A DNA stretch of 64,000 bases, taken from assembly GCA_029582155.1 (NCBI GenBank), contig CM055902.1:15016086-15080085 (forward strand), given 5' to 3'. Of the stretch, positions 1 through 64,000 are shown in pieces. The position numbers were made by a program, and so were the translations under genes. The notes under the pieces are model-generated. The model worked only from the letters and a program-made list of their open reading frames with translations, made no database searches and had not been told where the DNA came from. Origin of the DNA: Panopea generosa. Lineage: Eukaryota > Mollusca > Bivalvia > Adapedonta > Hiatellidae. Numbering within the stretch: the stretch's first letter is position 1; the number at the start of each line of letters is the position of its first letter.

Positions 1-31
1 GATATAGATACAGTGAATTCATATATAATTA

Positions 32-440
32 ATTTCATAAAGGGAGAAAATTAAATTTACAACAACGGAATTTACGATTTTGGGATATTTTCTGATGCTC
101 ATTCAAAATGCATGATATATATATATGGAAATAATTATTTGTGAATAACCAAGACATAAATGTACAGACCAGACTGCGGTGAGTGCGCCTAGCTACAATG
201 CAAACCATAGATTCAATATCAAGGTATCTGCCAAAATAAATAAATTTGGTGTCGACCATTACTTATATACTATGAAATTGTATATGAAATCTGGACAGGG
301 TGGACAAATCTACATACATAAACTGATAGCTTATATGGGTAGGATCCAGTTTATGGTTCATGGCTACTCACATGCTATAATTTCATAAAGGGAGATAATA
401 AAAATCACAACAATGGAATATACGATTTTTGGTATATTTT
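32..440. repeat. Direct duplication with period about 344 bp
   Basis: A segment starting taatttcataaagggaga near position 33 recurs near 377, with acgatttt..atattttc following in both. Similarity covers roughly 70 bp, inside gene B intron 2. Confidence 0.6.
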
Positions 441-482
441 CAGATATATAAATATGATTAATATTGTTGACAAACTACTTAC

Positions 483-608
483 CTGAGCACGCCTGACCGG
501 AAGCTCCATTGAAACCAGGCTTACAGACACATTTTGAATTTGTACAAACTTCGTTTGCGTTTGCGTCACATAGATTGGTTTGTGGATCGCATGTACCATC
601 AACAAGAG
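483..608 (-). CDS. Gene B exon 2: EGF-like module (partial gene, continues off the left edge)
   Basis: 126 nt, acceptor attttcag, donor TCAG|gtaagt, phase 1 both sides. Six cysteines: C-DPQTNL-C-DANANEV-C-TNSK-C-V-C-KPGFNGASGQA-C. The NEVCT..KC.C core is shared with gene A exon 2. It follows the signal-peptide exon after a 643 bp intron, as expected for a head-to-tail paralogue. Its later exons would be outside the window. Confidence 0.8.
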
Positions 609-1251
609 CTGAAAATTATACTCGTTTGTGTAAGAATATATCCACTGGTATTAAAACTTGGTTAGTTTTGTTAATGTGAGTGCGACTGCAAAAATTACAA
701 TTTAATGTTTTGAGTCATTTTATAAACCATTGGAGAAGGAGCAAATCAAACAGATGATATATATCAATATTCTTAAAATGAAAAAAAACACATATGATAT
801 AATTAGCAACGTTTTTACAATATTGTATTAAGAAAACTTTTTAAATCTCAATATGCATGATCTTTCAGTAAAATATATTATTGCCTTTTACGGTCCTGTG
901 TACCAAATCACCAACATCAAATAGTATGTATATACATTGAAAAACTCAGGAACATAGACACAAATTTGATAGTGGTGCGGCTAAATATTTTACAAAACAT
1001 GTAATTTTGTAGTAGACTTTAAAACGAGCAGCACCATTGGTGGTAGTCCTATAGCAATGACAAATGTTATCATCGTAGGAATTTAAGATAATTGATATGA
1101 AACAATGGGTCATACAAAAAAAATGTAAAAACAAATTGAAAATTAACTAAACAATGAAAAATAGTTTTGAACCTATTGGTGCGGCAATGACACACTATGC
1201 CGCACCTGTGTCTGTGCACATGTAACTTGTTTTCAAACATAAACATAATAC
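609..1251 (-). other. Gene B intron 1
   Basis: AT-rich intron with good splice ends; nothing else recognised. Confidence 0.6.
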
Positions 1252-1318
1252 CTGATGACAAAGTAAACATCATGCCGAAGATGATAAAACCAAACTCAAC
1301 GTTATAAAACATCTGTTC
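1252..1318 (-). CDS. Gene B first coding exon: signal peptide
   Basis: The start codon at 1,312-1,310 gives MFYNVEFGFIIFGMMFTLSS, then a phase 1 donor (TCAG|gtatta). A pyrimidine tract with ttccag lies six bases upstream, followed by GAACAG. Length (61 coding nt), phase, the FGM motif and the six-base leader all match gene A exon 1 (GGACAG). An upstream in-frame ATG exists but lies in the predicted intron, so it was not used. Confidence 0.75.
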
Positions 1319-4300
1319 CTGGAATAAAAAAGGTATCAATAATCGACAATATACTTAAAGTATGATAAATATGTTAAAGAGGTATATACTTTTTGTTCAC
1401 GAAATGATCCAACTGAACATATCCTGAAAGAAACCTATGTAACTTGAAGAAATCGGTACGATTTTCTACAACAATTTGTGTTACTTTCTAGAAATCAATG
1501 TTTAAAAAGGTCGTCTATAAACAATTGTATTCGTGATTGATTTTAGAAATCTGAAAATTAATTATTGTCACGTGACATGCAAAATGAAGTGTCTATCGGC
1601 ACGACAGTCGTGCACATTATTTTACTTATTCGCACAACAGTCGTGCCCATTATTGTCTTTATCAGCGCGACGGTCATTATTGCCCTACTCCACACGAGGG
1701 TAATGCCGATATTGTTTCTTATTGGCAGGACAGGTGCTCGACAAGGGAAGTAAGTCACGTCAGATATCCAATAGGCGTTAGTGTATATTCGGGCATTTCC
1801 CAGCATTTTCAAAATTAGTTTGCAGGATCTGACACTTTTCATTTCAAACAGAATTGTATTAAACGAGTTCAGGTAAAATTACTTTTCCTGGACGAGTATA
1901 ATAAAATTCTTTATGAATTGACAGCAAGTGTTTGATTCTATTGATTACAATATCATGCACAGATAAAAATTTAAATAAATAACTTACAAAAGGCCATATA
2001 TGCAGAACCCCTTTATAGGCCGAATAACCATAACGAAATGATATGTCTGGTCTAAAAAATAATTTTAACTAAAAATACATATTTATCGATTAGACTATCT
2101 ATTTATTAAACAACAACATTAATTATACTCGCAAAAGCATAATTATCAAAACTTTTCTTGGTCGAGTTTAATAAGATTCTAAAGTTGTAAAGATACGCGA
2201 ATAAATACATATGTCTGGTGAATCGGCATCTCATCAAAGAAGTTCAATGTTGTATTTCACGTCAGTGTTATAAAACATACGTAATAATTGCATAACAAGG
2301 ATTGATGTGTTATAAACATGAATAAAAGAGAGAGAGATGAGAAAAAGATAGAAAGGAAGAGACAAAAAAGGGAGAGAGATTGCTGTTGCTTGTTTTGGCC
2401 TGTTTCCTTTCTCTTTATACAGTGTTTCCTACATCTACTCTCTTCTTCTCTCAAGGCTGGCTCGAGCTTCCATCAGGATGTTAACAAGATGGTCCTAAAG
2501 TAATTCTGGCTTTTTCCAATGCAATGTCACTTATAAAAATTCATCACACTTCCCTTGCATTAGATGGGTTTACACTTATACATGATAATTCCGCCATGTG
2601 TACATCTCACTTGTAACCTCGTTCACGAATGGCAAATGTGTGTCAGTGATGCCACACCCACCTTATTGACTAGATTTTGCATCTTGTGACTTCTGTTACC
2701 AGAACAAACAGTACCTACCTAGACAGTTGCCGTTGTCGGATTCGAAGTGCGAATACAATACTTAATAATACATTATGTTTGCAATCATCTTGTATATTAT
2801 AGAAAGTGTGGCAAATTTTAATGAATGCTCATCGTATAATGTCAAAACCAAAACTGGCAAACAGTTTTTGGTGAAAACTTTATACTGGTCGTGTGTTTAT
2901 GTGTTTATTTTATTCGAATGAATGGGCATTAACAAGACTATGGACAAGATAAATACGTTAATGTATTACATATACTTGTGCTATATGCATGTTTATTCTG
3001 TGTATTGATTGTGCTAATGATCTTATGGTGGTTGTGTCAATTAAATTATCTGGAATTATATTCTCTTATTGTTAGGTGTGAATACAAAATCAATCCTACA
3101 TCTGTGTATACTATGGATATCTCTATTTGTTTTACAAAATCACCGGCCAAAAGGGTATGCATCATATTGAAAAATGAAATAAGGGGTCACTGCTAGTCAG
3201 TAGCTGAACCACAACTTTCTTCCTCCGTCAGTAAATCAAAATAAGTGGGTAAATATTCAGATAAATATAAGTTAAAACTATTCTATAAGACAAAACGAAA
3301 ATAAGGATCGTCGAAGTCAAAGAAGAAAATGTTATGACCTGTTGTGATGAACGGGTAGTAATCAGTGGAACGAAATCAAACGTTTTTTGATACGTTCAGC
3401 ATAGAAGATAGTGTAAAAGACCCAACATTTTAAGGAAGTTGTAAATTTTATTACGATAAAATACACACGATATAGACAACCCCTGTCGCAAAAGTGTAAA
3501 TATCAAATTCTAGGAAAACAGCTATTGAATTCTTGAAGCAAAGAAACATTTATTTTATCATCAATCTGCCGTAGTGAGATATAAAATAATCTACCTTAAT
3601 ATCCTTACGATTTTAATTTTCAATTTGAGCATTTGTCAATTTTGATATTCAGAGTAAATCACGTAAAATTAATATTATCCTCTCTGTGAATATATCAACC
3701 AACTTCAACATTCATTGACTTTTATCAAGAGTAAGTAAAAAGAAAAAAAGAAAATAAAAAATGATTTACATACAATTTTCTTCACTGTATTAGAGTCCAG
3801 CCACTGCAAGAATAAAACCTAAGATGTGATACAAGCAATAAGCGATTCGGCTTTTATCGCTGTGTATGTTCGATGTTTGTTCAATATTTCTAATTGAACA
3901 GGCCATGTAATCGTTGTGCAATAGCTCTCAATGATAATGTCCATGAAACTCAACCTGAATGTATTTAGTCTGACCCGTATGCACGTCATAATGAAGTATT
4001 GTATTTACGCAGTGATAGTAAACATCCTAAATGGGCAAACTGCACCGATGAAGGGGTAATGCAAATCTTTTGTAGATATTAATAAGAAAATAAGATTAAA
4101 ATGCACCAGAAAACATGCACACTTGAAACTTTAATCGGTACCTGTTATCAGTATATCTCTTTTTTCTAATGCGAAAAAAGACAGTTAGAGTCGTGTATCG
4201 TAGTTACAGTGTATAGTACTTCAACAACATATACAGTTTTAAACTTTAGATTTTATTTTTTCGCAAAATGAATTGGAATGAAACGAATCTATTTAGAACT

Positions 4301-4499
4301 AAATCTCTATAAACATGTCAAATTGGATTCAGCTCTTTGATACTACTACGCAGTCACAAATGCGTCACATAGACAAAACTATTAAAGACTGTGTTTGATG
4401 CAACTTAAAGTTTGCAATAGTTAAGCAGTATTTCTAAACCAATATAATGATTTTACTCTCAATACCGTTAAAGTATCAAATGACACATCTCATCCCAAC
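1319..4499. other. Upstream region of gene B, AT-rich spacer
   Basis: No coding exon seen. An untranslated first exon of gene B probably lies here. Of note are the palindromes at 1,566-1,645 and a purine-rich tract at 2,318-2,376; the rest looks unremarkable. Confidence 0.4.
1566..1645. promoter_or_regulatory. Cluster of perfect short palindromes upstream of gene B
   Basis: tgtcacgtgaca (1,566-1,577) is a perfect 12 bp palindrome with an E-box core. gcacgacagtcgtgc (1,599-1,613) has 7 bp arms, and a near copy lies at 1,631-1,645. They are about 250-330 bp upstream of the gene B start codon. A regulatory role is only inferred. Confidence 0.3.
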
Positions 4500-4514
4500 G
4501 ATTACACTCTCGCA

Positions 4515-5043
4515 ATGAATAATCAGCATAATCAACTAACAAAGTATAACAATGTATAACCATCATAATCATCTAACAATGAATAACAATGTATAACCGT
4601 CATAATTATCTAACAAAGTATAACAATGTATAACCATCATAATCATCTATCTAACAAAGTATAACAATGTATAACCATCATTATCATCTATCTAACAAAG
4701 TATCACAATGTATAACCATCATAATCATCTAACAAAGTATAACCATCATAATCATCTAACAAAGTATAACCATCATAATCATCTAACAAAGTATAACCAT
4801 CATAATCATCTAACAAAGTATAACAATGTATAACCATCATAGTCATATAACAAAGTATAACAAGGTATAACCATCATAATCATATAACAAAGTATAACAA
4901 GGTATAACCAGCATAATCATATAACAAAGTATAACAATGTATAGCCATCATAATCATATAACAAAGTATAACAATGTATAACCATCATAATCATCTAACA
5001 AAGTATAACAAGGTATAACCATCATAATCATCTAACAAAGTAT
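4515..5043. repeat. Minisatellite built of taacaaagtataac/aaccatcataatcat words
   Basis: About 500 bp of units of 22 or 37 bp, depending on whether the caatgtataac or caaggtataac word is present. Non-coding. Confidence 0.9.
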
Positions 5044-8000
5044 TTATTATCTATTTAGTTAATTTGTTAATGCATTTTTTACCATAACATTTAAAATGAG
5101 TCGGTCTTTGTTTTTATAAGTATGTTTAAAACATATGGCAACGTAGAAAAAAAACTGTTTAAAAAATTCTAATGTAACTATTTATTTATTTACTCGGTAA
5201 TACTCTTCAATACGTCGTTGTCTTTTTCCAAACGACTGTCAACAGCTCTAGCGAAAGCTCTGTGTTAGTATCAAAACAGGCAGTAAGCTGAAATACATCG
5301 TTCAGTTCTTCCATTGGTTGAACTTCAAATTTTGTCAGGTCTAAAGAAGTACGTTACTATGAAGATAATAATTAACAAACCTGCCATATTCATCGCGTTT
5401 TAGGATATATAATGATTCAAACTGTAAATTCATTTCCATTGTTACGTTTGCATACTATTTCTGTTGTATCTTACGTGCAGTATAAAGTATACATTTGATA
5501 GTTTTTAGTAATACAGACTAAATACCCGTCTTATACATATTTGGTTTGTAGATATTTGTATTAAACAAAATCGCAATAACTTAAGCTGTAGGTTGTATAT
5601 TTAGCCAGTTAGCACTATATAGAATATATACCGGTCTACAGCAAGATGATAATCGACATACAGTTAACCTGATACTCCTATAGTCGACGATAAATAAAAA
5701 AACAATATGCTAATTTAACGTTTTTGTTTTTTTTTAAGATATAATAAAATTTAATAAAACTTATTTACGATAAAAAAAAATTATGTTAAGCTATACACAT
5801 TATATGAAAACAAAACATTTTCAACTGTACAATTCCATAAATGAACCATAAATCTGCTTCGAATAAATGATAATTTTTACAAATTATTCCCTTTGTTACA
5901 CTGCGTCATCGTATGTCTCTGTAAATCATTAATACAAAAATGCGTTTGACAATTTAACATGGTACCTAGTAATGGTAATCGAAGAAATTAACTTGCAGGC
6001 GTTTTTATTTTTATTTCAAAAACATACATATGCATGAATATCGTAGATGTAAGTATGTGAAAGCAACTATTTCAAGGGTTAACGACATGATTAGCTTTTG
6101 TAAACGTTGCTATTATTTTTATTTACTCTTTTATGTACTTTTGAAGTTGTATTTTGAATGCATTATTTTTTGTACAAAACTATCATCAAACTTTAAAAAA
6201 AGGCTGTTCATGATGTAAAAATAAAAATTGGATTTGTGTCAGAATTCTTATATTTTATGTAATCATATTAATAGCAGCCTGCATAACCGAGTGTTCCGAT
6301 TCACCCAAGGGAAACAATGATTATCGTTTCCGGGTTTTAATGTAAGTATATGATCTTTGTTTTTGTTTGTTTTTTAATCGTACGTGTTGCGATAAGAGTT
6401 CTCGTACTCGTGAATACACAGCTTCGTTTGCATTTGCTCGCTACTCTCTAAAAAAGGATTTGAAATCAATGTAAAAGTGTGTGCAATGTTCATTACCGAG
6501 ATAAATGCGTTTACTTATGTAAAAAAGAAACCAAAAGGTAGCATTTAAACAATGATTTTATCATTTGTATTTGTTTGAATACTAAGCATAATTTTTAGGC
6601 CCTCGAGGGCTAACGGATGCTGTACACGTACAAGTAGTTGATAAAGTACTATGTGAAGATCTCAATATGTTTTTTTTTTCTCACCGTATAGCATTCTCTA
6701 AAACAAATAATTAATAAATGTGTAAATGTGTAACAATAACAATTAAATAGTATTTGCTTTTGTCTACATAAATCGTTTTGAATTAAATATAAACATTTTA
6801 CATGAAAGAAAACTCATCCCCACCCCCACCCCCACCCCTAATGTTCGTGCTATATAACACACTAGTATATATAACATTGCCTGATGGATAAAACGGTGAA
6901 AAATAAATATCTCCTACTTGGATAGTTGTCGGCTGTGAAGTAATGTTAACCGCTATTACAAAATTGCTACTTTTAAAGCAGCTAAGTAATCGACTATTCC
7001 ATGTTTATTACAACCGCTGTGTTTTATACTCTGACAAACGTGTGGGTTTCTTTTAAATAAATGTGCAAGGTTGAAGATACTTTTGCTTAAACAAAATTTA
7101 ATGAAAAAAGAATATAAATGACAGTCTGTCATCATGAGAAGAACCAACCGTTTAAGAACCTACAAATCTCTAACAAGATCTAATTTCAATGTTTCTATAA
7201 GCAATCAATGCTATTTTAAATGTAAGATGTCAATATAATCACATTGAATGATTAGTGAATATGCAAAATCACCATAACAGAAGGGAAATATTTCAATTGA
7301 CAATTAACATAGACGACAATATAAAACTTATTTAAGTTTGTTAAGCAAACACATCCCATGATTGCGTTAGCGGACTGAAGTAGTTGCTATTTACTTTTTG
7401 AAACACCATAACTCACATTAATCCCCGCGACAGTCGAATGCATTTTGGACCTATTGACAGATACTTCTTTAAGAAAAACATAAAAAGAGGAAATTACGAA
7501 CACCGTTATTTTTACAGAGAAACAATAATAACATATATTTTGATTATCATCGAAATTTTCGTTTAAACAAAATAAAATAAGAAGAGGACAATCATTTTCT
7601 GAAATTAAAGCAGTGAAGCAAGTGGTTTCTAATCACTCTTATATACACACCATCACATCATATCCCTCAACACCTCTACTCACAACCCCGAAAAATTAAT
7701 CATGTGATATATTTATGAAGATTATGTCATGACACAAAAAGAAAAAAACTGTTAACAGCTCTGTCCATTATAAAGCAAGGGAAATGTCTACGGCACAGTT
7801 GCCCACAATGTTAACGATACATTAAGCACAGACTTTAATTGTGTTGTATTGTACTTTCAATGTGTTGCTTTCATGTCTAATCCTTTAGAGTAATAAAGAA
7901 CATGTACTGTTACATGAATACAGAATAAATCTGAAGCAAGTGCTTGGAGGTATAAGGGTTTTATATTTGATATTACCCCTTGTGGGCAATTGCTGAGTCA

Positions 8001-8936
8001 TAAAACTGAGTCATCTATTTATGTGTGTTGTCGAGTTTGTCCTTTAACACAATTGATAAATGGAAATGAAAATGGGTTACTGATTTAATTATTTCACTAA
8101 ATTAAAAAATCATAATGTCTAGAACATAAATACTATTATTTCTGTATACACATTTATTTCGGAAAAAAAGACTAAGAATATCGAAAAATGACAGATATGT
8201 AATCATCAAGATCAGAAAGTTAGAGTTGACAATACATATTAATATTGTCAAACAAAGCTTTTTTTTTTAAGAAATATCGATGTAAAAATCATTAAAACAA
8301 TAGTTTATGTATTATACATCTACTATATGGTATTTATTGCAAGTAAAGAGTATTCACTGAGATCGTAATTATTCAAATGATATTAAAAAGATTTGTTATA
8401 AAGAATATTGTTATCATACATGTAACTGTGGAAATCTTATATTTTAGGAGATTTTTTTATTCTAAAACATATATACGATCAATCAAAGCTAATTCGCATG
8501 CTTATAATGGATTGGATTAACTATTATAGTTAACACATATACAATACAGAGTTGATTAGTGAAAGTAGAAATATGACAGAATAAATGCAATAGTGCTATA
8601 TTTATGTATAGAAATACAATAATACATTCGATATCCTGGTTAATATAAAATCCTTGCTTGTATTAACTTATTATTCTTGTCCGTGCTTTTTCTCTACAAC
8701 CCCATGTTGGAATTTTATTAAACATTTGGCTATCTGGATCATATCTGGTGCAAAATACCTCTGTTTATCGTCGAAAACAAGTAACTTATCTCGAGATTAT
8801 CACTTAATTTTAGTTAGACATCCTTGGAATAACGTAATTGATTCAGATTATAATTTCAGTTATCATTTGGGAAACTACGATTAAACCTGGGTTAAGTTTA
8901 AGCTTAGATTTAAACGGCCGATGTTTAGATATTTCT
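5044..8936. other. AT-rich intergenic stretch
   Basis: No supported gene. It holds a short C-rich run at 6,819-6,838 and homopolymer tracts; nothing else recognised. Confidence 0.4.
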
Positions 8937-9055
8937 ACATGGCGTAGTGATCATATATATGGGTTATGATCCGAGCGATTCCGGTTCGAATCTCGCGTAA
9001 AATAATTGCATTTGTTTATTTCCTTAGCAACATTAGTTTTTTCCTACAGTGGTTC
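8937..9055 (+). mobile_element. tRNA-derived SINE (family C), short or decayed copy
   Basis: An A-box-like tggcgtagtgatc and a B-box ggttcgaatct are about 35 bp apart. A tail with ccttagcaacatta resembles the copy near 13.64-13.72 kb. It is not a functional tRNA: there is no acceptor stem. Confidence 0.5.
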
Positions 9056-9090
9056 ATAAACGGCTTCTCATATCTAACAAAACTGACAAA

Positions 9091-9257
9091 TATATTAGAT
9101 GCATTTTTAACCTTGCATATGTCTAGCGACCTCTCTTATACTAAATAATAACGGAATTGGTATATATAACAATTGGTATATATTAGTCCATATATGCATT
9201 TTTATCCTTGCACATGTCTAGCGATCTCTCTAATACTGAATAATAACGGAATTGGTC
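9091..9257. repeat. Imperfect tandem duplication, period about 95 bp
   Basis: gcatttttaaccttgc..atgtctagcgac at 9,101 recurs at 9,196 with few changes, both ending taataacggaattgg. Confidence 0.75.
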
Positions 9258-10442
9258 GAGCAAAAACAATTGAATTGGAAGTTTTACAATAATTTCCGTC
9301 AACGGAACAGCTACATGTATGAGAATTACTGACCACTAAATTTCCGTTTAAAATAAGATTTATTTACGCTTAAGAGAGTTATCGGTCGGTATAAATGTAT
9401 CGAAGTGTTATCTTTGCAAATAAGATAAAAAAAAAACACGGTAGTATGTGTCGAAGCAAACACACAGTTGCTTTATCAGACGAAGGGGTTTATATAGTAA
9501 TAGTCGTAACAATAATGTCGTTTCTCGTTTTCAAATTTTAACTTTGTTTTTTCTTCGATAGTTTAATGTTTCAGAAATAGAAACACTTCCAATTCATTAC
9601 TACAAGCAGCTTTAAATGATACTGTCCTTAAAATGATATTGGTGACATTTAGTTTGACCAGTATGAACCTCATGAAGTATTACATTTTTTCAGTGAGTTA
9701 CGTAAAACTTCTTATCTGGCAATATTGCAAAGATAAAACGGAAATGACAAGTTTCTGTAAACATCAATCAACAAGTGTAAATATAACGAACCAGGAAACA
9801 GGTACACTTCAACAAATATTAATCTGTCACTGCAATCTTTTCTATGTGAAATATACTTTATCAGTGAGGTATCCTGGTTACAGTGCATAATACTTGGCCT
9901 GAAGATCCAAACCGTAATCATACGTAGGATATAACTATTACTTAAGTACACTATGTTTAAAGTGAACGCATCTGTTAAGCACTAAGTAAACTTGCTTTTA
10001 AGTATTAAACCATTTATTTTAACTCTTACTGTTCCCAGTTTTAATATATTACTGCAGATGTATGAGCTGCATTGTGTACATCTCCATTGCATTATGTGTG
10101 AATGAGAGTGAAACAAAACAAAATCAGTTCCTATTACCATACTATACATAAAGTATATTCTATTGGATAGTTCATCAGTGTTTCAGACATCACTATCGAA
10201 CGTGGAAAAAATAAGCCCTTGATAGCCTAGTTTAGCTTTTTATAATGACAAATTACACGTTTTAAAACAGCATCGAGAGAAAATCAAGACTGCAAGTGAT
10301 GAGACACGGAAAGTATATTAACGGTCCGGAAAACGTCGAAACACAGACAATACGAGATTATGAATAGAATGAGGAAGGCTAGGTATTCTATAACACCGTT
10401 TTTACAACAGGTTATCGCGAGTAGTAGAGAAGCGTTTGCAAT
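9258..10442. other. AT-rich intergenic stretch
   Basis: Nothing recognised; short reading frames have no family features. Confidence 0.4.
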
Positions 10443-10858
10443 TTGACAATTAGTAATAATAATAGTAGTTATAAAAGTAGTAATTTTTGTAGTAGTAGTA
10501 GTAGTAGTAGTAGTAGTAATAGTAGTACTATTAGTAGTAGTTGTAGTAGTCGTAGTGGTGGTGGTAGTAATAGTAATAGTAGTAATAGTTGTAGTAACAG
10601 TAGTAGTAGTTATAAGTGGTTGTGGCGGTTGCAGTTGTAGTAGTGGTAGGTGGTAGTAGTACAATTAATAGTAGTAGTAGTAGAAGTAGTAGTAGTAGTA
10701 GTAGTAGCAGTAGTAGTAGTAGTAGTGGTTGCCGTAGTAGTACTAGTGGTAATTGTGGTGGTGGTGGTTGTGGTGGTGGTAGTAATAGTAGTGGTGGTAA
10801 TAATAATACTAGTAGTAGTGGTAGTGGTAGAGGGGTAGTAGTAGTAGTTGTAGTAGTA

Positions 10859-10911
<53 letters not shown>

Positions 10912-10965
10912 TGTGGTGGTAGTTGTAATAACTGAAATAGTTGTAGTTGTAGTAAAAAGCAAAAG
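10443..10965. repeat. Long (AGT)n/(GTA)n trinucleotide microsatellite
   Basis: About 520 bp of AGT/GGT/AAT triplets with runs of pure (agt)n at 10,490-10,515 and 10,867-10,908. The open frames on both strands are composition artefacts. Confidence 0.95.
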
Positions 10966-10984
10966 TTATTTTTTTTTTTTTTAA

Positions 10985-12805
10985 TCAAAGTAAACATCGC
11001 AATAAAAATATGTTTACTCTTCGTTGCCTCAAATATTATAAATACCTACCTTTTAAAAAAAATGGCGAAAATGTTAATAAGCCACACAGTTTATTATATG
11101 ATTATATGATTAACTGCCGGTACAATATGAGTTGAAAAAACATCGGACACTATGGCGTCACACAGCGTGAGCTTAGCAGTGACGGAGCGTTATTGTATTC
11201 CCCTCGTCACTGGCTGTGGGACATATGGTATAATAACAAATAGTGTCGGTTTCCAATATGTACTTTAATGTAATCCACTTTATACTTAATTGATGGGCAA
11301 ATTAAACTTGAGAACTGATAATAAAATTGAAATAATATTTTAAAAAACGTATGTCTATAATAAGTTTCGAATCGTATCATGTTATCAGAATATGTCTATA
11401 ATATAACTCTGCTATGAAACTTTAAAACTTACGCGCAACAAATTGTATAAATACTGTTAAGGATATCGGTTAAAGTACATATATTTAAAGTGTAACTATA
11501 AGATACTTTTTTATAATCTAGATATTCTATTTTACTGGTTTATATGTCCACAGCTGTAAAGATTGCTTTTAAACGGGAACGGGTAAACTCGATTTTCGAC
11601 GTTTTTTTGTCGTATATCTCTTAAAATTGTTATGACCCCGATGCATTGATGCATACTGATAACACAAATACACATATATCCATAATCATATTATCACTTT
11701 CGAGCTAAAAATCTGATAGTGCTGGTGAAAAATGTTTGATATCTATCTTATCAAAAAATATATACTCATAAATAAAGACAATTTGTAGTTCTAATCAATT
11801 TGTGCAGAAATAAAATTCGTTATTAAATATGTTTATTTTGTTAATACAATGTATTTTTCTCGTTGATACGCAATCATTATATACAAGGATTTCTATATGT
11901 ATGTTATTCCTTGTAAATAGTAGGTTAACAATATATGGTTTCTAGACATAATACTGATAGGAATATCAACCAAGGAATTATACATAAAACCTTCAATATA
12001 AATCCTTGAAGTCAACATATAAAAGTCAGATGTTCATTGTTCATAATAGCACACATCTTATCATATAAAAAAAACATTATCCAAAGCAAATACAGAAAAG
12101 GAGAACTAATGACAAATACACTGCTCCAGTATAAAAACGGTGCAATATACTGCGAATGATTCCTTTATACTGCATAGTAGTATTGCTTTAATTATTGTAT
12201 TATAACTTGTTTCTTCATAAGATATCGTAGCAACAACAACACAATAACCACTTTTTAAATTCCTAATATCATATGTGATTTATAATTAATTAAATACATG
12301 ACAAGTATAGATCGAATGATAATTATTAAAAAGATTTTTCATCGGTTTTAGCAGTTTATTTTACATATAATTTTTAAAACGATTTATAACTTAAAGAATT
12401 ACAATATTATCAATGTCCCCGTAAGACCTTCAGTTTTAATTTATGGGACACGATCATTGCCGTGTCATAAGAAAGATAAAGATACTACAGTGAAAGGCGC
12501 TCATTCATCCACAAATCGGCGATTGTAGCAATTGTAAGACAACCACATCTAACTAGACAGGTTAACCTCAAATTAATGAAGATTTGAAAACTAGGCTATC
12601 TGCTGTACAAGCAAACCACCAAATACAAATGGACACTATCCACACATTTCGAGGTATTTCATACTCAGAAGCAAGTCCTTTTAGTCGGTTACGACAATTT
12701 GCATAACATAAAACGTATATCAATCGTATGCATTTATTCCAGTTCCGGTCAACCAGAATGACGCCCCTTTCAAGATCTAATAACTTTAAAAGGTGTTAAC
12801 TGTTG
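10985..12805. other. AT-rich intergenic stretch
   Basis: No gene or clear element. A short imperfect inverted sequence (gtgagcttagcagtgacg.. / ..cgtcactggc) lies at about 11,165-11,210. Confidence 0.35.
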
Positions 12806-12811
12806 TAGTAT

Positions 12812-12900
12812 TATGAGGCTCCAAAGTGGTGCAGTGGTTTGGGCCTTCAACTGTCACTCAGGATGTCGTATGTTCAAACCGCAGTCAAGGTGGAAAAAAA
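12812..12900 (+). mobile_element. tRNA-like SINE head
   Basis: A-box-like tggtgcagtggtt and B-box-like gttcaaaccgc with tRNA spacing, followed by an A-rich tail. Family unclear. Confidence 0.45.
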
Positions 12901-13594
12901 TACCAAATAAATAATACATTTATTTTATGATTTTTTCTGATTGAAAATATTAACTGTATTTAACTAGCATACATTATTTAAAATAAACTATACAGACATA
13001 TGATTTATTTTACTGATATACTGGTATTACAGTTAACATATTAATAATAAGGATAATGATTTTTTGTTTTTATCTTACTTTAAATCCCAAGTTTGATTTA
13101 AATTCAATCTAAACTGAGGTCCTGAATTGTGCTTAATGCCATTTTCAACAAATGGCAGATTATGTATTGTACATTCAGTTTTATTAGTTGACGAAGATCT
13201 CAAGTTAAATCTGAGTAGAACAACTTTCCTTCCTCAAGTAAATCGTATACTTTCTCACATAGAGTTTTTGGACTAAGTGAGACTCGAAAACAAGGCTTCA
13301 ACGGCCGGAGATAAGCCGTCATTAGTCGACTGCTACTTTGACAATCCGTCACTGAGATCCCTTGTTAAAAGTGATATTAAGCATGGTAAATATCAAGTCT
13401 TTATTCAATGTTCAAATTCAGTTTAAACTGTAGTCGTCTCGGAACTATTTTCGGTATTTTTATCTTTTTAAAGCATTTTTTATTAATAATTATGTTTTTT
13501 ATAATCGTACATACAATAAGCAAAGCTCGGACTCATAACGAAATTAAGATTAAAGATAGCTTTATGTCCGCTCTAATACCAATGGTATCACAAC

Positions 13595-13725
13595 TTTTTT
13601 TTGTAGTGAATAAGATACAGTTAAGGATTACTTTTTAGGCGATACGTGTTCGAATCCCGGAGAAAGTAATTTATTGTTCATCTTTTTAGCAACATTCATT
13701 TTACCCTCTCATTGCTTTTTTCTTC
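13595..13725 (+). mobile_element. Fragment of SINE family C
   Basis: B-box tgttcgaatcccgg, then a tail with tttttagcaacattcattt like that at 8,937. A second partial tRNA-like head (gtgtggtagagcatccgac) lies at about 13,837. Confidence 0.4.
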
Positions 13726-14371
13726 CAAAAACAGTTTCTTCTTCTGGTATGTGTGCTTGTATCTCTGAAAGTTGACAAAGACTTAAGTTTCTGTTGACGA
13801 AACGTTTTGAATAGTGGAATTCCACAGCAGTGATCGTGTGGTAGAGCATCCGACTCACACGCAGGAGGAAAACCGTAACAGTAAAGACACTATTTTTGTA
13901 AATAATACTGATTAACACGTGCTTAAAAGTGTAAATGTTGTTGGAACGTTACTTCGAAAGTTATCTATGACATTCTGTCGAAAGGTCAAGCATTGAAATG
14001 TCATCAAGCAAAAGAGCAGAACAGTACTGATTAGAAACTCAAGAACACGTTCAATTTAACAGATCCTCATTATACGTTAAATTAAACATACTGATTTGAA
14101 ATCGTAATTTTTTTATATTAAACTAAAATATCGTCCTTCTTTGTTAATAGTAAAAATATTATCACATTTTCACGCAGCACCGTTATCGAAATTGGGTATG
14201 TACGTCCAGCGTTGATGAAATATTTATCGCATAAAAGTTATCGCATAGACACATCGAAATTAATAATAACAGTACAAATAATAATACAAATTATAATAAT
14301 ACAAATTGTAACAAGGTCTTGTATTACTTTATATAATTCCTTGATCAAATAATAAAATTTTTATAATACAG

Positions 14372-14460
14372 ATGATGATGATGCTGATGATGCTGATGAT
14401 GATGATGATGATGATTATGATGGTGGTGATGGTGATAGTGGTAGTTATAGTTACAGTAAT
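14372..14460. repeat. (GAT)n/(GGT)n microsatellite
   Basis: Run of gatgat triplets grading into ggtgat and then gttatag. Confidence 0.9.
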
Positions 14461-14546
14461 AAAAAGTATAAGGACAAAGAAAAACCGGGTTAAATATAGC
14501 CTGGGGCCATATTGTCCATACCACATATAGTTAGGTAATAATTATA

Positions 14547-14852
14547 TGGTCCGTGCAGTAGTCTAGTACTGATAGAGAGTCCTCCTCGCAAGCGAAAAGT
14601 CGTGAGTGCGATCCCTAACCGGATCATTTTAAGACTTTAATAATGGTACTAGAAGCTACCACGCTTGGCGCTCAGCAATTATAGGATAATTCTAGGTCTG
14701 GTCGGCCCGGAGTCGGTATAATGTGACTGGGACGGTTTCATGCCATGAGTGACAGCGCTAAGAAAAATGTCTTAAGCAATCTTAAATAGACACTATCGCG
14801 ATATGAACAAAACTATGTTGTTCAAAGTGTCGCTAAACCCTATACAGCAACA
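14547..14852 (+). mobile_element. SINE family B copy 1
   Basis: tRNA-derived head with tagtctagtactgatagag and gagtgcgatccc. The body has tggtactagaagct, cgctcagca, tctaggtctggtcggcccgg and tatcgcgatatga, and the end gtcgctaaaccctatacagc. The same body, inverted, lies at 60.7 and 63.5 kb. No clear target-site duplication remains, so this copy is older. Confidence 0.8.
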
Positions 14853-15858
14853 TTTACCCTTTCAATATATATGTAAGTAGCAAAATAACTCATTTTATCC
14901 CGTTAATGAAACCCTCATAAATACAAGTTATTTATATAAAATCTAGTCAATTAAGTAGTTATAAAATTACAAAAGAATATAGATGACAACAGGTCATCAA
15001 ACCTTTTTAATTGGCCGACCTATGTTGATACTGGGGTTAAAATGACATACCACATGCTTTGAACATATCTTGGGCCATATTTTATTGTTAACGCAGGAGA
15101 TTCTCGCAGCAGGTAGGCGTTGATTGACAGAGTTTGTATCGATGGCTTAATTACAAAGGATATGTCTATGTTTATATTAAACAACTATTTTCACTGGAAC
15201 TGTTAATTAATTAAAATGAATGAAATTGCTTAAACTGTCACACATACATTGTTAAAAGTATGTAACTAAGTCATTCTAGGATGGTTTTAAAACTAACAAA
15301 AGTATTACAAAAGTAATTGTAAATGCAAAAATTCTTTAATTCTTTAAATCGTTAAAAGAAATGCTCATCCCAAAAACCACAATTAAGCCTTTTCTGATAC
15401 TAAAAACTAAAAAATCGATTGTTGCTTTACCAAATCTGCCAATATAAATGCAATTATTGAACGATCAATCCACTTAATGTGACCCGTTATCGATCGATAG
15501 TAGCAACGGACATATAAAAGATAAATATTAATGAATTTTAATCTATTTTTTGGATATAAATGCTCCAATCGCTTCTCTTTTTCTACTTAAAACAATCCTA
15601 AATATATCAATTTGACCACCAAGAGGGGACCTCTTTGATCAAATGGTTATTTTGTCTAATGCACAAAAACATCTGATCGCCGAAGTCACGGGCTCGAGCT
15701 CAGTCCGTCCAAAATCTTTATATCAGAAAAGTTATCAGTTACTTGTGAAAAGTAATTTGTTCCGCTCAGATTTACTCGTGGGCCAATAAAATTTGATATG
15801 CATTTTACAACCTGTCACGTCTTAAAAACGGCGATAAACGCAATTAAAAATACCCCCT
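14853..15858. other. AT-rich intergenic stretch
   Basis: Nothing recognised apart from a weak tRNA-like trace near 15,640-15,710. Confidence 0.35.
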
Positions 15859-16062
15859 GGCCCCTGTTTCACCAACATATACTTAAATATATGTACTTAA
15901 AAATTTAAATCTACGAAACGCAGACAGGTGATTGTGATTTTAGACTAGTTCCAGTAAAATTGCAAATTGTTTCATTCATATCGATAATATAATTGATAAA
16001 TAACCAGTCAAAACTTAGTTAAGTTTTAAGGTATAATGTAAAGTTTTGGTGAAGCAGAAACC
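15859..16062. mobile_element. MITE-like element M2 with terminal inverted repeats
   Basis: Left end cccctgtttcaccaa and right end ttggtgaagcagaaacc are inverted copies with two or three mismatches. The internal part (ctagttccagtaaaa, gataaataaccagtcaaaac) recurs inverted at 54.8-55.2 kb. Transposase-free, so non-autonomous. Confidence 0.7.
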
Positions 16063-17088
16063 ACGGATAACTGGCACGCAGAAACGAGTTTTTTGTTTAA
16101 GCATTGAATCAATCGTTATTGTTATTTTGTGGTTACGGGTTGTTTAATACTGTGATTTAATGTTATGATAAGTATTGTTAATTGTTAAGTAGAGTGGTAT
16201 TGCTTAAGTAGAGTTTATTAGTTACAAGAATTTAATTTTCCCGTATTCAAGTTTATATTTAAGTACGAAAAACACATTACGATATATGCATCTATTAAAT
16301 ATTTTCTTATTTGATATGAGCGTTTGATATATATAATAATAATAATTTTGATTGAACAAGATGAAAAATTAATAGAATGAAAAAATAGTTTAAAAACTAT
16401 TATGAAATAAGAACTAGCATACGTATAGATAGCAGTATACGAATAGATAACTGTATAAAAAATGTTAAAATATTATAATAGAAAAAAATGTCATACGTTT
16501 AGATACCAATCAAAATGATTTAAAGTTAAAACAATTTACAATCAGAAATTATTGCTGAATCTTATTTGAGTTTATACTGTCTTAAGCGACTGGGTTTCTA
16601 TGAGAATGTTTCGATTTGTAAGGATATAATTACTAACTTTATAGCAGGAATAATTATGTCATATCAAAATTGAAATCACACCAGGAAATACCAGAGAAAT
16701 AAGTTATGTATCAGTGATTGGCATATCTTCTGTTTGACGAGAATTTAATTGTTGTTTTATTACTGCCAATTAACGTTTTTTCAGGCCTGGGCATAAGTGA
16801 TATAAGTGTAATTAAAATTACCTGATTACAGTTCAAGACTTCAATAAAATAAGAAGTTATATAGAATAGAGAAAAATATATTTGTTAATATATATTTTAT
16901 CATGAACAAGGGAGGAATGTTACATTATGGTGTATTCAGCGAAGGCTAACCATGTTTTTACTTATACATTTGACAGGCTAATGGAGATAATTTATAGCCT
17001 TAGTTTTAACATGTTGTATAGTTGACAGGTAGTTGTGTGGTATGATGGGAAAGTGGTTATGAGCCTTCATGATTAAGAAATTGACAAA
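16063..17088. other. AT-rich stretch before the retroelement fossil
   Basis: No coding signal. It may include worn 5' parts of the element, but no repeat matching its 3' flank was found. Confidence 0.35.
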
Positions 17089-19440
17089 TTGGGATGTAGC
17101 AATGAATTGACCAATTATAGATTAGTTTTTTATTCAGTCAGGATTGCAGTGGATTTGATAGGGCCAATTGCACCTATATTAGAAAAGGGGAATCGATACA
17201 TACTAACTGTAGTCGGTTATGCATCCAAGTGTCCTGAAGCAATTGCGATGCCAAGGATCGAGACAGAACGAGTGGCTGAAGCTCTACTAAATGTGTTTTT
17301 GAGAGTAGGCTTTACATCCGAGATATTAAGTGATAGAAGTACTCAATTTGCATCAGAATGATGGGAGAAGTGTGCAGACTGGTGTCACTTAAACAGTTGT
17401 TCACCACTCCATGCAATCCCAGATGTAATAGTTTGTGTGAACGAATGAACGGGGTTTTGAAAAGTATGCTGAATGAGTTGTGTCAAGAAAACCCGAAAGA
17501 CTGCGATAGATACTATCAGCAGTATTGGTTGCTTATAGAGAAATTCCCCAAGCAATCACAGGTTTTCACCGTTTGAACTATTGTATGGCTGAACAGTTAG
17601 AGGTCCCATGCAAGTTTTGAAAGAGCTATGAACAGATGAGTGTGAGATACTTGAAACAAGAAAGACGTTCCAATATGTGTAAGACCTAAGACATAAGTTG
17701 GAAGAGACTTGCAAAGTAGCTAGAGAAAGTTTGAACAAAGCGCACAGAAAGAGTACAAACATCACTTTGACAAGAAGGCACGAAACCGAAGTCTGAAGCA
17801 AGGTGATAAAGTTTTAATTTTTTACCAACAAATTATGATAAGCTGTTGCTCCAATGGAAAAGGCCTTTTGTAGTCATGTATGTGGTAAACAAGATGGATT
17901 ATAAGGTGAAAGTAAATGAAAAGGTTGGAACATACATGTACCACATAAACTTACTTAAGAAGTATGAGTAGAGAAAAGTAGCGGCCACAGTTTCAGTTAT
18001 AGAGGTATATGTGAATAGATGTTGTAGATGATGAGCATTTGTTGGAATTGGTAGAGAGTACGTGGAAAGTAACATAACGAGATGTTCAGATATGTGAGAA
18101 CTTGACACCGGAGCAGAGATCGCAAGTGCTTGAACTATTGCAGGACTATCAGGATAGTTTCACTGCAGTTCCTGGAACGAAAAGTTTAGATGAGAATAAG
18201 ATTAGTAAGACAATACATCATAACATATGCCAAGAGGTCTGAGATAGATGAAGAATTCGAAACCATGTTAAATTTTGGTGTCATAGAGTCGACTGTCTCA
18301 GACTATAATTCTCCGTGTTTGTTAGTCAAAAAGAAGGGCAATACAAACCGATTTTGTAATGATTATTGTGGTTTGAACATGGTTACAAAGTTCGACACTG
18401 AACCTATGGGTTATGTTGAAGACGTTTTGTCAAAGTTAGAAGGAGATAAATATCTTACCAAGATAGACTTGAGTAAAGGATATTGGCAAATACTTGTTGA
18501 AGAAAAGTCAAGACACCATCAGTTCGAAAGATGCCTTTCGATTAATTCTGATTAATTCTGGAGCTACATTTAATAGGATGATGACAAAATTATTGTCAGG
18601 CTCCAAAAGTGCAAATAACTATGTTGACGAAATACTTGGACATACGAAAACATCATTTTGAAATGTTAAAAGATCGGTTTTCGAGAGTTCGTGATGCAGG
18701 TCTGACCATACGGCTATCCAATTTTGTTATTGGAAACTCAGATATGGCATTCAAAGGGCACGTAGTCGGAAATGGCATGGTTATGGTGGAAAATGACAAG
18801 CTTGACAATATCAGATTGGCTGAACCCCCCCCCCGTTCCCCCCCCACCCCCCCCCCCCCCCCCCCAAATCGAAGAAACAATTAGAGCATTTCTTTGGTTG
18901 GCAGGCTATTATAAAAAAACATTCCATCATTTTCGACTGTTGCGACACCTCTAACAGACATACAAAAAAGGCCAGCCAAACAAAGTTATCTGGAAGCCTG
19001 ACCATGAACGATCGTTCCATACGTGAAATGACCTGTTAACGCAACGTCCAATATTGCGCTTACCAGACTTAAATAGACCGTTCTTACAGCAAAGCGATGC
19101 TTCTGGCAGCGGTGTTGGAGCTGCTTTATTGCAGCAGTTTGATAATGGCATGTTTCCTATCGCAAATACAAGTAAAAAATTGTTGCAAAGGGAGATGAAC
19201 TACTCTTTACTGAACGCGAATGCTTACGGATTGTGTTCGGAGTGAAGAAGTTTCAGAAGTACTTGTATGAAAGAGTTTATTCTTTAGACTGACCATGCAC
19301 CATTTTCATATATTCAGAAATGCAAAAATGAGAGTGGTAGAATCATACGTTGGGCATTATTTTTACAGAATTATAGATTAAAAAACGAAGCGATCAAGGG
19401 TTCAGACAATGTGTGTGCAGATTATTTAAGCAGACAGTGA
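17089..19440 (+). mobile_element. Fossil Ty3-type LTR retroelement pol region, Gmr1-like domain order
   Basis: Parts in order: integrase core (about 17.09-17.6 kb, recognisable by VDLIGPI and the F.SE..SD..TQF region), integrase C-terminal part (to about 17.95 kb), reverse transcriptase (about 18.19-18.9 kb, with TKIDLSKGYWQI) and RNase H (about 19.05-19.44 kb, with SDASGSGVGAALLQ). Ordinary Ty3 elements place integrase last; integrase first is known from the Gmr1 group of animals. No gag or protease was recognised. It is broken in several places and looks old. It is not a host gene. Confidence 0.8.
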
Positions 19441-19788
19441 CCACAATATAGTTGATGTAGTGCATACATTATTCAGTTTGTTTGAAAACAGCGAGTGTTT
19501 TTTCTAGAATAGTGGACTATAAAAATAATGTCGTTGTTTTATAGCATAAATGTCTGTATATAGCAATTATCATAACAAGAGGTAATAAACTCTATGTTTT
19601 TCGTTAGTATTGTACAATATTATTCCAAATATAAGATTTAAAATATAATTCATCATAAAAAGATAAATGATAAAATTATAACCAATGATTAAAATATTAA
19701 TCATGAATTGGACACCATTTTAAAATAGGTGTTTTCCTGAACATAAAGTCAGAGTTTTTTGGTACAGGTAAGGACGGTTTACAGCTTC

Positions 19789-20578
19789 GTAATAAAGCAA
19801 TATCATATTTAGCTAGTTTCTTTAGAAGTAAGTTGCAAGAAATCTGCTTGAGATTTTCAGCGTCAAAGTGTACTTGAAACCTCGAAGGAGCTTAATTGCG
19901 TTGGGTGGGGGAAGAGTTCATTGCGACAAAGATTATTTCTAGTGATAGGTTTTGGGAAGGCTTGTGTTTGAAACTCATAGTAATAATTCTTGTCGTGGAA
20001 CTGAGGATTGTTTAATGCACATTTGTTTAGTCCGATGTTTTAAGTTTGAAACCATTCTCAAATATATAAGATTAGTTTCGTACTTAAACTTGGTTTTGTT
20101 TTATGTGCTTAAGGTTAGTTTGAAGAGTTAGGTGAAACAGAATTCAAGCATATAAGTGTATTTTTATGCTGGAACTGAATAGTATTCCAAGCATACATTT
20201 TTGAGTTTGAAATAAGACTTAAACATATGCTGTCCAGACACGTTGTCTGAACAGCTGGTCTCATCATTTGAAATAGTGTTGAGCAACAGTTAGTCCAACA
20301 CTGCAGGGTTTGAAACATTATATTGAATATAGTTAATGAGTATGATCATTTCTCTGTATGATTTCTAAATATTAAAATCATTTTATTATTTTTGTTTGAA
20401 TTTTACTTATCATAAGGCAAAAAGCCTGAGGAAAATTAATATATTATATAGTTTGAACAAAATTGCCAACATAATTTAAATCTAGGCTTTTCACAGCTTA
20501 ATCCTGTAACGACATGGTCGTCTTACAGAAGATCCCGTTTTAAGTTCAAGATACTTACACTCAACATCTTGATATGTT
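19789..20578 (+). repeat. Dispersed repeat of about 0.79 kb, copy 1
   Basis: Matches the inverse of 61.62-62.36 kb along its length. Shared landmarks include ttttcagcgtcaaagtgtac, cagttagtccaacact, gcctgaggaaaat, cacagcttaatcc and ttcaagatacttacact. It starts about 350 bp past the fossil RNase H, so it could be that element's 3' long terminal repeat; no matching 5' copy was found. Confidence 0.75.
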
Positions 20579-20683
20579 TATTGTTTTAGTGCAGTGGGAG
20601 GCCATACAATTTTTAAATATATTTAAATTAGGACAATAAAACTAATATAAGGTTTCGAATATTTTTGACGAAATTTTCTATTT

Positions 20684-20820
20684 AAGGATTAAAAACCGAA
20701 TTTGAGTTTTCATCCGGTGATGAAAAACATTAGGCCCGTTTATGTGATTCTCGGCAACATTAAACTAACCTAATATTTTCCATCACCCGATGAAAACTCA
20801 AAATTCGGCTTTTAAATCTT
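20684..20820. mobile_element. Foldback (hairpin) element
   Basis: Arms of about 50 bp (ccgaatttgagttttcatc .. gatgaaaactcaaaattcgg) with a few mismatches flank a spacer of about 35 bp. Typical of a MITE or foldback element; no coding capacity. Confidence 0.75.
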
Positions 20821-22356
20821 ATATTTACATTATATTCTTCAGCTATTTTAGGAAAAAAATATTGCGTTGTTTTTGCCATTTTGATATTTAAAAAGCAAAC
20901 TATACACATTAAACCGAAAAGCAAAATTCATGAATGTAACGGCGACGTTGTCAACATACTGAATAAGTGCATGAATTTGTTGGACATTTTACGGCAAACG
21001 TCGCATGAAACTAATGACAACGTGACGTCTCACCAGCAAAATAAAAACGTGAAACCAATGAAATGCAAACTGGTACTTTTAAGCTCCGCCTAGCTGCAAG
21101 TGTTTTTCATTGGGAAATGAAATGCAGTAAATCTATAAAGTTCATTTAGACTGATTGCAGTGGGAATGTAAATATACTTAGAACATACCCATAGATATTC
21201 TTTTTCTATGTTCATTTTATGTTGTACGCAAATCTGTTGAGCACATACAACATTAGTATATGTGTGCTTTCAGTTATGAACAACATTTTTATTCAGCATA
21301 CTATTGATTTAATGGTGTTTCTAACTATTTTAAAATGGATGGAAGGACTATAACATAATATAGGAAATTTCGCAATCAAATAATGATAATGACAAAATAA
21401 AATATAACATAAACATGAGCATTTTGTTTGACTATTAAATGCTAGGAAATAAACATTTACAATATCTCTACAAAAAGTGTTTTCACTAAATATATTGGTT
21501 GTATTAATTCATAACTTTTATTTTGTTTAATAATATCATCGTCTATATTTATCGAAAAAATTATTTTTCTATCAACCATAGAACTTTATATTTTAATGCT
21601 CAGATAGAGCCACAGTTTGCAAAACGTGAAACATATTATAAATAAATATACGAAAAAAGTATAAAACTGCATATAGTATATAATGAAAGTCTAAATATTT
21701 CATAAAAGGCTGAATATTTTGTCTGTGAAATTTGTGAATTAAACTCTATTGTTCTGCAAAGGGGAATACTTCTGTAAAAAAAGTAAATAATACAGCCCGG
21801 CTATATTAAACTTCAAGGAGGCAATTAGTAATACATCCATCGTGTTGTGTTCCAGATAAAATAAAAACAGTTTGTATTTTGAAACCTAGAATAGAAATTA
21901 TTAAAGGTAGTTTTACAAAATGCATAATAATATTGAATTGTATTTCACTTAATAACAGAAACGTGTGGTCTTAAATAGCAGTTTAATCTGGATACCATGC
22001 AACTAAAATATAGCTTTATGTGTAGCCACCATTTATTGTTCTTCATTGTATGGTAAACAAATAAAGCATGCGTGTCACTCGGTGAAGGACTCAAATAAAA
22101 GTAGAAGTGAAACTTACACATATTATTGTTTGTCAACCTTTGCACTACAACAATATGATGAGAATAGTAGAGGTCATGTCGCATATGAGAATTACTTTTT
22201 CTGTTCAGTGTTTATACACTATTGGCAAAGTGGAAGTACTCGTTAAAAATCACGTATTCATACCCCAGTTTCAAAACATCATGATTTTTCAAAATCCACT
22301 AATCATATTCATACAAATTCTATCCAAAATACTGATATCTTCCGAATCAGGTCTTT
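20821..22356. other. AT-rich intergenic stretch
   Basis: No gene supported. The 70-codon frame at 20,881-21,093 shows no family feature. Confidence 0.35.
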
Positions 22357-22533
22357 TAACCACCAATGAAAAAAGCAGGGAATTCTATGTCTGTCCCACA
22401 ATTCATAGCAAGTGAAAGCTTACTAAATTATGACGTCATTCACACTTTCCCTGATGCATCTGACCAATCAGCATGCTCCTAACAATTGCTATTAGCGGAC
22501 CCAATCGGAAGAGCTGGGCTCGTTCTACAGACT
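22357..22533 (+). repeat. Dispersed repeat with CRE palindrome and CCAAT box, copy 1
   Basis: About 177 bp matching 54,870-55,050 in the same orientation. It holds tgacgtca and, 30 bp on, gaccaatcagc, both preserved in the two copies. Family unknown. Confidence 0.75.
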
Positions 22534-25500
22534 CATTCATACACGACAATGTTTTTTTATCATTGTGCTTAAGATGCATGTACAGCAATAATGTCATTTC
22601 ATTAAAAATGAGTATTTTAAAGAACAAAATATATTTATCACCACCATTACGCGAAAGCATTTGCCGGAAGATTTCCCTGTTTTCATTGTTGGTGCTATTT
22701 CTACGTGCTTAATAATAAGTATTTACGTAAATGTTAGTACATGTACTCATTTTATGAGCACCCTAAATTTCAATTCACCATTAATTTAAAAAAAGATTCT
22801 TCTAGTACACACAAGAGATGTGAAAATACTACACAGAAAGAGATTTGAAAACGAAACCTATTTAGCACTAGTGTATATCCTATACAGATGACGAAATAAA
22901 TAAGTTTATAAGATTCAGACGCCACCTCAAGTAAAATACTAGTATATGAATTTAAAATAAACATATCCGTGGCATAGTAAGTGCGTATGAATACATAACT
23001 AGTAAGTACGGTTCAAGGGGTTTTATCGAAGAATAAAAGTCTTAAGATAGTGACGTTAACCAATGGGAATGCTTCAAATATGTATTTGAAAGTGATATTG
23101 GAATTACTTACGAAAAATGTCCCTCTTAACCCTGTGTTGCGCTCTCATATTACTTCCTTTGTTGCGTTTCCATATCTCTTGAAATTGTTTAACATGCCGG
23201 TGCGGTGATCTTGACCTTTATAATCTGTATCTCCGGGTAATCATATTTAGGTCAAAGAATAAAAATCAACAGTTTGACGATTTACATGCAGCAATGAATA
23301 TAAGTTGGTGTCTTACATCACAGTCGGTTCAATATTAAAGACCCAACCAGGGTATAAAAGGGAAGTAACGGCTGTGGGAGTGTTTTCCCTTATTTTTCAA
23401 AACACATTCAGATCTGGGAGAGTCATTTTCAAATCTAAAATAAGTTCATGGATTGAAAAATTTGAAATTTGTCATGCAACATAGTCTTAATATTACTCAC
23501 AGTTTCTGAAAATTTCAGAATAAAATCTGTAATAATTTATTACTTATTGCTTTCAACAGACAATCAGTTACAGAGAAATTTGAATTTTGTGGGAGGAGCA
23601 AACTGGTCAATATTTGTGACCAATGTTTGTACTGGCATGCTGTAGCTCACATGACTGTATTTTATATATAATAGTTAAATACAAACTACAAATCATGCAA
23701 GACTTACCAAACTTTTAAATGATATCTTCTATTATCCTTTTTTTAATCACAAACAGTTGTATATCACCATATTTAATTGAATTATACAATTGTTCCTCTT
23801 CTTTATTAAAAAAAAATATGGTGCCACATGAATGAATCATTTTACATCACATGAAGCAGAAATGATAGTTTTAGATTCAAACTAAAGATAGTGTTTTCAC
23901 TAGGAATATCATGAATATATATATATATAAACGGCTTTTGTCAAATGGAAGCTTTTGAAAGTGACTTAAAATTACCAAATCAAAAACATTTCTTGTCTTT
24001 TTCTTAATTAACTATCAGTAAATTCTTAATTACAACTGATTTATTCATCACAATTTCTATTTAATGAAATTGAAGTGTTTTATCTCACTCCATGTATTAC
24101 ATTGTTATAACAGAAACCAACTTTTTAATGATTTTTTTTCACTTTTTATTTTGTTTTTGCTCTACCTTGACATTGTTCATAACCGCCACAATTTATAAAT
24201 GATAGTTAATACACATGCATGATAAAACACCAACATTAATTAAAGTTTATTATTAGCACAGTCTCTATCACTCAACTTTGTATCCAAGGTATGCTTAGAG
24301 GTATTGTGTTGAGAAAGACACCTTTTGCAATTTTTAATCACATCAACATTAGTTCAAGTCTAATTCCTAATATATTCAACAAAGTGTTGATTATTACTTT
24401 TTTATCATTAACATCCCAGTATTAATATAATATCAAAGTATGAATATAATTGCAAGTTATTATTTTCCGTCACTAAAAGTGACAAAAATATCAGCACATA
24501 ACACATCTATGTATTTTAATTTCCCTCCAAATCGTACAAAATGATTCATAATGGGCTATACAAACTTGAATAAAATGATTCTGGGCATATCTGTTAGATT
24601 GATTATAATGCTTGAATTTTGGTTTAAAATTAATAGGCACATATGTTCATGTACATAATTACTTTGATATCAATCAACAACATTATCACATCACTTAATA
24701 GTGTTGTTAAAACAGTAATTACCTGATAATGATTAATTAAAAACCCTGTAGTCCCTAATGCTAAAGTGGGATGTGATATTTACCCTAGAATCAACATTCC
24801 TGTATCAGTTACAATGTAAACCTTTAGCATTGTTTTACAAACATTTTGCTGTCTGCTATTATCACTGTTCTATTGTTAGACCATATTATACACTCCCAGT
24901 TGATAAAACACGCACAGAAGACTAATTAATATGCATCCGATAGTCTGATCGGATGCTGGGGCTTTAAATGCTAAAGTAGATCTAAATGATAATGTATGAT
25001 TAAATTGAACGATTGTATAATCCAACGATTTAGAGCACCCACCTTACACAGAAATACCATGACAAGCTGCTGTAAAGTTTAACGAGTCGTATCATTACCA
25101 ATGGCGGATCTTCTCTTTAAATGACCGGCGTACGCCCCGATCACTTTCAACTCCCACCTTTTATCAAATGTCCACTATGTTTCTACTGAAACACACAAGT
25201 GTCCGGTCAGATTTATGGTTGCGCCTCCTCAGTCCACCCCCTCTAAACTGATTACAATCCGTCAAGGAAATGCGTGTTATCAACAAACGTTAAAGTTATC
25301 AGTAAAAATATGTTTTAATTTTTCTTTTTGAAATATACATCAATTAGTAGAGTAGAGTATATAAACGATGTTTGATTGTTTTGGAGTAAGAATTATATTT
25401 CATTAAGTGATCATCAAAAGTCATATTCCCATGAGTGGCTTGCCATGAGTTGGAATATCATTTTTGGTGTTCACGACATGAGATATCATTTGATTTTACA

Positions 25501-25756
25501 CCTAAACCAACAAATCTTTTTTTTTTTAATGCATCTACATATGTTTTTGTTTCTTTTACCTCAATTCGCCATTAGATTTTAATGGGTTAATAAAAATACA
25601 TTTTTTTTAAATTAATATACAAGGACAAAAGAGATTTTTTTCATAATTTCACTGTTTATAACAGTTTATTACCATAAATAATCCACTGAAGAATATCTAT
25701 AATTCATCAAAAAGCATAAAATAAAATGGTAAGTTTTATAGTTCTTGGGTAACATA
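22534..25756. other. AT-rich intergenic stretch
   Basis: No gene or tandem array. A perfect 9 bp-arm hairpin (gcatccgat .. atcggatgc) lies at 24,933-24,956. Confidence 0.4.
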
Positions 25757-27147
25757 ATGACATTATAGACTCACTAATAGTATTATACACTCGTGAGTAG
25801 TATTATAGTCTCACTAATAGTATTATACACTCGTGAGTAGTATTATAGAATCACTAATAGTATTAAACACTTGTGAGTAGTATTATAGACTCACTAATTG
25901 TATTATACACTCGTGAGTAGTATTATAGACTCAATAATAGTATTATACACTCGTGAGTAGTATTATAGACTCACTAATAGTATTATACACTCGTGATTAG
26001 TATTATAGACTCAATAATAGTATTATACACTCGTTAGTAATATTATAGACTAACTAATAGTATAATACACTCGTGATTAGTATTATAGACTCAATAATAG
26101 TATTATACACCCGTTAGTAATATTATAGACTAACTAATAGTATAATACACTCTTGAGAGGTATTATAGACTCACTAATAGTATTATACACTCTTGAGGAG
26201 TATTATAGACTCACTAATAGTATTATACACTCATGCGTAGTATCATAGACTCACTAATAGTATTATACACTCATGAGTAGTATTATAGACTCACTAATAG
26301 TATTATACACTCTTAAGTAGTATTGTAGACTCACTTATATTATTATACACTCATGAGTAGTATTATAGACTCACTAATAGTATTATACACTCGTGAGTAG
26401 TATTATAGACTCACTAATAGTATTATACACTCGTGAATAACATTATAGACTCACTAATAGTATTTTACACTCGTGAGTAGTATTATAGACTCACTAATAG
26501 TATTATACACTCATGAGTAGTATTATAGAGTCACTAATAGTATTATACACTCGTGAGTAATATTATAGACTCACTAATAGTATTATACACTCTTGAGTAG
26601 TATTATAGACTCACTAATAGTATTATACATTCTTGAGTAGTATTATACACTTACTTATAGTATTATACACTCATGAGTAGTATTATAGAGTCACTAATAG
26701 TATTATACACTCGTGGGTAATATTAAAGACTCACTAATAGTATTATACACTCTTGAGTAGTATTATAGACTCACTAATAGTATTATACATTCTTGAGTAG
26801 TATTATACACTCACTTATAGTATTATACATTCATGCGTAGTATCATAGACTCACTAATAGTTTTATACCCTCTTGAGTAGTATCATAGACTCACTAATAG
26901 TATTATACACTCGTGAGTAGTTTTATAGACTCACTAATAGTATTATACACTCATGAGTAGTATTATAGACTCACTAATAGTATTATACACTCTTGAGTAG
27001 TATTATAGACTCACTAATAGTATTATACACTCGTGAGTATTATTATTGACTCACTAATAGAATTATACACACGTGAGTAGTATTATAGACTCACTAATAG
27101 TATTATACACTTATGAGTAGTATTATAGATTAACTAATAATATTATA
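25757..27147. repeat. 40 bp minisatellite, about 35 copies
   Basis: Unit tattatagactcactaatag + tattatacactcgtgagtag, that is, two related 20 bp halves. Copies differ by point changes at a few favoured sites (tcg/tca/tct before tgag). Not a CRISPR array, since there are no unique spacers. Confidence 0.95.
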
Positions 27148-27346
27148 CTAACACGAAGTGCCATTCTCTAAAGGAACTCAAGTTTTAAAGTTTAAAACGT
27201 TTTTGTTTCAAACAAATACCGTTGGGCTATAATGTGACATGACAAACTTATTAAATATAATCTTTTAATTGTATAGTAAGCACACAGAACCACTTAATGA
27301 CATAGCAAACACACAATTCATTGACAACATAGCAAACACAAATAAT

Positions 27347-27555
27347 GGAGCGCGTGGTCCAGTGGTAGAGCACTGAACCCATTATCGGAGAGTCGTGGGT
27401 TCGATCTTCCGCCACGGATTGTGGTGTCCTTGAGCAAGACACTTTTCCGCATATGCTTAGTACTGGTTCTTACGAGAAAGACTTCGAGCGTGATTTGTCT
27501 AAGTTGTAAGAACTTGTTTCACAATCGAAGTAAAATAAATAAGTTTAAACTAAAC
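27347..27555 (+). mobile_element. SINE family A copy 1
   Basis: tRNA-derived head (gcgtggtccagtggtagagc and ggttcgatctt), then a conserved core gtgtccttgagcaagaca and a 3' end cacaatcgaagtaaaataaa. The core resembles the conserved central domain of V/Meta-type SINEs, from memory. Confidence 0.8.
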
Positions 27556-27682
27556 ACAATTAAGCCCACGACGACATAACAAAAACATACATCTCCTTAA
27601 TAACATGGAGCAATTATAATACATAATCTCTACTTTAAATATCGATATATATAATAATCAATCATACGAATATAACAACAGG

Positions 27683-27838
27683 GTGAAGATAATAAGAATC
27701 TTACATGGGTTTGAGGTTTGGATAGAAAAATTTTGTTTTGGCGGGGAGGCTTGCGAAAACAGTTAACCCAAAGGACGGAATTTTCTATCCGAACCGAAAA
27801 AGCCAAGGATGATTCTTTGTTTTGCATACCAAACATAT
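27683..27838. repeat. Palindromic dispersed repeat P, copy 1
   Basis: ggatagaaaaatttt and ggaattttctatcc face each other about 55 bp apart. Related copies lie at 29.31 and 61.48 kb. Confidence 0.55.
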
Positions 27839-29058
27839 TAAATAATTATTTCAACTTTGATGTATCATTATATATTTAACAACGACCGCTTTAAAAACCG
27901 TTTTATACGTTACGTCATCTAGATGGTTCCAACATTACAACGCGAGAATTTTATCTCGACCGTAGGGTGAGGTAGAAATATCTAACCCCGGTAACACTGC
28001 AGATATACTTATCTTGTTTGCAAAAAAAAATTGCCTCCACCTAAATTTACTGAACATATTTCGACATTGAACTGATTTAAACAGTAATTTATATATAAAA
28101 ACTAGCATTCTATATGTTGTCTTAATCTATATGACGCAGTTTCTGTAAAGCACTTTTATTGCTAGCGTACTCATGCGTTTGAAAGATGAATAATTATCTG
28201 AAATTTTGTTCCGGAAAAGTACATCCATAACAAGTGAGCCACCAGTTTTCAAGTTTTCAACAATCATAGGATGTTCTTCTGACTACCATTACAACGAGTA
28301 AACCATTTAGTCTTCTTTTTCAAATGTTTGGTTATTTATAGGTTTGTTTTCATTTTATTGTCATTCAGGGAGGTCTTTTAAATTCAACTGGACTTTTCAG
28401 CCCACTTTTTGAACAGACAAATCATGCATCTAGGCAATAACATAACGTACACTTTTCGAATAATAATTCTTCAATATCATTAACATCTAAACTACATATT
28501 TTTATTACATGAAACATAAATCATCTCTTGACTTATGTGTATGCTTATTTTTATTAACAAAATTTGCATCAGTCATGCTAGCTTAAATAGCATAAATACT
28601 CAAACCTTGTCAGGTATTGGATCTCATTCACATATCATGTGTCCATTCATATATCACCATTATTACGGTCTAAAACGACGAAAAATACTCAACGCTTTCC
28701 ATCCAGTTTAGATATATATGATTATATAGCATTATAACATTGTATTTCTCTTATTTATTTATTGCACAAATATCATTAAATGTAACTCAATTGGTATGTT
28801 TTCTCACACTATAATAAGATTAGGAATTGTTTCCCTTTAACAATGAGAGTAGTTTCATACTCAAACATAATGACTGTATTGACCTGTTCAACAATAACAT
28901 ATGTTAGTATAGAAATCTTAGTCCTTAGTACAGAAACCTTAGTCCTCAGTATAGAAACAAAATGATTAAACGAACGATTTTCGGTGTATAATAACGCGGA
29001 TATGTTTGAAGTAGCTGAAGTATCGGAATATATTATATTTAGACTTTTAAAATTAAAA
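27839..29058. other. AT-rich intergenic stretch
   Basis: A 21 bp motif (cttagtccttagtacagaaac) is repeated about three times at 28,900-28,960. Nothing else recognised. Confidence 0.4.
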
Positions 29059-29060
29059 TA

Positions 29061-29239
29061 CAGTCAAACCTGTCTTGAGCAGCCATTCAAAGGAAGGAGC
29101 AAAAATGACCTTTTAAGACAGGTTGTTGCTCAATACAGGTTAATTTGCTTTGAAAGCATAGCGCTGTGAAAAAGAAAATATGGCTGCTTAAGACAAGTGG
29201 CTTGCTTAAAAGAGGTGACCACTTACACAGGTTTGACTG
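29061..29239. mobile_element. MITE M1 (TA-flanked, Tc1/mariner-like)
   Basis: Ends cagtcaaacctgt and acaggtttgactg are perfect 13 bp inverted repeats, flanked on both sides by TA (29,059-29,060 and 29,240-29,241). Length 179 bp, non-coding. A TA duplication is the mark of Tc1/mariner-type insertion. Confidence 0.8.
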
Positions 29240-29309
29240 TAAGTTTAACCCGAAGCAAAACCATATTTAACCGAAACAAAAATAATATTATATGCCGTGA
29301 AAGTGCCAC

Positions 29310-29455
29310 ATATTATAAGAATCTTACATTGGTTTGTGGTTCCGATCCTAGGGATAACTGTTCGTCAGGGAAGAGGCTTAACCAAAGGGATTGACTTTTC
29401 TATCTGAACCAAAAAAGACATGTTAGATTATTGTTTCTGCATACCAGACATAATT
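29310..29455. repeat. Palindromic dispersed repeat P, copy 2
   Basis: Shares aagaatcttacat, gaggctt..aacc.aaggga, ttttctatc.gaacc and gcataccagacata with copy 1, in the same orientation. Confidence 0.55.
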
Positions 29456-29815
29456 TGAATACTTATTTTAATTTATAAACTTATTATTATATTTTCATCA
29501 TGATGACTTTAAGAGACGTCAAATTAGATATTTTACAACATATGTTTTAATACATACATCCTGAATTTTTCCAACGTCACAGCAGGGTATGATGAGCGCG
29601 TTGAAACATGTATGATAACGAAATCGTATCCACGTAAAAATTCGCGAAAATGCTTGTCCGGTAGTCAAAAATAATTGGTCAAGTTGTCTAGAGTCTATCA
29701 CGAACTACTATTTGAGTTATTTGGGTGTGATGGATATTATATGCACATGTAAATAAGTCACCTAAGCCTATATATATTTATATATTAACGTCAACACCAA
29801 ATTAATGTTGATCCA

Positions 29816-29821
29816 TTTATT
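29816..29821 (-). promoter_or_regulatory. Candidate polyadenylation signal of gene A (AATAAA)
   Basis: AATAAA on the minus strand about 190 nt past the gene A stop codon, the first canonical hexamer found there. It would give a short 3' UTR. The region is AT-rich, so chance occurrence is possible. Confidence 0.4.
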
Positions 29822-30009
29822 CACCCGTCATAGGTTTGTAAAGGTCGTGGTAGACCATCCCTTTACAAACCTTGCATATAAGTATATAATAAATGATATT
29901 TATATTTATGACATAAGTATAACATACATAGAAGGAGAATTAATACACAATTTTTGGGGAGTATTTTCTGGTGAATTTACGTGTTCAAAAACACATACAT
30001 ATATTTATA

Positions 30010-30089
30010 TCAATACAGGTTTGTTGTTATGATCGCAACGATGACAGCTAATGCAGCCACCACTATATTGTCAGCAGAATTGTCCGCAG
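30010..30089 (-). CDS. Gene A last exon: hydrophobic C-terminal tail and stop
   Basis: Acceptor catttcag at 30,092-30,090. In phase 1 the exon gives AADNSAD then [19 protein letters not shown] and TGA at 30,012-30,010. Small polar residues (DNSA) followed by a hydrophobic stretch that runs to within about five residues of the end is the layout of a GPI-attachment signal. A simple membrane anchor with almost no cytoplasmic tail is the alternative. Reading phase and gene position support it strongly. Confidence 0.8.
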
Positions 30090-33000
30090 CTGAAATGTAA
30101 TGTAAAAAATGGATTACTGGGCAGGTCTATCTACGACACACAACAGCATGTATAAAGATGTCAACACAGTGATTGATAAATTCACCTGATTGTTTTGTTG
30201 TTGTTTTTTCACATATAATTATTCATAGATTCTGTCAAATTAAGCAAGTATCAACATATATTTTAGATGTCCTACTTTATTAGCCAATAGAATCTCTCAG
30301 ATTTTTCAAAATAGAACATTTTATTTTACATGAAACGTTACATGTATGAACGTCAGTAGATGTGACCTACCTCCTCAGCGAATGAAATTGCACCAGGAAC
30401 GAGAGTAGATCAACATCGAAACCGGTTAGAATTGATACGCTAGTAGAAAATTCCATGAGCATTACAAGTAGATATATATGTATAATCTTGTTTGTATATT
30501 TTAATTTTTCTCACTTAACACCATATTATAAATCAATTCTAATGTTAGTTTTATTTTAATTTGCCTCACATACATATTTTTGTACTTTGGTTCGCTTGCA
30601 GAAAAAGAATTAATTTGCAATAACAAATAAATGTCAAATCTATAGACAATATACTAGCCTTTAGAACAAGCTCCAGCCCCACCGTCAATAAAACCGGATA
30701 TACATACGCAAATCTTTGTATTTACGTCACATTCAGAATTGATATCACTCCTAACACACAGAGTTTCATCATCAGAACAGGCCGAACCCAGCGTTGCTGA
30801 AAATAATAATTTGAGCCATCCATGACTATTTACTTCAAAATTCATTGATTTCAATGTACTAGAATGTACTAGATGTTGTTAATTGAGCACAATAAATAGA
30901 TATGGAATTTATTTTCCATAACATATTTGTAATTATTAACTTGAAGCAGTAATTGATACTTAGATTTGATCGTTTTTTTTTTTTTCAAACATAGCATGTT
31001 CTTCCCTCGTTGGCATACCATTATAAAATGAATATACTTCCTTTTTTAACATATTCTCTTATAAACGAAACAAAATTACATTTGTTATGAATAGAACATA
31101 TATATATATAGTAGATACACGTGGTGTAAAAAGCTACACGTTAAGTTATACGCCACACATGGTGGAATAAGCAATACGTGGTAAATACGTCACACGTTGT
31201 GTGAAAAGCTACACGTTGAGTAATATGTCACACATGGTGGAATAAGCAATACGTGGTGAAATAGTCACGCGTAGAAAAGTAAACTTAACGTGGGGAAATA
31301 CGTCAGATATTGTTGGATGAGCTACACATTAAGTAAAAGACGTCACATGTGCTTGAATAGGCTACACGTGGTACAATACGTCAGACAAAATGGGTATATT
31401 ACTCTCATTTCAAGAAAATAATCATAATTATTGTATCACTACCAGAAATAGCAAATTGATCCATACCTGTACAAGTCACCCCGTCTCCAGTGTATCCAGT
31501 CTTACAGGCACATGTAAACGACCCAGCCGTATTTGTACATGCGGCATTTGTGTCACAGTTGTTGTCATTTGCCTTATCGCATTCGTCATCATCTAATCAA
31601 ACAAGATTAGTGTTTAAATTGTTGTGACATCTTGTATACATGTTTAACATATACAACAATCACATATTTTATTGTTATTGACTAGCAAATTGGTAAGGTG
31701 GGTACATCATTTTCACTTCTGGTAACGCGTCAATTGCAGTATGTCCAAAAAGTGTCAGTTTTAGAAACAATAAAATGAGTGCTTACCTGTACAAGTCATC
31801 CCGTCTCCAGTGTATCCAGTGTTGCAGGCACATGTAAACGACCCTACCGTATTAGTACAAGCAGCATTTGTGTCACAGCTGTTGTCAGCAGTATTAGCAC
31901 ATTCGTCAGCATCTAATCAAACAAGAAACAAAATGTACTTGAGGTTGTTAATTAAGCACAATAAATAGATATGAAATTTATTTTCCATAACATATTTGTC
32001 ATTGTAAACTTGAAGCAGTAAGTGATACTAAGAGTTGTCGTGTTGTTTTTTTTTTTTTTTGTTTTTTCAAACATAACATGTTTTTCCCCCGTTGGCACAC
32101 CATTATAAATTATATATACTTTCTATTTTAACATATGCTCTTATAAACGAAACATAATTACATTTGTAATGTATAGATTACATATATATAGTAGATACAC
32201 GTGGTGCAAAAAGTTACAAGTTGAGTTATACGCCACACATAGTGGAATAAGCAATACGTGGTGAAATACGTCACACGTTGTGTGAAAAGCTATATGTTGA
32301 GTAATACGTCACACATGATGGAATAAGCAATACGTGGTGAATAGTCACACGTGGAGAAATAAGCTTAACGTGGGGAAATACGCCACATGTTGTCGGATGA
32401 GCTACACATTAAGTAATACGTCTCATATGGTTGAATAAGCTACACGTGGTACAATACGTCAGACAAAATGGGTATATCACTCTCATTTCAAGAAAAAATC
32501 ATAATTATTGTATCACTACCAGAATTAGCAAATTGATCCTTACCTGTACAAGTCACCCCGTCTCCAGTGTATCCAGTGTTACAGGCACATGTAAACGACC
32601 CAGCCGTATTTGTACATGTGGCATTTGTGTCACAGTTGTTGTCATTTGCCTTATCGCATTCGTCATCATCTAATCAAACAAGATTAGTGTTTATATTGTT
32701 GTGACATCTTGTATACATGTTTAACATATACAACAATATATGTTTTATTGTTATTGACTAGCAAATTGGTAAGGTGGGTATATCATTTTCACTTCTGGTA
32801 ACGCGTCAATTGCAGTTTGTCCAAAAAGTGTCAGTTTTAGAAACAAGAAAATGAGTGCTTACCTGTACAAGTCATTCCGTCTCCAGTGTATCCAGTGTTG
32901 CAGGCACATGTAAACGACCCTACCGTATTAGTACAAGCAGCATTTGTGTCACAGCTGTTGTCAGCAGTATTAGCACATTCGTTAGCATCTAATCAAAAAA

Positions 33001-34297
33001 GAAAAAAATGTACTTGAGGTTGTTAATTAAGCACAATAAATAGATATGAAATTTATTTTCCATAACATATTTGTAATTGTAAACTTGAAGCAGTAAGTGA
33101 TACTAAGAGTTGTCGTGTTGTCGTGTTTGATTTTTTTTCAAACATAGCATGTTCTTCCCCCGTTGGCACACCATTATAAAATATATATACTTCCAATTTT
33201 AACATATGCTCTTATAAACGAAATATAATTACATTTGTAATGTATAGATTACATATATATAGTAGATACACGTGGTGCAAAAAGCTACAGGTTGAGTTAT
33301 ACGCCACACATAGTGGAATAAGCAATACGTGGTGAAATACGTCACACGTTGTGTGAAAAGCTACATGTTGAGTAATACGTCACACATGATGGAATAAGCA
33401 ATACATGGTGAAATAGTCACACGTGGAGAAATAAGCTTAACGTGGGGAAATACGCCACATGTTGTCTGATGAGCTACACATTAAGTTATACGTCACATGA
33501 GGTTGAATAAGCTACACGTGGTACAATACGTCAGACAAAATGGGTATATCACTCTCATTTCAAGAAAATAATCATAATTATTGTATCACTACCAGAATAA
33601 GCAAATTGATCCATACCTGTACAAGTCACCCCGTCTCCAGTGTATCCAGTCTTACAGGCACATGTAAACGACCCAGCCGTATTTGTACATGCGGCATTTG
33701 TGTCACAGTTGTTGTCATTTGCCTTATCGCATTCGTCATCATCTAATCAAACAAGATTAGTGTTTAAATTGTTGTGACATCTTGTATACATGTTTAACAT
33801 ATACAACAATCACATATTTTATTGTTATTGACTAGCAAATTGGTAAGGTGGGTACATCATTCTCACTTCTGGAAACGCATCAATTGCAGTATGTCCAAAA
33901 AGTGTCAGTTTTAGAAACAAAAAAATAATTGCTTACCTGTACAAGTCATCCCGTCTCCAGTGTATCCAGTGTTGCAGGCACATGTAAACGACCCTACCGT
34001 ATTAGTACAAGCAGCATTTGTGTCACAGTTGTTGTCAGCAGTATTAGCACATTCGTTAGCATCTAATCAAACAAGAAAAAATGTACTTGAGGTTGTTAAT
34101 TGAGCACAATAAATAAATATGAAATTTATTTTCCATAACAACTTGAAGCAGTAAGTGATACTTAGAATTTGTCGTGTTTTTTTTTATTCAAACATAGCAT
34201 GTTCTTCCCCCGTTGGCACACCATTATAAAATGAATATGCTTCCTTTTTTAACATATGCTCTTATAAACGAAATATAATTACATTTGTAATGTATAG

Positions 34298-34374
<77 letters not shown>

Positions 34375-37300
34375 GATACACGTGGTGCAAAAAGCTACAC
34401 GTTGAGTAATACGTCACACATGATGGAATAAGCAATACGTGGTGAAATAGTCACACGTGGAGAAATAAGCTTAACGTGGGGAAATACGCCACATGTTGTC
34501 GGATGAGCTACACATTAAGTTATACGTCACATGAGGTTGAATAAGCTACACGTGGTACAATACGTCAGACAAGACGGGTATATTACTCTCATTTCAAGAA
34601 AATAATCATAATTTTTGTATCACTACCAGAAATAGCAAATTGATCCTTACCTGTACAAGTCAACCCATCTCCAGTGTATCCAGTCTTACAGGCACATGTA
34701 AACGACCCAGCCGTATTTGTGCATGCGGCATTTGTGTCACAGTTGTTGTCATTTTCGTTATCGCATTCGTCATCATCTAATCAAACAAGATTAGTGTTTA
34801 AATTGTTGTGACATCTTGTATACATGTTTAACATATACAACAATCACATGTTTTATTGTTATTGACTAGCAAATTGGTAAGGTGGGTACACCATTCTCAC
34901 TTCTGGTAACGCGTCAATTGCAGTATGTCCAAAAAGTGTCAGTTTTAGAAACAAGAAAATGAATGCTTACCTGTACAAGTCATCCCGTCTCCAGTGTATC
35001 CAGTGTTGCAGGCACATGTAAACGACCCTACCGTATTTGTACATGCAGCATTTGTGTCACAGTTGTTGTCAGCAGTATTAGCACATTCATCAGCATCTAA
35101 TTAAACAAGAAAACAATGTTATATTGTTACGGCATCTAGAGTGTCTGAATACTGTTTAAAATATAACAAAAAGCTTGGCTGTGTATTATATCAAACTGAC
35201 GAGACGAGTACATTACTCTATTTTAAAGAAAAGAATCAAAAGCATGTCTGTAATTATTGCATCTCTTCTATTAATATAAAATTGATCCAAACCTGTACAA
35301 GTCACCCCGTCTCCAGTGTATCCAGCGTTGCAGGCACATGTAAACGACCCTGCCGTATTTGTACATGCAGCATTTGTACCACAGTTGTTGTCATTTGCAT
35401 TAGCGCATTCGTCATCATCTAATCAAGCAAGATAAATGTTTATATTATTACTTAACAAACACTTGTCATAATGATTGTTTACATTATTAAATATTTGAAG
35501 CTTTTTTTTTTTCACTCATAAAAATGACACTTATGAAAACAACCATGTCAGGTTCTGTTGCAGCCATACTAAAGACAATACAAATATACGACTGACCTTT
35601 CAGAAGAGGTCACCGTCTCCTGGAACGGTCAGTAGCAATTTCTCCACTTGGGAAATGAAATTATACTGGTAACTAGGTGCACCCAACTCTTCTTCTTTTC
35701 TCAAAATAGAGCCAAACCTGTGTTAGTGGTCACCTATATCAAACAACTACTTGTCTAAATCAGCGACATTTTCTATTTACCATTTGTATAATTTTAGATT
35801 TAATAGCGGTCAACTGATTTAAATGGTCAATTTTGCTGTTTCACTTGAATGGTTGCTTTAAACAGACTTGACTAATATCTCGTATCGCATTAAACGATGA
35901 AGCATCTTAATGTGTTTGTATTGTAAAAATAAAATATTGTTTTATATTGTTAATTCAGTAATACAAACCAAATTCATCAGGAGTTAAATCTTATTCTAAA
36001 TCAGGAAGCACATTACTAGCAGTGTGTCCATATGTATGTTTAAATTCTGGAAACAAAGCATATACTCTGACCTGTACAAGTCATTCCGTTCCCAGTATAT
36101 CCAGTATTACAGGCACATGCAAATGATCCTTCCGTATTTGTACATTTAGCATTTGTGTCACAGTTGTTGTCATCTGTACTAGCGCACTCGTCAGCATCTG
36201 ATCAAACACGGAAACCATTTATAAAGGAACCATTCCGAGGTAATGTTTAAATAATACAAAAACATTATGACTGCGTTTTATGTACACATCACTCTTATTC
36301 TAAGAAACACTGTATTAGCCCTATGTCCATATGGTATCAGTACTAGACAAAAATAATGCAAACTTACCTGAACAAGTCACCCCAGATCCAGTGTACCCAG
36401 TGTTACAGGCACATGTAAACGACCCTGCCGTATTTGTACAAGCAGCATTTGCACCGCAGTTGTTGTCATTTGCACTTGCACATTCATCTTCATCTAATCA
36501 AACAAGACAAATACCAATAGCGCAGTGGGATCTAGAATGCCGTAATAATGTTTAGAAACATACAAAAACAAAGTTCTGGTTGGACTTTAAATCAAATTGA
36601 CGAGACCGGTAACTTTCTCTCGTTTCAAGAAATATGCTAATTGCAGTATGTCCTAAAATGGAGATTTAAATTCACCTCAAATGGTGGATGGGTGACGCCA
36701 TGTTAATCAATTTAACTTCTTATATATAATTTATTGTAATACATCAATATATCAATATCCTGGAAACAATCTAATTCCTACGATACCGATACAATTAAAC
36801 GGGAATAAGTTACGTTTAACAGTTCATAAAGTATCCAGTACCGCAAAGGTTGCCCAGAATGTGTCAGATGCGAATATGACGGATATTGGCCCAGACACAG
36901 AAAAGAAAGCGGAGTGAGACATCAAGTTAAAATAAGCTTTATTTAAGATCCAGTGAAGTGAATGACGGTAATCAAAAAGAAATAAGAAAACAAGTATGCA
37001 TCCTATCAATTAACAGGTAAAAGGGAAATATGCTTGAAATACAGATACAGTTAAACAACTAGCAGACATGTGAGTTGCTACACTTTTTATCTATTCTTCT
37101 TTTCGTCATTGTTTTTGAGACTGTTGTTTCATACCTTGACGGTGATCTACACATATACTCGTTAAATATCCGGAGTTAAGAAATGTGAACCAAGAACAAA
37201 TATTTCAGTAGTTAAAACTTCAATCGTATTCGATATGTATTTTACAAGAAAGGCTTTCAAATAAAGATAGCGATGAATCATGGAAATCTTGACTGCGATG

Positions 37301-40300
37301 TATGTTGTAGTTGATACAAAGACTACAGTGCAGGTATAGGCTTTGGAATAAAAATGTTCATGCAATAACTGTACGGATATAATTACAGGTCGACCACAAG
37401 CTCTTGATTTACTAATGAATGGTTCAGTTTCAACTTATTTATTTTACTTCGATTGTGAAACAACCAAGGCAAATCACGTTCGAAGTCTTCCTGGTTAGAA
37501 CCAATACTAAGCATATGCGGAAGAGTGTCTTGCTCAAGGACACCGCACATAGCCGTTGCGGAGGATCGAACCCACAAACTTCCGATCATCGGTTCAGTGC
37601 TCTACCACTGGTTTACGCGCTCCAGTGGTTAAGATATAACAATCATCAATATATATTATCCTTATACCGAGAATGAAGCCTTAGACTTTTGTGAAAATTG
37701 AAAAAAGATAAATTGGGGGTGGGGGAGGCTTCAATACAGTTTTCACTATACCGTTATTGTCATCTGTATTTGGGCATTGCTCATCATCTTATCATACACA
37801 ATAAATTATTAATATGAAGTGGCATCTAGCATATGAAGATTATGTTTGAATTATTAAAAAATAACAACAATTTTAGTTGTGTTTTCTAACAAAGTAGCGA
37901 GATGATTCGATTACGGTCATTTCAAGAAATAAGTGTTTCTATAATTATAAAAGGTATCAATACCAGAAACAGAAATGTTATGCTTACCTGTACAAGTCAT
38001 CCCGTCTCCAGTGTATCCAGTGTCACAGGCACATGTAAACGACCCTGCCGTATTTGTACACACAGCATTTGCGTGACAGTTGTTGTCATTTGCATTAGCA
38101 CATTCGTCATTATCTAATGAAACAAATCGAATGGTTCAATTGAAAGGATATCAATATGCCTGAATATTGATTAACTGTTACAAATACATAGGTCTGGTAT
38201 TGTGTATATCAAATTTGCGAAACGGGTACAAAATTCTCATTTCTAATAATACTTGAATTACAGTGTGTTTATCATTATGGTATCACAAACAGAAACAGAA
38301 AATACAACTAACCTTCACAAGTCACCCCGTCTCCAGTGTAGCCAGTGTTACAGGCACATGTAAACGACCCTGCCGTATTTGTACACGCAGCATTTGCATG
38401 ACAGTTGTTGTTAGCTGTACTAGCACATTCGTCATTATCTAATCATACAATACAAATTGTTAAATTGAAGTGATATCAAGCATGTCTGAATGTTGTTTAA
38501 CTGTAACCAGAAACAAAAGTTTTGTTATATTTTATTTCAAATTGACGAGACGGGTACATCACTCTCATAAGCTCACATTTAAGGAAGCAAATAGAAGTGC
38601 AGTGTATCTATTATTATGGCATCAAGTATAGAAACAGAACATTCAACTTACCTGTACAAGTTATCCCGTCTCCAGTGTATCCAGTGTTACAGGCACATGT
38701 AAACGATCCTGCCGTATTTGTACACGCAGCATTTCCGTGACAGTTGTTGTTAGAAGTACTACTACATTCGTCATTATCTGATTAAACAATACAAACGGTA
38801 AAATAAAGCGATATCAAGCGTTTCTGAATATTGTTTGACTGTTACAAGAAACGCAGGATTTGTTATGTTTTATTTCAAATTGACGAGACGGGTACATCAC
38901 TGTCATAAACTCTCATTTAAAGAAACAAGTATAACAGCAGTGTGTCTGTCATTATGTCATCAATTGTATAAACAGAAAATACAACTTACCAGTACAAGTC
39001 ATCCCGTTTCCAGTGTATCCAGTGTTACAGGCACATGTAAACGATCCTGCCGTATTTGTACACGCAGCATTTGCGTGACAGTCGTTGTCATTTGCATTAG
39101 CGCATTCGTCTTTATCTAATGAAACAAATTAAATGGTCCTATTGAAGTGTAATGAATATTGTTTAAATCCTCATTAAACTTCCGAATTGCACACGTTTTG
39201 ATAATAACAAAAATGACTGTAATTAAACGTGTTGATCATATTGCTTAAACCATTCCTGTAGACATCTAGTGACTGGTTTAAAAAAAGCGAAAAAAATAGT
39301 TAACTTAAATCGAAATATATTTTTCTTAGACAAGCGGTCCGAACTTTTAACTTTTGTTTCCATTTTTGTAATTCCAGAATGTTGCTTTCCGACGGTACTT
39401 CCGATAGTGTTTGGAATTACATAAATGAATACTGCAGTGGTGATGTGCGAATTAAGACCGTTAGATAAGGGGTTCAATAACATGATTGGAAGTTATAGCT
39501 TCACTTAGTGTGTATCGTTATTGGGTTTCTTGTTTTAAATAAATATATTGATGTCTGCAATAAGACTGTATCGCATGCAGTATATTATTTAAACGCACTG
39601 AAAAACAATGAGTACTGAATACTAGTTTGGTTTAGTAACTCTTGGTCAGGATCCTCCCTTGCATATACGCGTTATACTATCTCACGCGCTATTACGTCAC
39701 AAATCACTTTATCGCAGTCAATACTGAAAGATTATCAGGGCGGTTTGCTTAGTATAGTTATTACAAAATAATTTAATGTTTAATTTTAAATGAAATAATT
39801 AGCTCTTGGGTTCCAGTTCATTTATGCACTGAGGGGAACAAAGGGGGTGTTCTTAAAAACTGTCTCACCGCAAGCGATTATTTAACGTTTAACAGTATCC
39901 CCTACAGTTCCCCATACTAAGTGAATTGATCATATATTACCGACCGACGCGTTTCTGAACAAGCTTTGTAACTCACCGTTTTCTGCCGAAGGTGTTTATC
40001 GGAAAGAGACGAACATTAATTTGTAAACAAAACCCATTCTTAATTATGTGCTTATAATGTGCTTTTTAATTTTTTTTCGTTTGCAAAATCTCTTAGTAAT
40101 CCAAAAAACATGTATTACATCATCTGGAAGAGTAAAACTAACTTAAATTAAAACTAAAAACGACCGTTTCGGAAGTTTAATAAGCATTTACCTGTTACAA
40201 AAACATGGGATTGGTATGTATTATATTAATTTGCGAAACGGGTACATTATTCTCATTTTTAGAAACACGTGAATTGCAGTCTGTCCATCATTTTGGTATC

Positions 40301-43300
40301 TCAAACAGAAACAGAAAATACATCTTACCTGTACAAGTTATCCCGTCTCCAGTGTATCCAGTGTTACATGCACATGCAAACGACCCTGCTGTATTTGTAC
40401 ACGCAGCATTTGCGTGACAGTTATTGTTAGCTGTACTAGTACATTCGTCATTATCTAATCAAAAAATACAAACGGTAAAATTGAAGCGATATTAAGCATG
40501 TCTTAATAGTGTTTCACTGTTACAAGAAACGCAGGTTTTGTTATTATATATTTCAAATTGAGGAGACGGATACATCATTCTCATTAATTCTCATTTAAAG
40601 AAACAAATATAGCTGCAGTGTATCTATCATTATGGCATCAATTGAAGAAACAGAAAATACAACTAACCTGTACAAGTCATCCCGTCTCCTGTGTATCCAG
40701 TGTTACAGGCACATGTAAACGACCCTGCCGTATTTGTACATGCAGCATTTGTGTCACAGTTGTTGTCATTTGCATTAGCACATTCGTCATTATCTAATCA
40801 AACAAGATAAATGCCTGGATTATGTTTAAATTTTACAAAAATTCAAGGTTGGATATGTTTTATATTAAATTGTCAAGAAACACATTAACTGCATTGCGTC
40901 TATCATTATTGTATTATAATTATATAATCATGATAACACATATGACATGTAAACGACCCTGCCGTATTTGTACACGCAGCATTTGTGTGACAGTTGTCAT
41001 TTGCATTAGCACATTCGTCATTATCTAATGAAACAAAACAATAGGTACATTGAAGCGAAATTAAAAATGCCTGAATATTGTTTAACTTTTTCAAAGAACA
41101 GAGGTTTGATATGTTTTATATCAAAATGTCGAGACTGGTACGTTACTCTCATTTAAAGCAACACATATAACTGCAGTTTGTCTATCAATATGGCATCATT
41201 TACAGAAATAGAAAAATACAAGTTACCTGTACAAGTAACCCCGTCTCCATTGTATCCAGTGTCACAGGCACATGTAAACGACCCTGCCGTATTTGTACAT
41301 GCAGCATTTGTGTCACAGTTGTTGTCATTTGCATTAGCACATTCGTCATTATCTAATGAAACAAAACAATAGGTACATTGAAGCGAAATTAAAAATGCCT
41401 GAATATTATTAAACTTTTTCAAAGAACAGAGGTTTGATATGTTTTATATCAAAATGTCGAAACTGGTACATTACTCTCATTTAAACCAACACATATAACT
41501 GCAGTTTGTCTATCAATATGGCATCATTTACAGAAATAGAAAATACAAGTTACCTGTACAAGTAACCCCGTCTCCATTGTATCCAGTGTCACAGGCACAT
41601 GTAAACGACCCTGCCGTATTTGTACATGCAGCATTTGTGTGACAGTTGTTGTCATTTGCATTAGCACATTCGTCATTATCTAATCAAACAAGATAAATGC
41701 CTGGATTATGTTTAACTTTTACAAAAATTCAAGGTTGGATATGTTTTATATTAAACTGTCAAGAAACACATTAACTGCATTGTGTCTATCATTATTGTAT
41801 TATAATTATATAATCATTATAACACATATTACATGTAAACAACCCTGTCGTATTTGTACACGCAGCATTTGTGTGACAGTTGTCATTTGCATTAGCACAT
41901 TCGTCATTATCTAATGAAACAAAACAATAGGTACATTGAATCGAAATTTAAAATGCCTGAATACTGTTTAACTTTTTCAAAGAACAGAGGTTTGTTATGT
42001 TTTATATCAAAATGTCGAGACTGGTACATTACTCTCATTTAAAGCAACACATATAATTGCAATTTGTCTATCAATATGGCATCATTTACAGAAAAAGAAA
42101 ATACAAGTTACCTGTACAAGTTACCCCGTCTCCATTGTATCCAGTGTCACAGACACATGTAAACGACCCTGCCGTATTTGTACATGCAGCATTTGTGTGA
42201 CAGTTGTTGTCATTTGCATTAGCACATTCGTCATTATCTAATCAAACAAGATAAATGCCTGGATTATGTTTAAATTTTACAAAAATTCAAGGTTGGATAT
42301 GTTTTATATTAAACTGTCAAGAAACACATTAACTGCATTGTGTCTATCATTATTGTATTATAATTATATAATCATTATAACACATATTACATGTAAACAA
42401 TCCTGCCGTATTTGTACACGCAGCATTTGTGTGACAGTTGTCATTTGCATTAGCACATTCGTCATTATCTAATGAAACAAAACAATAGGTACATTGAATC
42501 GAAATTTAAAATGCCTGAATACTGTTTAACTTTTTCAAAGAACAGAGGTTTGTTATGTTTTATATCAAAATGTCGAGACTGGTACATTACTCTCATTTAA
42601 AGCAACACATATAATTGCAATTTGTCTATCAATATGGCATCATTTACAGAAAAAGAAAATACAAGTTACCTGTACAAGTTACCCCGTCTCCATTGTATCC
42701 AGTGTCACAGACACATGTAAACGACCCTGCCGTATTTGTACATGCAGCATTTGTGTCACAGTTGTTGTCATTTGCATTAGCACATTCGTCATTATCTAAT
42801 CAAACAAGATAAATGCCTGGATTATGTTTAAATTTTACAAAAATTCAAGGTTGGATATGTTTTATATTAAATTGTCAAGAAACACATTAACTGCATTGCG
42901 TCTATCATTATTGTATTATAATTATATAATCATGATAACACATATGACATGTAAACGACCCTGCCGTATTTGTACACGCAGCATTTGTGTGAAAGTTGTC
43001 ATTTGCATTAGCACATTCGTCATTATCTAATGAAACAAAACAATAGGTACATTGAAGCGAAATTAAAAATGCCTGAATATTGTTTAACTTTTTCAAAGAA
43101 CAGAGGTTTGATATGTTTTATATCAAAATGTCGAGACTGGTACGTTACTCTCATTTAAAGCAACACATATAACTGCAGTTTGTCTATCAATATAGCATCA
43201 TTTACAGAAATAGAAAAATACAAGTTACCTGTACAAGTAACCCCGTCTCCATTGTATCCAGTGTCACAGGCACATGTAAACGACCCTGCCGTATTTGTAC

Positions 43301-46300
43301 ACGCAGCATTTGTGTCACAGTTGTTGTCATTTGCATTAGCACATTCGTCATTATCTAATGAAACAAAACAATAGGTACATTGAAGCGAAATTAAAAATGC
43401 CTGAATATTATTAAACTTTTTCAAAGAACAGAGGTTTGATATGTTTTATATCAAAATGTCGAAACTGGTACATTACTCTCATTTAAACCAACACATATCA
43501 CTGCAGTTTGTCTATCAATATGGCATCATTTACAGAAATAGAAAATACAAGTTACCTGTACAAGTAACCCCGTCTCCATTGTATCCAGTGTCACAGGCAC
43601 ATGTAAACGACCCTGCCGTATTTGTACATGCAGCATTTGTGTGACAGTTGTTGTCATTTGCATTAGCACATTCGTCATTATCTAATCAAACAAGATAAAT
43701 GCCTGGATTATGTTTAACTTTTACAAAAATTCAAGGTTGGATATGTTTTATATTAAACTGTCAAGAAACACATTAACTGCATTGTGTCTATCATTATTGT
43801 ATTATAATTATATAATCATTATAACACATATTACATGTAAACAACCCTGCCGTATTTGTACACGCAGCATTTGTGTGACAGTTGTCATTTGCATTAGCAC
43901 ATTCGTCATTATCTAATGAAACAAAACAATAGGTACATTGAATCGAAATTTAAAATGCCTGAATACTGTTTAACTTTTTCAAAGAACAGAGGTTTGTTAT
44001 GTTTTATATCAAAATGTCGAGACTGGTACATTACTCTCATTTAAAGCAACACATATAATTGCAATTTGTCTATCAATATGGCATCATTTACAGAAAAAGA
44101 AAATACAAGTTACCTGTACAAGTTACCCCGTCTCCATTGTATCCAGTGTCACAGACACATCTAAACGACCCTGCCGTATTTGTACATGCAGCATTTGTGT
44201 CACAGTTGTTGTCATTTGCATTAGCACATTCGTCATTATCTAATCAAACAAGATAAATGCCTGGATTATGTTTAAATTTCACAAAAATTCAAGGTTGGAT
44301 ATGTTTTATATTAAATTGTCAAGAAACACATTAACTGCATTGCGTCTATCATTATTGTATTATAATTATATAATCATGATAACACATATGACATGTAAAC
44401 GACCCTGCCGTATTTGTACACGCAGCATTTGTGTGACAGTTGTCATTTGCATTAGCACATTCGTCATTATCTAATGAAACAAAACAATAGGTACATTGAA
44501 GCGAAATTAAAAATGCCTGAATATTGTTTAACTTTTTCAAAGAACAGAGGTTTGATATGTTTTATATCAAAATGTCGAGACTGGTACGTTACTCTCATTT
44601 AAAGCAACACATATAACTGCAGTTTGTCTATCAATATGGCATCATTTACAGAAATAGAAAAATACAAGTTACCTGTACAAGTAACCCCGTCTCCATTGTA
44701 TCCAGTGTCACAGGCACATGTAAACGACCCTGCCGTATTTGTACATGCAGCATTTGTGTCACAGTTGTTGTCATTTGCATTAGCACATTCGTCATTATCT
44801 AATGAAACAAAACAATAGGTACATTGAAGCGAAATTAAAAATGCCTGAATATTATTAAACTTTTTCAAAGAACAGAGGTTTGATATGTTTTATATCAAAA
44901 TGTCGAAACTGGTACATTACTCTCATTTAAACCAACACATATAACTGCAGTTTGTCTATCAATATGGCATCATTTACAGAAATAGAAAATACAAGTTACC
45001 TGTACAAGTAACCCCGTCTCCATTGTATCCAGTGTCACAGGCACATGTAAACGACCCTGCCGTATTTGTACATGCAGCATTTGTGTGACAGTTGTTGTCA
45101 TTTGCATTAGCACATTCGTCATTATCTAATCAAACAAGATAAATGCCTGGATTATGTTTAACTTTTACAAAAATTCAAGGTTGGATATGTTTTATATTAA
45201 ACTGTCAAGAAACACATTAACTGCATTGTGTCTATCATTATTGTATTATAATTATATAATCATTATAACACATATTACATGTAAACAACCCTGCCGTATT
45301 TGTACACGCAGCATTTGTGTGACAGTTGTCATTTGCATTAGCACATTCGTCATTATCTAATGAAACAAAACAATAGGTACATTGAATCGAAATTTAAAAT
45401 GCCTGAATACTGTTTAACTTTTTCAAAGAACAGAGGTTTGTTATGTTTTATATCAAAATGTCGAGACTGGTACATTACTCTCATTTAAAGCAAGACATAT
45501 AATTGCAATTTGTCTATCAATATGGCATCATTTACAGAAAAAGAAAATACAAGTTACCTGTACAAGTTACCCCGTCTCCATTGTATCCAGTGTCACAGAC
45601 ACATGTAAACGACCCTGCCGTATTTGTACATGCAGCATTTGTGTCACAGTTGTTGTCATTTGCATTAGCACATTCGTCATTATCTAATCAAACAAGATAA
45701 ATGCCTGGATTATGTTTAAATTTTACAAAAATTCAAGGTTGGATATGTTTTATATTAAACTGTCAAGAAACACATTAACTGCATTGTGTCTATCATTATT
45801 GTATTATAATTATATAATCATTATAACACATATTACATGTAAACAACCCTGCCGTATTTGTACACGCAGCATTTGTGTGACAGTTGTCATTTGCATTAGC
45901 ACATTCGTCATTATCTAATGAAACAAAACAATAGGTACATTGAATCGAAATTTAAAATGCCTGAATACTGTTTAACTTTTTCAAAGAACAGAGGTTTGTT
46001 ATGTTTTATATCAAAATGTCGAGACTGGTACATTACTCTCATTTAAAGCAACACATATAATTGCAATTTGTCTATCAATATGGCATCATTTACAGAAAAA
46101 GAAAATACAAGTTACCTGTACAAGTTACCCCGTCTCCATTGTATCCAGTGTCACAGACACATGTAAACGACCCTGCCGTATTTGTACATGCAGCATTTGT
46201 GTCACAGTTGTTGTCATTTGCATTAGCACATTCGTCATTATCTAATCAAACAAGATAAATGCCTGGATTATGTTTAAATTTTACAAAAATTCAAGGTTGG

Positions 46301-49300
46301 ATATGTTTTATATTAAATTGTCAAGAAACACATTAACTGCATTGCGTCTATCATTATTGTATTATAATTATATAATCATGATAACACATATGACATGTAA
46401 ACGACCCTGCCGTATTTGTACACGCAGCATTTGTGTGACAGTTGTCATTTGCATTAGCACATTCGTCATTATCTAATGAAACAAAACAATAGGTACATTG
46501 AAGCGAAATTAAAAATGCCTGAATATTGTTTAACTTTTTCAAAGAACAGAGGTTTGATATGTTTTATATCAAAATGTCGAGACTGGTACGTTACTCTCAT
46601 TTAAAGCAACACATATAACTGCAGTTTGTCTATCAATATAGCATCATTTACAGAAATAGAAAAATACAAGTTACCTGTACAAGTAACCCCGTCTCCATTG
46701 TATCCAGTGTCACAGGCACATGTAAACGACCCTGCCGTATTTGTACACGCAGCATTTGTGTCACAGTCGTTGTCATTTGCATTAGCACATTCGTCATTAT
46801 CTAATGAAACAAAACAATAGGTACATTGAAGCGAAATTAAAAATGCCTGAATATTATTAAACTTTTTCAAAGAACAGAGGTTTGATATGTTTTATATCAA
46901 AATGTCGAAACTGGTACATTACTCTCATTTAAACCAACACATATAACTGCAGTTTGTCTATCAATATGGCATCATTTACAGAAATAGAAAATACAAGTTA
47001 CCTGTACAAGTAACCCCGTCTCCATTGTATCCAGTGTCACAGGCACATGTAAACGACCCTGCCGTATTTGTACATGCAGCATTTGTGTGACAGTTGTTGT
47101 CATTTGCATTAGCACATTCGTCATTATCTAATCAAACAAGATAAATGCCTGGATTATGTTTAACTTTTACAAAAATTCAAAGTTGGATATGTTTTATATT
47201 AAACTGTCAAGAAACACATTAACTGCATTGTGTCTATCATTATTGTATTATAATTATATAATCATTATAACACATATTACATGTAAACAACCCTGCCGTA
47301 TTTGTACACGCAGCATTTGTGTGACAGTTGTCATTTGCATTAGCACATTCGTCATTATCTAATGAAACAAAACAATAGGTACATTGAATCGAAATTTAAA
47401 ATGCCTGAATACTGTTTAACTTTTTCAAAGAGCAGAGGTTTGTTATGTTTTATATCAAAATGTCGAGACTGGTACATTACTCTCATTTAAAGCAACACAT
47501 ATAATTGCAATTTGTCTATCAATATAGCATCATTTACAGAAAAAGAAAATACAAGTTACCTGTACAAGTTACCCCGTCTCCATTGTATCCAGTGTCACAG
47601 ACACATGTAAACGACCCTGCCGTATTTGTACATGCAGCATTTGTGTCACAGTTGTTGTCATTTGCATTAGCACATTCGTCATTATCTAATCAAACAAAAC
47701 AAATAGGTAAGTATATAATCATTATAACACATATTACCGTACAGATAGTTTAGCATGCCTCCTCATTAACATACCCGTCCTTGAAATTTGGCGAAAACAA
47801 TATAGATTTTACAAGCAATACGAAAAAATAGTTGTTTAAATCTAGCATTTAATTGAAACTATTTCATAGATGCATGTATATAATAATAATTGTCATGGAA
47901 ATTGTAAATATAAGCTCGAATTTAAATGTTTATGGTTTTTAAATACAAAATCATTTTGGCAGAGTGTCAATTGTTTTTCAATTTTTCAATGAAAATATAG
48001 CTTAATTCCAATATTTTGATATTTTGTATGGATAAATTTTGCTTTAAATCTCACAATATAGTCTATGATGCATATTTTTATGACGAAAGAAAGCTTTACT
48101 GCGTAATTTGAGAAAAAAATAACTTAATATATGCCATCGTTAAATAAACTGCCTTTGCAAATTTTTTTTATACGAAATGAGCATATTTTTATAAATATTA
48201 AGATTTCTATTATATTTTATTTTCAAGTTAAATTGCTATGTGCAATTATTTTATACCAGTATGTATATTTCATATATTGAACATAATATAAGAGACTAAT
48301 ATCAGGCGTATCCGTAAATGAGTGTGCCACCCGAAATAGGGTCAGTTGTAGTATAATAATATATACACTGGATCGTCTCGACATAGTTGCTTCCCTTTGT
48401 GCGCGGAATTGGCGTGCATGAAAAACTATTGAAACGTCGATTTCTAAAGTTGTTGCATTTTTTCCTGTGGATAGAATTTTACGAAACTTCCCAGTATTTA
48501 AGTTTAATGTCTGTTTATGCAATATGAGAAATTAAAAAAAAAACATGTTACGCTACAGATTCTTTGGAATTACCTCCTCCTTGCAATTTGGTGAATGATA
48601 CAGATTTTACAGGCAATGTGAAAAAACATTTTAAATTATTTACATCTAGATTTAATTAAAACTTGTACATAGATGAATGCATTTAATAATAATTTTCATT
48701 TAAATGTACATCTTTCATTTAACTGTTAAAGTATGCCATCTTTAAATAAACTGCAGTTGCAAATTTAACGTTTTTATACCAAATGGGCATTTGCATATAA
48801 ATATTAAGATTTCTATTATATTTTATATTTAGATTTAATTGCAAATAATTTTTATACCAGTAAGATATTTCATATATTGAACACAATATAAGCCACTCAT
48901 TTCAGGCATATCCATAAATGAGTGTGACATGCGAAATAGGGTCAGTTGTAGTATAAAAATAGTGTCTGGTCTCGATAAAGTTGCTTCCCTTTGTGCGCAG
49001 AATTGATGCTCATTAAAAACTTCCCCTCAAAATCTGATCACTAAGCTCCTCGCAGCACGACTGCGTGTGTGTTTTCAGCTATTGAAAGTGACAAAGTCTT
49101 TTAGGAAACAGTCTATTTTTAGCCCCATCACACTGCACACGAGTTAAAACATGCGTGCATTATGTAATAATTGAAATATATGGGAGATTAAACGCGTATT
49201 TAATTAGTTTTTTAATGATAAATAGTAACAAAAAGACTACAAAAGATAGAAAATGTAAAATCCTAAATGATCATCACTACTCATCAAGTGGCAGATGACC

Positions 49301-52300
49301 TTCTAATAATCGATTAGTCTTTTTAAAAAATCGAAAAATCATCGCATGAGGTACGGAATGATCATGCAAGTCTGTTGCAATAGAAAGTGACTTTAGATTA
49401 TAATTGACAACATTGTATTATAAACGCAAAAAAATGAGTAAAGGGTCACTAGGTGCAAAACAGTTAACATTTTGATTGTCTCGGTGTTTCCGATATACCC
49501 AAACAATTGAGACTGCATTTGAGTATTTATTTCAATGTAATACATATATTTGCTTATTATTAATTCCATAATCTTGTAAAGTTATCTCTATATGGGGATT
49601 TCTGAACAAAAACAACACACAAAATAATCAAAGAATCAAAAGTACTTTCGAAAACTGGATTTAGATATTAATGATGTTTAACAACATAGTTGCTATGAAG
49701 GGTTTAAATGAAAATAATCATACCGTATGTAACGTACTCTATACCAACTTTATGTAACACATACAAAACTAGCGTTGGCTTGAAAGATTTTTTCCGTTAA
49801 AATGTTAAATGGCTCGAGTATGTTTATTAATACAATTTCCAATGTGATTCAATGTTGTTGATCTTTTAATTTTAAATATAATTGTGTTTAAATATTATTA
49901 AACGTTTAATATATATATAAAGTGAAATAAAATACACAATACAGAAGTATGTTTTGATATATCTTAAAAAACTATCTGAATTTTCAATAAGTTTACATGG
50001 ATATGTTAAGATGGAGATCCAAACTTGATGCTTGTATTAACAAAAGTGTAAACGTAAGTATTTAAGTGCACTAGGAAGGAAATACTTTCAATATTTTCTG
50101 AATATATCTTCCCTACCAGCCTATATTTTCCAAGTATAATCATTTTAGTTGGTTACGGAATGAAATAGTTTCAATTTTATCTGAAAAGGAATCTTCCCTA
50201 ATTTTGATCTCTACAGTGTGTAACAGATGTTATGTACAGTATAGAAATTGAACGCGTTTCTATGAATTTTTTTAAATCAAGTACACTGTTCATCCTTTAT
50301 TTTCAAAAGATCTTTACATGTATCCCTTGTATACTTTATTTCATTTATTTGTAACAATTATTTGTCCCTTAACTTGCTAATCAAACCCCAATTGATGTAA
50401 CTGTTGATAAAAGGTGGCAGTCGAATCTTGTAACTATGCCTCAAGTTATCATTTGATATAACACTATCTTGTGTAATGTCCAAAATCAAGAAGATTAAGT
50501 CATTCCGATTTATGGAGGTAAATAAATGTACAAAAGAGCGCGGTTTATAAAGTAGTCGAGTTTATATAGGGTCCGGTTTACGGACGTTTCACTGTATATA
50601 ATTAGTTAGATTATGGGCTTTGTACTTTACATTACATTAACATGGTTTTGTAAGAATGTTAAGATATGCCTTTTGGATAGTCTCCTTTTCATGAATTAGA
50701 TCATGTTCACTTAATTTGTATTACCATTTACTAACTTTATATTGTATATGTTATCAACTGCCAGGAAATACACTTGACCTATGGCCCGTTCTAAATTATG
50801 TGACTTTAGTGATCAGCATGATTTTTATATATTGTTATGTTGATTTCTATAAATAACTGATTCACTGTCACAACACACGTTGACTTGAGTGCGTGTTAAT
50901 CATGGAATTAAGATACACTAATGTATCTGTTTCTCCATTGTTTGCTGCAAGAAAGATCACATCCAGTCCATTACAGCGAATTTTCCAGTTGTGATATTTT
51001 GTTCATTCATGTTTCAGTATAGTCATCAAGATATCAGATAAAACATGTTTTCCATATTACAGTAAGATCAATGAGTTGTTTCCAATTTGAGGGCAAAAGA
51101 ACCATATTGATGGAAAAGCTGGATATACTATTTAGATTTCTGGCGCCGTGTCATAACGACAGTTAACACATCTAAAAGATTTCTACGGTTTTGGATCTAT
51201 TTTTGTGTACTTTTGTCTTGAAGAAGTTCCTGGCCATCACTTGACTGTGTATTACTCTTAACTGAGCTAACTAATTAGTAGGGTCATAAGCCATAGCAGA
51301 TCTTTAGATCGGAGCAAGAAAAACAGAAAACAGTTCATGTTGTAAGAACTGTGGTAAATCAATATTTCTTCGAAATTCACTATGTTTTGCTTTAATACAT
51401 GTATTACATGATGTTTTTGACAAACTACACACAATACACACTGTTTTTTTTTACAGAATTCTATTTTGATGGATACACTATAAAGTTACGTAAACATTAT
51501 TTTATGTTTCCAATGACATTCTCATATTTGCTGAACACAATGATCATCACCAATGTATGATACGTGCGGTATTAGATCGCCAGCATATATGTCAAATATT
51601 GGATACCCTTTCTATTATCCCTCAGATCATATCAATGTATTGACACCTGACAATAAATGTGGGCATTCGATTTATTCTTTTTTTAAAATGATAACATCCG
51701 ACCTTCTTAAACATGTACTTCAATAACTCCAACAATTCCTATTGATATTTGAATTGGACTTCAACATTAAATTTAGCTATCCTTAAATACAATTTAATAT
51801 GATTTCGGTATCAGATCATATCTAATTCAGCTACATTTCTCTTCAAACAGATAGTTGGCTCAGACTTAAAACAGTCCGATTCGACAAACTAATTACTGAT
51901 TTTAAAAGAGTTACTGTGTAACATACATTGGAATTTAACCATTATATTTCCTTAGTTTTTCGGTATAACTATTTTCAACCTAAAAATATATTTAAATATT
52001 TAAACATTTATAGATTATCGTCCATAGAGTGTCATGTATATGTACCGCTGCGCTGTGAAAGGACAGGAAGCTTAATATACATTTGTCTAGATATAATGAT
52101 GATAAAAATGTAACTGTCTAATGATGGAATTGCTTTTCAAATGTAGGTTTTGGTCTAGATTATGAAATATCTAAATATCTAAAGGTGTTGAAGATTTCAT
52201 GAATTTAATGTTAACTGGTGCAGTAGATGTTCTGTGCAGAAAGCTTTTTTTCCAATCTAATTATCCTTTACTAAAAAGTGGACCAGCGCTATATTTCATA

Positions 52301-55300
52301 TGATAGCATTCTGCATTAAGTAATTTATTGCTTTGTAAACTAGAGAGGTCATAATGACATGCACCATATTATATTATATTTTGTGCTTATGATATATTGA
52401 TTAATAATCATATTTTACAATCTAAAAATGAATATTTTTGGTATGCCGTCCATGAACACGCCGTACCTCATGCATCGATTTCTAACCACATATATGGGAA
52501 ATTTCACCAGACAATAATTTGAAGCTTTTTCTAAATAAAATACTCAAAAACTGTTTTATCTCCATAGAACCATTTATTTCATCAATTTATTTCATCAGCT
52601 GGTAATAAATATATAAACAAGAGCTGTCGGAGGGACAGCGCGCTCGACGATTTAGATGCCGTTCCTAAACAACAGTCATTTCAGAAAATAAGCACCAATT
52701 GGAAGACAATAAATATAAATCTTCAGGGGTGGTCAAATGAAGCTATAATTACTCTGTCAAATATGAATAAGCAAAATTATTCAACAATAATATTAATTTT
52801 CATTATATATACTTTTTTTGGAAAACAAGAAAGTGAATGAATTTTATCCATTTTTACACATACAATACATGTACTAACTTCCCATCATGGTACAATGTAT
52901 TGGTACCAGCTCACGAAAATGGATCTATAGTTGAAATAATATTGTACCAGCATGCACAAATGGATATCCTTTCACATTCTACATGGTTTCAATGTTTTAT
53001 ATATACATGTACAACATATGCACTATCTACACATCATAGGGTTATATATGTACCAGTTCATAAAATGGATCTATAGTTGAAATAATATTTTACCAGCTAA
53101 AATAAATAATATTTTTCACATTCTATAGTTTATCACAGCTGAATATCCTTTCACATTCTACATGTACAGTTTATCACAGCTGGATATCCTTTCACATTCT
53201 GCATGTATAGTTTATCACAGCTGGATATCCTTTCACATTCTACACGTACAGTTTATCATAGCTAGATACCAGCATGTAGAGTTTATGGGTACTCTTTCAT
53301 GAAAATGAAGAAACAAAATACATTTTAAAAAAATCTATAAAGAAATTCAACTTTTTAAAAAAAAAAAAAAAAGAAGTAAAAATAATCATATCTGAACTCC
53401 AGGATTGAACTTTGGTAGACATTTTTTTTAAGTTTTCACTATATTATATTATGTAAATTGTTTCCCCTTAGAGCGGGCCAATTTCGCCCAATCATAAGAT
53501 GAAATATGTAACTACTCAATTACTTTAATCTTATAAAAGATATCTAACAAAATTGGGCAATAATGATTTCAAAGTGCAATCGAGAGTTATGGTTCTTCTT
53601 TCTATGTGTGTACTAGCTGATGTTTAACACACGTGTGAAGTGCCATTCATACCCTCTGAGTGGTTGCATAGATGTCTTACCGGATTAAAAAACTTTAACT
53701 TAAAAAAACAACACCGTCGTAGACGCCACACCCACGCCGGTGCCAGCACCATAGTCCTCTTATTCTACAAATAGTCGAGCTAACAATAACACATATAGCT
53801 CTTGCTGGTGAAACAATTATTTTTACGTATCTAAAAACCTACTTTCGTTTTTGTTTTTTTACAGAAATTTATGGTAGCAAGCACACACATATTGATCTTT
53901 TTCGTTGGGTTTCAGTTTTTTAATAAATGTATGTTTTCCATGAAAATGGCAGTTGAATTGTAAATTTAATCAATTTGCAGAAGGACATTAAAACAACTTA
54001 TTTTTTTCGGCCGTTGAAAAAACAATACAATAATTGAATTACAAATTTGACAGAAGTCAATTTGGCAGCTCGATGACTGCAACAAACGACGCTTTGTCAC
54101 TGTTTCGTATAAAATAATGTATACGTATCTATATTATACAGCTGTAAGAATACTGTCAAATAGGAGTTATTCTTTGACTCTGTAAACCACAATTATTACC
54201 AAATATGGAAACTGTTTATCATATAGCACGTGGACAAGGGTTCACTCTTTGGCGTGGAAAACTACAAGTCGTCTATATATCACATTGGTATGTTTTAACA
54301 GATTAATGTTCTAATTTCGTTCCGCTCATTCATTCGTTATAATATCTCATAACATCGTTAACAAACATTATTTGTTAAATCATCCCTTTGTAATATACAC
54401 TGTGTAACCCATGGATGCAGCATTTGCGTCATAGTTATTATCATTTATATTGGCGCATTCGTGACGGTCATTATCTAATCTTACAAAATCAATGTTTATG
54501 TTATAGTGGCTTCTAGTATGTATAACGCGTTAAAGTGATTCATGTTTGATAATATGCATGTAGTTTTCTTTATTATGTGTGTTTAATGTTCATGTCATAT
54601 GTTCTTCATTAACACGGAGGGAATTAAGATGATATTAATGCCTGATTAATGATTAAAATATGCAGAAACACGTGTTTGTATTGTGTTTGTTTTAATATAT
54701 GAACTTGGCGAGTCGCGTTCATTTTTCTTACGACAATAAACACGTTAATTACAGTGTGTCCATAATTATAATTATTGTATCAGAAACAGAATGTGTGTGC
54801 AAAACAATTCTGGCCTCTGTTTCATCAACATTTTACTTAAATACTTTATAGTCTATCCCAGAATGTATATTAACCACCAATGGAAAAAGCAGGGAATTCT
54901 TTGCCTGTCCCACAATTCATAGCAAATGAATGCTTACTAAACTATGACGTCATTCTAACGTTCCATGAAGTAACTGACCAATCAGCGTGCTCGTAACAAT
55001 TACTAGTCAACGAACCAAATCGGGAGAGATCTGGATTCGTTCTGTAGACTAAATACACTAAACTAAACTAAGTTTTGACTGGTTATTTATCTATAATTGA
55101 ATAATCAATATCAATGAATTCATATGCACTTTACCTGGAACTAGTCAGCATGATCATCTGGTTGTTTGTCTTAGATTAAAGTTTTTTATGTTTTTAAGTA
55201 TATGTTGGAGAAACACGAGTCCCATTTTCATTATACGGCCGATCTTAAAAAATAAATTGTTTGTCGTGCTTTTGCATACTCGCTCATAGTTGCAGTTACT

Positions 55301-58300
55301 TAAACTTTTTTATTGACTTTCAAAGAGTTAAGAGATTTTTTTTTTATTTCTGTCCATTTTTCTATAAAATAAGTATGCAAAATCAAAATTTGGCAAATAA
55401 ATAGTTATTTACCTACCCGAATGAACAATGCTGAGTCGGAGTAAGCAAACAAATACTGTTTAAAGGAACTCACACCACTATTATCTCCCTTGAGTACTCC
55501 CGAAAAAGGTAGAAAATAAAACTTTAGATCTCTTCCTTTTTCAGGACTTTGTACTGCAATGGTTTATTTTTAGCTAGCATGAGTTAAATGGTCAGTATTT
55601 TAGAAATCACATCTGAAAATATGATGCTGATACCAGCTTTTTGGACAATTCTGTGTCATTTCAGAATTGTTGGTTTGAACGCATCTAGGGCGAATAGTTG
55701 ATGTATTATTACACTGGAAATTGATAGGTCTCACAAAAGCATTGATGTTTTTTAAAAAAAAAGGTCAATGTATGCTTCTTTTACTTTATATTTGCACATC
55801 TTGAACCATTGTAGAATTTGAGCCCATGCTGCAGAATTTGATTTTTCACTCTGTTTTGAACATAAATGTTACAATGGAGCCCTATGGGAACTGTAATAGT
55901 GGTGTGAGACGTAAGCTGTGTTACTAAACATATGAACGACACCTATCGTTTACATTACAGGTGGTGTCAGCTGCATTTGCATATTATTATTGATTATTGT
56001 GTATTGTCTGAATATTTTGTTACAACTGTTTATACTTATGACAAATAACTGTAACTTTACTAATGCATAATGAAAATGTCTTAAACAAATCATTAAAGAC
56101 AAGGACAACATAAAAACACTCAGGGACTTTGACAACGCACCACTTGCATAAAAGAAATTTTAGTTTATAAAATCTTACCCTTTTTCAAAGAAAAGGAACA
56201 TCTATACACATTAAGAGTGTCATCTCTGTCTTCTACTGTCAAAATTTCATTACTAAGACTTGCATCTTTTATGCATTTTTTTTCATTTGCCGGAGCTACA
56301 CCCAAAAGTGAAAATTTGCCTTGATACATTTCTTTCAAATTTTGCAGATTTAATTTTATAATTTCTAAAAGTTCGCTATATGTATGATAGATACATTTGT
56401 TGGTTCTGTTCTAGGCTATGCAAGTGGTATACCAAGTCAAAAGTTATAGAATAAATACACTTAAAAATTTGCTAACGTGTATTGAAAGTTAGATTGAATA
56501 CTTGGTATGTCAATTGAATTGACAGCTTGGTAGATATTTTTATATTTCACGGTATGTCAGGATCATAGGCTATTGATGCAAAGTTTTTAATACTGATAAT
56601 ATATTGATAAGAAATAAATGAACAATGGTTAAATGACTGTAATAGAGGTTGTAAGGACTGGGGATCAAAACCATGTTGAACTATGATATATTCACTTAAG
56701 CATTTGAGAATAATCGTTTTATCATTTTTAAACAAAAAGTTATCAACAATTTTATTCAACAGTGGTTTGGTTCAGTCCTCAAAAGTCACAAACTTGTCAA
56801 AACTCAGTTCAATGAGAATTGTCTCGATATGTCACCATGTAGTCTTAGATTAGTTTACACTAGATTAAGATTATCTGTTAATCCTCTCAGAATACAGACT
56901 GGATTATATGACAGAAATAAAATAAAAAAAACGAAGTATATTGTTTATGTTGCAAGAGTTTCACTTCTTGTGGATGTCCCTGTCAAAAACCTTGTGTGTT
57001 GAAATGTATAGAGCTACTCAATTCACATAATAAAACCATGTTATATAACATTTCAAGACATATAAACAATGCATTATAAATTAGAAAAACAGTGTTAAAT
57101 GATTACGTATACAATTTTTTCCTCATATCGTTTATTAACCATTATCAATTTTTTGTTACATACTCCAAACTATAGATTATATACACTAGTATTGTAACTG
57201 TAAGAATTCAATTATTACCTCTAAATGACGTTTGTATAGAATGTAAATTGTATTATTTATGATGATGCACTTTGTGTACAAATCTTGATAAATATATGTT
57301 CTTTTCTGTTGTGTGTATTAAATTTAATCACTTAATAATCTCCTAGGAAACATCTAATTTTCGCCTGATAACACTGTACCCAAATTAACACATTTCCTCT
57401 AGTAATGACACGCGTACTTTATGTAATGTAACAGTTGGACGATTAAACCCATTATTCGTATTCAAACCTAATTTCATTGATGAATAGTAACAAAAAGAAT
57501 ACATGAGATAGAAAATGTAAAATCATGAACGATCATCATTTCATAATAGCCTAAAAATCGATCGTAATTTGAAGTTTTTGTACGAAAAGAAAAAAACTAA
57601 AAAAAGTATATTATTTCTATTGATCCATTTTATTCATCAACTGTTAATAACATAGATTAATAAGTATCAAAATAACATAAACCTCAAACTGGTGAAGCAT
57701 TTAAATGTTTTTTTAACGTTCTATAACTGTGTAAACCACGCTTATAACCAACTATGGAAACTGTTGTCTGGAAGCACGCGCATGTCACCCGCTAAGGTTC
57801 AATCTTGGGCGTTGTATTCTATACGCTCCACTCACTCGAACGTTAATTTGTAAAACGATCTCTATACAATTTATAACCTTTACATGTTATTAAAAAACAA
57901 CCCAAGAGACACAATTTGATAAATTGATATCTCCCGAGTAACAGATCCTCGGCAAGTCAATAATTATATTACGTTGGGAGAATAAGCCATAATTTTTAAT
58001 GTGCATGCCGTGTATCAATTAAGTAACCCATGCATGGATATCGTAATGACAGCGGATTGTATGGTCCAATAGGTATTACGTAGCAGCTAATTGATATTCA
58101 GTTATTTGGTATTTATTTTACGCCATTTTAGTTAGTTCTAATTGCATGCTTTTGTTTCTCTTATTATTTCGCACCGCGCACGGTTAGCTCCGGAATTTCC
58201 ACCCGACCGCAGTCTCAGTGATTATTGATTATTGAGGCATTGCGTCTCATTATCATCCATCTCTCACCGCTGAAAAAGTAATTATTTTCTTGTAGCAAGA

Positions 58301-61300
58301 TGCGTGAGCTCGTGTACTGGTAAACCTTCGGGGATCCCTTGGAAAGAGTGGTAAGGTTAACTCATTGTCTGTTAGCCCTCGATGGCATAAACTAACGACC
58401 AGTCTAATACGACTGTGCCATTTTTGTTGATGTAAAGTGTGCTATTAGGTAAATATGTCGAATGTAACAAACAAATGTATACGTTCACGATACACCTTGA
58501 AACATGTGTGGACCACGTGACCAAGTGGTAAAACATCGGTCCTATGATCGGATGGTATTGGGTTCGATTCTCAGCTACGACTATGTGTGGTGTCCTTGAA
58601 CAAGAAACTTTTTCAGAATATGCCTAATACTCGTTCTACCCAGGAAGACTTGTCTCTATGCGTCCCATTGATTTGTAATAACTTGTTTCACAATTGTAGT
58701 AAAACAAAACAGTTTAAACGAAATAACCAATTCATCATCAACTTCTTAATATTATCAGTTAATTAAATTAATGATTATGATATGTACGCATTGATATTGC
58801 ACGGGAATTCTAGAATTTAAGAAAAAAACTACTTTCGCCAGCTTATCAAAAGAACGCGATGTCTGTCGATTCGGAAATACCATGTCCATTCGCGGTGCCT
58901 TCCACTGAAGTTAGAAATCCAACTAATATGTCTTGTAGAGACGCAATAGAAATAGATATTGATTAGTTTATTTCCATCAGAAAATAAAAAAAAACACCTT
59001 ACAAAATATCCCACGTACGCTTTATGACAACAAACGATAGCCCAGGTTGATAGACAATGTACCAACTAATCATCGGAATTATCCACACTTGGTCAAGCAG
59101 AATGTTCAATGCATAGGATAATGGCATTGGAATGTTCTAAGATATATGAAAATGATAAAGATAATACGTGTAGAAGATCTTTATATTTCCCTCCCAGATT
59201 TGATTTAGTTATATACAAGATATTAAATAGTAGCTATGTGTAATTCTAAATGACATGCTATTGTGGTATTTTTATTTTTCAGGTGGTTTGTTTATGTGTG
59301 TACTTTACTATATGAATGCATTATGAAAACATAGATAGGACTTAAATACAGAATAAAATATGTGGGAATAAATATGATGGAAATACACCAAATGTATAAT
59401 CATTTGTTATCTCAGGTTGTCAGTATTTTATTGAAAGTTTAATACCATTTTTAACAAATTTCATGTTATAAATGGCATATTTAGTTTTGATATTGGGGAA
59501 AGACCACGGAATGAATCCGAGAACCACTGTGTTTCTGCAGCTAACTAGCAAATTTTCTCACATAAATATTTTAAAGCGAGCGGGACTCGAGTCTACGACA
59601 TTTGCTGTGAGAGGTAATCGTGACACGGCTCCTTACACAGAAAACGATTCCCACTCAAATTGTAAGTAAATCGATCTCTTGAATGCCATAAAAAGTCAAT
59701 GCGATGCAATGGAAAATAATATTAGCATAATTGTATGTTTTGATTGGTAAAATAAATTATTTAGTCATTTGGCAGGGTTGTCATCGGATGCCCATATACT
59801 GTCCTGCTGTCTAGTTGACACACCGGGAACTATGTAAGAACGTACCGAAAGCAAGGTATTTTGACAAACAATTGCATGTTATGTCTTCTTTTCTTCAAAT
59901 ATATGAAAAGCTTGTTGAAAGTACGAATAAAAAATGACAATAAAAAATGTCTGTTTTTCAGATTATAATTATTCTTAAGTTTAGATTAGGCATTACTACA
60001 TATATATTACAGATAAGAAAATCCTTTTTTATAAGGTTACATGAATTTAATCCAATGGAAATAAAGTCCTTATTCACTTCCGTTCTAGCATATTTATAAA
60101 AACCTTTATAAAGTCAATAATGCTTTTTTGTATGTGATACAACAACGGACTGTGGACACATATTTGTGTAGATTTTATGTAATTATTTCCTAAAACAATC
60201 TATGGGAAATTAATTAGTGACCCACAACCTGTGTGTTCGATTGAAATGCGTCACATTTTATTCCACGATTATCTTTTTTTCACATATACTTAAGGCCAGA
60301 TGTCTTGCACATTTCAAATATTTTATTGGTATAATTTCAATGCAAATGTTATAAAGAGTGAGTCCCTTTAATGTTTTGGTGAATAAAAGTCGAAAGTCTT
60401 TACAATTATGATGAAGTAACCGTAAAAAGATAAATATTCCTGATACACTGACCTGCACATGGTGTTGAGCTATCTCCAGTATAACCAGTTTCACAGGCAC
60501 ATTTTAAATCTGTACAAACTTCGTTAGCTTCACAGTCACCATCTTCAGCGCACACCGCATCAACAGCAGCTGTAAGTTAATCTCGATTTTACAAACTGCA
60601 TGACCGTACTATTGATATTTCTTCTAACACTGACGAAAGAGCAATATAAAAAGAGGATAGTTTATAACTAACTTCAAGTTGTTATTTAACAGATATTCAA
60701 ACGTCGCCGAATAGCAACTGATAAGGGATCCCTTGGATGGTTGGATGGTTGGTTGGTTGGTTGGTTGTACGGTGTTTAGAGTTGCTTTCAACCATTTCTT
60801 TCTGTCATATCGCGAGGGCGAACATGCCTAGAACTATCCACTAAATGCTGAGTGCCTAGCGAGGAAGCTTCTAGAACTATTTTTAAGTGTCCGGTTTGAC
60901 AACGCCGGGAATCGAACCCACGAGCTTTCACATGCGTAGCGGACGCTCTATCACAAGACCATCGCTGCAGTATGGATCCCTTGTAAGCACAGAACGAGTA
61001 CCGAAAATAATTTGGAAAATAATAGAGTAGGTTATATATCGAGTACTTTAATAATGGGAAATGACATATGCAACACCCCTCACATACCAATGTTATCGAC
61101 CGAAGCACTATTCTATTTTGAACAATGCTGAATCAGAATACAACAAAAAATGAGTCATGACCTTTTACACTGATTTCTATTGAATATGTTTTATTAACCA
61201 ATCAAGTGATAATGTATATCGCACAAATCTCAATATACATATTCTTGTGTACCGAACAAAAATGTCCAAATATTTTACCTGGTACAGAATTTTCATCCTA

Positions 61301-62780
61301 CATCCCCTTCCCCTTCACGTGCTTATCCTATCCTCCTATGCCGTAACGCCATTCATAAATTCGCGGACTGTGACAAGTACCTCGTGCAATAAATACTATG
61401 GTATCTTTGCGCTACTATATCTTTATACCAGAATAAAAAAAATTAAAATTAAAACCACAGTTAGGGTTGTATATTTCATTGGATTTTCCGTGCGTTTGGA
61501 AAAATTCCGTCCCTCGGACTAACTGAGCAGAGCCTCGTTACCGCCAGTTATCCTTAGGGCAGGACTTTTCTATCCGTACCTCAAAACCATGAAAGCTACA
61601 TATCATATTCTATCAGTAGATACTTATTCAAAGTTTAACAGTGTCAAGATGTTAGTGTAAGTATCTTGAACTTTTAAAATGGGATATTCTGTAAGGCGAC
61701 TGTGTCTTCACTGGATTAAGCTGTGAAACAGCCTAGCTTGAAACTATGTAAAACAATTTTGTAATTTACTTTATAATATATACATTTTCCTCAGGCCTCT
61801 TGCTTCATGATTCGTAGATTTGAAACAAAAATAAAGTATTAAACTGATTCTTACTTTTAGACATCATACAAATAAATTATCAAACCAATCATCTATATAC
61901 AGTGTAATGTTTCAAACCCTTATAGTGTTGGACTAACTATTGATCAATGCTATTTTATATGATGAAACCAGCTATTCAGACAAAGTTTCTGAACAACATA
62001 TGTTTGAGAAACATTTCAAACTCAAACCAAAACTATATGCAATGGAAAATGCTCAATTCTAGCACAGACATACACGTATATGTTTGAAAACCGTTTGAGG
62101 TCTAAATCTTCGCAACTAAGCTTATGCGCTTGAAACAAAGCCAGTTCCAGCACAAAAAGTTAAACTTTTGTTTAAACGTTAGCTATAACTCAAGCCTTCT
62201 CAAAGCCTATAGCCAGAAATAATCTTTGTAGCAATGTACCCTCCTTTCAACGCAATTAAACTCTTGCTAAGTTTCAAGTACACTTTGACGCTGAAAACCT
62301 CAAGTAAACTTCTAGTAACTTGAAAGTGGCAATCGAAATATGGTATTGCTTTAATATGAAGGAGTACATCGTTCTGCATCTACCAAACATTCTGACGTTA
62401 TATACAGTAAACACATACCTATAAATGGTGCTTAACTCATTAAATCATTAAGTTTATTAGTCATTGCTATTATATCAGCATTCATCTTTTTATGATTAAT
62501 TATTTTTTTAAAACATATAAAACATAACTTCTATATACAGATATTTATGTTATAAAACAACGACATTATTTTGACAAACAGCCTGCAGTCTGTTTTTTTA
62601 GTTGTATTAACTGCGTTGCCTATTGCAATGGTAAATAAAAGAGTTCAATCGATAAGATATCCAATTTACTTGGAATTAAAATTCAAATAACTATTACATA
62701 ATTAACGATATACCTGATACTAATGCAGGCGACATTCCGAAAAGAAAAACAAACACACACATGTTGTAAGCCATCTGTCC
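30010..62780 (-). CDS. Gene A: complete GPI-tailed multi-cbEGF cell-surface protein (whole gene span)
   Basis: Seen: signal-peptide exon 62,774-62,714, EGF-like exon 60,569-60,453, 31 cbEGF exons of 126 nt between 47,685 and 31,467, EGF-like exon 30,796-30,659 and terminal exon 30,089-30,010. All junctions are phase 1 with AG acceptors and GT donors, apart from one GC donor, and the coding sum of 4,302 nt divides by three (1,433 aa plus stop). Known: tandem cbEGF domains bind Ca2+ at domain junctions and form stiff rods (fibrillin, Notch family). Inferred: an extracellular rod-like adhesion or recognition protein anchored by GPI or a tail-end membrane segment. No other domain type was found, so the specific role is unknown. 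Exon copy number can change without breaking frame. How many of the 31 exons are used in one mRNA cannot be told from DNA. Confidence 0.85.
30659..30796 (-). CDS. Gene A membrane-proximal EGF-like exon (GC donor)
   Basis: 138 nt, acceptor ttttcag, phase 1. It encodes about 46 residues with six cysteines ([38 protein letters not shown]) and no D-x-D-E calcium site. It pairs with the N-terminal EGF-like module, so non-calcium modules cap both ends of the cbEGF rod. The donor is AAAG|gctagt: a GC-AG intron is needed here, since reading on meets an in-frame TAG at once. It then joins the last exon in phase. Confidence 0.8.
31110..31390. repeat. Intronic ACGTG/ACGTCA-rich block, unit 1
   Basis: Short degenerate tandem words such as tacacgtggtg, aatacgtcacac and agctacacgttg recur about every 25-35 bp. 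Similar blocks lie in the other three units. Confidence 0.7.
31467..31592 (-). CDS. Gene A cbEGF exon 31 (type V, unit 1; last cbEGF)
   Basis: Type V repeat: [30 protein letters not shown]. It is joined in phase 1 to the non-calcium EGF-like exon at 30.7 kb. Confidence 0.85.
31787..31912 (-). CDS. Gene A cbEGF exon 30 (type M, unit 1)
   Basis: Type M repeat: [33 protein letters not shown]. Confidence 0.85.
32189..32462. repeat. Intronic ACGTG/ACGTCA-rich block, unit 2
   Basis: Second copy of the block, with the same word order and scattered substitutions. Confidence 0.7.
32544..32669 (-). CDS. Gene A cbEGF exon 29 (type V, unit 2; O-fucose consensus)
   Basis: Type V repeat with CDTNATC in place of CDTNAAC. 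This single change creates the C2-x4-[ST]-C3 consensus used by protein O-fucosyltransferase 1; no other repeat here has it. Confidence 0.85.
32863..32988 (-). CDS. Gene A cbEGF exon 28 (type M, unit 2)
   Basis: Type M repeat with DANEC and a serine before the second cysteine (ADNSCDT). Confidence 0.85.
33262..33538. repeat. Intronic ACGTG/ACGTCA-rich block, unit 3
   Basis: Third copy, very close to the unit 2 block. Confidence 0.7.
33617..33742 (-). CDS. Gene A cbEGF exon 27 (type V, unit 3)
   Basis: Type V repeat: [16 protein letters not shown] and [14 protein letters not shown], the same peptide as the 31,467 copy. Confidence 0.85.
33937..34062 (-). CDS. Gene A cbEGF exon 26 (type M, unit 3)
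   Basis: Type M repeat with DANEC in place of DADEC at the calcium site (Asn is also used at this position in known cbEGFs). Confidence 0.85.
34298..34371. repeat. (TA)n microsatellite
   Basis: About 36 uninterrupted dinucleotides in an intron of gene A. The other three units have only a few TA at this place. Confidence 0.9.
34374..34570. repeat. Intronic ACGTG/ACGTCA-rich block, unit 4 (shorter)
   Basis: Fourth copy, lacking about 70 bp of the block, next to the (TA)n tract. Confidence 0.7.
34651..34776 (-). CDS. Gene A cbEGF exon 25 (type V, unit 4)
   Basis: Type V repeat with private changes: [16 protein letters not shown] and [15 protein letters not shown] is shared with the 33.6 and 31.5 kb copies. 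Confidence 0.85.
34971..35096 (-). CDS. Gene A cbEGF exon 24 (type M, unit 4)
   Basis: Type M repeat: [33 protein letters not shown]. It is the first exon of the fourth 1.07 kb unit in transcription order. Confidence 0.85.
35293..35418 (-). CDS. Gene A cbEGF exon 23
   Basis: Repeat with [16 protein letters not shown] and [14 protein letters not shown], just outside the 1.07 kb tandem units. Confidence 0.85.
35703..35878. mobile_element. Degraded copy of MITE M1
   Basis: Ends agccaaacctgtgtta and aaacagacttgact resemble the M1 ends. The inside keeps ggtcacc and similar words. In an intron between gene A exons at 35,293 and 36,072. Confidence 0.5.
36072..36197 (-). CDS. Gene A cbEGF exon 22
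   Basis: The most diverged intact repeat: [36 protein letters not shown]. The calcium-site and cysteine spacing are unchanged. Confidence 0.85.
36368..36493 (-). CDS. Gene A cbEGF exon 21
   Basis: Diverged repeat: [16 protein letters not shown], and a change in the usual GDG turn to GSG. Donor TCAG|gtaagt is close to consensus. Confidence 0.85.
37433..37622 (-). mobile_element. SINE family A copy 2
   Basis: Inverted copy: tRNA-like head at the high-coordinate end (gcgcgtaaaccagtggtagagc, B-box gggttcgatcctccg) and core tgtccttgagcaagaca, with end cacaatcgaagtaaaataaa. The first five bases of the head continue ggagc. Confidence 0.8.
37750..37787 (-). pseudogene. Fragment of a cbEGF exon
   Basis: The acceptor side is readable ([13 protein letters not shown]), then similarity stops and no donor follows. 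It is a 5' third of a repeat between intact exons at 36,368 and 37,988. Confidence 0.6.
37988..38113 (-). CDS. Gene A cbEGF exon 20
   Basis: Diverged repeat: NNCHANAVC and [15 protein letters not shown] decayed exon fragment lies about 200 bp downstream (37.75-37.79 kb). Confidence 0.85.
38313..38438 (-). CDS. Gene A cbEGF exon 19
   Basis: Diverged repeat: [16 protein letters not shown]; it ends TCE, with donor GAAG|gttagt. Together with the 38,652 and 40,329 copies it forms the NNN-loop subgroup. Confidence 0.85.
38652..38777 (-). CDS. Gene A cbEGF exon 18
   Basis: Diverged repeat: serine-rich first loop ([16 protein letters not shown]), end GYTGDGITC, acceptor aatcag. Confidence 0.85.
38990..39115 (-). 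CDS. Gene A cbEGF exon 17
   Basis: Diverged repeat: [16 protein letters not shown] and GYTGNGMTC. Its donor is CTG|gtaagt, not the usual CAG|gt. It is preceded by a 1.2 kb intron (39,116-40,328) with no visible exon. Confidence 0.85.
39116..40328. other. Intron of gene A, no exon seen
   Basis: 1.2 kb between exons at 40,329 and 38,990; no cbEGF trace on either strand. Confidence 0.5.
40329..40454 (-). CDS. Gene A cbEGF exon 16
   Basis: Diverged repeat: [16 protein letters not shown] loop, SFACAC, end GYTGDGITC. All six cysteines are present. Confidence 0.85.
40668..40793 (-). CDS. Gene A cbEGF exon 15 (array founder-like)
   Basis: It has the [11 protein letters not shown] loop of the array but the [14 protein letters not shown] end of the older repeats. 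It is intermediate between the two groups and may resemble the copy that seeded the array. Confidence 0.85.
40945..41024 (-). pseudogene. Truncated cbEGF exon copy T-10 (T1 class)
   Basis: T1 class at the 3' edge of the array in transcription order, next to the founder-like exon at 40,668. Confidence 0.75.
41227..41352 (-). CDS. Gene A cbEGF exon 14 (F1 type)
   Basis: F1 repeat, the last full exon of the higher-order array in transcription order. Confidence 0.85.
41554..41679 (-). CDS. Gene A cbEGF exon 13 (F2 type)
   Basis: F2 repeat ([17 protein letters not shown]) with intact acceptor and donor. Confidence 0.85.
41831..41910 (-). pseudogene. Truncated cbEGF exon copy T-9 (T2 class)
   Basis: T2 class with its own change (cctgtcg for cctgccg on the plus strand). 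Confidence 0.75.
42112..42237 (-). CDS. Gene A cbEGF exon 12 (F3/F2 mosaic)
   Basis: It carries the F3 end (CVCDTG) but the F2 loop (NNCHTN). This mixture suggests gene conversion or crossing over between types; its partner at 45,558 has NNCDTN. Confidence 0.85.
42389..42468 (-). pseudogene. Truncated cbEGF exon copy T-8 (T2 class)
   Basis: T2 class with a private base change in the coding part (aatcctgcc for aaccctgcc on the plus strand). Confidence 0.75.
42670..42795 (-). CDS. Gene A cbEGF exon 11 (F3 type)
   Basis: F3 repeat (NNCDTN, CVCDTG), in the third 558 bp block of the lower super-unit. Confidence 0.85.
42947..43026 (-). pseudogene. Truncated cbEGF exon copy T-7 (T1 class, Phe variant)
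   Basis: T1 class; the second cysteine-loop residues read NFHTN, so even the second cysteine is lost in this copy. Confidence 0.75.
43229..43354 (-). CDS. Gene A cbEGF exon 10 (F1 type)
   Basis: F1 repeat with the standard NNCDTN loop and intact sites. Its coding sequence shares a silent tacacgc variant with the 46.7 kb F1 copy. Confidence 0.85.
43556..43681 (-). CDS. Gene A cbEGF exon 9 (F2 type)
   Basis: F2 repeat (NNCHTN), 1,444 bp from the F2 copy at 45,000 (886+558 spacing). Confidence 0.85.
43833..43912 (-). pseudogene. Truncated cbEGF exon copy T-6 (T2 class)
   Basis: T2 class, 558 bp from T-5. Confidence 0.75.
44114..44239 (-). CDS. Gene A cbEGF exon 8 (F3 type, SFRC variant)
   Basis: F3 repeat with one private change, SFRCVC instead of SFTCVC. 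The six cysteines and the calcium site are kept. Confidence 0.85.
44391..44470 (-). pseudogene. Truncated cbEGF exon copy T-5 (T1 class)
   Basis: T1 class, at the start of the upper 3,446 bp super-unit. Confidence 0.75.
44673..44798 (-). CDS. Gene A cbEGF exon 7 (F1 type)
   Basis: F1 repeat ([17 protein letters not shown]), followed 201 bp downstream by the truncated copy ending at 44,470. Confidence 0.85.
45000..45125 (-). CDS. Gene A cbEGF exon 6 (F2 type)
   Basis: F2 repeat (NNCHTN, CACDTG). It is 2,002 bp from the F2 copy at 47,002, matching the 886+558+558 block spacing. Confidence 0.85.
45277..45356 (-). pseudogene. Truncated cbEGF exon copy T-4 (T2 class)
   Basis: T2 class, 886 bp from the T1 copy below it. 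Confidence 0.75.
45558..45683 (-). CDS. Gene A cbEGF exon 5 (F3 type)
   Basis: Second F3 copy of the 558 bp block; same peptide as the 46.1 kb exon, intact splice sites. Confidence 0.85.
45835..45914 (-). pseudogene. Truncated cbEGF exon copy T-3 (T2 class)
   Basis: T2 class (AGLFTC in place of AGSFTC), with acceptor kept and donor lost. Confidence 0.75.
46116..46241 (-). CDS. Gene A cbEGF exon 4 (F3 type)
   Basis: F3 type with NNCDTN and [11 protein letters not shown]. It sits between truncated copies at 45.84-45.91 and 46.39-46.47 kb. Confidence 0.85.
46393..46472 (-). pseudogene. Truncated cbEGF exon copy T-2 (T1 class)
   Basis: Same breakpoint as the other truncated copies. T1 class reads [16 protein letters not shown] to a stop. 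Confidence 0.75.
46675..46800 (-). CDS. Gene A cbEGF exon 3 (F1 type)
   Basis: F1 type (CDTN and CACDTG). It differs from the other F1 copies by Asp for Asn just before the second cysteine (NDCDT), so the super-unit copies are not strictly identical. Confidence 0.85.
47002..47127 (-). CDS. Gene A cbEGF exon 2 (F2 type)
   Basis: Full 42-codon repeat. F2 type: histidine after the second cysteine (NNCHTN) and [11 protein letters not shown]. Acceptor tgattag and donor ACAG|gtaact are intact. Confidence 0.85.
47279..47358 (-). pseudogene. Truncated cbEGF exon copy T-1 (T2 class)
   Basis: It has an intact acceptor and the first 26 or so codons (one Asn codon shorter than full exons), then breaks after the fourth cysteine into AT-rich sequence. 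The donor and last two cysteines are gone. If spliced in, the reading frame runs [12 protein letters not shown] to a stop. Confidence 0.75.
47560..47685 (-). CDS. Gene A cbEGF exon 1 of 31 (F3 type)
   Basis: First cbEGF repeat after the long intron. It starts [16 protein letters not shown] and carries the complete cbEGF pattern: D-x-D-E-C calcium site, six cysteines, and [10 protein letters not shown] hydroxylation/O-glucose site. The F3 type is marked by [11 protein letters not shown] near its end. It lies at the outer edge of the higher-order array; just upstream (47,697-47,740) a scrap of truncated-exon flank marks the array breakpoint. Confidence 0.85.
47755..49015. repeat. Direct duplication of about 0.6-0.8 kb in intron 2
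   Basis: Landmarks in the first copy (tttggcgaaaacaa near 47,790; gaaatagggtcagttgtag near 48,335; gttgcttccctttgtgcgc near 48,386) recur near 48,585, 48,932 and 48,980. The second copy lacks part of the middle. Confidence 0.75.
49016..52616. other. Intron 2 of gene A, AT-rich
   Basis: A 200 bp segment (about 49,135-49,330) resembles 57,407-57,560. No exon or other element recognised. Confidence 0.4.
52617..53783. repeat. Candidate long dispersed repeat with hairpin start
   Basis: Begins acaagagctgtc..gacagcgcgctcg (short stem-loop) and ends with gacgccacacccacgccgg .. aatagtcgagcta. I recall both end motifs from bivalve repeats, but this is memory, not a search. The inside carries a short tandem array. 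Confidence 0.4.
53105..53275. repeat. Short tandem array, unit about 47-53 bp
   Basis: tttcacattct .. gtttatcacagctggatatcc repeated about 3.5 times. Confidence 0.85.
54392..54474 (-). pseudogene. Decayed cbEGF exon in intron 2 of gene A
   Basis: Minus-strand reading from the attag acceptor gives DND, two extra residues, then [17 protein letters not shown]. The second and third cysteines are replaced by Tyr and Ser, the middle is lost, and a remnant GYT follows with no proper donor. It is a host-gene repeat that died after an earlier, wider spread of the array. Confidence 0.7.
54811..55216. mobile_element. MITE M2 copy 2, inverted, carrying an insertion
   Basis: Left end tggcctctgtttcatcaacat, right end atatgttggagaaaca. 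The part from about 55,062 on is the inverse of the M2 copy at 15.86-16.06 kb. The CRE repeat at 54,870-55,050 interrupts it. Confidence 0.7.
54870..55050 (+). repeat. Dispersed repeat with CRE palindrome and CCAAT box, copy 2
   Basis: Second copy of the 22.36 kb repeat, nested in MITE M2 copy 2. tgacgtca at 54,945-54,952 and tgaccaatcagc about 25 bp on are unchanged. Confidence 0.75.
55469..55908. mobile_element. Non-autonomous DNA element with 15 bp perfect terminal inverted repeats
   Basis: Left end ctcacaccactatta, right end taatagtggtgtgag: perfect inverse over 15 bp. Length 440 bp, no transposase frame. Target duplication not evident. Confidence 0.65.
56138..56428. mobile_element. Possible MITE with 11 bp inverted ends
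   Basis: ccacttgcata and tatgcaagtgg face each other about 270 bp apart. Weak, with no second copy found. Confidence 0.3.
56429..58506. other. Intron 2 of gene A
   Basis: 57.41-57.85 kb resembles parts of 49.1-49.3, 52.5-52.6 and 54.16-54.26 kb (see findings). A less AT-rich stretch at 58,180-58,400 was not recognised. Confidence 0.4.
58507..58719 (+). mobile_element. SINE family A copy 3
   Basis: Head with accacgtgaccaagtggtaaaac and gggttcgattct, core tggtgtccttgaacaaga, end cacaattgtagtaaaacaaa. More diverged than copies 1 and 2. Confidence 0.75.
58720..60452. other. Intron 2 of gene A, proximal part
   Basis: A possible inverted tRNA-derived element (B-box-like cgagtcccgct on the minus strand) lies at about 59,510-59,640. 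No exon seen. Confidence 0.35.
60453..60569 (-). CDS. Gene A exon 2: N-terminal EGF-like module
   Basis: 117 nt, phase 1 on both sides, bounded by ttacag and GCAG|gtcagt. It encodes about 39 residues with six cysteines ([32 protein letters not shown]). It lacks the D-x-D-E calcium site of the later repeats. Its closest relatives here are gene B exon 2 and the 30.7 kb exon. It is separated from the cbEGF array by a 12.8 kb intron. Confidence 0.85.
60736..60973 (-). mobile_element. SINE family B copy 2 with target-site duplication
   Basis: Inverted, internally shortened copy (lacks about 100 bp of the body). tRNA-like head at the high end, (GGTT)n at the tail. Flanked by ggatccctt at 60,726-60,734 and 60,974-60,982, a perfect target-site duplication. 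In intron 1 of gene A. Confidence 0.85.
60983..61477. other. Intron 1 of gene A
   Basis: AT-rich; nothing recognised. Confidence 0.4.
61478..61600. repeat. Palindromic dispersed repeat P, copy 3 (inverted)
   Basis: Its reverse complement shares ttttgaggta.ggatagaaaa, cgaggct and gggacggaatttt with copy 1. Confidence 0.5.
61620..62360 (-). repeat. Dispersed repeat of about 0.79 kb, copy 2 (inverted)
   Basis: Reverse complement aligns along its length with 19.79-20.58 kb, with scattered substitutions and small gaps. No retroelement coding sequence lies beside it, so if the repeat is a terminal repeat this would be a solo copy. In intron 1 of gene A. Confidence 0.75.
62714..62780 (-). CDS. Gene A first coding exon: signal peptide
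   Basis: The start codon lies at 62,774-62,772. It gives [20 protein letters not shown], a short N-region, a hydrophobic core and small residues before the phase 1 donor (CAG|gtatat). Six bases upstream of ATG a pyrimidine-rich tract and CAG (GGACAG follows) look like a splice acceptor, so an untranslated exon should lie upstream. Gene B has the same arrangement, which supports both the start and the acceptor. Cleavage is expected close to the exon end, at the VS-A junction formed with the next exon. Confidence 0.85.
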
Positions 62781-63494
62781 CTGAAATTGAAGTTAATAAC
62801 TGAAATATTTCAGGTGGTCCCTCAATTGGTCTGAGGCAATTTCGTCTAATGATTTCCTACCTCACATAGAAAATCAGCAAGCTTACTTGGAAGTGAAAAA
62901 AGAACTAAAAACAAGATGTACCAAATCATTAGTAGCATCTCAAGTAAACAACTAATAACATCAACTGACAATAACTGCTGTGTGATACGGGCATATACAC
63001 TCATGCTTGATAGGTTGAGATTTTATAAGTGTTTATGTATTACATGTTTATATATACTGAGTGTACTTGCTAATTCCGGAAGAACGGCGGTTTTACTCAG
63101 AATCAATTTTTTTCATCATTGCAACAGGATATGACATCATTGCAACAGGATATGCCATCATTGCAACAGGATATACCATATATGTTGTGTCATGGGTAAA
63201 AGATAACGTTTAAACCCATTCAAAGCAAATAAAAATAATAAAAAATATATGTTGTAAACACCATGTGCTAAAACTTAACTAAAGTTTAATGATACCTAAT
63301 TGCTGATAGCAAATATTTATTAACCATCCAGTAGTCCATTTAAGCACAATACTGCCTTTGTACATGTAGCACTTCGTGTTATAGCAACCATTACATCAAA
63401 TATCGATCTCCAATTGCTGATTGCTGATTGCAAATATTGTTTAATCATGCATTTTGTAACACTGTATTCAATTCGTTATGAAATAATGGGAAAC
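62781..63494. other. 5' flank or 5' UTR intron of gene A
   Basis: An untranslated exon and the promoter are expected at or beyond this stretch. A 21 bp unit (cattgcaacaggatatgacat) is repeated three times at 63,116-63,178. Confidence 0.4.
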
Positions 63495-63507
63495 ACAAAT
63501 AAGGTAG

Positions 63508-63544
<37 letters not shown>

Positions 63545-63848
63545 ATGGTGTTTAGCGTCGCTTTCAACAATTTTTCAGTCATATCGCGACGGTGTCTACT
63601 TGAGACAGTATACTAAGCGCTGTCACACTGGATTATCATGCCGCAGACACATGGTATGATACCCGACCCAGTCATATTATACTGACACCGGGCCGACCAG
63701 ACCTAGAACTCTCCTCTAAATGCTGAGCGTCAAGCGAGGAAGCTTCTAGTACCATTTTTAAAGTCTTTGGTATGACTCGACCGGGGATTGAACCCACGAC
63801 CTTCCGCATGCGAGGCGGACGCTCTACCACTAGACAACGCCGCGGTCT
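63508..63848 (-). mobile_element. SINE family B copy 3, full length, with target-site duplication
   Basis: tRNA-like head at the high end (cgttgtctagtggtagagcg and gggttcaatcc on the minus strand), body as in copy 1, (AAC)n tail (plus-strand gtt run to 63,543). Flanked by acaaataaggtag at 63,495-63,507 and 63,849-63,861: perfect 13 bp duplication. A young insertion upstream of gene A. Confidence 0.9.
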
Positions 63849-64000
63849 ACAAATAAGGTAGCTTTTACGTTATACGTGTTATGTGATTTTATGTGAAATT
63901 GAGACAATTAGGCATGGTTTAAGCCGGAGACAAAGCGGTATTTGTACCTGGCTATCAGCCAGAGTCTAATGACGATGGTCATCGACGGTCGTGCGCAGAC

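Follow-up and report, generated by a model that had tools for sequence, protein, structure and literature searches.

How a repeat organised like a satellite came to lie inside a coding gene, and whether its largest unit has been doubled as a whole, are the questions raised by a locus in the bivalve Panopea generosa. The window analysed is a 64,000-nucleotide stretch of contig CM055902.1 (assembly GCA_029582155.1, positions 15,016,086 to 15,080,085); coordinates below are numbered within it and refer to features on its minus strand. The reading that we consider likely is that of a coding higher-order repeat (HOR) in a gene for a chain of EGF modules, grown from exon to block and from block to block of blocks.

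First, the EGF exons of the gene were identified by motif. All 31 are open, 126 bp long, bounded by AG and GT and in phase 1-1, and a looser motif likewise returned 31. One 126-bp exon encodes each EGF module, and since its two splice sites are both in phase 1, EGF exons can be gained or lost in frame. As in a coding VNTR, whole exons and introns are repeated in frame (14/14 exons of the array, 31/31 of the gene). A generic non-coding satellite was ruled out by the 31 of 31 open, in-phase exons. When four array modules in a row were compared with Pfam, EGF_CA (PF07645) scored 116.9 bits (cut-off, 27) and EGF_3 (PF12947) 142.6 bits (cut-off, 28.5); with six cysteines, a D-x-D/N-E-C start and Pfam scores above gathering, the modules are calcium-binding EGF domains. 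Among solved structures, Uromodulin (E value, 6.2e-42) and NELL2 (E value, 2.1e-29) were nearest in sequence to three array modules, a likeness that is limited to the EGF modules and carries no claim of orthology. From the nature of these modules, the gene product, a long EGF-module chain, is predicted to be secreted or displayed at the cell surface.

The initial annotation had drawn its repeat from ten anchor positions. These proved to be ten copies of a 78-bp half-exon, here called psi, starting at 41024, 41910, 42468, 43026, 43912, 44470, 45356, 45914, 46472, and 47358; the spacing of 886, 558, 558, 886, 558, 886, 558, 558, and 886 bp is exact between these starts, while the nature of the anchors as truncated exons with a transposon-edge junction had been missed. 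A 558-bp block consists of one full EGF exon and a psi, and an 886-bp block has the same composition plus one extra 328-bp unit of exon and intron. The whole young array extends from about 40692 to 47697 and holds ~2.03 copies of a 3,446-bp super-unit (886, 558, 558, 886, 558). By convention, the boundaries of its copies were set at 40822..44267 and 44268..47713, although the match stops at 47697. The 14 full EGF exons of the array (41227..47685; 126 bp each, phase 1-1) have their 5' ends at 47685, 47127, 46800, 46241, 45683, 45125, 44798, 44239, 43681, 43354, 42795, 42237, 41679, and 41352, and the psi occupy 40947..47358, each measuring 78 bp if ended at the GT past the break. At the gene-downstream edge lies an exon (40668..40793) whose first part is of array type and whose second part resembles the flanking exons, followed by five single EGF exons (37988..40454). 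Tandem Repeats Finder, with a longest period of 500, reported only four 328-bp pairs in the array and missed the higher levels.

That the composite unit had been doubled as a whole was first proposed from the step series. Four long and five short steps can be ordered in 126 ways, of which 6 are 5-periodic and 9 have any period of up to 5; the series alone is thus weak proof, and the claim rests on the match at base level. At an offset of 3,446, positions 40692-44251 and 44138-47697 differ at 15 of 3,560 bp (99.58% identity) with zero indels, and this match bears out the doubling within the one assembly. Three of the 15 differences, at the low-coordinate edge, fall outside the interval first assigned to the repeat (40822-47740), and 12 remain in the 3,446-bp register (0.35%). 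Other offsets match worse, with 98.83 and 98.90% in the best segments at 2002 and 96.91, 98.67, and 97.95% at 1444. Complete block pairs one super-unit apart differ at 0 (B1/B6, over 886 bp), 3 (B2/B7), 1 (B3/B8), and 4 (B4/B9) positions. Three of these four pairs are closest one super-unit apart and the fourth is neutral: the other 886 pairs that are not identical also differ at 4 positions each, so that B4/B9 is no closer than they are and lends the 3,446 register no preference. The block order has a period of five, and the super-units are 0.35% apart versus 3.58% for the block types (558 shared columns). Together with the open coding exons in every block, this upholds the proposed higher-order organisation within a coding gene.

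An exact assembly copy was ruled out by the 12 differences per 3,446 bp. The private differences noted earlier, NDCDT at 46.7 kb and SFRC at 44.1 kb, are both present and had been taken as evidence that the array is more than a pure assembly copy; an exact copy is indeed excluded by them, but two haplotypes placed in tandem would give the same picture at 0.35%. Divergence on this scale is within the ordinary allelic range in many animals, and with just ~2.03 copies, the last doubling could come from a haplotype merge, in which a single super-unit per haplotype became two when the assembler placed the alleles in tandem. We regard such a merge as quite improbable: an assembly of 1.47 Gb in 39 contigs suggests long reads, which would span 3.4 kb, and nested periods are also present in other EGF-exon arrays of the genome. 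Furthermore, a merge cannot explain the lower levels, whose 558- and 886-bp blocks are 3.6% apart and recur nine times.

The two block types are separated by 20 sites. Four of these lie where the psi-intron begins and go with the type of the upstream psi, an assignment that depends on where the blocks are cut. Of the remaining 16, 15 hold in all nine blocks, and at the last a single block violates its type; both types hold together as units. The violation, at 42199, is the entire extent of the "F2/F3 mosaic" reported at 42.1 kb, which is therefore present as a single base. Concerted evolution through ongoing gene conversion, suggested at the outset, could keep the blocks similar and would accommodate both this base of the other type in exon 42112-42237 and the identity of B1 and B6 across 886 bp. 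However, a lone violation among 16 informative sites in nine blocks supports it poorly, and a single base fits a point mutation equally well, making conversion an unlikely account.

Each psi corresponds to an EGF exon that breaks off ahead of its fourth cysteine codon. It keeps the acceptor of the real exons and the first three of the six cysteines, one of which is changed to Phe in one copy, and its donor scores 2.19 or 0.95 (the latter in the 886 type), compared with 7.26 for the lowest real donor. Apparently a dead half-exon, the psi marks an old break and, lacking an adequate donor, would be skipped in the mRNA; if so, the array would contribute 14 full EGF modules and the gene 31. It might instead work as a 78-bp in-frame mini-exon that adds a 26-residue half-EGF between full modules, since its length is divisible by three, it is stop-free in 10/10 copies and its acceptor is the same as that of the real exons. 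Against this, the donor is weak and weaker still in the 886 type, the cysteine count is odd (three), and one copy is a cysteine short, so we hold a working mini-exon to be very unlikely. Ten psi with good acceptors are a trap for gene predictors, which could call them as exons.

A clue to the origin of the break lies in the sequence that follows it. The 26 bp past the psi break have seven exact matches in the 1.47-Gb assembly, all seven at this locus: six at psi junctions and one (47712..47737) at the edge of a truncated MITE-like element at the array flank, where 12 of the bases match inside the element. The remaining four psi carry this junction word with two mismatches. Allowing up to three mismatches gave 15 matches, 11 at the locus and 4 elsewhere, versus 5 for a reversed control, and the longest word common to the psi-intron and the flank is 26 bp, compared with at most 14 in 500 flank shuffles. 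The element itself (47726..48438) is here without about its last 100 bp and is followed head to tail by a second, internally deleted copy (48439..49021). Among 40 scored of 2,527 candidates, 39 similar copies were found elsewhere; aligned TIRs of 21-45 bp were present in six of seven copies examined, with 847-858 bp between them, as expected of a MITE with many short dispersed copies, and none were found in the seventh, L015. By eye, the element ends are TTAA-like. The junction word as part of every dispersed element copy was ruled out, since 7/7 exact matches are at the locus.

Because the junction word sits both at the psi junctions and at the flanking element edge, the psi, judged from sequence, appears to be the copied scar of one rearrangement. 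Past the word, the psi-intron can again be lined up, roughly, with a normal EGF intron. A duplication junction would account for this, and so, equally well, would a deletion into which a copied piece was filled. Within the main model, the psi may accordingly stem from a one-exon deletion repaired with filler copied from the element edge, not from the junction of a tandem duplication. In its favour, the match between psi-intron and flank ends on either side of the 26 bp, the intron that follows continues much as a normal EGF intron does, and the present flank lacks the stretch that comes after the word in the psi-intron; filler repair alone nevertheless leaves unexplained why the array begins beside the same element edge. 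We give this variant a serious chance, somewhat short of even. The junction word could also have moved from psi to flank.

The wider surroundings offer a view of what preceded the array. Two paralogues have the same exon order with two EGF exons each, versus 31 in the gene, and are likely to picture the starting state; they had escaped the initial annotation. Relatives of the EB/EGF-like exon that precedes the EGF tract (60451..60567; all Pfam matches below cut-off) directly precede the two EGF exons in both paralogues, and relatives of the cysteine-rich exon after the tract (30657..30797; a weak Pfam match only, E value of 0.066) come after them. An older tandem array (30879..35096) comprises four units, each with two EGF exons, that share 92.6-96.4% identity when gap columns are excluded; three units measure 1,034, 1,074, and 1,076 bp, and the fourth was cut by us at 1,034 bp.

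Divergence was then compared between coding and non-coding parts. The 12 super-unit differences comprise 6 in introns, 3 in psi, and 3 in full exons, the last all altering an amino acid. Their rates did not differ significantly (exon, 3/882; psi, 3/390; intron, 6/2,174), nor did those between block types (exon, 3/126; intron, 11/201; P = 0.26). Constraint tests on the recent copies gave no significant signal, and recent selection on new copies is unsupported. Mean dN/dS over pairs was 0.28 among 11 older exons (55 pairs) and 0.44 among the 14 array exons (91 pairs); means were higher elsewhere, at 0.57 among the six exons within 38.0-40.8 kb, 0.80 when these six were paired with the array exons, and 0.65 in one class of older pair units.

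Collectively, these findings suggest a stepwise history. One founding rearrangement would have yielded a psi with its element-edge junction; the 558-bp unit of full exon and psi would then have multiplied as misaligned copies underwent unequal homologous exchange. Some blocks may have gained or lost one 328-bp exon unit, giving 886 versus 558, and last, in the one assembly at hand, the five-block stretch of 3,446 bp would have been doubled. The outcome is likely a stalk of near-identical EGF modules that is longer and stiffened by calcium.

Nested repeats in coding genes have precedents. The long homologous repeats of CR1 form a HOR of extracellular SCR modules with size alleles; they differ from the present array in having SCR in place of EGF modules and much larger units. 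The hornerin repeat lies inside one exon, whereas the exons here are separated by introns. In the excerpt of PMC9584774, hornerin is a quartic HOR, a nested periodicity within a coding gene with a 39-bp base unit. The same excerpt describes the NBPF/Olduvai 3mer HOR of human chromosome 1, which lies within genes and has ~1.6-kb monomers of two exons each; in NBPF20, HOR copies are ~1.6% apart versus ~18% for monomers. Going by that account, HORs of coding exons are already known, and the present array adds to the kind, sharing with NBPF the tandem arrangement inside genes and HOR copies far closer than monomers. Unlike NBPF, it is built of EGF exons, its block sizes are one exon unit apart, it has about two HOR copies, and every block includes a half-exon and its element-edge junction. 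The LPA kringle IV-2 coding VNTR, as excerpted in PMC11462820, has a 5.6-kb unit with two short exons and 1 to ~40 units per allele; there too, exons and introns are repeated whole and extracellular domains are added, but the excerpt describes no super-unit, and LPA varies in copy number while the array here comes from one assembly. A literature search on tandem EGF-exon duplication in molluscs or bivalves returned nothing relevant, from which absence from print is not claimed, and nothing on a transposable element or pseudoexon in such a gene was found among the matches listed (10 of 60).

The locus offers a clean three-level record, of exon, block, and super-unit, of how a modular extracellular protein can be lengthened, with the half-exon as a marker of one founding break. 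EGF module number may vary between individuals. As a tentative possibility, the repeat could be actively length-variable, its modules changing by one, two, or a seven-module super-unit, with stalk length freely recombining and the psi scar serving as a neutral tag that traces every exchange. If copy number does vary in the population, the array would offer, outside primates, an animal counterpart to LPA KIV-2 and NBPF.

In the window (C9:15016086-15080085 of a 1.47-Gb assembly in 39 contigs), a motif scan returned 31 full EGF exons on the minus strand, from 47685 to 31467, a count that a looser motif reproduced. All 31 are 126 bp long and open, with AG/GT borders and phase 1 at both junctions. 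Four modules of the young array (40692-47697, minus strand) scored well over the curated Pfam thresholds for EGF_3 (PF12947) and EGF_CA (PF07645). Among solved structures, array modules come closest to the EGF modules found in uromodulin and NELL2. The tract is preceded by an EB/EGF-like exon (60451-60567, minus strand) and followed by a cysteine-rich exon (30657-30797, minus strand), for both of which the Pfam matches lie below the cut-offs.

Within the young array, ten copies of a 78-bp half-exon, here called psi, are interspersed with the EGF exons. Their spacing is identical to the series of 886- and 558-bp steps reported in the initial annotation. Each 558 block consists of a full exon, its intron, psi and the psi-intron, and an 886 block adds to this content a further 328-bp exon-plus-intron unit. 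Five blocks (886, 558, 558, 886, 558) form a super-unit. Shifted by 3,446 bp, it aligns to itself for 3,560 bp without indels and differs at 15 positions. Within the 3,446-bp register there are 12 differences, six in introns (2,174 bp), three in psi (390 bp) and three in full exons (882 bp), and all three of the latter change the protein. Between blocks one super-unit apart, B1/B6 differ at no position, B2/B7 at three, B3/B8 at one and B4/B9 at four; the remaining 886 pairs differ at four positions each. On these pairwise differences, three of the four block pairs favor the 3,446-bp register and the fourth, B4/B9, is neutral. In the block alignment, two bases are common to B4 and B9 and distinct from B1 and B6. 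Judged on step sizes alone, a period of five arises in 6 of the 126 possible arrangements. The last doubling could represent two haplotypes joined end to end; such a tandem cannot account for the levels below the super-unit.

The 886 and 558 blocks were compared over their 558 common columns, where they differ at 16 to 24 bases (mean, 3.58%; 20 pairs) and 20 sites tell the two types apart. At four of these, at the start of the psi-intron, B2 and B7 match the type of the upstream psi, which is nothing more than the natural unit being cut slightly further along. Of the other 16 sites, 15 are consistent in all nine blocks, and base 42199 is of the opposite type in one block. A mosaic exon described earlier at 42.1 kb is thus present, but it comes down to this single base, which a mutation fits equally well. 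The accompanying proposal of ongoing conversion was not borne out, as no conversion tracts were found at the 16 type-diagnostic sites in the nine blocks. Unequal exchange acting on whole blocks is enough to account for the block pattern.

Higher-order repeats (HORs) that carry exons have already been described. The account of the NBPF 3mer HOR gives a 1.6-kb monomer with two exons, and HOR copies that diverge roughly ten times less than the monomers (PMC9584774), and LPA KIV-2 is presented as a whole-exon VNTR (PMC11462820). As far as these descriptions go, the young EGF array resembles the former in being a higher-order repeat with exons and the latter in repeating whole exons in tandem; it works like a HOR. 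Nested periods were also found in EGF-exon arrays on two other contigs: C5 has periods of 951 bp (four exons spaced by ~250 bp) and 1,022 bp (built from ~256-bp units), and C14 has one of ~1,037 bp. Closer by, a neighboring EGF region (C9:14976086-14996085, loci L023 and L024) has a repeat offset of 6.65-6.72 kb and two EGF exons whose encoded peptides are identical. A related EGF cluster (C9:15108602-15111068, L019 and L020) has a period of 1,015 bp and contains many stretches of ~120 bp with a match to an intron of the young array, several of them ~179 bp apart. Elsewhere in the window lie a minisatellite at 25762-27148 (40-bp period, 34.7 copies, 90% matches) and, at 17077-18552 on the plus strand, two open stretches resembling an integrase core (PF00665, E 6e-4) and a reverse transcriptase (PF00078, E 7.5e-4). 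Neither match reaches the Pfam cut-off, and the two fall in separate frames or pieces; a retrotransposon remnant is the probable source.

Two paralogues with the exon order of this gene but only two EGF exons each lie elsewhere on its chromosome, at C9:14290246-14294027 and C9:14396184-14400012; they come from a 7-kb motif scan and a protein search that scored 150 of its 1,788 candidates. Further relatives of the two end exons are known by position only. The 30657-30797 exon ends in AAAG/GC, the paralogues having AAAG/GT; either a GC donor is in use or the frame stops at that point. An older array in the window comprises four two-exon units, 92.6-96.4% identical with gaps left out, whose exon-pair order is that of the paralogues. 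The two-exon paralogues and the older pair units in the same order suggest that the EGF tract started from about two modules and was extended pairwise at first, with psi-bearing blocks added later. The older-unit introns hold mutually related minisatellites with periods of 19, 38 and 75 bp (31117-31272, 32197-32422, 33268-33533 and 34378-34567), which seem to have been copied together with the exons. Mean dN/dS over exon pairs was 0.28 among the 11 older exons (55 pairs) and 0.44 among the 14 array exons (91 pairs). The group of six exons at 38.0-40.8 kb averaged 0.57 internally (15 pairs) and 0.80 against the array exons (84 pairs). On these means the 11 older exons are likely to be under constraint, and the values for the new exons do not establish any.

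Psi itself has the acceptor of a real exon, which is good, and breaks off immediately before the fourth cysteine codon. It lacks one codon relative to the full exon and stays in frame; in one of the ten copies a cysteine is replaced by phenylalanine. The scoring matrix for donors drew on the 11 different donors found at EGF exons of the gene, real donors being left out when scored. The psi donors scored 2.19 (558 type) and 0.95 (886 type), compared with 7.26 for the lowest real donor, and no alternative GT exceeded 1.83 in two psi units scanned up to the next acceptor. Psi is predicted from its sequence most likely to be skipped in splicing.

Upstream of its first exon, the array borders on a dispersed element, which is present there as two head-to-tail copies on the minus strand (49021-48439 and 48438-47726), the second without roughly its last 100 bp. 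Terminal inverted repeats were found in six of seven copies examined, giving the element a span of 847-858 bp, and the seventh (L015) gave none. Scoring 40 of the 2,527 candidates yielded at least 39 further copies. A 26-bp word (47737-47712, minus strand) starts at the broken edge of the second copy and also follows psi. It is the longest word common to the flank and the psi-intron (14 bp or less in 500 flank shuffles), and its seven exact matches in the whole assembly comprise the flank and six of the psi junctions. At the remaining four psi junctions it has two mismatches; elsewhere in the assembly there were four hits at two or three mismatches, and five for a reversed control. Every psi is therefore a descendant of one rearrangement at this locus. 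The element match covers 12 bases of the word, which is accordingly read as a join between mid-exon and element edge. Past the word, the psi-intron resumes roughly as a normal EGF intron, and the present flank lacks the stretch that follows the word there, so several founding scenarios are possible: the event may have been a tandem-duplication junction or a deletion repaired with copied sequence, or the word may have been transferred from psi to the flank. The half-exon scar is the most informative feature of the array.
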